The notes beneath the pieces were generated by a model. The model was not told the DNA's origin. It made no database searches and saw only the letters and a program-made list of their open reading frames with translations. This document shows positions 1-41,102 of a stretch of DNA of 41,102 nucleotides, piece after piece (the first letter of the stretch is position 1; each line of letters starts with the position of its first letter). The stretch comes from a virus: positions 1 through 41,102 of the IMG/VR virus record IMGVR_UViG_3300028398_000008; one strand, written 5' to 3'. The position numbers and the translations under genes were made by a program.

Positions 1-127
1 GACCGTTCAATATCTTCAGTATGAAACAACAAACATTCACGCTTAACACGCTGCAGCAGATCTCCTTCATTAGTAGAAACCATAGTAGCAGTTCTGGTCA
101 CAGCATACGAATTACGGAAAATCTGCA
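1..127. repeat. Terminal direct repeat, left copy (contig overlap)
   Basis: Identical to 40976-41102, base for base. It lies inside the major capsid gene and both copies hold the same reading frame, so the molecule closes into a circle of 40,975 bp. A length of exactly 127 is a common de Bruijn graph k-mer, so I read it as an assembly overlap and not as a biological terminal repeat. A longer true terminal repeat or a circularly permuted genome would give the same picture. Confidence 0.95.
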
Positions 128-623
128 GGTAGTTAAACCTAGGCATACCCTGCGTTGCAACAGCACCTGGTCGCTCAGAACCTTCCTGAAAAGCAGTGCC
201 AATACGCTGCACAGCTACATCTGCATTAGCAGTAGGATTAATAGGCGTAACAGCAGTCCCACCAAAACCACGTTGGACAGTAATAATAGTTCCGCTAATA
301 CCACGAACAAACAAAACTTCACCCGTGCTGACAACCTGAAAAGTCATATTCTCAGTAATCCAGCTAGTATCAGCCATCTTAAGCGTAGAGCCAGTCGGAT
401 TGCCAAGATTATCAATAACATAGTTAATCCCGGTAATACGAACATTCTCCTGCCACTCGATCTGTGTAGATTTATGACCCTTATGAATATTACCACGCCC
501 AAGATTAGTAATCAAAGGAGTCATACCGACAGCTTCAAGTTCAATCACACCACCAGCAAAACCACCCTGTTTCTTAGCATACGCACTAAACGCATCACTA
601 GAAAACATGCCATTAACAGCCAT
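1..623 (-). CDS. Major capsid protein, N-terminal part (gene continues at 40975)
   Basis: First half of the 405-residue capsid subunit; the gene starts at ATG 623, runs to base 1 and continues from 40975 down to 40381. An AAGGAGA ribosome site at 631-637 supports this start. Residues begin MAVNGMFSSDAFSAYAKKQG. Further on come a segment resembling VRITGINYV, a GISGTIITVQRGFGGTA stretch and GSERPG. This pattern reminds me of the SU10/DUF5309 group of capsid proteins, an inference from memory of the family. It follows the scaffold gene directly, as capsid genes usually do. No separate maturation protease gene is visible, so the shell probably matures with scaffold only. Confidence 0.85.
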   Translation of the reverse strand, partial: MAVNGMFSSDAFSAYAKKQGGFAGGVIELEAVGMTPLITNLGRGNIHKGHKSTQIEWQENVRITGINYVIDNLGNPTGSTLKMADTSWITENMTFQVVSTGEVLFVRGISGTIITVQRGFGGTAVTPINPTANADVAVQRIGTAFQEGSERPGAVATQGMPRFNYLQIFRNSYAVTRTATMVSTNEGDLLQRVKRECLLFHTEDIER

Positions 624-635
624 TTTAATATCTCC

Positions 636-1340
636 TTATATTTTCAAAAAGTCAGTAACAGAAAACGAATGATTTGCCTCTGACTTCTTAGTTTTATCTT
701 CTCTTTCTTTAGCAGCATTAAGAACTGAACCAAATAATTTTGCCATAGCTTCACTAGCAGCCTTTGGTGTAGCTCCTTTATTAACTGCTAATTCCAATTG
801 CGGACGAATAAGGTTCTCAAGTTTATTTGCCGCAGGATACTGCTGAACAAAACTCTCCCAAATAGAAGTCTCTTTATAAAGAGATTTCGCTTGTTCAGTA
901 GCCTTAGTTACAGCAGCTTCAACAATATTTGGCACTATATTAATAACAGCTTCAACAGCCTTAGCAGCAGCTTTTTCACCAACATGCGCAATAGTGCCAA
1001 ATAAAATATCTGTATCTCCTTCAGCAATCTTACTCTTAATTGCATCTAAATCAAGATCGCCTATAAGACTATCTACTTTAGTCTGACTAAGCAGCGTCTT
1101 TACAGGATCAACTTGATTTTCACTCTGCTCCTGCCTTTCTTCTTTCACTTCACTTGCATCATCTTTCATTGTAAGCAAATTAAAAACGTTATTCACGTCG
1201 TTATTTTCACTCTCAGACGACTCTTCTTCACCAGGCTGCCCATCTCCAAATTTAATAGTCTTATCCTGATTTTCTTTAGGTTCTAACTGCTTTCCGCCAT
1301 CCTCATTTTCAGTATTATTACCGGTAAAATCAAAAGACAT
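636..1340 (-). CDS. Scaffolding protein (capsid assembly)
   Basis: A 234-residue acidic, low-complexity protein between portal and major capsid, the usual place for a podoviral scaffold. The first ~100 residues are rich in Glu, Asn, Gln and Asp and look disordered. The rest is Ala-rich and probably helical, and the last ~25 residues are Lys-rich, as in scaffolds that bind capsid through a basic C-terminal tail. Start chosen at ATG 1340 because AGAGGAG lies just upstream; an in-frame ATG seven codons earlier lacks a clear site. It ends 12 bases before the capsid start codon. No sequence motif proves the role; the assignment rests on position, composition and size. Confidence 0.75.
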   Translation of the reverse strand: MSFDFTGNNTENEDGGKQLEPKENQDKTIKFGDGQPGEEESSESENNDVNNVFNLLTMKDDASEVKEERQEQSENQVDPVKTLLSQTKVDSLIGDLDLDAIKSKIAEGDTDILFGTIAHVGEKAAAKAVEAVINIVPNIVEAAVTKATEQAKSLYKETSIWESFVQQYPAANKLENLIRPQLELAVNKGATPKAASEAMAKLFGSVLNAAKEREDKTKKSEANHSFSVTDFLKI

Positions 1341-1367
1341 AGTTCTTACTCCTCTGTTCATTTAATC

Positions 1368-1492
1368 GTGAAAATAATATGTTGACAGCTCCAGCTAAAT
1401 CGGCTCCGCTTCGCTCGTCAGGCAGGCATGCGCCTGCCTCCGCTTCGCTACGGATACCGATTTATCTTCCGCTGTAAACATATTTTTTTCAC
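1368..1492. repeat. 125-bp nested palindromic element, copy 1
   Basis: Lies between portal and scaffold genes. The outer arms 1368-1389 and 1471-1492 are inverted repeats matching at 20 of 22 positions. Inside are a second inverted pair (TAAATCGG / CCGATTTA) and a hairpin GGCAGGC-ATGC-GCCTGCC, with CTCCGCTTCGCT present twice. The core is strikingly GC-rich in an AT-rich genome. In the sense of late transcription it carries CGTAG-N8-AGGCAGGC followed by CTGACG, exactly as copy 2 at 12920-13042 does. The right arm overlaps the portal stop codon. It could be an RNA processing or attenuation structure, or a small mobile palindrome. Confidence 0.85.
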
Positions 1493-3351
1493 TTGTTCTG
1501 CGCTTCTTGACTAGCTTTTTGCAACAACTCAAATGCAATAGCTTTTTGCTGGTCGTCTAATTTATCCCAAGGATTCTTAAACTTAAACTCACCGGGATTA
1601 ATTCTGGCTCCTTGCATCTCCAAGGAAAACTGCATCATACGAACAACGTCATACTGTTCTTGGCTCCTCCTACTTTGCAATGTATACTGAATCATCTTGT
1701 CTATCGTATCTTGCACAGCAATAAGGTCAAGGCCTTTAAGCCCGTCAGAAATACCTATTTTAATCTTCGACTCTTTGAAGGCAGCAGCGCTGAGCTCTAC
1801 CTCTTCGCCATCAGGCCCTATAACAGTAATAGTAGGCTGCAAAGCCATAGTATTCTGCGTCATTATATAATGGCCAATTGTAAGCGCCTCTTCAGAAATA
1901 GCTTTAGCAATAGCAAAAATCGACCTAGACGCAGCATTAGATACTACACGACTTTGATGACTACCGGCTCGATTAAGCGAAGCCATAACTTGCGTAAGAT
2001 CAGTAGGTATCATCTTCTGCAAGAACTGATGAATAGCGGCAATTTCATTGTCTAGGCTTGCATGTCCTTTATTTTCCTGAATTACTGCAACTGCGTTCTG
2101 AATAGGAAATCTTCTGTCATCATTGTCCCTGCTCACAGGTATCCAACCAGTAGAAGGATCTTTAATCTCATTTAGCCGGATCATATCTTGGTCGTATAAT
2201 TTCAGGCCACCGTAGACAGAATTGCGCAAGTCTTTAATCCCCAAGTTCCAGTAGTTGCTCATCAAATCTTGGAAAGGAATTAAGAACTCAGACAAGCCCT
2301 TAGAATTAAGCCAGCCATCCATTGCCTTAGGTGATGTTATTCCAATCGGCAATACACCATGATGCTCAGCAACTCTTTCTGCCCTGATTATTCGAGTAGC
2401 ATTAAGAATGTTAAAGCGCCAAATCTGATAGTCCTTATCAGCGCCTAGTCCCCATTCAGATGGAACAAGCCGATGGCAAATAGTAATGACTTCGTTCCTA
2501 CCAGGTTTAGTCAAGTCGACAGTCTCGCCAGTGCTAAGAAAATTATGCAGCTGGAACCCAGCTCTTTTGTCCTTGTGGCAATCAGAGAACCAGCCTTTAG
2601 GCCGAATAGCAGGTCTGTCAAAATAATGCTCTCCAAACTGAGTATTAATATGATCGTCAGCGTCAGAGTATAAGTCTTCATCAAAGAAGAAATATCCTTC
2701 ACGCTTCTTCCGCTCAAGATAGCGACTAGTCTTTCTGTCGACATACCCGTAGTATTCAGCTTCTAAGGCATAGTTATCAACAGGTGCCGCATAATCCAAA
2801 ATTAGATTATAAGGATCTAAATAAGACACAGCGCTTCCAGTCCGAACGACCATTGCTCCGGCTAAATCTTCGCGCCAATTGTATTCTACAGCGCCAAGAT
2901 TAAAGACTACAGCAGAAGTAACCATCTTTTTATATGCTGTGTAATGACCAAATTCCTCAGCATGTTGGTTAAGGACACTAGAGAAAGCTGCAGCAATATC
3001 TTGCCTTTCTTTCTTAAGCTCTAATGCACCATACATACGCCCTGGAGGAAATAGAATATTCATCACATTAGTAATAACATCTTCAAGATGCCCTAATGCA
3101 ACAGTATATTTTTGCTCAGGAATTGCTGTGGTCTGATTGTCTAACTCTCGTCGCTGTAATTTTTCCTCATTCGCGGAAAGTTCCAGATATCCGTTAAGCT
3201 TTTTTGTGATAACACTATATCTGGCGACAAGACTTTCTCTGACAGTCCTATTTCTATTGACAGAGGCTAGCAAGAAATCAAGCAGCTTTTTATGTTTATC
3301 TGCGCTTAATTTAATTCCGTTTGCGATTTGCATTTTGCCTTTTCTAGCCAT
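1489..3351 (-). CDS. Portal protein (head-tail connector)
   Basis: A 620-residue protein directly after the large terminase, of the size and place expected for a podovirus portal, the dodecameric ring through which DNA is packaged and ejected. The stretch near residues 90-115 (LEDVITNVMNILFPPG, then MYGALEL) resembles T7-type head-to-tail connector proteins (PF12236), and the C-terminal third is helical and Gln-rich. Start ATG 3351 has TAGGAG upstream, inside the end of the terminase gene, so the two are probably translationally coupled. Its stop codon lies within the right arm of palindromic element 1. Assignment is by gene order and family resemblance. Confidence 0.85.
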   Translation of the reverse strand: MARKGKMQIANGIKLSADKHKKLLDFLLASVNRNRTVRESLVARYSVITKKLNGYLELSANEEKLQRRELDNQTTAIPEQKYTVALGHLEDVITNVMNILFPPGRMYGALELKKERQDIAAAFSSVLNQHAEEFGHYTAYKKMVTSAVVFNLGAVEYNWREDLAGAMVVRTGSAVSYLDPYNLILDYAAPVDNYALEAEYYGYVDRKTSRYLERKKREGYFFFDEDLYSDADDHINTQFGEHYFDRPAIRPKGWFSDCHKDKRAGFQLHNFLSTGETVDLTKPGRNEVITICHRLVPSEWGLGADKDYQIWRFNILNATRIIRAERVAEHHGVLPIGITSPKAMDGWLNSKGLSEFLIPFQDLMSNYWNLGIKDLRNSVYGGLKLYDQDMIRLNEIKDPSTGWIPVSRDNDDRRFPIQNAVAVIQENKGHASLDNEIAAIHQFLQKMIPTDLTQVMASLNRAGSHQSRVVSNAASRSIFAIAKAISEEALTIGHYIMTQNTMALQPTITVIGPDGEEVELSAAAFKESKIKIGISDGLKGLDLIAVQDTIDKMIQYTLQSRRSQEQYDVVRMMQFSLEMQGARINPGEFKFKNPWDKLDDQQKAIAFELLQKASQEAQNK

Positions 3352-3352
3352 T

Positions 3353-4825
3353 TTAGGCTCCTATTAAATTAGCCATATCAGGAACAATCTTATACTCATC
3401 ATATCCTGGGTCAAGAATTTCTTTCATTATGTGACCGTATACGCTCTTCATTTGATATAAATAGGCAATGCAGTCAATAGTATCATCGTCATTATGCGAT
3501 GACGTTACGTCGTAATCTATTAATTCTTGCACGATATGCAAATCAGCCGGTGTAAGTCTATATTCACCTGACTTAAGCATACCTGCCCACAACGCAATTC
3601 TAGACGACTTTGATTTATTACCTGTTTTCAGAGGAACAAAGCGCATATTAAATCGCCCAGCGCGCTTAGCTTCAGTCTCACAAATAAATAATAAGGCGGA
3701 TTGATAGGCTACAGCCTCAATGCCTACAACATTAATTTTCCAGCGATTAGCAATTTCCATTATCTTTTTGTATAACTGATAGGGATCTTTGCCAATCTCA
3801 GCGTAATCTTCTAATAAGACCCAGTATCCATCTTCAGTTAAACCATGCGCGGTGATAGATGCCTTGTGCGCGTGCTTTTTATTCTGCGTAATAGCAGGAT
3901 CAACAGTCATACAGCGATAGACAAGCCGCTGTGAATTAGGTTCTGGCCTATCTGTGAAATGGATCTCAGCCGGATCAATTAATTGTGTTAACGTGTTTGA
4001 AGGAATATTAAGCATTTCAGCCATCCAAATGCCTAATTTCCCATGATGAATATACTCCAATAGATCAGCTTTGAGACTTTCTAGTGACCATCTAGCAGGC
4101 CATAAGACTTCTCCATTTGGCAGGAAGGCGGATAGACGCAGCGATTTCCAACTAGGCGAGGACAAATTATCAGCTAAGATAGAGTTCTGATTGACTAAGT
4201 TGCCTATTTGAATAATCTTATTCCTTCTTCGATCTAGTGCTTTTATAAATGTGCCCATAAACCAATCAGATATTTTCTCATACCCGGCAAGAGTCTTCAG
4301 CTCTTCTGCGCTCTCCAAATCGTCTACAATTGCCAAGTCAGGACGCTGATTGCCGATGTTGAGACCACGAACTTGTTTACCAGCGCCAATGGCAACCATA
4401 GCTATTCTTTTATTTCTCCATGTGAATTCATATCTTCCTTCACCTGGCCTATGCACGTGGATAGTAGGTTCACCATAGATTGCAGTAACATCCGGTCTCG
4501 TAATGAAATTGAACACATCTTTCAGCGCATTAGCTGCAATGGGCGTAGTATTAGATACATAAATGGGAAAAGAGTAATTTGAATATGCCAATAAGTAGAA
4601 AATAGCAATTTTGGCTAAGGTGGTCTTTGCGTGGTCACGAGGAATAGCTACACAGACGCGCGGTTCATCTTTGTCTACCATCAGCGAGAATGTATAGACA
4701 TGAAAATCAGGCACACCTTTCTCGATGCCCTCTTGGTCAGATAAGAGAAACAGCAATAAAGCGCGATAGTCTATGCGGAATAGCTCTAATAGCTTATCGC
4801 GATCTATGGCAATCTGCTTAGCCAA
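3353..4825 (-). CDS. terL: Terminase large subunit (packaging ATPase/nuclease)
   Basis: A 490-residue DNA packaging motor. Residues 61-70 (IPRDHAKTTL) form the variant Walker A loop, 164-169 (LAIVDD) the Walker B acid pair. The RNase H-fold nuclease shows the MTVDPA strand at 306-311, VVGIEA at 366-371 and a C-terminal acidic cluster (HNDDDTIDC). The start is TTG 4825: AAGGAA sits 7 bases upstream, no ATG is available in the first 40 residues, and the frame opens there. It overlaps the end of the preceding gene by 8 bases, suggesting coupled translation. All catalytic elements look intact. The packaging mode (headful or terminal repeat) cannot be read from it. Confidence 0.93.
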   Translation of the reverse strand: MAKQIAIDRDKLLELFRIDYRALLLFLLSDQEGIEKGVPDFHVYTFSLMVDKDEPRVCVAIPRDHAKTTLAKIAIFYLLAYSNYSFPIYVSNTTPIAANALKDVFNFITRPDVTAIYGEPTIHVHRPGEGRYEFTWRNKRIAMVAIGAGKQVRGLNIGNQRPDLAIVDDLESAEELKTLAGYEKISDWFMGTFIKALDRRRNKIIQIGNLVNQNSILADNLSSPSWKSLRLSAFLPNGEVLWPARWSLESLKADLLEYIHHGKLGIWMAEMLNIPSNTLTQLIDPAEIHFTDRPEPNSQRLVYRCMTVDPAITQNKKHAHKASITAHGLTEDGYWVLLEDYAEIGKDPYQLYKKIMEIANRWKINVVGIEAVAYQSALLFICETEAKRAGRFNMRFVPLKTGNKSKSSRIALWAGMLKSGEYRLTPADLHIVQELIDYDVTSSHNDDDTIDCIAYLYQMKSVYGHIMKEILDPGYDEYKIVPDMANLIGA

Positions 4826-5387
4826 AGGAAGATTCCTTCTCTGGTTCTAAGTCTATGCTAAATTCGGCAAGATCAGAGGATACCTTCTTCGGAGCGCTAT
4901 CTAAATCAACGCCGAGCAGCTCACTAGCTTTTGCCGCAGTTAGAGTTACATCTTCAGGCACATCTACTTTAGTTTTAGAGATATGGTCGAAAAGTTCATT
5001 CCCGATAGAGATGAAGACCACATTTCCGTTTGAAGAAAGGTTACCGCCTTCCTCTTTCTTATCTACTTTGCGCTTTGCAGAATTGGCCATCTGTGCCATC
5101 CTTAACATCGTAGGCGTATCTAGTTCAAGATAACCTTTATCTAAGTCTTCGGCTACTGAAGCTAGAGTTCCTCTCTCAACTTTGTTCCATAGGTCATCTA
5201 TTTCTAAGTCTTCGACTACTTGGGAGGAGGAGGCCTCTTGAAGAAGGCGCTGATAGTCTTCTTCTCTGATTAAGGATTCGTAATCTTCTTCGGTTAGACT
5301 AAGAGTGAACCTGATTGCTTGGGCAGGAATGGCGCGTGCGGCTAGTCCGGCAGCCGCTTCAATGATGGATTTATCAAAATTGCTCAT
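4818..5387 (-). CDS. Putative terminase small subunit
   Basis: First gene of the late operon, 189 residues, immediately upstream of and overlapping the large terminase. The N-terminal 45 residues contain Ala-rich helices (SIIEAAAGLAARAIPAQAIR) that could be a DNA-recognition helix-turn-helix. The middle and C-terminal parts are strongly acidic (EEDYESLIREEDYQRLLQ, and EFSIDLEPEKE). Small terminases bind the packaging site and regulate the motor; here the role is inferred from position and size, since this family is poorly conserved. AAGGAG lies 8 bases before ATG 5387, and a sigma70-like promoter lies at 5409-5437. Confidence 0.65.
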   Translation of the reverse strand: MSNFDKSIIEAAAGLAARAIPAQAIRFTLSLTEEDYESLIREEDYQRLLQEASSSQVVEDLEIDDLWNKVERGTLASVAEDLDKGYLELDTPTMLRMAQMANSAKRKVDKKEEGGNLSSNGNVVFISIGNELFDHISKTKVDVPEDVTLTAAKASELLGVDLDSAPKKVSSDLAEFSIDLEPEKESSFG

Positions 5388-5408
5388 TTTCCTGACTCCT
5401 TTTGCCTT

Positions 5409-5437
5409 ATTATATTATATTTTTGCTAAGTTGTAAA
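5409..5437 (-). promoter_or_regulatory. Sigma70-like late promoter
   Basis: On the minus strand a -35 box TTTACA (5432-5437), a 17-base spacer and a perfect -10 box TATAAT (5409-5414) precede the first late gene at 5387. A second overlapping TATAAT lies at 5414-5419. This is the only strong promoter seen for the structural operon. A GTAATTT direct-repeat site (5452-5469) and phased T-tracts (5491-5520) lie just upstream of it. Confidence 0.7.
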
Positions 5438-5451
5438 GCTAGAGATACCAT

Positions 5452-5469
5452 GTAATTTTTATGTTATTT
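5452..5469 (+). promoter_or_regulatory. GTAATTT-N4-GTTATTT direct repeat (putative operator, site 1)
   Basis: Two GTAATTT-like heptamers with 11-bp periodicity (GTAATTTTTATGTTATTT, one mismatch in the second), centred about 25 bp upstream of the late -35 box. The same arrangement occurs at 7241-7258, 7604-7621 and 13089-13106. The spacing places both half-sites on one face of the helix, as expected for a dimeric regulator. No regulator gene has been assigned. Confidence 0.5.
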
Positions 5470-5480
5470 TGTTGCCGAGT

Positions 5481-5524
5481 GCCTAGTTTTTGAAATTTTT
5501 TGAAATTTTTTGAAATTTTTCTAG
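5481..5524. repeat. Three 10-bp phased T-tracts (likely bent DNA)
   Basis: The unit TGAAATTTTT is repeated three times without a mismatch at 5491-5520, preceded by CTAGTTTT and followed by CTAG. T-tracts repeated every 10 bp are known to give intrinsic DNA curvature. The block lies between the late promoter (minus strand) and the promoter of the first plus-strand gene, so it may act as an UP-element or as an architectural spacer. Confidence 0.8.
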
Positions 5525-5555
5525 AAAATATTTTTGTTGGTATTATATTAACACA

Positions 5556-5590
5556 CCCCCTGTCAATTTAGCTTGGGGGAATAGCCCCCC
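5556..5590 (+). promoter_or_regulatory. Mutually exclusive C5/G5/C6 hairpins
   Basis: CCCCC (5556-5560), GGGGG (5575-5579) and CCCCCC (5585-5590) follow each other, so the G run can pair with either C run but not both (loops of 14 and 5 bases). If transcribed from a weak promoter-like element around 5522-5549 (TAGAAA, 16 bases, TATATT) this would resemble an attenuator. No downstream U-run is present, so termination is unproven. Confidence 0.35.
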
Positions 5591-5662
5591 TTAGGCAACA
5601 CGCAAAACTTATTAGATTAATTCCAATAAGCAAAGATACTTATATTTTTTGTGCTTAGCCTA

Positions 5663-5690
5663 TTGACTATCATAGAAAAACATGTAAATT
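5663..5690 (+). promoter_or_regulatory. Sigma70-like promoter for the 172-residue gene
   Basis: TTGACT (5663-5668), a 16-base spacer and TAAATT (5685-5690) lie about 45 bases before the start codon at 5736. The -35 box is near consensus, the -10 box is moderate. The gene behind it ends at a strong terminator, so this looks like a single-gene transcription unit. Confidence 0.5.
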
Positions 5691-5735
5691 GCAATTAGGC
5701 AATAATGCCGCAACTCAATGAAGAGGATTAAGAAA

Positions 5736-6254
5736 ATGACTTCTATTTACACCAACACAGTTGTCAAAAACGCGGCGATTGCCGCGTATGCACAGCATGA
5801 AGCTGGTTCTGCTATCAACTTAGCTACTTTTGCAGATGCAGTAGCAAGATTGATTATCGCTCAAAAAAATGACGCATTCTGTCATGTTAGGGGAACAGCG
5901 TTTTTTAAGATTATTGAAGACGGCCCAATTTACTGGAGAATGTTTATACTGGCCAATCTAGGGCAGGAGTTAGCAGAAAGAATTATGGATAATGGGGGAT
6001 ATTATAATTCTCCATGGCCTAATGGTGCATGGCGCGCAAAGCGCACAAGGCGTGTATGCTTTCCGGATGGGAGCTACGATGAGGAATACACGTGGAGAAT
6101 TGTTCCATATGACAGAAAAAAGAAAAAAATTGTCATAATCACGATATCTGATACGATTAGCATCCCACGTTTCCAAAATAGGTATACGCCGCGTGATCCG
6201 CTAATTGAAATAAATCGCCCATCTACACTAGTTGAATGGAAAACCATCGACTAG
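5736..6254 (+). CDS. Unknown protein, 172 aa, single-gene unit
   Basis: I do not recognise this protein. It starts MTSIYTNTVVKNAAIAAYAQ, has an Ala-rich helical N-terminal third, a central part with aromatic residues (YWRMFIL, YYNSPWPNGAW) and a basic stretch followed by a hydrophobic strand (KKKKIVIITI). No signal peptide or membrane segment is seen. Start ATG 5736 was preferred to ATG 5718 because AGAGGA lies 8 bases before it. The gene has its own promoter and ends just before a double bidirectional terminator, facing another unknown gene. Its place between the early and late operons is typical of accessory genes such as anti-defence or host-takeover factors, which is a suggestion only. 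Confidence 0.8.
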   Translation: MTSIYTNTVVKNAAIAAYAQHEAGSAINLATFADAVARLIIAQKNDAFCHVRGTAFFKIIEDGPIYWRMFILANLGQELAERIMDNGGYYNSPWPNGAWRAKRTRRVCFPDGSYDEEYTWRIVPYDRKKKKIVIITISDTISIPRFQNRYTPRDPLIEINRPSTLVEWKTID

Positions 6255-6264
6255 CAAACAAAGA

Positions 6265-6327
6265 AAAAGGGAATAGGTTTTGCCTATTCCCTTTTCTATT
6301 TGCCCTAGGAAATTAGTTTCCTAGGGC
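6265..6327. terminator. Two tandem bidirectional intrinsic terminators
   Basis: First hairpin: 13-bp perfect stem 6265-6277 / 6283-6295 (AAAAGGGAATAGG with loop TTTTG), giving T-rich tails on both strands. Second hairpin: 11-bp perfect stem 6302-6312 / 6317-6327 (GCCCTAGGAAA, loop TTAG) followed by TATTTTG on the plus strand. They sit between two convergent genes (ending at 6254 and 6342), so transcription from both sides is stopped here. Confidence 0.9.
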
Positions 6328-6341
6328 TATTTTGTGTCAAG

Positions 6342-7076
6342 TTACAGGTCAAAATCAAGGTCTCCAATACCTTGATCCTCAACCTTGTCATGCCGGTGAT
6401 TGCGCCAATGTTCGATAAACCTTGTATCATAAGGCTTGCGCGCCCCGTCTTTGTCTTCGTGCTGATGATTTTCAGCATAAGACTCCAACGCGGAAAAGAC
6501 TTTCTCTGCGTGTTCATCAGTGAACCACGGGAAAAGGCTTTCCGCGTAATTCGCATTTTCTAGACACTCTCTCAAGTCTTTTACGGAAAAGGCAAGAGTC
6601 TTGCCCTGTGCCTTTGCCGCTTCCTTAAATCTTTTTACAATCGCGCTACCCAAATCTGTAAGCAATTGCGTGTTGAAGCGCCGGTTTCCAGCCGCGGAAA
6701 TTTTTTCGGCTGGTTTCAACCAGCCGGCCACATCCGCTGGAAGGCGCGCGGCAATAGCCGCACACTTGCCATTCTTGGCAAGTTTTGCCGCTGGGGTAAA
6801 GATTTTCCTCGCAAAAGCGCTTTCCAGCAAACTGGAGATAAAATCATGGGCCCCCGTATTTGCCATCACCTCTTTGAGTGATGGGGTCTCGACGATTACA
6901 GCGCAAAGATCATAGGCGCGCCCCATGACCACGCGTCCGACAGTAAGCCCATCATCCCCGATGTTGGAGATGATTGAATCGGTATCATAATCGGCCACAA
7001 AGCCCATCATTTTTTCCGTCACTTCAGCTTTGTTCTCTTCAGTAATGGTCACAGGGCCAAACTTTGTATCAGTCAT
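6342..7076 (-). CDS. Unknown protein, 244 aa, compositionally distinct accessory gene
   Basis: Not recognised. The gene is visibly richer in G+C than its surroundings (for example around 6680-6780), and it is a single-gene unit with a good promoter (7113-7141) and shared terminators, which together suggest acquisition. The protein starts MTDTKFGPVTITEENKAEVT, has an Ala-rich helical middle (residues ~85-170), a His/Glu/Asp-rich region (ESYAENHQHEDKDGARK) and ends in an acidic tail, GIGDLDFDL. Acidic tails with a terminal aromatic/hydrophobic residue are known in single-stranded DNA-binding proteins, but no OB-fold signature is evident here. AGAGGA precedes ATG 7076. A direct repeat flanks the promoter and may serve self-regulation. 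Confidence 0.85.
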   Translation of the reverse strand: MTDTKFGPVTITEENKAEVTEKMMGFVADYDTDSIISNIGDDGLTVGRVVMGRAYDLCAVIVETPSLKEVMANTGAHDFISSLLESAFARKIFTPAAKLAKNGKCAAIAARLPADVAGWLKPAEKISAAGNRRFNTQLLTDLGSAIVKRFKEAAKAQGKTLAFSVKDLRECLENANYAESLFPWFTDEHAEKVFSALESYAENHQHEDKDGARKPYDTRFIEHWRNHRHDKVEDQGIGDLDFDL

Positions 7077-7101
7077 TGTTCTATTCCTCTATAAGGGTTA
7101 A

Positions 7102-7172
7102 TCGACAATTCCTTTATAGCGCAATTCGCCAAAAACTGCAATAGGCAAAACGCAAAAATATTCGACGATTCC
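7102..7172. promoter_or_regulatory. TCGACRATTCC direct repeat flanking the 244-aa gene promoter
   Basis: TCGACAATTCC at 7102-7112 and TCGACGATTCC at 7162-7172 match at 10 of 11 positions and are exactly 60 bp apart. The first overlaps the expected transcription start of the minus-strand promoter, the second lies upstream of its -35 box. This is the layout of a two-site operator allowing looping, but function is inferred. Confidence 0.45.
7113..7141 (-). promoter_or_regulatory. Sigma70-like promoter for the 244-aa gene
   Basis: On the minus strand TTGCAG (7136-7141), a 17-base spacer and TATAAA (7113-7118), about 35 bases before the start codon at 7076. Both boxes match the sigma70 consensus well. 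Confidence 0.65.
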
Positions 7173-7240
7173 AAAAAATCAACGCAAATAATTTTCTCAT
7201 TCCAATTTTTACATTTCCCAATGTTTAACGCATAATCGAA

Positions 7241-7258
7241 AAATTACAGGCAAATTAC
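7241..7258 (-). promoter_or_regulatory. GTAATTT-N4-GTAATTT direct repeat (site 2)
   Basis: Read on the minus strand it is GTAATTTGCCTGTAATTT, two perfect heptamers 11 bp apart. It lies about 100 bp upstream of the minus-strand promoter at 7113-7141 and inside the repeat-rich noncoding region. Confidence 0.5.
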
Positions 7259-7603
7259 ACTAAACCAGAACATTAACGCAACATTTTCCGCGCACTCCCC
7301 AAACATGCTGTAATCTGTAATGAAATTCCTGTAACAAAAAGACTAATCGCGTAATTTCATTTCCCAATGCCGCATAATCTAATCAATAAACAAAGACAAA
7401 GAATCTATGACTAACGCCTTAAAGAAAAAATTACAAAATCTTTGAACCCCCCTATTTGCCGACAGTCAAACGCGTTTAATCTTTATTATTACGCATTTAG
7501 ACTAAAAATTACACCTATTTCATCACAAATTACGGCATGTCCCACCATTCCCTATAAAATGTTCCGCCTTTGTTCCAATTTTCTCGCAAAAATCCCGTTT
7601 TCC

Positions 7604-7621
7604 GTAATTTCTGCGTAATTT
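7604..7621 (+). promoter_or_regulatory. GTAATTT-N4-GTAATTT direct repeat (site 3)
   Basis: GTAATTTCTGCGTAATTT, two perfect heptamers 11 bp apart, ending 5 bases before the -35 box of the early promoter. This is a position from which a bound protein could activate or block RNA polymerase. Confidence 0.55.
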
Positions 7622-7626
7622 TTCCC

Positions 7627-7655
7627 TTGACCATCGCATCACAATCCGCTATTCT
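7627..7655 (+). promoter_or_regulatory. Sigma70-like early promoter
   Basis: TTGACC (7627-7632), a 17-base spacer and TATTCT (7650-7655), some 30 bases before the first early start codon at 7686. It is the only good promoter ahead of the plus-strand block that includes the SF1 helicase. Confidence 0.7.
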
Positions 7656-7685
7656 GCCCAAAACAATCAACAGGGATTGCCAAAA

Positions 7686-8336
7686 ATGAATCCTTTCCTG
7701 ATTCTATCTTCATGCCCATCATTCAATCCGCGCACAATCGACGCGGATTCGCTAATCGTAGATTGTCAATCCGGAATACCTATCGCATCCGGGCCGTCAG
7801 AAACAATCGCAACAAACTTGCGATTGCGCAATTCTTGCCCATTAGCAAAATTAATCTATGCCCTAGTCCAAGCAATGGGCAAAGATTTTCGAATCGCTTT
7901 CAAAATCCAAACACTCGAAGAGCAAGCGCAATTCCTGGCAGACGTCTATTCGCTTGCATCACTAGATACCTCTTTACCAGAAACAATCGCAACAATTTCT
8001 TTTTCCCTGAAAGAGCATCCACAAAAGACAATAGAAATGCTCAAAAAAACGCAATTTTCCTTGATAGAAACAGCAATTCACCTAGAAGACTATTGGTTGT
8101 CTTTGGCCAATGCCCTATTACCTGCAAGAGAAAATAATCTAGAATTAATCGTTTGGGCAATAGAACAATCTACGCCAAAAGCAAAGTCAAGAATAGAAGG
8201 AAAATTGGTTCCAGTAAATCAAAAGAAAGAATCTTACTCAATTCACGATTTGCCCTCACAAATCAGGGCAAAAGCGAAAGCGAAAAAGGCAATAAAAGAA
8301 AACTTCATTGCCAATGAATTAAAAGGCCTATTCTGA
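7686..8336 (+). CDS. Unknown early protein, 216 aa
   Basis: First gene of the early operon; not recognised. It starts MNPFLILSSCPSFNPRTIDA, has a helical, Leu-rich middle (residues ~45-165) and a basic Ala/Lys-rich C-terminal region (QIRAKAKAKKAIKENF) that could bind nucleic acid. Start ATG 7686 has CAGGG 10 bases upstream; a TTG three codons earlier is less likely. Its stop overlaps the helicase start (TGATG at 8334), so the two are coupled in translation. As the first gene behind the early promoter it may be a replication initiator or a host-takeover factor; neither is shown by the sequence. Confidence 0.8.
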   Translation: MNPFLILSSCPSFNPRTIDADSLIVDCQSGIPIASGPSETIATNLRLRNSCPLAKLIYALVQAMGKDFRIAFKIQTLEEQAQFLADVYSLASLDTSLPETIATISFSLKEHPQKTIEMLKKTQFSLIETAIHLEDYWLSLANALLPARENNLELIVWAIEQSTPKAKSRIEGKLVPVNQKKESYSIHDLPSQIRAKAKAKKAIKENFIANELKGLF

Positions 8337-9865
8337 TGAGCTTTTTCACAAAGGCGAAAGCCAAAGCAAAAGCCAATTCTAATCTCACAGATCAGCAAGC
8401 TATGGCACTAGAAAATGCCTTGCGCTATCAGCACTCTTTGCTGATAGGCTATGCTGGAACAGGTAAGACATTCACAGCAAAAGCCATTCTCGAAAGGCTT
8501 TCGAAAGAATATGAAGAAACTAATTTAGGCTTTGAGCATCTGGCCTTGCCGCAGGCGCATTTTCCAATAGCAATTTGCGCCTATACAGGCATGGCAGTTT
8601 CCGTCCTAAAAGACCATACAGGCAATGAATGGGCGCCCTACTGCTATACTATTCACAAACTAATAAATTATGCGCCAGAATTGATTGAAACAAAACCGTC
8701 AAAAGCGGATATTGCAAATGGCGCTGATCCATTAGTGCCAATAATCAAGAAAATCTTCACCCCGCACAGAAATAAAGCTTGCCAGTTAACGGGACTGCGT
8801 TTCCTAATCGTTGATGAAATATCAATGATCCCGCCAAATCTTTGGCAAGAGCTGATGGACGCAATTCCGTCCGATTGCAAAATCTTATGCATCGGAGATT
8901 TAGCACAATTGCCGCCAGTCATGGGCTCTTCAATCATGCCCGAATTGGCAGCAGAATGGCCAACAGTCGAATTGACAAAAGTATTTAGAACAAAAGTTTC
9001 CCTGATTATAAACAATGCCCATGCAATCAGGCAAGGCAAAGCACCAGAAAAAGGCGAAGATTTTCAAATCTTAGGCATTTCTGCAAAGGCGCATCTTGCG
9101 CAACAACAGATAATTAATTTTTTTAATAATGCACAAGATTATGACCATGAACAGGATATTATCTTAACCCCGCTAAATGGAACACCAGTAGGGCAGGAAC
9201 AGCTTAACCAGCTGCTACGCAAAATTAACAACCCATCGGCAAAGGTGCGCATAGTAAAAACAATGCGCAATACAAAGCGCTTTGCCATCGGTGACCGAGT
9301 TATGACAACAAAGAATGACGCAGACCTAGGCATTTTCAATGGGCAATTGGGCAAGATTGTATCAATCGTGCGCAATGCACAATCAGGCTTTATTGCGGAT
9401 GAAGATCATTCATCCGAAAACTTGTCTATCTCTTTTGACACAACAGCAATATCTGCATTTAGCACAGATGAAGACGGAACCAGCGAAAGACTGGCTTCTC
9501 ATTCAATTGAGGTTTTATTCGATAATGGAGAAACCATCTCTTTCTCAACGTCTAATCAAATTGAAAATCTTCAGCTTGCATGGGCAATTACTGTCCACAA
9601 AGCGCAAGGCTCTGGATTTCGTCATGTATATATAATCCTGCATAATGCCCATGCAAGACTACTGAATAATGAAATACTCTACACCGCTGTAACTAGGGCA
9701 AGAGAAAAAGTGACCATACTTGCAACATCCTACGCGATTAAAAAAGCTATCACTAATCAGCTAATAAAAGGAGCTACTCTTGAAGAGAAATTAGCGGCTT
9801 TTCAAAAGAAAAATGCACCTAATCTAACCGCTCAAAAATCAATCGCATTCGGGAAGAGCAATTAA
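8336..9865 (+). CDS. SF1B DNA helicase, Dda/RecD2-like
   Basis: ATP-dependent 5'-3' type helicase of 509 residues. Walker A GYAGTGKT at 38-45, Walker B VDEIS at 159-163, motif III GDLAQLPPV at 187-195, motif V-like VHKAQGSGF at 420-428 and motif VI YTAVTRARE at 449-457 (UvrD_C_2-type) are all intact. The GDxxQLPPV and VHKxQG forms are characteristic of the RecD2/Dda/Pif1 branch. The N-terminal ~15 residues are an AKAKAKAK low-complexity tail, continuing the same kind of sequence found at the end of the preceding protein. It probably assists replication start or fork restart; a second, DnaB-like helicase candidate is encoded at 21776-23089. Confidence 0.93.
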   Translation: MSFFTKAKAKAKANSNLTDQQAMALENALRYQHSLLIGYAGTGKTFTAKAILERLSKEYEETNLGFEHLALPQAHFPIAICAYTGMAVSVLKDHTGNEWAPYCYTIHKLINYAPELIETKPSKADIANGADPLVPIIKKIFTPHRNKACQLTGLRFLIVDEISMIPPNLWQELMDAIPSDCKILCIGDLAQLPPVMGSSIMPELAAEWPTVELTKVFRTKVSLIINNAHAIRQGKAPEKGEDFQILGISAKAHLAQQQIINFFNNAQDYDHEQDIILTPLNGTPVGQEQLNQLLRKINNPSAKVRIVKTMRNTKRFAIGDRVMTTKNDADLGIFNGQLGKIVSIVRNAQSGFIADEDHSSENLSISFDTTAISAFSTDEDGTSERLASHSIEVLFDNGETISFSTSNQIENLQLAWAITVHKAQGSGFRHVYIILHNAHARLLNNEILYTAVTRAREKVTILATSYAIKKAITNQLIKGATLEEKLAAFQKKNAPNLTAQKSIAFGKSN

Positions 9866-9866
9866 C

Positions 9867-10499
9867 ATGGAAAAGATCAAAAAGAAAATTGCAGCCTTAC
9901 TCGCAAAGACAAAAGAAGCGGGCTGCACAGAACAGGAAGCACTTGCAGCTGCCAAGAAGGCACGCGATCTTCTAGATAAATATAACTTATCAATCCAAGA
10001 CATTGCAATCGCAGAAGACAAACCAGAATACAAACGCGAATATGTATGTCCAATCAGAAAGCGGCCAAATCTAATTATTAGACTGGCAAATGCTGTGTCT
10101 CTTTACACAGACACATATGCGCTGCGAACGAAAGATGGTTTTATTTTCTTTTATGGGAAAGAGCTGGATACCTATTTCGCAGCTAATCTGCTAACGCAAT
10201 TGGAAGCCTGGATCTTACAAGGTGCACAATTCATCTATGGCAGAGAAGAGCTAAACTCCTACTTTGTAGGTGCACTTGCCGCAATCAACAATAAACTAAT
10301 CGCAGCCGCAAGGAAAAGAGAAAAAGAGTCTCTCTTGCCAGTAGTCCAAACAAGGGAAAATGCAAAGCGCAAGTTTCTTGAGGAAAATAACGTAAGCACA
10401 GCAAAGATTAAAAATTTAAGGGCCAAGAACAGAGCTGCCTTTAGTTTTGGCTACGAACACGGCAACAGGGCACAGATCAGAAAGGGCATTGACAAATGA
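9867..10499 (+). CDS. DUF2786-domain protein
   Basis: A 210-residue protein whose first ~45 residues (KIKKKIAALLAKTKEAGCTE, then EALAAAKKARDLLDKYNLSI) match the pattern of DUF2786, a small helical domain common in phages and bacteria with unknown biochemistry. The remainder has alternating strands and helices, and the last 60 residues are strongly basic (KREKESLLPV, ENAKRKFLEENN, KNLRAKNRAAF), pointing to nucleic-acid contact. It begins one base after the helicase stop and its own stop overlaps the next start (ATGA at 10496). Its place next to the helicase suggests a helper in DNA metabolism. Confidence 0.75.
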   Translation: MEKIKKKIAALLAKTKEAGCTEQEALAAAKKARDLLDKYNLSIQDIAIAEDKPEYKREYVCPIRKRPNLIIRLANAVSLYTDTYALRTKDGFIFFYGKELDTYFAANLLTQLEAWILQGAQFIYGREELNSYFVGALAAINNKLIAAARKREKESLLPVVQTRENAKRKFLEENNVSTAKIKNLRAKNRAAFSFGYEHGNRAQIRKGIDK

Positions 10500-10765
10500 A
10501 CAATGAAGTCATAGCCCGATTTGCTAATAGCTATCAAGAGTTTCCTGTCGAAATTAATGTTAAAGGAGTAGAAAGGACCATCTGTTTTAGTAATCTTGAA
10601 CAAAGACTAAATGAACATGTGCGCAAACTTCGTTCAATGATGGGTGAAAATGTGCGTATGATATGCACACAAGTAACTACAACAACCCTAACAGTATCAT
10701 TCCCAGATCAATTTCCATTTGCACTATTCTTTATCACAGTAACGCCTAAAGCAAAGGAGAAATAG
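10496..10765 (+). CDS. Small unknown protein, 89 aa, paralogue of the next gene
   Basis: Function unknown. It shares a layout with the 99-residue product of 10770-11069: the same first four residues (MNNE), then FA, a P-V-x-I strand, an LEQ-x-L helix, VR-x-IC, and an FFI strand near the C-terminus. This points to an ancient tandem duplication. No membrane segment or known motif is present; the fold is likely a small alpha/beta domain. The start overlaps the stop of the DUF2786 gene. Confidence 0.75.
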   Translation: MNNEVIARFANSYQEFPVEINVKGVERTICFSNLEQRLNEHVRKLRSMMGENVRMICTQVTTTTLTVSFPDQFPFALFFITVTPKAKEK

Positions 10766-10769
10766 GCAA

Positions 10770-11069
10770 ATGAACAACGAAGCAACAATCAAGCAGTTTG
10801 CGGCACAATTCACCATGCCTGTGGTAATAACTACTCACGGGCACAAAGCAGAATTCGTGCTCAAGGAGGTATGCCAAGCAAAGCTTGAGCAAAACCTGCT
10901 CGATTACCTGCATGATCTAAAGATAATTGCAGAAGGTAAGATACCTGGAGAAGTGCGCGTCATCTGCAAGATACCTGCCAAAAATGTCCTAGCTATCGAA
11001 TTTTATGACGATCCAGACGCAGTAATGCCATGCACATGGTTCTTCATCAGCATCAAAGAGGAACACTAA
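10770..11069 (+). CDS. Small unknown protein, 99 aa, paralogue of the previous gene
   Basis: Function unknown. Begins MNNEATIKQFAAQFTMPVVI and keeps the same order of short conserved stretches as the preceding gene product: LEQNLLDYLHDLK corresponds to its LEQRLNEHVRKLR, VRVIC to its VRMIC, and WFFISI to its LFFITV. It is about 10 residues longer because of an acidic insert (DDPDAVMP). GGAG lies upstream of ATG 10770. Both belong to a run of six small, tightly packed genes that look like an early-expressed accessory set. Confidence 0.75.
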   Translation: MNNEATIKQFAAQFTMPVVITTHGHKAEFVLKEVCQAKLEQNLLDYLHDLKIIAEGKIPGEVRVICKIPAKNVLAIEFYDDPDAVMPCTWFFISIKEEH

Positions 11070-11070
11070 C

Positions 11071-11319
11071 ATGCATAAAACTACCTACGCCATAGACAAA
11101 ACCGGCAAGAAGTTTATTGTCATATGGGAACATGACGTAAATTTCAATCTGCATGACGCAATCCTAGCTGATTATAATAACGCTAAGCTAATCTCTTTCA
11201 CTACCTGCCAAGATGACAAGTCACCTGTAATCGGACATATACAGCTAGTTGACGGAGAGTCTATACAGTTTTTTTCTGTTTGTGGGAAAAAACTAACAAA
11301 AGAGGAAGTGTGGCCATGA
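11071..11319 (+). CDS. Small unknown protein, 82 aa
   Basis: Function unknown. Mostly short beta strands (KKFIVIWEHDV, KLISFTTCQ, GHIQLVDGESIQFFSV) with two Cys. It starts one base after the previous stop with AGAGG upstream, and its stop overlaps the following start codon (ATGA at 11316). No membrane segment or known motif is seen. The tight packing shows co-translation with neighbours. Confidence 0.7.
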   Translation: MHKTTYAIDKTGKKFIVIWEHDVNFNLHDAILADYNNAKLISFTTCQDDKSPVIGHIQLVDGESIQFFSVCGKKLTKEEVWP

Positions 11320-11564
11320 TTATATACAAATTTTCTCTTAACGTGGGCAGAAATGCCAAAGTCTATCTGCGTTTTCAAGATATGAAGAAAGCTAGGCAAT
11401 TACTGCAAAAGGCAATTGCCAAGGAAAATCTGCAAAACTCGGTTGTCATTCGCAGTTATGGTTACGAAAAAGAAGAGGCAATCCGACCACAACAAGTAGT
11501 CATAACATACGCTGACGGACTAACCTCCAGCTATTTAGTCTGGGCCCTAGAGGAGATGGACTAA
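11316..11564 (+). CDS. Small unknown protein, 82 aa
   Basis: Function unknown. Start ATG 11316 was chosen over an upstream in-frame TTG because it forms an ATGA overlap with the previous stop and has AGAGGAAG ahead of it. The protein begins MIIYKFSLNVGRNAKVYLRF, followed by a Lys-rich helix (KKARQLLQKAIAKENLQ) and two strands. The pattern strand-helix-strand may be a small RNA- or protein-binding fold. Its stop overlaps the next start (TAATG). Confidence 0.7.
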   Translation: MIIYKFSLNVGRNAKVYLRFQDMKKARQLLQKAIAKENLQNSVVIRSYGYEKEEAIRPQQVVITYADGLTSSYLVWALEEMD

Positions 11565-12067
11565 TGCACCTTGTTTTAGACAAAGAAAAGTATGAAGTTT
11601 TCGCAGCAAATACTAGAAGACCTTTGTTTGAAGAATGCCCTCCGCTATCACCGAACGCAATCTTCAGACGCTATGATCTTCTTCACGGAAGTATATTGAC
11701 AGCAGAATGGCCTCGACCTAAACCAACGCGTAAGGCATACTTTTATAGAGCCTATGACGCCAATTGGCTTATCGTCGATGACAAGGTCTATTGGTTGCAG
11801 AGTTACCTTACAGATAGCTATATTTATACACATAAGCTAGCTGCTATGTTATCTCTATTCTGTGATCTAAAATGCAGCGTAAAGACAGAGGACGGCTCGC
11901 GCACGAATAGGGCAACCGCCCTGAAATGGAAAGATCCGCGAGATAAGATTCTCGCAATGCATCTACCGACAGCTAAGTTTATCTTGCGGGATAAACCGCC
12001 AATTATCGGCAACTGGAAAGATGTTCCTCTTGGAACACGAATTGAAAAAGTGAAGGCTTTACCATGA
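11564..12067 (+). CDS. Unknown protein, 167 aa
   Basis: Function unknown. It begins MHLVLDKEKYEVFAANTRRP and has a region rich in aromatic residues (KAYFYRAYDANWLIVDDKVYW, in two adjoining strands) and a basic C-terminal part. It is joined by TAATG to the gene before and by ATGA to the gene behind (start 12064), so it sits in the middle of a coupled array. No membrane segment or catalytic motif is visible. Confidence 0.7.
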   Translation: MHLVLDKEKYEVFAANTRRPLFEECPPLSPNAIFRRYDLLHGSILTAEWPRPKPTRKAYFYRAYDANWLIVDDKVYWLQSYLTDSYIYTHKLAAMLSLFCDLKCSVKTEDGSRTNRATALKWKDPRDKILAMHLPTAKFILRDKPPIIGNWKDVPLGTRIEKVKALP

Positions 12068-12422
12068 AAAATATAAACTAACAAAGATAACGATCTACAT
12101 TGAGTCTACAAAACTTCATAGGATCAAGGCATTGCGAGATATTCCAGAACATGTAGTAAAGAAAGGAGACTTCGACGGATGGGTTGAGAATGAAAACAAT
12201 CTTTCTCAAACTGGCAATTGCTGGATTGCCAATGACGGTATCGCCTTCAAAGGCGGATATGTATTAGGTAACGCTCTAGTCAAAGATCTTGGCATTGTTC
12301 GTGACAGGGCAATAGTTACAGATAACGCGTTGGTCTGCGACACGGCAACAATTACGAAAGGCGCAGCACTTGGCGGCTATAGCAAGGCAATTGATTTTGA
12401 CTACATAAAAGGAGAGCTCTAA
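12064..12422 (+). pseudogene. Hexapeptide beta-helix protein (YdcK-like), frame broken at an A run
   Basis: The C-terminal 96 residues, open from 12132, contain six V/I-x-x-x-A/G-x hexapeptide steps (VLGNAL, VKDLGI, VRDRAI, VTDNAL, VCDTAT, ITKGAA) preceded by KGDFDGWVENENNLSQ. This is the hallmark of phage and bacterial left-handed beta-helix proteins. Family members normally start about 25 residues earlier, and that part (KYKLTKITI, then LHRIKALRDIP) is present in the same frame without a start codon. The expected start is ATG 12064, which overlaps the previous stop as ATGA. From it the frame hits TAA after five codons. A single -1 shift on AAAAA (12067-12071) restores MKKYKLTK. The gene is either recoded, mutated, or carries an assembly error. 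Confidence 0.7.
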
Positions 12423-12571
12423 TGAAAAAGAATTGGTCACTTACGCTCTACTGGCAAAGAGCTAGCCAAAACTGGAAAGTTGACTCGCTTGGGGAAGCGT
12501 TTCGCATCATTGAGCAAAATGCATTGCCTGAACCACCAAAATCAATAACTATCATGAGGATTAAGAAATGA
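12422..12571 (+). CDS. Small unknown protein, 49 aa
   Basis: Begins MKKNWSLTLYWQRASQNWKV and has three Trp in its first 20 residues, with a short Pro-rich part and a basic end (IMRIKK). It is linked by TAATG to the gene before and by ATGA to the gene behind (12568), the same junction style as its neighbours, which is the main support for it being real. Function unknown. Confidence 0.6.
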   Translation: MKKNWSLTLYWQRASQNWKVDSLGEAFRIIEQNALPEPPKSITIMRIKK

Positions 12572-12708
12572 AAATTGAAACAGCAATAATTATCTTATGC
12601 GCAATCTTCTTAGGTTATCTAGGAATTAGCTTATCCAGTTACTGGCTAATTCTAGTAGCTGTAATGTTTGGTTGGGCAATAACAGGGAGAATATTCAATG
12701 GACAATAA
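12568..12708 (+). CDS. Small membrane protein, 46 aa (holin-like candidate)
   Basis: Two hydrophobic segments, TAIIILCAIFLGYLGISL (residues ~5-22) and YWLILVAVMFGWAI (~25-38), separated by a short polar turn, with a basic-polar tail GRIFNGQ. It overlaps both neighbours by a few bases (ATGA at 12568; next start 12698). It lies two genes upstream of the endolysin. A role in lysis timing, or in altering the host membrane early, is possible; a better holin candidate is encoded in the late operon. Confidence 0.6.
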   Translation: MKIETAIIILCAIFLGYLGISLSSYWLILVAVMFGWAITGRIFNGQ

Positions 12709-12916
12709 GACTGAATGGATTGTGTTCGCAGGAGCACGCAATATTTTCTTCATTTGCGACAATGAAGAAATGGCCAAAGAGCTGTGTGCCAACCTTATTT
12801 CTGAGGGCAAGTATGACTTTGTAGAAATGCCAAGACAGATGACTAAACGCGCTGTAAATAAATATGGTGTCAATGATAGCGCCGGACAAATCAACAGATA
12901 TGTTGTCAGTGAGTAA
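12698..12916 (+). CDS. Small unknown protein, 72 aa
   Basis: Begins MDNKTEWIVFAGARNIFFIC and continues with an amphipathic helix (NEEMAKELCANLISEGK) and a basic region. The strand-helix arrangement suggests a compact soluble domain. GGGAGA precedes ATG 12698, which lies within the end of the membrane protein gene. It is the last gene before palindromic element 2 and closes the early array. Function unknown. Confidence 0.7.
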   Translation: MDNKTEWIVFAGARNIFFICDNEEMAKELCANLISEGKYDFVEMPRQMTKRAVNKYGVNDSAGQINRYVVSE

Positions 12917-12919
12917 GCA

Positions 12920-13042
12920 ATGAAAAAATCTCTTGACAAGATTAGCGACTGAGCGTAGTCTGCCGCAGGCAGGCTTTCCGCAGGAAAGGCTGACGGCGCG
13001 CTAGCGCTGGCGAGGGAGCGGCTTGTCAAGAGATTATTTCAT
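12920..13042. repeat. 123-bp nested palindromic element, copy 2
   Basis: Outer arms 12920-12940 and 13022-13042 are inverted repeats matching at 20 of 21 positions. The GC-rich core holds small hairpins CTGCC-GCA-GGCAG and CTTTCC-GCA-GGAAAG and the palindrome GCGCTAGCGC. CGTAG (12954-12958), eight bases, AGGCAGGC (12967-12974) and CTGACG (12990-12995) occur in the same order as in copy 1, with identical spacing between the first two. The arms of both copies also resemble each other (TGAAA, then AT, then TTGACA). It separates the early array from the endolysin promoter and could stop or process transcripts. Confidence 0.85.
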
Positions 13043-13077
13043 CAGTAGAAGATAGATTAATTTTTTCAAAAAAAGTA

Positions 13078-13106
13078 TTGACAATTTTGTAATTCCTGTG
13101 TAATTT
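13078..13106 (+). promoter_or_regulatory. Promoter-like element with overlapping GTAATTT repeat (site 4)
   Basis: TTGACA (13078-13083) is a perfect -35 box; 17 bases on, TAATTT (13101-13106) is a weak -10 box. The direct repeat GTAATTCCTGTGTAATTT occupies 13089-13106 with the same 11-bp period as the sites at 5452, 7241 and 7604, and covers the spacer and -10 box. A protein bound here would probably block or remodel the promoter, which could delay the endolysin and replication block. Confidence 0.55.
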
Positions 13107-13147
13107 ATATGTAACAAAACAATTTGAAAGTAATAGGAGCCAGGAAA

Positions 13148-13870
13148 ATGAGTAGACAAACAGTTAAACAAATACAAGCTAATCTAGCAATAATCGGGTG
13201 TAATCCAGGACTGATTGATGGAATTATCGGTCCTAGGACTAGAAGAGCAATAGTTTGCGCAAAGAAAAAAGCAAATTATCCTATAGGAGCTGATACTCCA
13301 GCAGTAGATACTTTCTTTATTAAACAACTTCGAGATATGGTTAAAGAACAGTATAGAAGTCGCCTTGAAGCACCGTATATTTGGATAAATTATGCACATA
13401 GATTTCTAGGCCTACATGAAAGATTTGATAATAAAAAACTTGCCCACTTTCTGCGATCTGACGGATTTACTGTTGGGAACCCAAGGAAGTTTCCTTGGTG
13501 TGGAGATTTCATAGAGACAGTAATGTCTAATTGCGCGATTAACTATTCTAGAAAAGATTGGCATAAAACATTAAGAGCTAATCCATATTGGGCCCGAAAT
13601 TGGGCTTATTATGGAAAGCCAGCGGGAAAAGTTTATGGTGCTGTTGGTGTCTTTAGTCGAGGACCGAGAAGCGGACATGTTGCATTTTTGATAGGTGAAC
13701 GAAAAGGTTATTTCCGAATCCTCGGAGGTAATCAATCAAATCGTGTTAATGAAACCTGGATAGCTAAACGTCGACTACTTGCGGCTAGGTGGCCTGCCCA
13801 TTATCATAATCCAAAGATTATTTTACCTAAAGTTTCGCGCAATGGAAAGGTCTATGGTAACAATGACTGA
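13148..13870 (+). CDS. Endolysin: peptidoglycan-binding domain plus CHAP-like (TIGR02594-type) peptidase
   Basis: A 240-residue cell-wall hydrolase. Residues ~5-45 have the PG_binding_1 pattern (VKQIQANLAIIGCNPGLIDG, then GPRTRRAI). The C-terminal domain shows PWCGDF at 116-121 with the likely catalytic Cys118, SGHVAF at 176-181 with the likely catalytic His177, and ILGGNQSN at 191-198, the combination seen in TIGR02594 CHAP-like proteins. No signal peptide or membrane segment is present, so release needs a holin. Start ATG 13148 was preferred to an in-frame TTG at 13124 because AGGAG lies between them. Unusually it heads the replication block on the plus strand, far from the holin and spanin genes of the late operon. 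Confidence 0.88.
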   Translation: MSRQTVKQIQANLAIIGCNPGLIDGIIGPRTRRAIVCAKKKANYPIGADTPAVDTFFIKQLRDMVKEQYRSRLEAPYIWINYAHRFLGLHERFDNKKLAHFLRSDGFTVGNPRKFPWCGDFIETVMSNCAINYSRKDWHKTLRANPYWARNWAYYGKPAGKVYGAVGVFSRGPRSGHVAFLIGERKGYFRILGGNQSNRVNETWIAKRRLLAARWPAHYHNPKIILPKVSRNGKVYGNND

Positions 13871-14276
13871 TCTAAATAAAATATATTCTGTTGCCCAAAA
13901 ATGGAAAGAGTCTTCTGTAATTTCTGTTTCAACTACAAATGAAGCATGTGCTTATATTGCTATTATTGGTGCTAAGGAATGGCGCATTAGAGAAGACTGG
14001 AACAGGGCTAAACCAAAAGAAGAACATGTAGCGTTACCTGTTCGCCTTGCTTTTAGACTACCGGAAGATAAGAACCCTGAAGCTTTTCTAAAGGCAATAC
14101 GCACAGCTATTTCTAGAAGTAGAAGTAGACTAGCAGAGCAAGGAAAACGCGCACGTATGTTTTCTTTGAAACTGGAAAAGTTCGGAGAACATTCATTAGT
14201 TCTTCTCTATTCAGAAGATAAGGCAGCAATAGCACGTGAAGTAAACAATTCTCTTGATAATCTTTTGGAGGATTAA
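13863..14276 (+). CDS. Unknown protein, 137 aa
   Basis: Function unknown. It starts MTDLNKIYSVAQKWKESSVI within the last codons of the endolysin gene; ATG 13854 is an alternative (GGAAAGG lies before both, at 4 or 13 bases). The middle is basic and Ser/Arg-rich (AIRTAISRSRSRLAEQGKRA) and the C-terminus acidic. A mixed alpha/beta domain with a basic helix would fit a nucleic-acid partner of the genes that follow, which belong to recombination. No motif proves this. Confidence 0.7.
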   Translation: MTDLNKIYSVAQKWKESSVISVSTTNEACAYIAIIGAKEWRIREDWNRAKPKEEHVALPVRLAFRLPEDKNPEAFLKAIRTAISRSRSRLAEQGKRARMFSLKLEKFGEHSLVLLYSEDKAAIAREVNNSLDNLLED

Positions 14277-14280
14277 AGAA

Positions 14281-14646
14281 ATGGGTTTCAAATTTAATGT
14301 GAAGAGTTTAAGCAAAGAAACTCTTAAGAAAGAAAATCCTAAAAAAGTAGAAAAGCTAAAGTTGCCTACTAATCCAGAGGAAGCTTGGAAATTTTCTTTA
14401 GAGAAATTAAAAGATGAAACTTTGAAAGCTGGATATGCTCGACAGCATCTTGTCGAATTGCGCGTAATTTTGGAAGATAATCCACATCTTGAAGATACCT
14501 TGTTAACGCCGGAAGATCTTGGTATTATCTCTAAAACAATGGCCCGTTTAGCCGGGACTGTTAGGCAAGCAAAACTTGTTCGAGCAAAAACAAAGTCTAA
14601 GAAAGCAAAAATAGCAGACGATCTTGATTTGGATATTTCCCTATGA
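14281..14646 (+). CDS. Unknown basic protein with acidic tail, 121 aa
   Basis: Function unknown. It begins MGFKFNVKSLSKETLKKENP, is very Lys-rich and helical, and ends in DDLDLDISL after a KTKSKKAK stretch. The basic body with a short acidic tail resembles the charge layout of DNA-handling proteins. Start ATG 14281 has GGAGG upstream; an upstream in-frame ATG lies inside the previous gene. The stop overlaps the start of the nuclease gene (ATGA at 14643), which couples the two and suggests a shared pathway. Confidence 0.7.
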   Translation: MGFKFNVKSLSKETLKKENPKKVEKLKLPTNPEEAWKFSLEKLKDETLKAGYARQHLVELRVILEDNPHLEDTLLTPEDLGIISKTMARLAGTVRQAKLVRAKTKSKKAKIADDLDLDISL

Positions 14647-15566
14647 GCAAACCAGTTATACGTTTATCTACGTCGCAATTAAATATGCTTGAAACATGCC
14701 CTAGAAAATATTGGATTTCTAATATTCTAGATTGGCCAGAATATTCAGATAAATCTCCAAGTTTAGCGGCAATGAGCGGAACAGCTATACATGAATATAT
14801 ACAAGCGCTTTATGCCGGTAAATCACGTGATGAGGCTATGTTTGCAGTCTTTAAGATTTGGGATTTTTCTGTCGAGGACGTGGCAAATGAATATAATAAG
14901 AATAATCGAGGTTTCGCTGCGACTATTATCACAGCTGAAGCGGCTGCTAATGAGCTGAATATTTCACCAGTTAACTTAGCTAGTGTTGATGGAAAACCAG
15001 CAATCGAAGTTGTCTTCGCAATTAAATTTGAGCATAAAGACTGGAAAGCAGATTATGCATATATTAGCAGAATTGATCTTATTGAATTTGATTCGTTCAC
15101 GCATAGATATACCGTAGCCGATATAAAAACACATAGATCAACGATACAAGATAGAACCCCACAGTATAAATATAATCAGCAACTAATTCCATATGGAATT
15201 ATTCTGCAAAGTTTATTAGGAAAAGATACATCTGCCTTCACAGTTAAGTATATTGACATCTACACTGATACCGTAGAACCGAAGGTAAATACTTATTCTT
15301 TTCCAAAAACTAAGGCAGATATAGATGCTTGGTATCAAAGAATTCTTCGTGTAATAAGAGATACAGAAGATTATCTAACTACGGGAATATGGCCAAGAAC
15401 AGGTATCGGTTGCATAAATTATAACAGACCTTGTAGATTGTTCAAAGATTACTGTGGCATTGAAGATGCGCAAACTTTGCAAGATTTTATCTTACAGGGA
15501 AAAGAACCGGCAGAAAGAAAAGAGGTAGATGAACCATGGGTAGAAGTTACAATCAAGATTGGATGA
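14643..15566 (+). CDS. PD-(D/E)XK exonuclease with Fe-S cysteines (Cas4/RecB-like)
   Basis: A 307-residue nuclease of the Cas4/AddB/RecB C-terminal type. SQLNMLETCPRKYW (11-24) is the N-terminal motif; GTAIH at 46-50, Glu122, Asp145, the core D160-I-K162 and the Q180/Y184 motif complete the active site. Cys19 together with Cys257, Cys264 and Cys271 are arranged as in proteins that bind a 4Fe-4S cluster. It is followed by a Sak4-like ATPase and an SSB-like protein, a known phage recombination grouping in which the nuclease would resect double-strand ends. All key residues are present. Confidence 0.9.
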   Translation: MSKPVIRLSTSQLNMLETCPRKYWISNILDWPEYSDKSPSLAAMSGTAIHEYIQALYAGKSRDEAMFAVFKIWDFSVEDVANEYNKNNRGFAATIITAEAAANELNISPVNLASVDGKPAIEVVFAIKFEHKDWKADYAYISRIDLIEFDSFTHRYTVADIKTHRSTIQDRTPQYKYNQQLIPYGIILQSLLGKDTSAFTVKYIDIYTDTVEPKVNTYSFPKTKADIDAWYQRILRVIRDTEDYLTTGIWPRTGIGCINYNRPCRLFKDYCGIEDAQTLQDFILQGKEPAERKEVDEPWVEVTIKIG

Positions 15567-15640
15567 CTTACCTAGTCACGCTGATAATTATTTTTATAGC
15601 TTCTTGTGCTTTTGGAGTTTTGTTAGCGTCATGTCTTTAG
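15536..15640 (+). CDS. Hidden 34-aa membrane peptide
   Basis: Starts MGRSYNQDWMTYLVTLIIIF and continues with a hydrophobic stretch to the stop; residues 12-33 form one clear transmembrane helix containing two Cys. It overlaps the end of the nuclease gene by 31 bases and the start of the next gene by 10, in a different frame. AGAGG lies 10 bases upstream of ATG 15536. The overlap with both neighbours and a good hydrophobic segment argue for a real gene, but the small size leaves doubt. Function unknown. Confidence 0.5.
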   Translation: MGRSYNQDWMTYLVTLIIIFIASCAFGVLLASCL

Positions 15641-15936
15641 AACAAACAACATATGATGGGCATATTAGAGCTGCCCTAATAGCTCCAACAAATGAAGTTC
15701 GTGCTCTTGTTCATTATACATTTGCAATGATGATGAATCTAGAGCACGAAGAAGTTAGAACGACAGTTGATCCTGCACCTACATATGATAAAAGGAATAT
15801 CTTCAAAAGTGCTTGTTTAATTTTTGGCGCAAAAGAACGAGGCGCCAAAGATAAAACGACAATAGACAAAGTCAGGCGTATATTCAACGTAGTTTTCGGT
15901 TTAGCTGTGCCAGCTAAAATTTATGAGGAAATCTAA
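15631..15936 (+). CDS. Unknown protein, 101 aa, in the recombination cluster
   Basis: Function unknown. Start ATG 15631 (MSLEQTTYDGHIRAALIAPT) was chosen because upstream sequence in this frame overlaps the membrane peptide and the nuclease. The protein is helical with a basic segment (GAKERGAKDKTTIDKVRRIF). Its stop overlaps the start of the ATPase gene (TAATG at 15934), so it is probably made in step with it and may be an accessory of the recombination proteins. Confidence 0.7.
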   Translation: MSLEQTTYDGHIRAALIAPTNEVRALVHYTFAMMMNLEHEEVRTTVDPAPTYDKRNIFKSACLIFGAKERGAKDKTTIDKVRRIFNVVFGLAVPAKIYEEI

Positions 15937-16853
15937 TGAAAAAGTTTTCACTCGCTATCAATAACTTTTCTGCGCCTAATTTAGCGCGAGTTATTGTCTA
16001 TGGTGCGCCAAAAACAAGAAAAACTTGGTGGGCAGGGACAGCTGCCAAGACGCATAGAGTTTGGCTTCTTGATGGTGAGAATGGTGCTACTATTCTTAAT
16101 CAATTACCTGAAGCATATCAAAAAAATATTTCTCGTATTCCTCTTGGTGTTAATCCTGGTCAAGCTAGTTTTGCAACTTTCATTAAGAAATTTGCTGAGA
16201 TGTTACCATTCATATGGGCAGCTAATAAAGGTTCTGTTGTATTGCCTAGTCAAGCAGATGATCAAGAAGATCTTTATATCGCAGTAGACCAAGATAAATT
16301 GAACAGCGATGATGTTATAATTATAGATTCATGGACTACAATTGTTCAAGAGACTGTTCTTTTATACACTCAATTGAATAATTTGAATATTCTGCAACCG
16401 AAAAAACGGGATTACGCATTTTATGATTTTCAAAATCAAGTGTTGGATACTATTTTAAGCACGTTAAATAAACTGCCTTGTCATGTTATTCTTATAGGGC
16501 ATGCCTATGAATATGAATATGAATTAGAAGATATTTCCGATAACGGATTTAGAAAGAAGTCTGCTGCTACTAAAAGAAAAATTGGCATTCAGTCTTGCAC
16601 GTCTAAGCATTCGCAGAAAGTGCCAGCCAATTTTGGCGAAGTGCTATATTTTGAAAATAAAGATGAAAATACAACATTGATTAATACTGGTTCATCGCCA
16701 AATAGAGAAGGCGGTTGTAGGTCTATTGCCGCTAATGTATTCCAATTCCCTGGTTGGGAATGGAAAGACTTCATAGCTAGTGCCGGTATTTTGCCAGCAA
16801 AAGATATGAAGATTGTCGAGCCTGCGTTTGCAGGATATGTTAAAAACAAGTAA
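15936..16853 (+). CDS. Sak4-like RecA-fold ATPase (AAA_24 type)
   Basis: A 305-residue P-loop protein. Walker A is GAPKTRKT (23-30), the GxPKxxKT form typical of phage Sak4-like annealing/strand-exchange ATPases; Walker B is VIIIDSWT (127-134); a later strand VILIGHAYE resembles the sensor region. It is flanked by an Fe-S exonuclease and an SSB-like protein, the usual company of this family, so it probably loads on single-stranded DNA and promotes annealing or recombination of replicating genomes. GAGGA precedes ATG 15936. Confidence 0.85.
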   Translation: MKKFSLAINNFSAPNLARVIVYGAPKTRKTWWAGTAAKTHRVWLLDGENGATILNQLPEAYQKNISRIPLGVNPGQASFATFIKKFAEMLPFIWAANKGSVVLPSQADDQEDLYIAVDQDKLNSDDVIIIDSWTTIVQETVLLYTQLNNLNILQPKKRDYAFYDFQNQVLDTILSTLNKLPCHVILIGHAYEYEYELEDISDNGFRKKSAATKRKIGIQSCTSKHSQKVPANFGEVLYFENKDENTTLINTGSSPNREGGCRSIAANVFQFPGWEWKDFIASAGILPAKDMKIVEPAFAGYVKNK

Positions 16854-16867
16854 GAAGGAAAATAAAT

Positions 16868-17413
16868 ATGTCTCCTTTTGGAAAATCGACTAATGAGGCT
16901 GCCCCGACCGCTGTTTCTGCGGCAGATATTTGGGCAGAAACTCTTTCGTCAAAAAACAAAGATACCATTTCTGGTGGTATCTGGCCCGCAGGTCCTTATC
17001 ATTTCAAGTTCACTTCGCTTGACGATACGAAGACTTACGAGCCGAAGAAAGGTAAGTATGAAGGGCAGGAAGTGCCTATGGTAAAACTTGGGTTCGAGTG
17101 TATGAATGTTGATCCAAACGCTACTTATCTTGATAAAGATAAGGTAAAGGTTTTGCCAGAAGAAGTCGCAGATAAGTATGTCGGTAAGGAGTTTTTTGAG
17201 TTTATCTTTCTTGGACAGGATAATGCCATTGCGCAGATGAATACTATCCTTGAAGGTATTCTCGGCGAAGAAGAATTTGCCAAGCATGCAACACTTGAGG
17301 AGACTATTACTGCAGCGCAGGGAAAAGAGTTTATTGCTTCTATCACGCATGATGAATATGAAGGTCGCGTTAATGCCCGTATTGATCTTTTCGCTGACTG
17401 GAAGCAGCTTTAA
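16868..17413 (+). CDS. SSB-like protein (DUF669-type) of the recombination module
   Basis: A 181-residue protein following the Sak4-like ATPase by 15 bases with GAAGGA upstream. The central part has beta strands (GPYHFKFTSL, VPMVKLGFECMN) and the C-terminal part GKEFIASITHDEYEGRVNAR resembles the closing strands of phage DUF669/SSB-like proteins that partner Sak4. I infer single-stranded DNA binding; the classical OB fold cannot be proven by eye. A stable hairpin follows the gene (17427-17448), which may protect or end its transcript and support high expression. Confidence 0.6.
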   Translation: MSPFGKSTNEAAPTAVSAADIWAETLSSKNKDTISGGIWPAGPYHFKFTSLDDTKTYEPKKGKYEGQEVPMVKLGFECMNVDPNATYLDKDKVKVLPEEVADKYVGKEFFEFIFLGQDNAIAQMNTILEGILGEEEFAKHATLEETITAAQGKEFIASITHDEYEGRVNARIDLFADWKQL

Positions 17414-17426
17414 CTAACAAATCACA

Positions 17427-17448
17427 GGAGAGGGTTTCGGCCCTCTCC
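17427..17448 (+). terminator. Hairpin with UUCG-type loop after the SSB-like gene
   Basis: GGAGAGGG (17427-17434), loop TTTCGG, CCCTCTCC (17441-17448); the T and G of the loop may pair to leave a very stable UUCG tetraloop. There is no T-run behind it, so it is more likely a transcript-stabilising or processing structure, or a partial terminator. Confidence 0.6.
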
Positions 17449-17470
17449 AATCTAATCTAGGGGAAAATAA

Positions 17471-17710
17471 ATGAAGAAGAAGATTGAACTTTTGCAGGAT
17501 TACAAAGACACCTGTATTCATGGCGCTGCCGATAGTTCTTTGACTGATTGCCAGCGTGCATATTATAGCAAAGCTGCGGAGACATTTAATCAGCTTATTG
17601 ATCGCACAAAACAGATTGCGAAAGAAGAAGCTGAAGTTATTAAACGTAAACGTGAGCTTGATGATGATATTGATTTTCTCAAGCGGCGTATAGGCATTAA
17701 GGAAGATTAG
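17471..17710 (+). CDS. Small helical unknown protein, 79 aa
   Basis: Charged and helical throughout, starting MKKKIELLQDYKDTCIHGAA and ending KRKRELDDDIDFLKRRIGI, with a Lys/Glu-rich second half likely to form a coiled coil. AGGGGA precedes ATG 17471. The next gene starts one base after its stop. It may be a regulatory or accessory partner of the polymerase gene downstream. Function unknown. Confidence 0.7.
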   Translation: MKKKIELLQDYKDTCIHGAADSSLTDCQRAYYSKAAETFNQLIDRTKQIAKEEAEVIKRKRELDDDIDFLKRRIGIKED

Positions 17711-17711
17711 G

Positions 17712-18077
17712 ATGGGCAATATAATCGCGCATGTAGTTATCTATCCGCATTGGTCTAATCATACAGGAGTTTATGCCGGAAACATTCATCTAACGGATGA
17801 ATGTTTCAATGCAATCTTAGCGGCACCAGAAGATTTCATCGGCGAAGAACTCGCTGAAGATGGAGTTTATCTTGGGCAAATTCTACAGTCAATGGAAATA
17901 AATGGATTACTTACTGATTTTAATCCGCCGTTTGAAATTGTAGGATTTGCAAAAGGCAGCGGGCAAAATATCCAAGAGATAAGGCAAGGATATTTGGCTG
18001 GTTTGCCAGAAGAAGAACTAATCGAACTAAACAAAAAGAATCTAACTCTGCATTTGAAGCAAACAGGGTGTAACTAA
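17712..18077 (+). CDS. Unknown acidic protein, 121 aa
   Basis: Function unknown. Begins MGNIIAHVVIYPHWSNHTGV and contains an acidic middle (APEDFIGEELAEDGVYLG) and a helical C-terminal part (GLPEEELIELNKKNLTLHLK). It sits one base after the previous stop and one base before the DNA polymerase start, so all three are a single unit. No membrane segment is present. Confidence 0.7.
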   Translation: MGNIIAHVVIYPHWSNHTGVYAGNIHLTDECFNAILAAPEDFIGEELAEDGVYLGQILQSMEINGLLTDFNPPFEIVGFAKGSGQNIQEIRQGYLAGLPEEELIELNKKNLTLHLKQTGCN

Positions 18078-18078
18078 A

Positions 18079-20706
18079 ATGGCAGCGTCTTATCAGATCT
18101 TGAAAGAACGTCCTCTTGGTCAGCGGCATCATTATATGCCAAGCCCATTTAATAATACCAAGACTAAGGGTAAGATCTTATGGTTACTTGGGCCGTCTAA
18201 TGCGAATGGCAGAAGAATTGAATACATCAGGAAAAGCTTTCCTGCAGAAGTAGCCAATAAGATTCATTTCATTGAGATGAATAAGACGCGTAAGTTTTGG
18301 GTGCATAAACCAAAAACCAAAGGCACATTTACGTTGACAGCTGATTACGCTGATATAATTCAAGAGCAAATTGCAGCTTATTTATATCAGACTAGCTGTA
18401 TTGTAGTGAATGATTTTTCAGTTTTGGCTGCAATACTGCATCAGTTTGACGGGCATGGAACGAAAAAGAAACTTCTGTTTTTCCGTGGTTCTATTTATTA
18501 TTCTCAGTTGTTCAGGGATATACCTGCAATTGTGGTAGACGATGTTATGCATCTTTATAACAGAGATTGGTCAAAGTCGTTAGGCGGGCCTATGGCTAAA
18601 AAGGCAAATCGTTATGAGGCTTGGCAATTTGATGTTAAGAAGATTTGTCGTTTTTGGGCTGGGGAAGAACAGAAGTTTCGTAGATTTGAGGTAACATATA
18701 AAGAACCTCCGCTAGATAAGAAAGATATTTCTTCTTATCTGGGTGAAGCTAGAGAGTTTGCCAAGTCAGCTAGTCATATGGCAATCGACTTTGAAACTAC
18801 TATCGGATATATTTCCTGCACTGGATTTACTGCTATTCAAAATGGAGACCTAGAAACACTACGCACATATCTTGTTCCTTATTTGGCGCCATGGGGAGAA
18901 TACCATTATAAATCAATTGTAAATTATGGGATGCTTAAAACCATATGTGAACACAGCAATGCTGAAAAGTTTTTTGCAAACGGTTCTTATGATACTGCAT
19001 ATGCGCTTAGATATGGTGTAGCTACAACCAACTACAACTTCGATTTAATTCACGGATGGCATTCTTATCGACCGCAATCTGCAAAAGCTTTGTGGTATAT
19101 TTCTTCTTTACTAAATGATACGCATTACTACTGGAAAGATGAAGGTAAAGGACATTCACCAACTACTTGGGAAGGTTTTCTTAAATACTGGCGTTATTGT
19201 GCTAGAGATTCCTACGAAACATTCATAGGTTCTGTAAACTTATTGCCTCTGATTGCAGAAAAACCACATAATTATATTCGCGAGTTTGCAATGCAGATGG
19301 GGCCTTTGATGGAAACTAATTTTACTGGCTGTTATGCTGATGTAAAACGTCTAGATGAACATGTAGAGCAGGCACTGAAAGATGAACAGGCTGCATTGGA
19401 ACAGCTAGAGATTGCTTCTGCTGGTTGGATTAAAGCTGGCCAAGCGACTGATAGAGATATTGCGACATGGATTTATGACGTGCTTGGTGCTAGAGAAGCT
19501 AAACAAGGTGCCGGCAAATCAGTAGATAGGAAAGTTCTTCAGCTTGTTGGAGAAGAATCACCTCTGTTTCATAAGGCTGTCGCGTTAATAGCAGATTATA
19601 AAAAACCGAAAAAACGAAAGGAAATGTATTCAAAGTTTTCATTTGACACTAAAGCTGGTTATCCACGCGTTGGATATAAGTTTTCGGCAGCTGGGACATA
19701 TACAGGTAGGTTAGCTTCATCTTCTTCCGACTTTTGGGTCGGCGGAAATATGCAGAATATTCCTGCAAAGATGCGAGATTTTATCACGGCTGATCCTGGA
19801 TATATCTTTGTAGATTGTGATTACTCGCAGTCTGATCTTTACTTCGTTGCCTTTGAGTCTGGCGATGAAGTAATGATTGGTGTTGTTACAGATGACAGAG
19901 ATACACATTCATTCCATGTTGAGTTAATTTTGAAAGTGCCTTATGACGAAGTAGTTAAAGGAAAATCTGAAGGTGCTGATTGGGTAGTTAATCCAATTAC
20001 TGGCGTTAGGCAAATTATCAAAAAAGTTACACATGGAGGAAACTATGGTATGTCACCTCCGACTGCTTATGTTAATATTGGTCGAGAAGCTCTTGTTGCC
20101 GCTGCTAAAACGCTTGATATTTCAGTTAAAGGATGGCAAAGGAGGCAGTATTATAATTTTGTTGCAGAGCTTATTAAGCCTTATTTTGAACATTACAAGG
20201 GACTCCATAGTTTTGGTGACAGGCTCTATGAAGAACTGCAAAAGAATAAGGGCTACTTGCGTTGTTATTCTGGGTGGGAAGTCTACTTTCCTAACTGGGC
20301 AAATGCAGAAGATAAATCTAAGCTAAAAAGAGATTTACAAGCATTCAAAGGTCAGGGCGGCACAGCAGGCATGGTTAATACAGCTATGTTAAATGCTTAT
20401 TACAAGGAAAGTTGGTATAGAGAAACAGGAACGAGTATAAAATTACAAGTGCATGACTCCATTGTCTGGCAAACTCCTGTTGAAAACTTATTATTTAACG
20501 GAAGAAATTACATAAATCACATATTGCGTAACATGGAAATACCAATTATGATATATAATAGGAACTTCAAAGTTCCTGTTGAAGTTAATGTTGGCCCTGC
20601 TTGGAGTAAGTCTATGCCTGAAATTAAACCGCAAGACTCTGACGAAGATATTGCGCGTAAAATAGTGAAGTCTTACTCTAAGAGACATATAGAAAGGTTA
20701 CTATAA
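18079..20706 (+). CDS. Family A DNA polymerase with 3'-5' exonuclease
   Basis: Replicative polymerase of 875 residues. The exonuclease shows DFET (Asp237, Glu239), an Asp305 motif (NGSYD) and YCARD (Tyr373, Asp377). The polymerase shows a GGNMQNIP loop, motif A DCDYSQ with catalytic Asp581, the O-helix R644-x3-K648-x3-H652-x3-Y656-G, and motif C VHDS with Asp793. The residue equivalent to E. coli Phe762 is His652, and motif C has Ser where HDE is usual. The first ~230 residues before the exonuclease are not a 5' nuclease; their layout recalls the inactive uracil-glycosylase-like domain on some phage polymerases, a weak inference. It starts one base after the previous gene and overlaps the next (TAATG). 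Confidence 0.93.
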   Translation: MAASYQILKERPLGQRHHYMPSPFNNTKTKGKILWLLGPSNANGRRIEYIRKSFPAEVANKIHFIEMNKTRKFWVHKPKTKGTFTLTADYADIIQEQIAAYLYQTSCIVVNDFSVLAAILHQFDGHGTKKKLLFFRGSIYYSQLFRDIPAIVVDDVMHLYNRDWSKSLGGPMAKKANRYEAWQFDVKKICRFWAGEEQKFRRFEVTYKEPPLDKKDISSYLGEAREFAKSASHMAIDFETTIGYISCTGFTAIQNGDLETLRTYLVPYLAPWGEYHYKSIVNYGMLKTICEHSNAEKFFANGSYDTAYALRYGVATTNYNFDLIHGWHSYRPQSAKALWYISSLLNDTHYYWKDEGKGHSPTTWEGFLKYWRYCARDSYETFIGSVNLLPLIAEKPHNYIREFAMQMGPLMETNFTGCYADVKRLDEHVEQALKDEQAALEQLEIASAGWIKAGQATDRDIATWIYDVLGAREAKQGAGKSVDRKVLQLVGEESPLFHKAVALIADYKKPKKRKEMYSKFSFDTKAGYPRVGYKFSAAGTYTGRLASSSSDFWVGGNMQNIPAKMRDFITADPGYIFVDCDYSQSDLYFVAFESGDEVMIGVVTDDRDTHSFHVELILKVPYDEVVKGKSEGADWVVNPITGVRQIIKKVTHGGNYGMSPPTAYVNIGREALVAAAKTLDISVKGWQRRQYYNFVAELIKPYFEHYKGLHSFGDRLYEELQKNKGYLRCYSGWEVYFPNWANAEDKSKLKRDLQAFKGQGGTAGMVNTAMLNAYYKESWYRETGTSIKLQVHDSIVWQTPVENLLFNGRNYINHILRNMEIPIMIYNRNFKVPVEVNVGPAWSKSMPEIKPQDSDEDIARKIVKSYSKRHIERLL

Positions 20707-21182
20707 TGACTGATTGTTGCACACCTCCAGCCCCTTTACCGACTGTTCCGGATACTTGTAAAGCACCTACGACTGTCGATAATCCGTTTGAGAATAGGAC
20801 AGTTTTTCAGAATGCTGATGTAACTGGCAATCCTTATCCTGGTTATTTTGATCCTATTGTAGGCACTGGTATTCCGCAGGCAGCTAAAGATGCAATGGAA
20901 GATTTACTGATGCAGATGCTTGCAGTTATTTCTCCATATGATCGTTGTCCAGATACATTGCAGATTAAACCCGCAACCGGTATTGTTCGTGTTCCTGCTA
21001 TTAACGAGCCCGATCCGCAGGATGATCCATTTAACGGTGATAATTATAACTGCTGCGCTGATATTGAAGGTGGCCGGCCGCATTATTTCACTGATCTTGA
21101 CCAGTTATGTGGCGGTGCAGATCCGAATAAGATTAGTCGTTTCTTTGTCGCTGCTCGCGATGTTATCAGAAATGCAACCTAA
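20706..21182 (+). CDS. Unknown Cys- and Pro-rich protein, 158 aa
   Basis: Not recognised. It contains seven Cys, including pairs at the start (TDCCTPP) and in the C-terminal third (YNCC), and many Pro, Asp and Asn residues, for example NEPDPQDDPFNGDNYN. Such a composition suggests a metal-binding or compact loop-rich protein. It follows the DNA polymerase with TAATG overlap but is followed by a large nested hairpin, so it may be the last gene of that transcript. It could be a polymerase partner or a virion decoration protein; the sequence does not decide. Confidence 0.7.
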   Translation: MTDCCTPPAPLPTVPDTCKAPTTVDNPFENRTVFQNADVTGNPYPGYFDPIVGTGIPQAAKDAMEDLLMQMLAVISPYDRCPDTLQIKPATGIVRVPAINEPDPQDDPFNGDNYNCCADIEGGRPHYFTDLDQLCGGADPNKISRFFVAARDVIRNAT

Positions 21183-21194
21183 TCTTTACTAGCT

Positions 21195-21265
21195 GTGAGA
21201 GGGAAAGTTCCCCCTCATTCTATTAATCCCCGAGTAGAATGATTTCCCTATGCTTTCCCTCTCAC
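21195..21265 (+). terminator. Nested hairpin with alternative folds
   Basis: Outer stem of 13 perfect base pairs, GTGAGAGGGAAAG (21195-21207) with CTTTCCCTCTCAC (21253-21265), followed by TTTTATTT. Inside is CATTCTA / TAGAATG (21216-21222 / 21235-21241). GGGAA (21201-21205) can also pair with TTCCC (21208-21212), competing with the outer stem. It lies between the Cys-rich gene and the kinase gene and probably acts as a terminator or a switchable one. Confidence 0.7.
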
Positions 21266-21285
21266 TTTTATTTGGAGATTAATTT

Positions 21286-21804
21286 ATGTCAGATAAACTT
21301 TGTATAGTTATTATTGGGCAAGCTGGCTCTGGAAAAACATACACAGCAAATAAATTATATGGTGGAGAAATAAAACATTTTGCAACACCTATTAAAGCAA
21401 TTGTTAGCTTACTAGGTTTAGATCCAGAGGATAAATTAAGTATTATTACACCAAGAAGTAATAAAAGTATTCGCTGGCTACTTCAAAAGTTAGGCGATTT
21501 AGGCAGGTCAATCTCTACTTACTTCTGGGTTGATTATTTACTTAATGATATTATCAATAGCAAGGCAAAAGTATTTATTATAGATGACTGTAGATTTGAA
21601 ACAGAAATTAAAGCTTTGTCTAATTTATTTGGCAAAGATAATTTATTGATAAAAATTCTTGAGCCAAGAGGAATGGTGTTAAGTAAAGAAGAATTAGCAC
21701 ACATAAGTGAACAAGAATGGCAAACTATTAACTGGGAAGATTATGGGGTAGTTTGCCAAGATACGGGGAAAATAAATGCTAGAATTAAAGAGTGTTTGGG
21801 CTAA
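21286..21804 (+). CDS. Deoxynucleoside monophosphate kinase-like P-loop protein
   Basis: A 172-residue NMP-kinase fold protein with Walker A GQAGSGKT at 11-18. Later motifs include GRSISTYFWVDYLL (~80-93) and FIIDDCRFETEIKAL (~104-118), which resemble the substrate-binding and Walker B/DxRF parts of phage dNMP kinases (T4 gene 1 type). It would phosphorylate deoxynucleotide monophosphates to feed the polymerase. GGAG precedes ATG 21286, and its end overlaps the helicase start by 29 bases. Confidence 0.75.
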   Translation: MSDKLCIVIIGQAGSGKTYTANKLYGGEIKHFATPIKAIVSLLGLDPEDKLSIITPRSNKSIRWLLQKLGDLGRSISTYFWVDYLLNDIINSKAKVFIIDDCRFETEIKALSNLFGKDNLLIKILEPRGMVLSKEELAHISEQEWQTINWEDYGVVCQDTGKINARIKECLG

Positions 21805-23089
21805 TACATTTTTCGATTATGTCGGAGAATGCGAAAGCCCAGATTTATTTACTTATTGGGCAGGACTTTCTATTGTAGCTGCTGTTCAGGGTAGAAAGAC
21901 TTGGTTCAATTGGGGTAGGTATCGTATCTATCCAAATATGTATGTTGTTCTTGCCGGGCCCGCAGCTGTGCGTAAAAGCACATCAGCAAATACAGCTGTT
22001 CGCTTAATAAAAAAATATCTTAAGGATGAAATTAAATTCGGTCCTGCTGACACGGCAGGCAAAAAGCAAGGTTTACTTGCGCAATTCATTGACGCGTATA
22101 AAGAACCAGAAGAAGATGAGTTAAAGGATTTAGATAATCTGTTCGGAGAAGACTCAAATCCTTTTCTTAAGGAGACAATTAAAAAGAAACCGGTCTCGCC
22201 CCATAAAGATTTATATGTCGTCGCAGATGAAATTTCTAATTTTCTTGGCGTTAGCGCATATGAGCTGATTGCTTTATTAACGCAATTATTTGAGCCGCAA
22301 GATGAATATCATTATAAACTAGCAAAATCTTCTGTGACTATCAGGAAGCCTGGATTAAATCTGCTTCTTTGTGGAACGCCTACTGATATTAGTAGGTCAC
22401 TGACCACAGAGTCTTTGCAGCAAGGCTTTGTTTCTAGAACAACTTTTGTCTACTCAGGGCAAAAGAAACCTAAAGTTTTCTGGGCAGAAGAATTAGACGA
22501 AGAAAAAGAAAAGACTCTTGGAAAATCTCTTAGCTTTATTCATTATCAAATGCGCGGGCCATGTTCAATTACAGATCAGGCACTTAGAAAGCTAAAATAT
22601 ATCTATGAGATTGAACATGCTAAAATTGATGATTCTCGTTTTGTCTCTTGGGAGCATAGACGAATGAATCATATTATCAAGTTAGCAATGAATATTGCTG
22701 CTGGAAATGCAGGTATTGTTAAATCTAAAGCAATCGAGATAACTAAAGCAGATGTTGAAGACGCGCATATACTTATTCAAGAAACCGAAAAAGATATGAG
22801 CGCAGCTTTAGGAGAGCTCGGTATGTCAAAACTTTCTATCGCTAAGCAACATATGCGAGAAATGATCGAAAATAGTTGGCCAGTAGGAATTACTTATACT
22901 GCACTTAAGTCTAATCTTGCGCGAGACATGACGCAAAGAGATATTGCGCAGACTCTTCAAGAGTTTATTAATAAGGGCATTTGCATAACTACCACAATGA
23001 AAATCTCAGGAGAAACAGCTGTAGTAATTATGCCTAAAGCACCAGATTCAGTAGACGTCAAGCCCAGATTGGTCAAGGGACGTGCCTAA
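21776..23089 (+). CDS. DUF3987-type helicase/primase-like ATPase
   Basis: A 437-residue P-loop protein that I take as the replicative helicase candidate. Walker A is GPAAVRKST (61-69), with the Arg-Lys form seen in DUF3987 proteins, and Walker B is VVADEISNF (148-156); LCGTP and SRTTFVY correspond to sensor and arginine-finger-like strands. The C-terminal 100 residues look like a winged helix. The start ATG 21776 has GGGGAAAA upstream. It is the last gene of the plus-strand block; its last 42 bases overlap the 3' end of the largest late gene on the opposite strand. Confidence 0.75.
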   Translation: MLELKSVWANTFFDYVGECESPDLFTYWAGLSIVAAVQGRKTWFNWGRYRIYPNMYVVLAGPAAVRKSTSANTAVRLIKKYLKDEIKFGPADTAGKKQGLLAQFIDAYKEPEEDELKDLDNLFGEDSNPFLKETIKKKPVSPHKDLYVVADEISNFLGVSAYELIALLTQLFEPQDEYHYKLAKSSVTIRKPGLNLLLCGTPTDISRSLTTESLQQGFVSRTTFVYSGQKKPKVFWAEELDEEKEKTLGKSLSFIHYQMRGPCSITDQALRKLKYIYEIEHAKIDDSRFVSWEHRRMNHIIKLAMNIAAGNAGIVKSKAIEITKADVEDAHILIQETEKDMSAALGELGMSKLSIAKQHMREMIENSWPVGITYTALKSNLARDMTQRDIAQTLQEFINKGICITTTMKISGETAVVIMPKAPDSVDVKPRLVKGRA

Positions 23090-26000
23090 ACCGTAATAGC
23101 GCAATAATGATTTACCTGTGGGATCATGCTTCATCAGCTTATCTACATCGCGCTCAGGTCGACTAATTGTTGCCTTCTTAAGCAAGTTCTTATACCAAAT
23201 ACGAAAACCTTTTTCAGTTCCTCCGTTAGCGATATACTCTTCGTGCACTTCCATAAGGCGGTCTCGGTCTAAAGAACCATCTTCGCGAATAGTTCCAATT
23301 ACTGATAAACCAAGTTTTCTTGCATAAGCTTGTCTAGCTAGACGTCCTTGTCTCTCTTTATACGTGATAGATGCAAGCGCAGCTTCTCTTTGTGTTTTAA
23401 GGCCGATTGATCTAGCAACAATACTCATAAAAGAACGCGTGTTATCATTAATCAAATCACCGTAACTATTTGTGGAGTAACCTTGAGCAATTTCAAGCAT
23501 TCCTCTCAGCGGCCTGTTAACACTTGCATTGATTAATGCCTCTTGCAGATAACGCTTAGAATCAATTGGACCTTCTTGAGTTAAAACTCCTACAGCTCCT
23601 GAAATAGTCTTAATCGTTTTAGATACAATAGAGTAAAATGGCGAGTCTTCAAGTTTCAGGATAGACGTATTTCTAGGTGAGAACATTGCTCCGCGTGTAT
23701 TGATTGCTAAGCCATCATCAGCGCCAAATAATTTAGGTATGTTAGCAGCAGTTCCGTAAAGTAGTAACGCGGCCATTCCAGGTGAACTATTACCTCTAAT
23801 AGTTTCACTTATATCCCTGCTTTGGTCATAATTTGCGAACAGGTATTGATTAAATAAATCATACCCAGGCAAACCTTCAAAGCCGAACATAGCTGCTTGC
23901 GTGCCAAACTGCGTAGCTAAAGTTTTAGCGGCTTTATTTTCTAAGCCATGGAATAGTTTCTGATAGTAGTTAATAGAAAAAGTTTGAAATAGGCCGAGAG
24001 GCATTCCGAGAATACCTTTGAATACTTCAGGCTTAACAGATGGTCTATAGTCAGCAATAACTTTATTTGCGAAGTCATTGCCGAAAGCAAGCGCAACTCC
24101 ATCGTCAGCTATTCTTCCTGCTTGCTTAGCTAATTCATAGCCGTGCAGAATTGCCATTACGCGAGTCCATTTTTCAGTTTTCTCGGTAATTCCGCCGAGA
24201 GTGAGCAATTTTTCAGCCCATTCTTTTGCTTTAGATGTTTTGCCTGGAACAGCGCCTAAGTGATTAAGCGCTTCACCAATAGGAGCATCTGCATATCCAG
24301 CTTTCACAGCTGCTTCAATTATATCTTTATACTCACCGCGCAGCCATTTGCCAAATACATGATACATATGTTTTGACGGATTAGGCAGAACAACATCTTG
24401 TTGCTCAAGCAAATCTGCAAAATAGCCTACACGAGCAGAGTAATCAGCATAGCTTTCACCTTTTAAGCGCTGCATCCAGCGAATATTATGCGGAAAAGTA
24501 GTTCCAATAGATAATCCAGTAAGCAATGAATGCCCAAGCTCAAGCATCTTTAGCATGATGAATTGCGTAATAGCGCTAGTCTTACGCATAATTCTGAATC
24601 CTGACCAACCTCTATCGACAACAGCTTGTTTTTCAAGTAACTTTTCTGCGTAGAGATTAGGGTTAAAATCGTGATTAACTGTAAGCTTAGCTGCAATTGT
24701 TTTTGCTGCATCTGAGTTTAATTTAACTTTACCATCAGTTCTAAGCAAATCAGTAACTTCAGTTAATGAATTAGAAACAAACGTATCTGCTAATTCATTA
24801 ATAGAACCATAAAATGAGCCACGCACAGGTCTCTTATCATTTAACAATTGTCTTGTATATTGATCAAATATATCATCAAAAGCTTTTTGTCCGCGAAAAC
24901 CTTCTTTAGACACAGCAGCAATATCTTGATGCAATTTGATTGTATCCAACATATCAGCAAATTTAGTTTGGATAACACGGCGTGCTGTATCTTCAAATCT
25001 GCTGGAGATAGTATCAACAATTTCATCTAAAAATTTAGGGTCAGTAATAATGCCAGCTTTGCCTTTAGCAGCTTTACCGCCAGTGATAGACCAAGCATCA
25101 GCAACATTAATTGTCCTATCACTCCACGCCTGATCGTTCAACAGCTTGTATCTTTTAACGTCAGATCTACTAACAACAGTATGACCAACACCTAATTTTT
25201 TGGCTTGCCTGTAAGCTTCTTGTTTAGCTGCTTCTTCAGTAGCGCCAGTCGTATATGCCACAACACGACCCTGACGATTAGCAATATAAGCTACTTCTTT
25301 ACCATACCTTGAAGGAACAACAACATGGCCTTTACGATATGGAATAGGCTGTTTGCCTAGGCCAATAAGAATATCATTTGTAGTCTGAAAATCCATTGCG
25401 TCATAGCGTTTAATTTCAGACCACGCATCTAACGCAAGTCCAGTCAGCTTTAATGACATTGTGGGTTCTACAGGATCAGGAAGATATTCAGGAACTTCAT
25501 CTAAGCCAAATTTTTCTGCTAATTCTTTATTTATTTCACTTTCTTCAACTAGTTTAAATGTGCCGTTAGCAGAAGGAACATCTTCTGCAAGTTCCCACCC
25601 ATGATTGTAAGTAGAATAATAGTTAAGTAAAGCCTGCCTATCGGCAATATTTTCTGCGTGCCTGAGTTTGGCTACATTGACCAGTCCAGTTTTCATATCA
25701 TCAGCTAAAGACTGCCTAAGTGCCCTTTGCCATACGTCAGAATAAGCTTGAACTGCTTCAGCACCTTTAACTCCGCGTAAATCATGTGTAACTGTCGTTG
25801 GTAAAAATTTGCCGAGTTTTTTTGCAACTGGAGTTGTAGATGCACCAACCATTAACTCTTCTGCACCTTTTCTGATAGCATCTTCAAGGTGCGTAAGATT
25901 TTCAATTTGACGAAGCACATGTTTAATAGGTTCATTATTTCCTTTTTTAATATAATTAGTGACATCACTAACACGCTGCATATGCTCATCAGCGCCTATT

Positions 26001-28078
26001 TGCGCAATGCGATGAATAGATAACGGATCATCAAGTCCACCTTCAGGACGTTTAACAATCAACGAAAAAGTTTTCATTGGCTTTCCGGCAAGTTTATTAG
26101 CCATATCATAATTAAGATATTTCTCAAGATGCTGGTGGCCAATTTTTATTGCTTGCTCAATTTCATCTTTAGTTAAACCAAGCATAGTGTGCTGATGAAA
26201 TTTAGCTAAAAATTCATCTTTGCTATCGGCAATAAGTGAAAGATCATCGACAACAAGTTTGCTTGCTTTTAGATCATAAAAATACTTTCCCAAAGCGCTC
26301 ACACTGCCATCTTGATTATGTAATTGCAAATTAAGCATATTGCTCAAATCTACAATTGCAGGCACATTTTTTCTATCAGTTATTTTTAAAAAAGCTTTAA
26401 ACTTATCTCTAAGCGCAGCCCATTCAAGATCAGCCTTATTGGAATATTCAACTGGTAGATTAAACAACGTAGTTAATTTATTCCAATTTCCTCCGGCCTT
26501 ATCAAGCACGTGAATAAGATAATCAAGTTTAACGTAATTCGTTTTAATGCCAATTTTATTAGGGGCTTCAAGGCCATGCTCTAACAGATATTCAGCCGAT
26601 TTATCCATTGTGCGATAAACTTTGGTAACTTCAAAAGGAGTTAAACCTAGCGCAGAGGTTCGCTTTTGCCCGCCAAAAATAATTTGCCCGTCAATTGAAA
26701 TTCCTACAAGGTTAGGTTTTTTAACACCAGATTTTTGAGGAACAACAAGAAAACTATCAGCGCCAAATTTGACTTGATGATCTATGTCTGTAACTATGCG
26801 ATATCTTTCAGAACCGCTTGTAATAAGACCTAAAGCATCAACACGGACAGCAAAAGTATTAAAAAAAGTATCTTTATATTTCTTCTTAGCCTTAATTAAA
26901 AGACGATTATAATGTTCAATCTCAGAAGTTGAACTTGCTTCTTCTAATTTTACTTTTAGTGCATCAATTTTGTCTTTAATAGCATTTTCAATTTCTGATT
27001 TGCCTTTCTTAGTGAAAGCATCAAAAATATTAATATCATCAATGGAGATAATATTAGTCGCAAGATTAGGCGATTTTTTAGCAATATCTTTAACACGCGC
27101 TATCTGCTCATGATTGATTGCAAAAGATTTAGAAATACCTGCTTCTCCCTGGACAGAAGCTAATTTCATGATAGCATCTTTTGCATGTGCTGCAGCAGTA
27201 TCTTTAGCAGCCCTGACTTCTGATGCAATACTATCAGTAATTTCACCAGAGTGTAAAAGATTATTAAAGATTTCTTCTGCCTTAACAGAACCAGCTAAGT
27301 TAGCCCCATAAACAGCTGTTTTCTTAACACCTAATTTAGCTGCGCGTTGCCCTGCGTTACGCGCAATCTTTTTTAAGACAGGATTAAGAACAATTCTGTT
27401 CATGGCTGCCGGAAGACCTACAATAAGTCCGGCACTAATTAAACCTTCTTTAACGCCTTGACCTTCAGGAAAGAATAAATCTGAGTCACTTTGTAAAGTT
27501 CTAATAAAAACTTCACCTGCAATACCAGATTTAAGCCCATTTAGAAAGGCAGTTTTCTTAATATTATTTCTGGCCTTAATAAGTGAAGTAGTTCCCTCAA
27601 GATTTCTGAGACCCATTTCACCATAACTAAGGGCTTTAGCTTCATAAGCAGCAAGAGCTGCAGATTGACCAGCTTCATCAATGGCTATTACACGAGCTAA
27701 ATTTTTACCATATTTGCCAGCACTCTCTAAAGTTTTAATGAACAAAGAAGAAGAGCGCAATGCTTTTGTGGCTAGACCAGCGCCAGCAAACATAGTAGCA
27801 ACATCACCAATAGCTCGATAACCAGTTTTATGGTCATTATAAACAGTAGCAGCTGTATTACCAAAAATAGCATTAATACTATTAGCCATAGTATCTTCAT
27901 CGAACAAACCGACAGACTGGCCAATAGTGTCAATAGCACCAGCCATAGCACCAGGAATTACACCAATAGCAGCGCTTCGTGTATCAGAAATGATTCTTTC
28001 TGTTTTTGTCTTTCGCTCATTAGCAAACCAAGTTGACAAATCAGCGCCACTGTCTAGTGTATCATAGTTAAGATCCAT
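23048..28078 (-). CDS. Very large internal virion / DNA ejection protein, 1676 aa
   Basis: Last and largest late gene, the usual place of the T7 gp16-like ejection protein that extends the tail across the cell envelope. The N-terminal ~100 residues include glycine/alanine-rich hydrophobic stretches (SAAIGVIPGAMAGAIDTIG and DVATMFAGAGLA) that could insert in membranes; the rest is long helices rich in Lys, Ala and Glu. I see no lytic transglycosylase motif, unlike T7 gp16, nor a clear protease. AGAGG precedes ATG 28078. No sequence motif proves function; position, size and composition support the call. Confidence 0.65.
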   Translation of the reverse strand: MDLNYDTLDSGADLSTWFANERKTKTERIISDTRSAAIGVIPGAMAGAIDTIGQSVGLFDEDTMANSINAIFGNTAATVYNDHKTGYRAIGDVATMFAGAGLATKALRSSSLFIKTLESAGKYGKNLARVIAIDEAGQSAALAAYEAKALSYGEMGLRNLEGTTSLIKARNNIKKTAFLNGLKSGIAGEVFIRTLQSDSDLFFPEGQGVKEGLISAGLIVGLPAAMNRIVLNPVLKKIARNAGQRAAKLGVKKTAVYGANLAGSVKAEEIFNNLLHSGEITDSIASEVRAAKDTAAAHAKDAIMKLASVQGEAGISKSFAINHEQIARVKDIAKKSPNLATNIISIDDINIFDAFTKKGKSEIENAIKDKIDALKVKLEEASSTSEIEHYNRLLIKAKKKYKDTFFNTFAVRVDALGLITSGSERYRIVTDIDHQVKFGADSFLVVPQKSGVKKPNLVGISIDGQIIFGGQKRTSALGLTPFEVTKVYRTMDKSAEYLLEHGLEAPNKIGIKTNYVKLDYLIHVLDKAGGNWNKLTTLFNLPVEYSNKADLEWAALRDKFKAFLKITDRKNVPAIVDLSNMLNLQLHNQDGSVSALGKYFYDLKASKLVVDDLSLIADSKDEFLAKFHQHTMLGLTKDEIEQAIKIGHQHLEKYLNYDMANKLAGKPMKTFSLIVKRPEGGLDDPLSIHRIAQIGADEHMQRVSDVTNYIKKGNNEPIKHVLRQIENLTHLEDAIRKGAEELMVGASTTPVAKKLGKFLPTTVTHDLRGVKGAEAVQAYSDVWQRALRQSLADDMKTGLVNVAKLRHAENIADRQALLNYYSTYNHGWELAEDVPSANGTFKLVEESEINKELAEKFGLDEVPEYLPDPVEPTMSLKLTGLALDAWSEIKRYDAMDFQTTNDILIGLGKQPIPYRKGHVVVPSRYGKEVAYIANRQGRVVAYTTGATEEAAKQEAYRQAKKLGVGHTVVSRSDVKRYKLLNDQAWSDRTINVADAWSITGGKAAKGKAGIITDPKFLDEIVDTISSRFEDTARRVIQTKFADMLDTIKLHQDIAAVSKEGFRGQKAFDDIFDQYTRQLLNDKRPVRGSFYGSINELADTFVSNSLTEVTDLLRTDGKVKLNSDAAKTIAAKLTVNHDFNPNLYAEKLLEKQAVVDRGWSGFRIMRKTSAITQFIMLKMLELGHSLLTGLSIGTTFPHNIRWMQRLKGESYADYSARVGYFADLLEQQDVVLPNPSKHMYHVFGKWLRGEYKDIIEAAVKAGYADAPIGEALNHLGAVPGKTSKAKEWAEKLLTLGGITEKTEKWTRVMAILHGYELAKQAGRIADDGVALAFGNDFANKVIADYRPSVKPEVFKGILGMPLGLFQTFSINYYQKLFHGLENKAAKTLATQFGTQAAMFGFEGLPGYDLFNQYLFANYDQSRDISETIRGNSSPGMAALLLYGTAANIPKLFGADDGLAINTRGAMFSPRNTSILKLEDSPFYSIVSKTIKTISGAVGVLTQEGPIDSKRYLQEALINASVNRPLRGMLEIAQGYSTNSYGDLINDNTRSFMSIVARSIGLKTQREAALASITYKERQGRLARQAYARKLGLSVIGTIREDGSLDRDRLMEVHEEYIANGGTEKGFRIWYKNLLKKATISRPERDVDKLMKHDPTGKSLLRYYGLGTSLDQSGLDVY

Positions 28079-28091
28079 GACTAGTTACCTC

Positions 28092-30290
28092 TTATTCCCT
28101 GTTCATGTAATGCTGAAGTAAAGCTAGCTCTTCTCTGGACAAATCACCAGTAGCTATTTTCTTTTCAATTTCATCCCTTGCTACGCCAGCAGCAGCAATA
28201 CCATTAAAATCAAGTGCGCTTAAGAAAGGATGATCTGCTTTTAATTTCTCTTGCAATTGCTGACTCATATCAACAATGATAGAACCTTGTGCTGCTTTTG
28301 GCAATTGCCTAAAACGTTTAAGTAAATCAGCCCCTAATTCTTCGATTGGACGTCCATAATTAAGCATAGCTTTTGACAACTGCTTATAGCCAGCATTAAA
28401 CCGAGCATTTAACATTGTTTCAGGGCCATAAGACGGATCAATCTGATACCTTGCGTCAGCTAAAAATATAAGCATATGTTCAGCAGGTGTCTTAGGCAAT
28501 GCTTTTTGAATAACTTTAGGCGCAGTTTCTTTAATAAGCGCAAGTATTTTAGGAACAGCTTCAGTATCTGATTTAGAAAGCTTGCCCAAAGCCTCATAAA
28601 TAGCATTATTATTCACTCTAGTTACTTTTGCTCCAGCATTATCACGCACATATAAAACACGTGTATCCCAAGCACCAGCTTGCCAATTATCACCAAAAAG
28701 TTTTTTAGCAACAACTAAAGCATTTTCATCACCAGCTTCAATACGCTTAGTCAAATAAGTATGTAAACCTATTTTAAGCGAACTAGTCATAAGCCTATTA
28801 GATAATTCTTCACTAAGTGCTTTTCTATTAAGGCCATGCTCAAGCCACTGCTCACGTGCAAGTAGTTTATCTTTTCTTGTTTGTTTTTGCGCTAGAGGAT
28901 TTTTCTTACTGTCTTCTTTAAGTTTAGGTTGTAATTGAGCAAAGACATCGCCAACATGACTAAGAATTGGATTAAGCTGCACTTGTTCGTGTAAAGCTAT
29001 AGGATCCATATTAGCGACAGCTAGTGTTACAGCAGGTTTAGAGCGCACCTTACCATACATAGCAATTTGTTTTAGTGCAGGTTGCATCCAACTTGGACTA
29101 GTATTTATATAACCTTCCACATAATCAGAAGCTAATTTTTTATAAGATTTAACCTTATCTTGTGCAATAGTAACTTGGCCTTTTTGTAGAGCATCATCAA
29201 TTTGATTTTTAATCGCCTGTAATCTACCCCAGCTAGGATCATTAGCTGTAGGTGCAATACCTAAAGTTTTAACTTGATCTATAAGCAATGCAGTAGTTGC
29301 GCTAGTATCTTTGCCAACATCACTAATAATAGCTTTAACTTTGCCTACAGCATCAGGATCATTGGCAAGTTTCTTCGCTAGTATAAGTCTTTCGTTTAAA
29401 TTTTTTTCTAAATCAACTACTGGAATGTCTATCTGGCCAACATTAACAGTTGCTTGTCCATTTTTCTTAGCTTCTTTTATCATATTAACTAATTGATCGT
29501 CAGTCAAAGACGCATTTAATAACGCATCAGTGCTACCACCTTTGCGCAAGTTATCACTGACAAGCTCTAATTTTTTCTTCTTTACAAAATAGTCATAAAG
29601 TTGTAATCTGGTAACACCATCAGGAATATTATCACTTTCAATAGCAGACCATAAATCATTAGAATCCATATTACTAAGTAATTTACTAACGCGCCTAGCT
29701 TCTGCTTTATCTTTTACATTTTGCTCAAGTAATTGTCTGCGCAGATTTGAAGAAGCTACTTGATTATCAAGTAGCTGTCTTTTTTCGTCTAGTGTTTCTA
29801 CACCAAAATGAGTTATTGCGGCGCGATCAGCTAGTATCTGTGTTTTTAATCTAGCATCCTTATAAAGAACAGGCGCAGCTTCCTCATCAATTTCTTTCTG
29901 TAATTGTGCAGCACGCTGCCTAAGCTCAGATGGGTCAAAAGCTTTTTGTCCACGTCTTCGCATAGCTGATAAATATTCAGGATCTACCGTTGCCAAATCA
30001 TGACTAACCATAGCCATTGCATCAAGCTGATCCAGTTTTTCTTTAATATTATTAGGTATTTTTGCACCATGCGATCTATAAGCAGCAACTACAGAAGCAG
30101 AATATTTATGCCTACCTCCAACTAAAGGCATAACAAATTCAGGATTAGTTTTTACTCTTATACCCTGTTGTCTTTTTATTTCAGCCGAAAGTTGACCATC
30201 TTTGACCATAACATTTAATTGCTTAGCGTTATAGTCAGTTTGATCTTTATTAATAGCTTTAGCGAACATCTGATAAAGATTATCAGCCAT
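28092..30290 (-). CDS. Internal virion protein, 732 aa (T7 gp15-like position)
   Basis: A long helical protein, upstream of the 1676-residue gene, in the position of the second ejection protein of T7-like phages. It starts MADNLYQMFAKAINKDQTDY and is rich in Lys, Gln, Ala and Asp with repeated coiled-coil-like heptads. The start ATG 30290 lies within the last codons of the preceding gene and was preferred to an in-frame ATG 15 bases earlier. No catalytic motif is visible. It probably forms part of a channel released with the DNA; this is inferred from gene order. Confidence 0.6.
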   Translation of the reverse strand: MADNLYQMFAKAINKDQTDYNAKQLNVMVKDGQLSAEIKRQQGIRVKTNPEFVMPLVGGRHKYSASVVAAYRSHGAKIPNNIKEKLDQLDAMAMVSHDLATVDPEYLSAMRRRGQKAFDPSELRQRAAQLQKEIDEEAAPVLYKDARLKTQILADRAAITHFGVETLDEKRQLLDNQVASSNLRRQLLEQNVKDKAEARRVSKLLSNMDSNDLWSAIESDNIPDGVTRLQLYDYFVKKKKLELVSDNLRKGGSTDALLNASLTDDQLVNMIKEAKKNGQATVNVGQIDIPVVDLEKNLNERLILAKKLANDPDAVGKVKAIISDVGKDTSATTALLIDQVKTLGIAPTANDPSWGRLQAIKNQIDDALQKGQVTIAQDKVKSYKKLASDYVEGYINTSPSWMQPALKQIAMYGKVRSKPAVTLAVANMDPIALHEQVQLNPILSHVGDVFAQLQPKLKEDSKKNPLAQKQTRKDKLLAREQWLEHGLNRKALSEELSNRLMTSSLKIGLHTYLTKRIEAGDENALVVAKKLFGDNWQAGAWDTRVLYVRDNAGAKVTRVNNNAIYEALGKLSKSDTEAVPKILALIKETAPKVIQKALPKTPAEHMLIFLADARYQIDPSYGPETMLNARFNAGYKQLSKAMLNYGRPIEELGADLLKRFRQLPKAAQGSIIVDMSQQLQEKLKADHPFLSALDFNGIAAAGVARDEIEKKIATGDLSREELALLQHYMNRE

Positions 30291-31116
30291 TACTATAATC
30301 CCCATTTAACAAAGTATTAATATCTACAAGTGGATATTTTTCTTTTTCTGCTGTTCTAAGTAATGCCGTAAGAGTAGTTCTTAAATCATTTTCGCTGCCA
30401 GCTAAAAGCGCTTGCACACCAGCAATATCTAAAGGTCGCACAGGAGGCTTATGCTTTGGCTGTAGAGCAGGCGCAGGATTTTTAGTTAGCGCTGGCGTTG
30501 TAGGATCAGATATAGGATCAGGTTCTTTAGTCGACGGAGCCGTAAGATCAGGATTAGCTGCTAATTCAGGAAGACTAGTCATTGGATCTGGCGGCTGTTC
30601 AGTATGATTAGTCTTAGCTACAGTCATAGTTGTGTGCATAAGATCAGACTTCTGCACATTTACTTCAGGTTTATATTGAACACCAATAATCTGATTATCT
30701 GTTGGAGCAACTCCCTGATAAATAGGAACTGGCGGCTGTGCGGGTAAAATATCTTTAGGTGCCGGATAAGCACTGGTCTTTTGCGGTATAGTAATAGAAT
30801 CAGGAACAATGCGCGCAGAGTCTGATTGTTTTTTCTTACCTGTGCCATAACCACTTCTAGGTGTGACTTCGGCAATAGTTTTGTCAAGCTCTTTTGTCTT
30901 AGCTACAGGAATTTGCATATATGAATGAGGCATTTCACCAACACTCCTGTACGGAGAAGTGCCTTTTTGCATTAAACTAAGTTTATTCATCTCCTCTACA
31001 AGAAGAGGATCATTAGGCAAAACCTTTTGTTTAGGTAATTTATATTTACCTTCCTGCAAGTTTTGCAGCGCATTAATTTTTTCCATTAATGTTAGTGGTC
31101 TAGCTAACTTAGGCAT
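30283..31116 (-). CDS. Pro-rich putative virion protein, 277 aa
   Basis: Start ATG 31116 (MPKLARPLTLMEKINALQNL) lies 5 bases after the previous stop; the open frame upstream overlaps that gene. The first ~60 residues are helical, the middle ~170 are Pro/Thr/Asp-rich and likely disordered (for example SDPTTPALTKNPAPALQPKH), and the end is helical again. It stands between small virion proteins and the large ejection proteins, so a linker or structural role is likely. Function is not shown. Confidence 0.6.
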   Translation of the reverse strand: MPKLARPLTLMEKINALQNLQEGKYKLPKQKVLPNDPLLVEEMNKLSLMQKGTSPYRSVGEMPHSYMQIPVAKTKELDKTIAEVTPRSGYGTGKKKQSDSARIVPDSITIPQKTSAYPAPKDILPAQPPVPIYQGVAPTDNQIIGVQYKPEVNVQKSDLMHTTMTVAKTNHTEQPPDPMTSLPELAANPDLTAPSTKEPDPISDPTTPALTKNPAPALQPKHKPPVRPLDIAGVQALLAGSENDLRTTLTALLRTAEKEKYPLVDINTLLNGDYSNG

Positions 31117-31120
31117 GTGC

Positions 31121-31564
31121 TTAATCCAAAGAAAGAAGCATTGAAACAATATTACCAGCAATATTTGAATCGGTCATTAAATAACCACTTAAAGGATCAT
31201 ATATTTGCTGGCTAGATTCACGAGGAGCTTGTAAGATAGAATTATCTATAGGCACTTCTGCTTTTTCTAAAAGAGCAGGTAAGCTAGTAATAGGAGTGCC
31301 GACACGAACACCAGCTTTAGCTAACTTGTCATAAGTAGACTCATCCTTAAAAGGAATAACAGTAGCTGGCCTCTGATACATAGAGTTAGGAACATGCCCA
31401 AGTAATTTAGCCATAACATCTCTAGCTACCACAGTACTAGGACTGTTATCTGGAACACTAACTTGAATACCATTTTTATCAAAACGTAAAACTTGGCCAG
31501 CAACGCCTTTTTTCTTTTTTCTCGCAGATGCTCCCCAGTCAGTAACATAACTATCAAAAGACAT
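31121..31564 (-). CDS. Unknown virion-type protein, 147 aa
   Basis: Begins MSFDSYVTDWGASARKKKKG, so its N-terminus is basic; the middle has a strand-rich region (GQVLRFDKNGIQVSVPD) and the C-terminus is hydrophobic (NIAGNIVSMLLSLD). AGAGGA precedes ATG 31564. It is encoded between two probable ejection proteins and is presumably a virion component. I do not recognise the family. Confidence 0.6.
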   Translation of the reverse strand: MSFDSYVTDWGASARKKKKGVAGQVLRFDKNGIQVSVPDNSPSTVVARDVMAKLLGHVPNSMYQRPATVIPFKDESTYDKLAKAGVRVGTPITSLPALLEKAEVPIDNSILQAPRESSQQIYDPLSGYLMTDSNIAGNIVSMLLSLD

Positions 31565-31578
31565 TACCTTATCCTCTT

Positions 31579-32343
31579 TTACGGGCCAGTGATAGAACCA
31601 CCAACATAAGAATCAGCTAATCCATTATAAACACCATCAGCAGCAGCAATACTACCAGCACTACGAACCCATTGTTCAGTAAAGACGAATTCACTAATTG
31701 ACCTATCAATATCTTCGTCCACGTTATCAGTAAAATCAAGTTTATCCCAAGTACCTTTAAGAATACCTAACGCAGAAATATATTTACTAAAGTCTGCGTT
31801 ATCTCCTTCAATATATGCGTTATAAGCTAATTGCTGTGAGTGTTCTAATGCAGCAGTTTCTTTATCAATGGCATCTCTGCGAAGTTGAGTTAATAATGAT
31901 GTAATTTTTACTGTATTTTCATCTAAAGTATGACTACGCATTTTAGCGACAAAGCAATTCCTAGTCGATCCGGCAATCTTATGCCAGGTCAAAGTTTCTT
32001 CGTCCAGTTTATTTTCTAAACGTAGTCGTTCTTCATCAGCAATCTGTTGTTCATTAGTTATATATTTATTATATAATTCATCATGAGCCCTGTTCCAAAT
32101 AGTATCTGCACGATCTCTAACAGTCTGGCGATGCTGATCTGTTTCTCCACCGGCGAACAATCCTTTATACATAGAGACTATAGACTCTAAGTCTCCATGC
32201 TGCCCTGGATGCAGAAGTTGTCTTGTTTGATCGTGAGTCCTATCAACACCACGATTAACATTTTCACTAAAAATACGTTGCTTAGCACCAAGTGCTAAGC
32301 TAGTGCGCCTAAATGATGAATCTCTATACTGTAGATCAGACAT
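31579..32343 (-). CDS. Putative internal virion protein, 254 aa (gp14-like position)
   Basis: A mostly helical, charged protein (ADEERLRLENKLDEETLTWH, LLTQLRRDAIDKETAALEHS) with a Gly/Ala-rich C-terminal end (GSIAAADGVYNGLADSYVGG). Size and position match the first, smallest member of the T7-like ejection set (gp14, 196 residues in T7). GAAGGAGA precedes ATG 32343. No known motif proves the role. Confidence 0.55.
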   Translation of the reverse strand: MSDLQYRDSSFRRTSLALGAKQRIFSENVNRGVDRTHDQTRQLLHPGQHGDLESIVSMYKGLFAGGETDQHRQTVRDRADTIWNRAHDELYNKYITNEQQIADEERLRLENKLDEETLTWHKIAGSTRNCFVAKMRSHTLDENTVKITSLLTQLRRDAIDKETAALEHSQQLAYNAYIEGDNADFSKYISALGILKGTWDKLDFTDNVDEDIDRSISEFVFTEQWVRSAGSIAAADGVYNGLADSYVGGSITGP

Positions 32344-32345
32344 TG

Positions 32346-32816
32346 CTAATCTCCTTCACGTGTATTAAGAATATCATAAGGCATACCTTCGTGTAATTCA
32401 CGAGAAAATATATTATTTTCAGGGCATAATACTTTATTATTAGCTTGAACAAAATTATAAATTTCTTCGCTCATGCCGTGAGGACAAACTAACTGAACAA
32501 CAGTAACTAAATCGCCACTGTCTAATTCAGATGGAGCTAATTCTCGAATTCCCTTCAAGAAAACAGTAAGGCTGATATAATTTAATTTTGTATAAGCTAC
32601 ATAGCCTACATTAACTATGCCTGCTGAATTCGGTAAAATAACACCTACTAGGGCTACAGAGCTTCGCATGGCACAGGCATATAATTCACGATACGAAGCT
32701 GCTGTAGCCCTAGAGTCATGTTGAAGAAGTGCAGCACAAAGCCCAAAGAGTTCCGCTTTGCTAGAAGCTCTGACTAATGTGAACTTCGGCTTGTCAGCTG
32801 CTAATTTCTTCGCCAT
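32346..32816 (-). CDS. Unknown protein, 156 aa (gp13-like position)
   Basis: An alpha/beta protein with a hydrophobic core strand set (SVALVGVILPNSAGIVNVGYV, in two adjoining strands) and an LVTVVQLVCPHG strand. Its place just before the ejection set is where T7-like phages have gp13. The pattern of strands around VGV and VGYVAY could be an acyltransferase-like fold but no catalytic signature can be assigned. Function unknown. Confidence 0.6.
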   Translation of the reverse strand: MAKKLAADKPKFTLVRASSKAELFGLCAALLQHDSRATAASYRELYACAMRSSVALVGVILPNSAGIVNVGYVAYTKLNYISLTVFLKGIRELAPSELDSGDLVTVVQLVCPHGMSEEIYNFVQANNKVLCPENNIFSRELHEGMPYDILNTREGD

Positions 32817-32818
32817 AA

Positions 32819-33256
32819 TTAAAACCTGTAAACAATAATGTAGTCTGGATGACTAGCAGTATCAACAGAAACAGTGAAACTATTAGCATCATTATGCGTA
32901 ATAGTGACAGATTCGATTTCACCACTTGAAGAATCAATAACCTGCACAATAGGATAAGTATTGTAATTGTGATTAATCGTTACTGAAGTCTGGCCATCAG
33001 GTAGTAAACCATCAGGAGGAGGCATTACTGGTGGAAGTATAGGAATAGGACCGCCAGGATTAGGATTAGGAAAACACTGGACAAGACCAACACCACCAGG
33101 AGTCACACCGTCGTGGATATGTAAATAACCACAATGTTCACCAGGAACAAGCGTAAAGCTAATTGAACCAAAAGCAGAAATTTCAGTAATCTGTCCTTGA
33201 ACATTAACTTCATGCTTAGGCACATAGTTTTTATCATTACCACTATAAGGACGCAT
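32819..33256 (-). CDS. Putative tail/fibre-associated protein, 145 aa
   Basis: Residues ~43-57 (GYLHIHDGVTPGGVG) match the short motif in the N-terminal domain of the tail fibre (CIHDGISYGGVACL), a pattern common in phage fibre attachment domains. A Pro/Gly-rich linker (NPGGPIPILPPVMPPPDG) follows, then an all-beta C-terminal domain with Thr/Asn-rich strands. It may be a small fibre or an adaptor that decorates the tail. AAAGGA precedes ATG 33256. Confidence 0.6.
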   Translation of the reverse strand: MRPYSGNDKNYVPKHEVNVQGQITEISAFGSISFTLVPGEHCGYLHIHDGVTPGGVGLVQCFPNPNPGGPIPILPPVMPPPDGLLPDGQTSVTINHNYNTYPIVQVIDSSSGEIESVTITHNDANSFTVSVDTASHPDYIIVYRF

Positions 33257-33257
33257 T

Positions 33258-33533
33258 TTACTTTTCCTTTCCGTTAATCATCTTAGTCATAAACGCATCT
33301 CGCAGCATTCGCAATTCATTTGTAATTACTTTAAGACTATCGTTTATTTTTTTTTCCATCATAGTAACCTGGCCTTGCCTGACATAATGTTTTGCAACTT
33401 CCAGCTCATGCTCTTGTAATTTCATCTCAAGATCATGCATCTTATTATTAGCTAAAACAATAAGACGCAAAAAGAAGCCAAGCACAGCAAGCATTAACGC
33501 GCCAATGGATATTAGCCCACCAATTTCATTCAT
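33258..33533 (-). CDS. Membrane-anchored coiled-coil protein, 91 aa
   Basis: One N-terminal transmembrane helix (ISIGALMLAVLGFFLRLIVL, residues ~8-27) followed by about 60 residues of heptad-rich helix (MHDLEMKLQEHELEVAKHYV). This layout occurs in small phage membrane proteins of lysis or exclusion modules and in i-spanins. The genome has a better spanin pair at 38443-38815, so this is more likely a second membrane factor. CGGAGA precedes ATG 33533. Confidence 0.6.
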   Translation of the reverse strand: MNEIGGLISIGALMLAVLGFFLRLIVLANNKMHDLEMKLQEHELEVAKHYVRQGQVTMMEKKINDSLKVITNELRMLRDAFMTKMINGKEK

Positions 33534-33607
33534 AATTATCTCCGTTACTGGCTAGCGTACTAAGTGTTAATATCTATTTCTTTCACTACAATATTACTAG
33601 TTTACTT

Positions 33608-33778
33608 TTACTTATCCTTACAACAAGAATTTTTATTTGGTGCTACTATTGGTCGACACTCATAATGTAAACCTATCCAGTCACATTGGTCTGGTTGCTT
33701 AGCTATACGCAAGGTTGTAGGTTTCCCGGCAGGATCACAACAACACTTTTTACCGGTAAATATACCAACCTTGCGCAT
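33608..33778 (-). CDS. Cys-rich small protein, 56 aa
   Basis: Starts MRKVGIFTGKKCCCDPAGKP and has seven Cys in total: a CCC triplet near the start, two single Cys in the middle and a CC pair close to the end. The spacing suggests a disulfide- or metal-stabilised mini-protein. It starts one base after the stop of the preceding gene, with AGGAAAA upstream, which supports it as a real gene. No family recognised. The 74 bases behind it, to 33534, hold nothing I can name. Confidence 0.65.
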   Translation of the reverse strand: MRKVGIFTGKKCCCDPAGKPTTLRIAKQPDQCDWIGLHYECRPIVAPNKNSCCKDK

Positions 33779-33779
33779 T

Positions 33780-34250
33780 TTATTTTCCTAGTCGATCTAA
33801 TAATTCTTGCGGAGATTTAGGATTTCCTACTTTAACACCACAAAAATTTAATATGCGAGCTGCGAATTGATGGCACACTAAATGATCACCAACAGTAATC
33901 ATCTTCATTCCAATAACAGCCAAGAAAATATTTATCCAAGCGTATTTGTATGTGCCTATATTTTTTAGCGCTATCTCAGCTGCTTGTTTATTCCATTTAG
34001 CATTAGTCTTGAACACCCAATAAGGCTTACTAAATGTATTAATATTACGTAAGCGGTATCCAGCTGTAGAGTGACTTTCAACTATGCACGGAATTTCTTT
34101 ATCGAGTCCATCGCATTTTATATTAATAACAATGGCGACATGCGTAAAAGGAGATTTAGTAAATTTGCGGACATATCTAGAAAATATGCCTGACCCCTTA
34201 AACGCAATTACGTCGCCATTATCAAGTTGCTCAAGCTTTTTCAATATCAT
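33780..34250 (-). CDS. Permuted papain-like amidase/peptidase (YiiX/C92-like)
   Basis: A 156-residue protein with the order of catalytic residues seen in permuted NlpC/P60 enzymes: NGDVIAFKGSG at the start (residues 11-21), FTHVAI with His37, IVESH with Glu58 and, near the C-terminus, LVCHQFA with Cys126. These enzymes cut amide bonds in cell-wall peptides or other substrates. A hydrophobic stretch WINIFLAVIGMKMITV (~105-120) may be buried core. In this late operon it could help the incoming tail cross peptidoglycan or act in lysis beside the endolysin. AAGGTG precedes ATG 34250. Confidence 0.65.
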   Translation of the reverse strand: MILKKLEQLDNGDVIAFKGSGIFSRYVRKFTKSPFTHVAIVINIKCDGLDKEIPCIVESHSTAGYRLRNINTFSKPYWVFKTNAKWNKQAAEIALKNIGTYKYAWINIFLAVIGMKMITVGDHLVCHQFAARILNFCGVKVGNPKSPQELLDRLGK

Positions 34251-34398
34251 ACACCTTCATGATTTTTATAAAACGACGAAGTGCTCTGCGAACTTCTTTT
34301 TCTTCATTGGTTAATTTTTCAGGCAACTTGGCTAATTGCTTTTTAGCTCTTTTTACCATATCGGTAAAAAATTTAACGTCTTCATCCTTTACGTGCAT
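34231..34398 (-). CDS. Small charged protein, 55 aa
   Basis: Starts MHVKDEDVKFFTDMVKRAKK and is Lys/Glu/Arg-rich and helical throughout (LTNEEKEVRRALRRFIKIMK). It overlaps the end of the tail-fibre gene by 17 bases and the start of the amidase gene by 20, in different frames, the overlap style used all along this operon. Function unknown. Confidence 0.6.
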   Translation of the reverse strand: MHVKDEDVKFFTDMVKRAKKQLAKLPEKLTNEEKEVRRALRRFIKIMKVYDIEKA

Positions 34399-36826
34399 TA
34401 GATAATTCCTTTTCTAAATTATTGACTTTTTCTGTCAACTCTTTCACAGCATTAACAAGAACAGGAATAATTGCAGTTTCAGTCAATCTAAGATGCTCAC
34501 TATCAGTAGCATCTACGATAACATCATCGTTAACTTCTTGTGCAATAAACCCATAACGCTTACGCCCATTCCTAGCTTCATTTTCACGAGATACTTTAAA
34601 GTAATACTCAACAGGATTGAGCGACTTAATAAAATCTAAACCTTTAGTTAAAGGTTTAATTTCTCTTTTATCTCGTCTATCAGACGTAACAGTCCAAGCA
34701 ACTTGAATATGAGCATCTGTAATATTACCATTACCCAAAGTAATAGTATTATTACCATGTCCTCGCGCAGCGAAACCAATGACAATTTCATTATCAGCGT
34801 TATCCGCTAAAGCACGCGTATCATAACCAAAATAGACACAGTTATTAGCTGTCTGTAGTTCACTACCATCATTCAAATATCTTCCTGAATGACCACCAAT
34901 TGAAGAATTATTATCTCCGTGTTGTAGAGATCCAAGACTATCTCGGCCAAAAGCAGCTGTATTACTACCGTCAATTAAATTTAACAGACAGTTAACACCA
35001 AAAGCAGAATTTCTATTACCATCAATAAGAAATTCTAGCGAGCTTCTACCAAAACTTGAATTACCAACAGCAGTAGTTGCGTTACGCTGAGAATTTTTAC
35101 CGAAAGCACAAATGCTGTCTCCGGTAGTATTGTAATAAGCGGCATAAGCTCCAAATACGGCATTGCTATTAGTGTCAGTAGCATAATAACCAGCCCAGGC
35201 ACCAAAATAAGTCATATCATAGGAAGCTGCGCTTAAATTTCGCAACACACCGCGACCGAATGCAGTATTCCTATCTCCGGTAGAACCGCCATTTAAAACA
35301 TTATGCCCATAACCAGTATTATCACTACCTGTATTAGCTTCACCAGTTAAAGGACCACCATAAACACATCCGTCATAAGACGTGCCATGATTATAAACCT
35401 TATTAAGTCTAAAATCATGCAAGAAATGCCTTGCGTCACTAGGCCCGGTAATAATACCATTATTAACATCAGTTGATGGCAGTTGAATAGGATGCTTATG
35501 TCCTTCATCAGCATACCGGCCAGTATTGCCTATCACACCAACAGTGCTATCAGATGCAGCAGATACAGCAGTCGCATGATTAGGACAACGGCTGTCAAGA
35601 ACAGAATCAAGCGCAGATGGCGTAACTGCTAATGTGCTAGAAGTGCCATCAATAGCTTCCTGCCCAGTAGCCAATTCAACAGAGCCAACCTGAGTAGTGC
35701 TAGCAGGTGCACCACCAATAACAACATCATCACCAACAACGGAAACAAGAATACTACCATCACCACGAATACGCCGTAATTCCAATTTGTGCGCGCCATT
35801 CTTCTGCTTAAATACATTAGACCCAGTGCCAATATTAATAGCACCAATAACATCACCAAAACCTGAAGATGCCAATGCAGCACTAAGCCCAGCAGGAGTA
35901 ACAGCGCGTGTATTATCTGTTCCGCCAGAAGCTTCGGCAGTAGTAGCTAATTCAACAGTCCCTGAAGTAGTAGCCGTTGCTGGTTTAATAGCATTACCAA
36001 TTTCTTGTAATGCTCCTTCAACATTAGAGCTAATGTAGTAATTACCTGCATCATTAATAGTAGTTCCATAGGCTTTAGGAGTTCCACAATTAATGATATT
36101 ACCATCTTTGTCCTGTAATTTAAGTACACCATAACTGTCAAAACCGCCACTAACAATAGCATTATCATCAATAGCAAGTTGAATATTAGTGCCATCAGAC
36201 ATTGTAAACGTATAAGTATCATTCTGCGTTGCTAATATCGCAGTAAGAAACTTATCTGGCAAATTAAGCGCAGCAGCAACACTATTATCTTCATTTCTTA
36301 ATACAAGCTGACCACTTGTATTAATTTCAGCACTAGCAATAGTGTTATCAGTGTCTAATGTAACAAGAGGCACATACTTATGAGAACCATCCTCTAAAGT
36401 AAAATCTAAATTACCACCATTTACTGATACATCAACAAAAGTATTATCAGTATCAAATTGGTCTAGCGGCAAGTTAGTTGTAGTCCCATCTTCTTTAGTT
36501 AATACAAGATAACCTGCGTTAAGATGTGCTCCTGTGTAAGTATTATCACCATCAAGATCAGCCAATGGAACACTAAACGAAGAACCATCGCTCATCATAA
36601 CTTTAAGATCATGGCCAACAATACCAAAATTAACAAGAGTGACAGGAGGTGCTGATGCCTGTAAACAAGCAACGCCGCCATAAGAAATCCCGTCATGAAT
36701 ACAAAACTTCTTAGCCTCAAGATCAAAAACAACCTCACCTTGTTGCCCGATATACTTAGAAGCTTCATAAGTAGAATTAAAAACCTTCAACCGCGTAGTA
36801 GTAAAACGCCTATTAGAACCAGTCAT
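34382..36826 (-). CDS. Tail fibre/spike with C-terminal S74 chaperone
   Basis: An 814-residue receptor-binding protein. The N-terminal ~60 residues (TYEASKYIGQQGEVVFD, then CIHDGISYGGV) look like a phage-attachment domain. About residues 60-250 are repeated beta units carrying D-x-DNT (DGDNTYTG, DTDNTFVD, DTDNTIAS). Two tail-fibre repeats follow (SGTVELATTAEASGGTDNTR and GSVELATGQEAIDGTSSTLA). A long array of Asn/Gly steps with FG pairs (DRNTAFG, NSNAVFG, GNRNSAFG) forms the shaft. Residues 715-814 are an intramolecular chaperone of Peptidase S74 type: SDRRDKREI, then YGFIAQEV and a coiled coil at the end. Such proteins trimerise and then cut themselves just before the Ser (here Ser715). It determines host range. 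Confidence 0.9.
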   Translation of the reverse strand: MTGSNRRFTTTRLKVFNSTYEASKYIGQQGEVVFDLEAKKFCIHDGISYGGVACLQASAPPVTLVNFGIVGHDLKVMMSDGSSFSVPLADLDGDNTYTGAHLNAGYLVLTKEDGTTTNLPLDQFDTDNTFVDVSVNGGNLDFTLEDGSHKYVPLVTLDTDNTIASAEINTSGQLVLRNEDNSVAAALNLPDKFLTAILATQNDTYTFTMSDGTNIQLAIDDNAIVSGGFDSYGVLKLQDKDGNIINCGTPKAYGTTINDAGNYYISSNVEGALQEIGNAIKPATATTSGTVELATTAEASGGTDNTRAVTPAGLSAALASSGFGDVIGAINIGTGSNVFKQKNGAHKLELRRIRGDGSILVSVVGDDVVIGGAPASTTQVGSVELATGQEAIDGTSSTLAVTPSALDSVLDSRCPNHATAVSAASDSTVGVIGNTGRYADEGHKHPIQLPSTDVNNGIITGPSDARHFLHDFRLNKVYNHGTSYDGCVYGGPLTGEANTGSDNTGYGHNVLNGGSTGDRNTAFGRGVLRNLSAASYDMTYFGAWAGYYATDTNSNAVFGAYAAYYNTTGDSICAFGKNSQRNATTAVGNSSFGRSSLEFLIDGNRNSAFGVNCLLNLIDGSNTAAFGRDSLGSLQHGDNNSSIGGHSGRYLNDGSELQTANNCVYFGYDTRALADNADNEIVIGFAARGHGNNTITLGNGNITDAHIQVAWTVTSDRRDKREIKPLTKGLDFIKSLNPVEYYFKVSRENEARNGRKRYGFIAQEVNDDVIVDATDSEHLRLTETAIIPVLVNAVKELTEKVNNLEKELSNARKG

Positions 36827-36855
36827 TTGTCTTTCCTTTATTAGCTAGACCAGAA

Positions 36856-36872
36856 ACAGAGCCATTCTCTGT
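36856..36872 (-). terminator. Weak hairpin between nozzle and fibre genes
   Basis: In the minus sense ACAGAG, loop AATGG, CTCTGT followed by TTC. The stem is only 6-7 bp with a short T-rich tail, so it may reduce read-through from nozzle to fibre. It is the only structure in the 49 bases between the two genes. Confidence 0.4.
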
Positions 36873-36875
36873 CCT

Positions 36876-38459
36876 CTATAGCTTTATAGTCGCTCCATAA
36901 TCCAAAGATATTGCGTTAATTTCATAATACTCACCAGGATTTTCAGCAACTATTCTAATTGTATGGTATCTACCTATGTTATCCAAGGCGTAATTTCTCA
37001 TATATACAGTAGACTCAACAATATGACCAGCCATCCAATTAAAAGAAGCAGTCGCATAACCATCATTAGTCGACATAGCAAATAATGCAAATTCATTATA
37101 TATTTCTGCATTTTCTTTCCATTGGTCAACCTTCTCTAACAGCGCTTGTGAGTGCCTCCAAGCAGCAGTGCTAATCATAGGACCTGAATGAACAATTACA
37201 TTATTAAGAACTGAGTCTCTAGTCTGAGAATCTTGTACAGGAATATGAAACAAGCCTAATTCGACCCAAGAGTCAATAGGCTTAAGATCACTTTCGCAAC
37301 CTATTCCTGTTGGCTCGACGATTCCCCTAGTAGAATCAAAATGCCTTGGATATCTATCATAATGTATGAAACCAAGGTCAATAGTGTGAATACGTTCTTC
37401 ATCAAAAACAGAAGGACCTATCCAAAGATGCGGCTGATCGAAAGATGACCATTTATCAAGTCCCCAATGATAAACTAATGATCTCTGCCAATGGTCAGCT
37501 GATCCATCATAACCCAATATAGAAATAAATGTCTCCTGCGTGCTCGGTGAATCGAATAGTGCAATAGCATGCGTATCTAACAAATGCTGCAATCTAGGAA
37601 GCTCTATTTCAACTAAATATCTGCCGACAACATGTTGTATTTCTTCTGGATACGATTGACCATTATACGCATAAAGTCCAGATTTAGCTAAGAAAATATG
37701 CGTTAAATTATCTCTTGCCACAACTGCCCAAGGATTAATAGGCACTAACTCTTCACTAATTACATCAACTCTAAATCCAGCTAAAGGCGCAGTTTCAGAA
37801 AATTGCAGTAATGCATTAGTAGTATATACAGCAAAACCATTTCTAGTAGGTTTTACTGCTAACGGTCTACCATATTTTGCAATAGAAAGTGACTGAAACC
37901 CAGCTCCTTTATGCAAAGAACAGTCAAGCTTATCACCATTATCTGGCCTAGACCAACTTACAGTATCTTTAGCAAGAACAATTAATCTATTAAGAGCCTG
38001 CGTAATTCCGTATATAGGCCCGCTAAAACAAGTTAAATCAACCATATGACAAGACTTATGAATAGTATCATAAGCAACTATGCCAATTTGAGGATGTGCA
38101 TAATAATATACATTACCAGCATAAGCTTGACTAATCGGATAGTCTTCATCTCTCGGATCAACTCTTTGTATTTTTGGATAAGAAAGACAGGGTTGCCAAG
38201 GAGCGCACTTGCTTGCCGAGGAATACAAACCGTGCTGCGTCACTAAGACAACCCTGTCATCTTGCCTAAAAGTCGCAGGGAAGAACGACTCATCAGGCAA
38301 AACTTGCGCGGAAATGCTATTACCCCAACCAGAATAGATTCCGCGCAAATTAAACCTAAAATTTCTTCCTCTTATTACAGAGGGTTTTACTAACTGTATA
38401 TTAGAAAATGCAGGCTGAAGTCCAAGAAAATCTATAATAGTTTCAGTTGCGTGTTGCAT
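36876..38459 (-). CDS. Tail nozzle / stabilisation protein
   Basis: A 527-residue beta-rich protein with repeated blade-like strands (GLYSSASKC, VYYYAHPQIGIVAYDT, IFLAKSGLYAYNGQSYP) and the SWSRPDNGDKLD segment (~166-177). This segment resembles the conserved SNPD-type loop of phage tail nozzle proteins (P22 gp10/T7 gp12 type, beta-propeller). It probably closes the tail tube below the adaptor. The start ATG 38459 overlaps the end of the o-spanin gene and has no strong ribosome site, so coupled translation is likely. Confidence 0.7.
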   Translation of the reverse strand: MQHATETIIDFLGLQPAFSNIQLVKPSVIRGRNFRFNLRGIYSGWGNSISAQVLPDESFFPATFRQDDRVVLVTQHGLYSSASKCAPWQPCLSYPKIQRVDPRDEDYPISQAYAGNVYYYAHPQIGIVAYDTIHKSCHMVDLTCFSGPIYGITQALNRLIVLAKDTVSWSRPDNGDKLDCSLHKGAGFQSLSIAKYGRPLAVKPTRNGFAVYTTNALLQFSETAPLAGFRVDVISEELVPINPWAVVARDNLTHIFLAKSGLYAYNGQSYPEEIQHVVGRYLVEIELPRLQHLLDTHAIALFDSPSTQETFISILGYDGSADHWQRSLVYHWGLDKWSSFDQPHLWIGPSVFDEERIHTIDLGFIHYDRYPRHFDSTRGIVEPTGIGCESDLKPIDSWVELGLFHIPVQDSQTRDSVLNNVIVHSGPMISTAAWRHSQALLEKVDQWKENAEIYNEFALFAMSTNDGYATASFNWMAGHIVESTVYMRNYALDNIGRYHTIRIVAENPGEYYEINAISLDYGATIKL

Positions 38460-38697
38460 TTTTACTACATTCAGTTATAGGCTGTGGTTTACGTCCATAA
38501 AAAACGTCTAGTTTAGCATTATATTGCTGAATTTGACATTTAGTCCACGGTGTATCTTTCTTTGAATAAAGAATAGGCTCAAAAGTAGCAATCACCACAC
38601 GCCTAGCTTCAGTCTCTCCTGTATCTGTCAGGGCGCATCCGCTTAAACTTAGCCCTACGAATAGCGGCAGACTTAGCTTTTTTAATGAGTTTATCAT
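38443..38697 (-). CDS. Outer-membrane spanin (o-spanin), lipoprotein
   Basis: An 84-residue lipoprotein: MINSLKKLSLPLFVGLSLSG is the signal with lipobox L18-S-G-C21, so the mature protein would start at Cys21. The later part (FEPILYSKKDTPWTKCQIQQ) has the PI-x-S-x-x-DT and QI-x-x-NAK pattern typical of Rz1-like o-spanins. It overlaps the i-spanin gene by 89 bases in another frame, the classic spanin arrangement. Together they fuse inner and outer membranes at the end of infection. ATG 38697 with AGGA upstream was preferred to an in-frame TTG five codons earlier. Confidence 0.85.
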   Translation of the reverse strand: MINSLKKLSLPLFVGLSLSGCALTDTGETEARRVVIATFEPILYSKKDTPWTKCQIQQYNAKLDVFYGRKPQPITECSKNATRN

Positions 38698-38815
38698 CTT
38701 TTTTCCTAACATTCAATTCTTTTTTAGCTAAATTTCCTCGCCCAAATTTAAATCCATAAGCTAAAGCAGTGACTAATGCAACAAGTATTAGCCAATATTT
38801 ACGCACCAACTTCAT
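38609..38815 (-). CDS. Inner-membrane spanin (i-spanin)
   Basis: A 68-residue protein with an N-terminal membrane anchor (YWLILVALVTALAYGF, residues ~7-22) and a basic helical tail (NVRKKDDKLIKKAKSAAIRR) ending in RPDRYRRD. Shape and position upstream of and overlapping the lipoprotein identify it as the Rz-like partner. It begins inside the last codons of the holin gene (ATG 38815), preferred to an upstream in-frame ATG. Its periplasmic part is short for an i-spanin. Confidence 0.75.
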   Translation of the reverse strand: MKLVRKYWLILVALVTALAYGFKFGRGNLAKKELNVRKKDDKLIKKAKSAAIRRAKFKRMRPDRYRRD

Positions 38816-39056
38816 CAGTATCATCCAGAGATAAGGCAATTTTCTTCTCCGTAAACCATGTTCTAAAAATAGCTGTTAGCACATGAACAAAAATGCCAAG
38901 CAAAAAATTCCATTTAAGCGCTTCCTGCATAGCAATATAGTCAAACAGTGCTAACCCTTGTATAAATGCATGAGCTATTATAGCAAATACATTAAGTGTA
39001 TTAATCTTACTTTTAACTGGTGGATTAATACCAGAGATTTCAACAACAGAAGCCAT
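38799..39056 (-). CDS. Putative holin, 85 aa, two membrane segments
   Basis: Two hydrophobic helices (NVFAIIAHAFIQGLALFDYI, ~22-41, and FLLGIFVHVLTAIFRTWF, ~51-68) with a charged C-terminal tail (SLDDTDEVGA), the layout of a class II-type holin. It is immediately upstream of the spanin pair. It would release the endolysin encoded at 13148. The start overlaps the previous stop (TAATG at 39056) and has GGAGAG before it. Role inferred from topology and context. Confidence 0.7.
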   Translation of the reverse strand: MASVVEISGINPPVKSKINTLNVFAIIAHAFIQGLALFDYIAMQEALKWNFLLGIFVHVLTAIFRTWFTEKKIALSLDDTDEVGA

Positions 39057-39748
39057 TAGTGCTCTCCAATTAAATGCGTTCGCTGACTACGCCTAATTTC
39101 ATCTTTTCCTCTTGTAAAAGCTTGATAAACACTTCTGCCAATTTGAGGATCACCATACTGATTATTAAAATCAGCGATAACACCGTCTACAACAACTTCC
39201 GGAAATTTTTGCAGCACCCAGTCAACATGCCTTCCAAGCCTAGCAACTTGATTAGGGTCATTAAAATCCAAAGGAGCCCAACTATCATCAGCAGCGGCAC
39301 GAAAACTGAAAGAACATCCATCACTATTACTCTTAATCTGCCTATCACATTCTTTGCGATATGTATATGGAACAAAAGCCTTATAATAAGCAATCTTAAT
39401 AGAATCCCAAGGAGCCATCCCAGTAAAAACAAGCTTATTACCAGACTGATACCAAAAAGCTTTGTCTAACTTCTGCACTAATCCTGGCGGACGATACTTA
39501 ACGAATAGGCAATCCGAATACATAACAGCACGCATATCACGATAATCACAAGGAATATCAATAATATAGGGGCATTCATGCTCTGGATCACCGCTATGCA
39601 CAAGCATTTCAACAAGATCATAAGGAGAAGGATAATTAGTCCTTAACTCCTTTATGATCTTATTAGTTATTCTAATAATAGTAGCTAAATGTGTTGGTTT
39701 TCGTGTTTCAATAACAACTTGATCTACTACCTCAGAAAAAGTTCTCAT
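39056..39748 (-). CDS. Head-tail adaptor (tail tubular protein A-like)
   Basis: A 230-residue protein with a helical N-terminal third (RTFSEVVDQVVIETRKPTHL), a beta-rich middle (RDMRAVMYSDCLFVKYRPPG, NKLVFTGMAPWDSIKIAYY) and a helical end. This pattern and size fit the gp11/gp4-like adaptor that docks to the portal and holds the nozzle. Three lysis genes separate it from the nozzle gene, an unusual interruption. The start lies in the previous stop (TGATG at 39746). Confidence 0.65.
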   Translation of the reverse strand: MRTFSEVVDQVVIETRKPTHLATIIRITNKIIKELRTNYPSPYDLVEMLVHSGDPEHECPYIIDIPCDYRDMRAVMYSDCLFVKYRPPGLVQKLDKAFWYQSGNKLVFTGMAPWDSIKIAYYKAFVPYTYRKECDRQIKSNSDGCSFSFRAAADDSWAPLDFNDPNQVARLGRHVDWVLQKFPEVVVDGVIADFNNQYGDPQIGRSVYQAFTRGKDEIRRSQRTHLIGEH

Positions 39749-40326
39749 CAGACTTCACCGCCAAGTGCCTTAATTTTATTTTCAAGTTCTTTAATACGAG
39801 CAACCTGAGCGCTAACTTTAGCATCTTTCGCATTAAAGAAACCACTTTTAGCTCTAATATGAGCATACTGGTCAGCACCAGCCTTCCATTTACGAAACTG
39901 TTCTTCAGTTATATCTTCGATAAGATGCCCAATGCCACCAGGCCTAAGAATATCATTCCTAAGCATAGTAGCAATTTTCACATCCTTAGTAATATACTGC
40001 CCACCAGTGAAGACAATTTCTTTTTCTTCTCCATTTTTGTCAAGATACGGATAAGTAAAGTCAAACCGATTATACCGCTGAACAAAATACTGCGGCATAA
40101 CATATTCATTAGGATTATCTTTACTCACCTCAAGACAATCATGTTCTTCAGAAGCAACGCTAGGCTCTTCTTCTATTTCATTAATAGCAGGCCCAAGAGG
40201 CTGCTCTCGCTTAAGAAAAGCCTCTTCCCCGCTATCAGATTGCCTAAGATCAGTCTGATGCTCATCAACCTTATTAGTGAAATCTCCAGAAAGCACTTCA
40301 GGCTGTTTACCAAGTTTAAAAGTCAT
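39748..40326 (-). CDS. Unknown protein between capsid and adaptor, 192 aa
   Basis: The N-terminal 75 residues are acidic and probably disordered (EIEEEPSVASEEHDCLEVSK); the middle is a beta-rich unit (FDFTYPYLDKNGEEKEIVFT); the C-terminal 55 residues are helical with coiled-coil features (ARIKELENKIKALGGEV). Its position directly after the capsid gene suggests a head decoration, head fibre or completion protein. GAGG precedes ATG 40326. I do not recognise the family. Confidence 0.65.
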   Translation of the reverse strand: MTFKLGKQPEVLSGDFTNKVDEHQTDLRQSDSGEEAFLKREQPLGPAINEIEEEPSVASEEHDCLEVSKDNPNEYVMPQYFVQRYNRFDFTYPYLDKNGEEKEIVFTGGQYITKDVKIATMLRNDILRPGGIGHLIEDITEEQFRKWKAGADQYAHIRAKSGFFNAKDAKVSAQVARIKELENKIKALGGEV

Positions 40327-40346
40327 AGCTATATCCTCGTCTATGA

Positions 40347-40370
40347 AGGAGGGGAAATTAATCCCCTCCT
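40347..40370 (-). terminator. Hairpin behind the major capsid gene
   Basis: AGGAGGGG and CCCCTCCT form a perfect 8-bp stem with an 8-base AT loop, starting 11 bases after the capsid stop in the minus sense. Only a short TTC follows. It may be a partial terminator that lowers transcription of genes behind the capsid gene, or a stabiliser of the capsid transcript. Confidence 0.6.
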
Positions 40371-40380
40371 AAATTTTAGT

Positions 40381-41102
40381 TTACACGTGATGCACATTAA
40401 TAGCAGTGCCGCGCACAGAAGTAACACCAGTAAGCATACCGCAAGTAGCCCTACCTTTAAGGATCATTCCCATCTCAGTAACAAGACCACCAATGGTGCC
40501 ATCAATACCATTAGCAAGACGCGGATTCGAATCCCTATCTTCTTCCTGTCCTTCATACATATAGTAAAGATGCACAGAATCAGGATGCAAGACAACAAGA
40601 TCAGCTTCACGTCCAGGCATAGTATTAAATAACTGATGTGGAATAAAGGTAATTTTACCATGCGGCGTAAGATACGTAGTATAATCCATACCGTAAACAC
40701 TATCAGTAACAGTGCGTTCAAAGAAGCTAGACTGCTTAACCATATCATTAAACAAAGTCAGCCACCTAGAACCACAAATACCAATACGCTCATTAGTATT
40801 AGAACCACGCATCTTAACCGAGAACACACGCTCAAAGAAATTATTCAACGCACGCTCAGTCAAAATACCACCAGCAGGAGACGCATTATTCATATCTAAC
40901 TGGCGCAAAATACCGTCAAAAGACCTAAACGGCTGATTAGCAATATTACCTTCAGCTCTAACACCAAGCAAAATAGACCGTTCAATATCTTCAGTATGAA
41001 ACAACAAACATTCACGCTTAACACGCTGCAGCAGATCTCCTTCATTAGTAGAAACCATAGTAGCAGTTCTGGTCACAGCATACGAATTACGGAAAATCTG
41101 CA
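40381..41102 (-). CDS. Major capsid protein, C-terminal part (continues from 1-623)
   Basis: Remainder of the 405-residue capsid gene; bases 40976-41102 repeat 1-127, so the unique part is 40381-40975. The frame runs on without a break from codons at 1-623: 623 unique bases there plus 595 here give 406 codons including the stop. This part holds IGICGSRWLTLFNDMV, a LTPHGKITFIPHQL strand and ends VRGTAINVHHV. These features agree with an HK97-fold capsid subunit but do not prove it. A GTG in the repeat looks like a start codon only because the window cuts the gene. Confidence 0.85.
   Translation of the reverse strand, partial: QIFRNSYAVTRTATMVSTNEGDLLQRVKRECLLFHTEDIERSILLGVRAEGNIANQPFRSFDGILRQLDMNNASPAGGILTERALNNFFERVFSVKMRGSNTNERIGICGSRWLTLFNDMVKQSSFFERTVTDSVYGMDYTTYLTPHGKITFIPHQLFNTMPGREADLVVLHPDSVHLYYMYEGQEEDRDSNPRLANGIDGTIGGLVTEMGMILKGRATCGMLTGVTSVRGTAINVHHV
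40976..41102. repeat. Terminal direct repeat, right copy (contig overlap)
   Basis: Same 127 bases as 1-127; see that entry. Removing one copy gives the 40,975-bp circle. Confidence 0.95.

Follow-up and report, generated by a model that had tools for sequence, protein, structure and literature searches.

Two related palindromic hairpins behind stop codons in a podovirus-like phage genome, and comparable hairpins in related phages

What are two long GC-rich palindromes doing between the genes of a phage genome? The window, which is the whole stretch of 41,102 bases that was analysed, contains one of 125 bp (E1, 1368-1492, minus strand) between the portal and scaffold genes and one of 123 bp (E2, 12920-13042, plus strand) upstream of an endolysin gene. 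The original prediction took them to be related to each other and proposed that they could be mobile palindromes, sites of RNA processing or members of a family of noncoding RNAs. We favour the reading that both are transcribed intercistronic RNA hairpins which act in cis on polycistronic phage mRNA, and we give this reading about an even chance.

The record has an exact terminal direct repeat of 127 bases (1-127 and 40976-41102). An open reading frame of 405 amino acids (40381 to 623), by position and size the capsid protein, crosses the join of this repeat. The record therefore represents a complete genome, either circularly closed or terminally redundant. TerL (3353-4825, minus strand), portal, polymerase, primase, helicase and exonuclease mark the genome as podovirus-like, with Pseudomonas phage PaP2 among its distant relatives; TerL is 25-29% identical to the proteins of Polaromonas phage Tiera, EBPR podovirus 3, Pseudomonas phage PaP2 (Fredfastierviridae) and Aeromonas phage P5. 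The original prediction had hoped to learn the host from relatives of the elements in bacterial genomes. This hope failed: no copy was found in the phage and plasmid collections or in Rfam, and a search across genomes with TerL gave no convincing host. The best genome match of TerL was discarded as a pointer to the host; it is the same contig as the IMG/VR locus L018, binned in a Marinimicrobia MAG.

Along the minus strand come TerS, TerL, portal, E1, a putative scaffold of 235-241 amino acids and the 405-codon frame. The portal gene (1489-3351; PHROG portal, E 5e-8) ends with a TGA (1489-1491) which falls within the outer arm of E1, and the scaffold gene (636-1340), assigned by position and size only and with no family match, starts at ATG 1340 preceded by AGGAG (1350-1354), which leaves about 27 bases, AGGAG included, between E1 and the start. 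E2 lies outside any structural operon, which counts against the reading favoured here. It begins 3 nt after the TAA (12914-12916) of a 72-aa open reading frame (12698-12916, plus strand) and is followed by an endolysin-like gene (13124-13870, plus strand, the more likely start being ATG 13149) with CHAP and peptidoglycan-binding domains near the cut-offs and a match to a tail lysozyme PHROG. The predicted placement, in the same sense as transcription on opposite strands and at or behind a stop codon, is thus correct. It should be noted that a near-identical leader, AGGAGYCAGGAAAATGAG, is found before TerS (5383-5408, minus strand) and before the endolysin gene (13127-13152, plus strand), which suggests shared late-gene translation signals.

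In the coding sense E1 is a single long hairpin. Its 5' outer arm, GTGAAAAAAATATGTTTACAGC (1471-1492), contains TTTACA (1473-1478), and its 3' outer arm (1368-1389), which ends in TGTCAACATATTATTTTCAC, contains TGTCAA (1382-1387). The GC-rich core (1408-1452) carries CGTAG (1448-1452), AGGCAGGC (1432-1439) and CTGACG (1416-1421) as well as two GCGAAGC mini-hairpins (1442-1448 and 1408-1414). In E2 the arms at 12920-12940 and 13022-13042 contain TTGACA (12933-12938) and TGTCAA (13024-13029), and the core (12954-13011) carries CGTAG (12954-12958), the palindromes CTGCC-GCA-GGCAG (12960-12972) and CTTTCC-GCA-GGAAAG (12974-12988), CTGACG (12990-12995) and GGCGCGCTAGCGCTGGC (12995-13011). Read in the coding sense both elements start with (A/G)TGAAAAAA, followed by TTTACA in E1 or TTGACA in E2, and both end, after the core, with TGTCAA-NNN-ATTATTT(T)CA. 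The positions, the pairing of the outer arms (20/22 in E1 and 20/21 in E2) and the order of the core motifs, CGTAG, eight nucleotides, AGGCAGGC and then CTGACG, are as originally described; the spacing to CTGACG is 10 nt in E1 and 15 nt in E2.

The GC content is 0.49 for E1 and 0.54 for E2, and 0.59 and 0.67 for their cores, compared to 0.39 for the genome. A strand-neutral palindrome scan ranks the two elements as the top two palindromes in the window. Folding of each element, which the original prediction had proposed as a check, gave -64.8 kcal/mol (z -9.06) for E1 and -59.9 kcal/mol (z -5.77) for E2 with none of 200 shuffles as stable in either case, and the outer stems are predicted to be helices of about 20 bp. 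Same-sense global alignment of E1 with E2 scored 81, against 39.9 +/- 7.4 for shuffles which preserved the arm-core-arm layout, and none of 1000 shuffles scored as high. The antisense comparison is likewise significant because both elements are palindromes. When used as queries against the record, E1 matches E1 alone and E2 matches itself and its own arms alone. E1 and E2 are two diverged, related copies. They are real and non-random, and very likely functional or at least actively maintained; the near-complete hairpin structure of each, its place immediately after a stop codon and the better folding of the coding-sense strand are well supported.

No match was found in the window with Rfam 15 at the gathering threshold, and at lax thresholds E1, E2 and the loci of six relatives gave chance matches only. 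The same was true of blastn searches with E1 and E2 against collections of phages and plasmids, which returned weak chance matches, and no description of these phage hairpins was found in literature searches.

Comparable hairpins were looked for in related phages. Single-sequence scans of IMG/VR with TerL and the helicase found no close relatives, and an alignment of five TerL proteins led to 80 distant loci and two further alignments to more. A strand-neutral search for paired arms found hairpins in L024 (3867-4027), L142 (928-1098; L023/L142), L070 (3521-3689) and L027/L124, and later in L104 (5299-5486), L142 (12217-12374) and L125 (8693-8860). Reading of the gaps behind portal genes added hairpins in L029, L030, L036 and PaP2 (L007; 7145-7270 of NC_005884), together with weaker candidates in L019, L074 and Aeromonas phage P5. 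Altogether there are more than 12 comparable hairpins of 125-190 bp, mostly behind the portal gene or a neighbouring gene. Their 5' arm abuts or nearly abuts the preceding stop codon, the outer arms are A/T-rich, the core is GC-rich with GNA/GNRA or CUUG loops, and TTGACA or a near form stands at the inner end of the arms with TGTCAA opposite, the exceptions being PaP2 and P5. One candidate, L133 13325-13429, was dropped since it lies inside an open reading frame, and matches to the pattern GACCGN{3,6}GAGCCGTAAACA beyond the phage family appear to be coding or chance.

To count the preference for the place behind the portal gene, 180-base windows from 96 phage loci were folded automatically. 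Windows with strong folds (z<-4) numbered 5 behind portal, 1 behind TerL and 1 within portal, and at z<-3 the numbers were 11, 1 and 2. Most of the relatives among the 96 loci have no post-portal hairpin, and it is therefore not essential. Where present it can be well kept: the PaP2 element is found in 16 of 16 PaP2-like records, and the two substitutions seen among the 7 records compared are both compatible with pairing.

Do these hairpins form one family? A covariance model of L029, L030 and L036 finds L070 (E 3e-4) and L125, and blindly finds a hairpin in L016 (14254-14396) which has the expected build and lies directly behind a gene. A combined model (R3) finds L124 and its near twin L128, unused in building the model, at E 1e-18. 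A subfamily in seven phages (L029, L030, L036, L070, L124, L125 and L016) is thus solid. The combined model does not find E1 and E2 at E<=10. The covariance search from the two copies, proposed by the original prediction, could be carried out, but its model (R1) had as best outside matches L125 and L142b, on the sense strand, at E 1.4-2.9 only. Little primary sequence is common between the phages beyond TTGACA and the loop motifs. E1 and E2 join the class by anatomy, position and strand bias; common descent with the other subfamilies is not demonstrated.

In two subfamilies of the relatives' hairpins many stem pairs have changed on both sides. In L029, L030 and L036 double compensatory changes are found in 12 of 42 predicted pairs (0 of 500 shuffles), and 96.8% of the cells pair, with no shuffle or slid control near this value; in L070, L124 and L125 such changes are found in 12 of 58 pairs. 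These counts are biased upward because the alignments hold only three sequences each and the structures were derived from those same alignments. The elements of L104 and L142 are mostly different yet paired, whereas their flanks are 82% identical; they share only TTGACAGG, a GCGCGYAAGCG hairpin, a CCSGCTTGCSGG hairpin and AATTTTCCTGTCA. That the relatives' hairpins keep their pairing through compensatory changes is well supported. The original prediction had named a lack of such changes in the outer stems of relatives, or chance sequence of like kind, as grounds against it, and this test did not refute it: such changes are present, though measured on the relatives' own elements, as orthologues of E1 and E2 were not found.

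The two strands are not equal either. The coding-sense RNA folds better than the antisense RNA in all 15 elements compared outside P5. The mean difference, sense minus antisense, is -11.3 kcal/mol (14 of the 15 elements) against -2.75 kcal/mol for coding controls (p 8e-6), and for the subset of six elements found strand-neutrally it is -8.2 kcal/mol (p 0.012 against coding controls); the coding controls share part of this bias, which is seen in 68% of their windows. There are 64 G-U pairs in the sense folds and 21 in the antisense folds, and the apical loops of the sense strand belong to the GNRA, CUUG and C(GNA)G classes. GCGNAGC, a heptamer, is found 16 times in sense and 3 times in antisense where 1.1 would be expected from the flanking DNA, an excess which is partly due to GC content.

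A hairpin acting in the mRNA is the simplest account of the elements because of their placement at stop codons, the coding-sense bias and the arms which vary while they stay paired. A role in RNA processing, or as a family of noncoding RNAs, is accordingly the better supported of the options originally proposed, with the sense-fold bias, the compensatory changes in relatives and the recurrence at the portal/scaffold boundary in its favour. The outer double helix of more than 20 bp could be cut by host RNase III, or it could shield the mRNA ends. A message parted at the stop codon would leave two halves which decay at different rates. At E1 the portal protein, of which few copies are made, would thereby be uncoupled from the scaffold and capsid proteins, of which many are made, and at E2 the parting would close the early transcript ahead of the endolysin unit.

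The strongest competitor is that the elements are selfish mobile palindromes, DNA of the MITE, REP or GC-cluster kind, which inserts at gene ends, is tolerated and is mobilised in trans. E1 and E2 are indeed related and on opposite strands of one genome, and L142 has a further copy, which lies in a different operon on the other strand and has motifs in common with its post-portal copy; the relation of L142a to L142b parallels that of E1 to E2 as related copies within one genome. A comparison of L029 with L028 also points in this direction. Their TerL proteins are 93% identical and their DNA is 85% identical up to the portal stop, and L028 is without the whole hairpin of about 146 bases present in L029: both flanks align, and the portal stop codon of L028 runs directly into the ribosome-binding site. 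The multi-copy P5 hairpins with a shared apex and different stems can be listed here as well. The best reading of these data is that hairpins are gained or lost as modules between related phages. As for mobility proper, there is no clean target duplication at the L028/L029 site, no transposase was found and the ends of E1 and E2 are without TA. Stems which vary between copies yet pair are not expected from the insertion of a fixed unit, the orientation is nearly always coding-sense, and the element is retained at the same place in phages which are 80-82% identical (L070/L124 and L104/L142). The mobile palindromes of the original prediction have some support from the related copies and the presence/absence variation, and we consider the selfish explanation possible but rather unlikely.

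Less probable is a device working at the DNA level, a cruciform or single-stranded DNA hairpin used in origin function, recombination, packaging or promoter-like recognition. The outer arms of E1 and E2 are also near-perfect palindromes as DNA, with near-perfect complementarity of both strands, which counts against a reading as RNA only. GCGNAGC mini-hairpins are known for their high stability as single-stranded DNA, TTGACA is similar to a -35 box, and some of the P5-type palindromes have TTGACA-17-TAnnAT pointing outward. In E1 and E2, however, TTGACA faces the GC-rich core, no -10 hexamer is found at 16-18 nt and no promoter was called, and TTGACA was rejected as a promoter there. The bias in sense-strand folding and in G-U pairs also speaks against a DNA device, as does the position of both elements away from the strand-switch points of the gene map.

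Equally improbable is that the elements are bidirectional or regulated terminators or attenuators which lower read-through between operons. They do follow stop codons directly and have T-rich 3' arms, for example TTTTTTTTT in L104 and GGTTTTTT in L029. The U-rich stretch is however paired in the A/T-rich base of the stem, where an intrinsic terminator has a GC-rich stem directly followed by a U run, and E1 and most of the others lie inside the structural operon before the scaffold and capsid genes, where the gap behind E1 is too short for a promoter. The original prediction doubted that they were simple terminators, and the terminator scans bear this out by calling none at E1 or E2 though they called other sites. 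Two strong back-to-back hairpins of the intrinsic terminator type (14 and 11 pairs) are found at 6264-6327; the phage uses ordinary terminators as well.

An excised small RNA acting in trans, for instance on host RNases or virion assembly, would suit compact, stable hairpins of 125-190 nt with loop motifs, releasable by double-strand cleavage at the base, but with so little primary sequence common between phages outside TTGACA and the loop motifs, its lack in many relatives and no Rfam match even at lax thresholds it is very improbable.

The P5-type hairpins are kept separate. Aeromonas phage P5 (L262) has at least four long T-shaped intergenic hairpins (4937-5142, 12077-12253, 17951-18119 and 45052-45237) which have the apex GTCAAGGG..CCCTTGAC in common while their outer stems are unrelated, besides weaker hairpins, and the perfect motif is found in 18 IMG/VR contigs, mostly within similar hairpins. 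Their position and apical loops are like those of E1 and E2, but a merger was rejected for the outward TTGACA, the weak strand bias and the resemblance of some copies to divergent promoters; they are a neighbouring phenomenon. Palindromes of the form TTGTCAAGGG..CCCTTGACAA occur in 18 viral contigs, among them L279 (772-822 and 1624-1674), L266 and L276. In L279 and L266 both arms have an outward TTGACA-17-TAnnAT-like spacing, and these could possibly be divergent promoters built as one palindrome. Two spacers of PaP2 (L261; 1892-2268 and 43141-43469) have strongly strand-biased folds (z -6.8 on the minus strand, -120 vs -79 kcal/mol).

Several known systems resemble the hairpins in part. Phage T7 has several intercistronic RNase III sites, hairpins in the transcribed orientation which partition long mRNAs; E1 and E2 are like them in a predicted double-stranded RNA of about 20 bp or more between cistrons which are presumably transcribed together, and differ from them in their greater length and in being palindromes with a GC-rich core of several hairpins. 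Yeast mitochondrial GC clusters are GC-rich palindromes. They are described as mobile GC-rich elements of an A/T-rich genome with presence/absence variation (PMC4478555); they belong to another replicon, and no common sequence or mechanism is shown. The ERIC/IRU element of enterobacteria, an intergenic palindrome of 127 bp, is co-transcribed with both neighbours in an orientation-dependent way, and the upstream message has been proposed to be less stable than the downstream one (PMC2229807). E1 and E2 are imperfect intergenic palindromes of almost this length, and ERIC is the nearest functional precedent. ERIC has TA ends and target duplications (PMC2229807) and many copies per genome, whereas here two diverged copies end in GTGAAA/TTTCAC (E1) and ATGAAA/TTTCAT (E2), and blastn of E1 and E2 against the phage and plasmid collections found no convincing relative. 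The Correia/NEMIS elements (CREE) of Neisseria are small mobile units of up to about 157 bp whose inverted-repeat ends form a hairpin in mRNA which is bound, and sometimes cut, by RNase III when the ends are symmetric (PMC2649163). E1 and E2 also have inverted ends, predicted to form helices of about 20 bp which RNase III may cut, but CREE have defined terminal repeats, promoters and an IHF site (PMC2649163), whereas the outer arms here vary freely while paired and no promoter was found in E1 or E2. REP elements, palindromes of 20-40 bp with an unpaired GTAG or CGTC tag at the foot, lie at the ends of genes, and a role as RNA has been proposed for them (PMC3733652). Both E1 and E2 contain GTAG and GACG, the complement of CGTC, but they are far longer, GTAG stands next to the stem only in E2, and no REP-associated transposase is known here.

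What is new is that putative intercistronic palindromic mRNA elements, in themselves a known kind, are found here in phages and are absent from Rfam. A bolder proposal, which we regard as possible but rather unlikely, is an undescribed class of mobile RNA hairpins which would move about phage operons between stop codons and ribosome-binding sites, with an outer stem that changes in sequence but stays paired, and would fix the relative expression of adjacent structural genes; the P5-type T-shaped hairpins would be a wider branch. In tailed phages a single operon has to supply about a dozen copies of the portal protein and hundreds of copies of the scaffold and capsid proteins, and a recurring hairpin, gained and lost at the portal/scaffold boundary, would be a simple and testable device for setting this ratio. 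Since the hairpins occur in phages which can be cultured (PaP2-like phages and Aeromonas phage P5), the transcript ends could be mapped. The finding would extend small palindromes of the ERIC and Correia kind from bacterial chromosomes to phage genomes.
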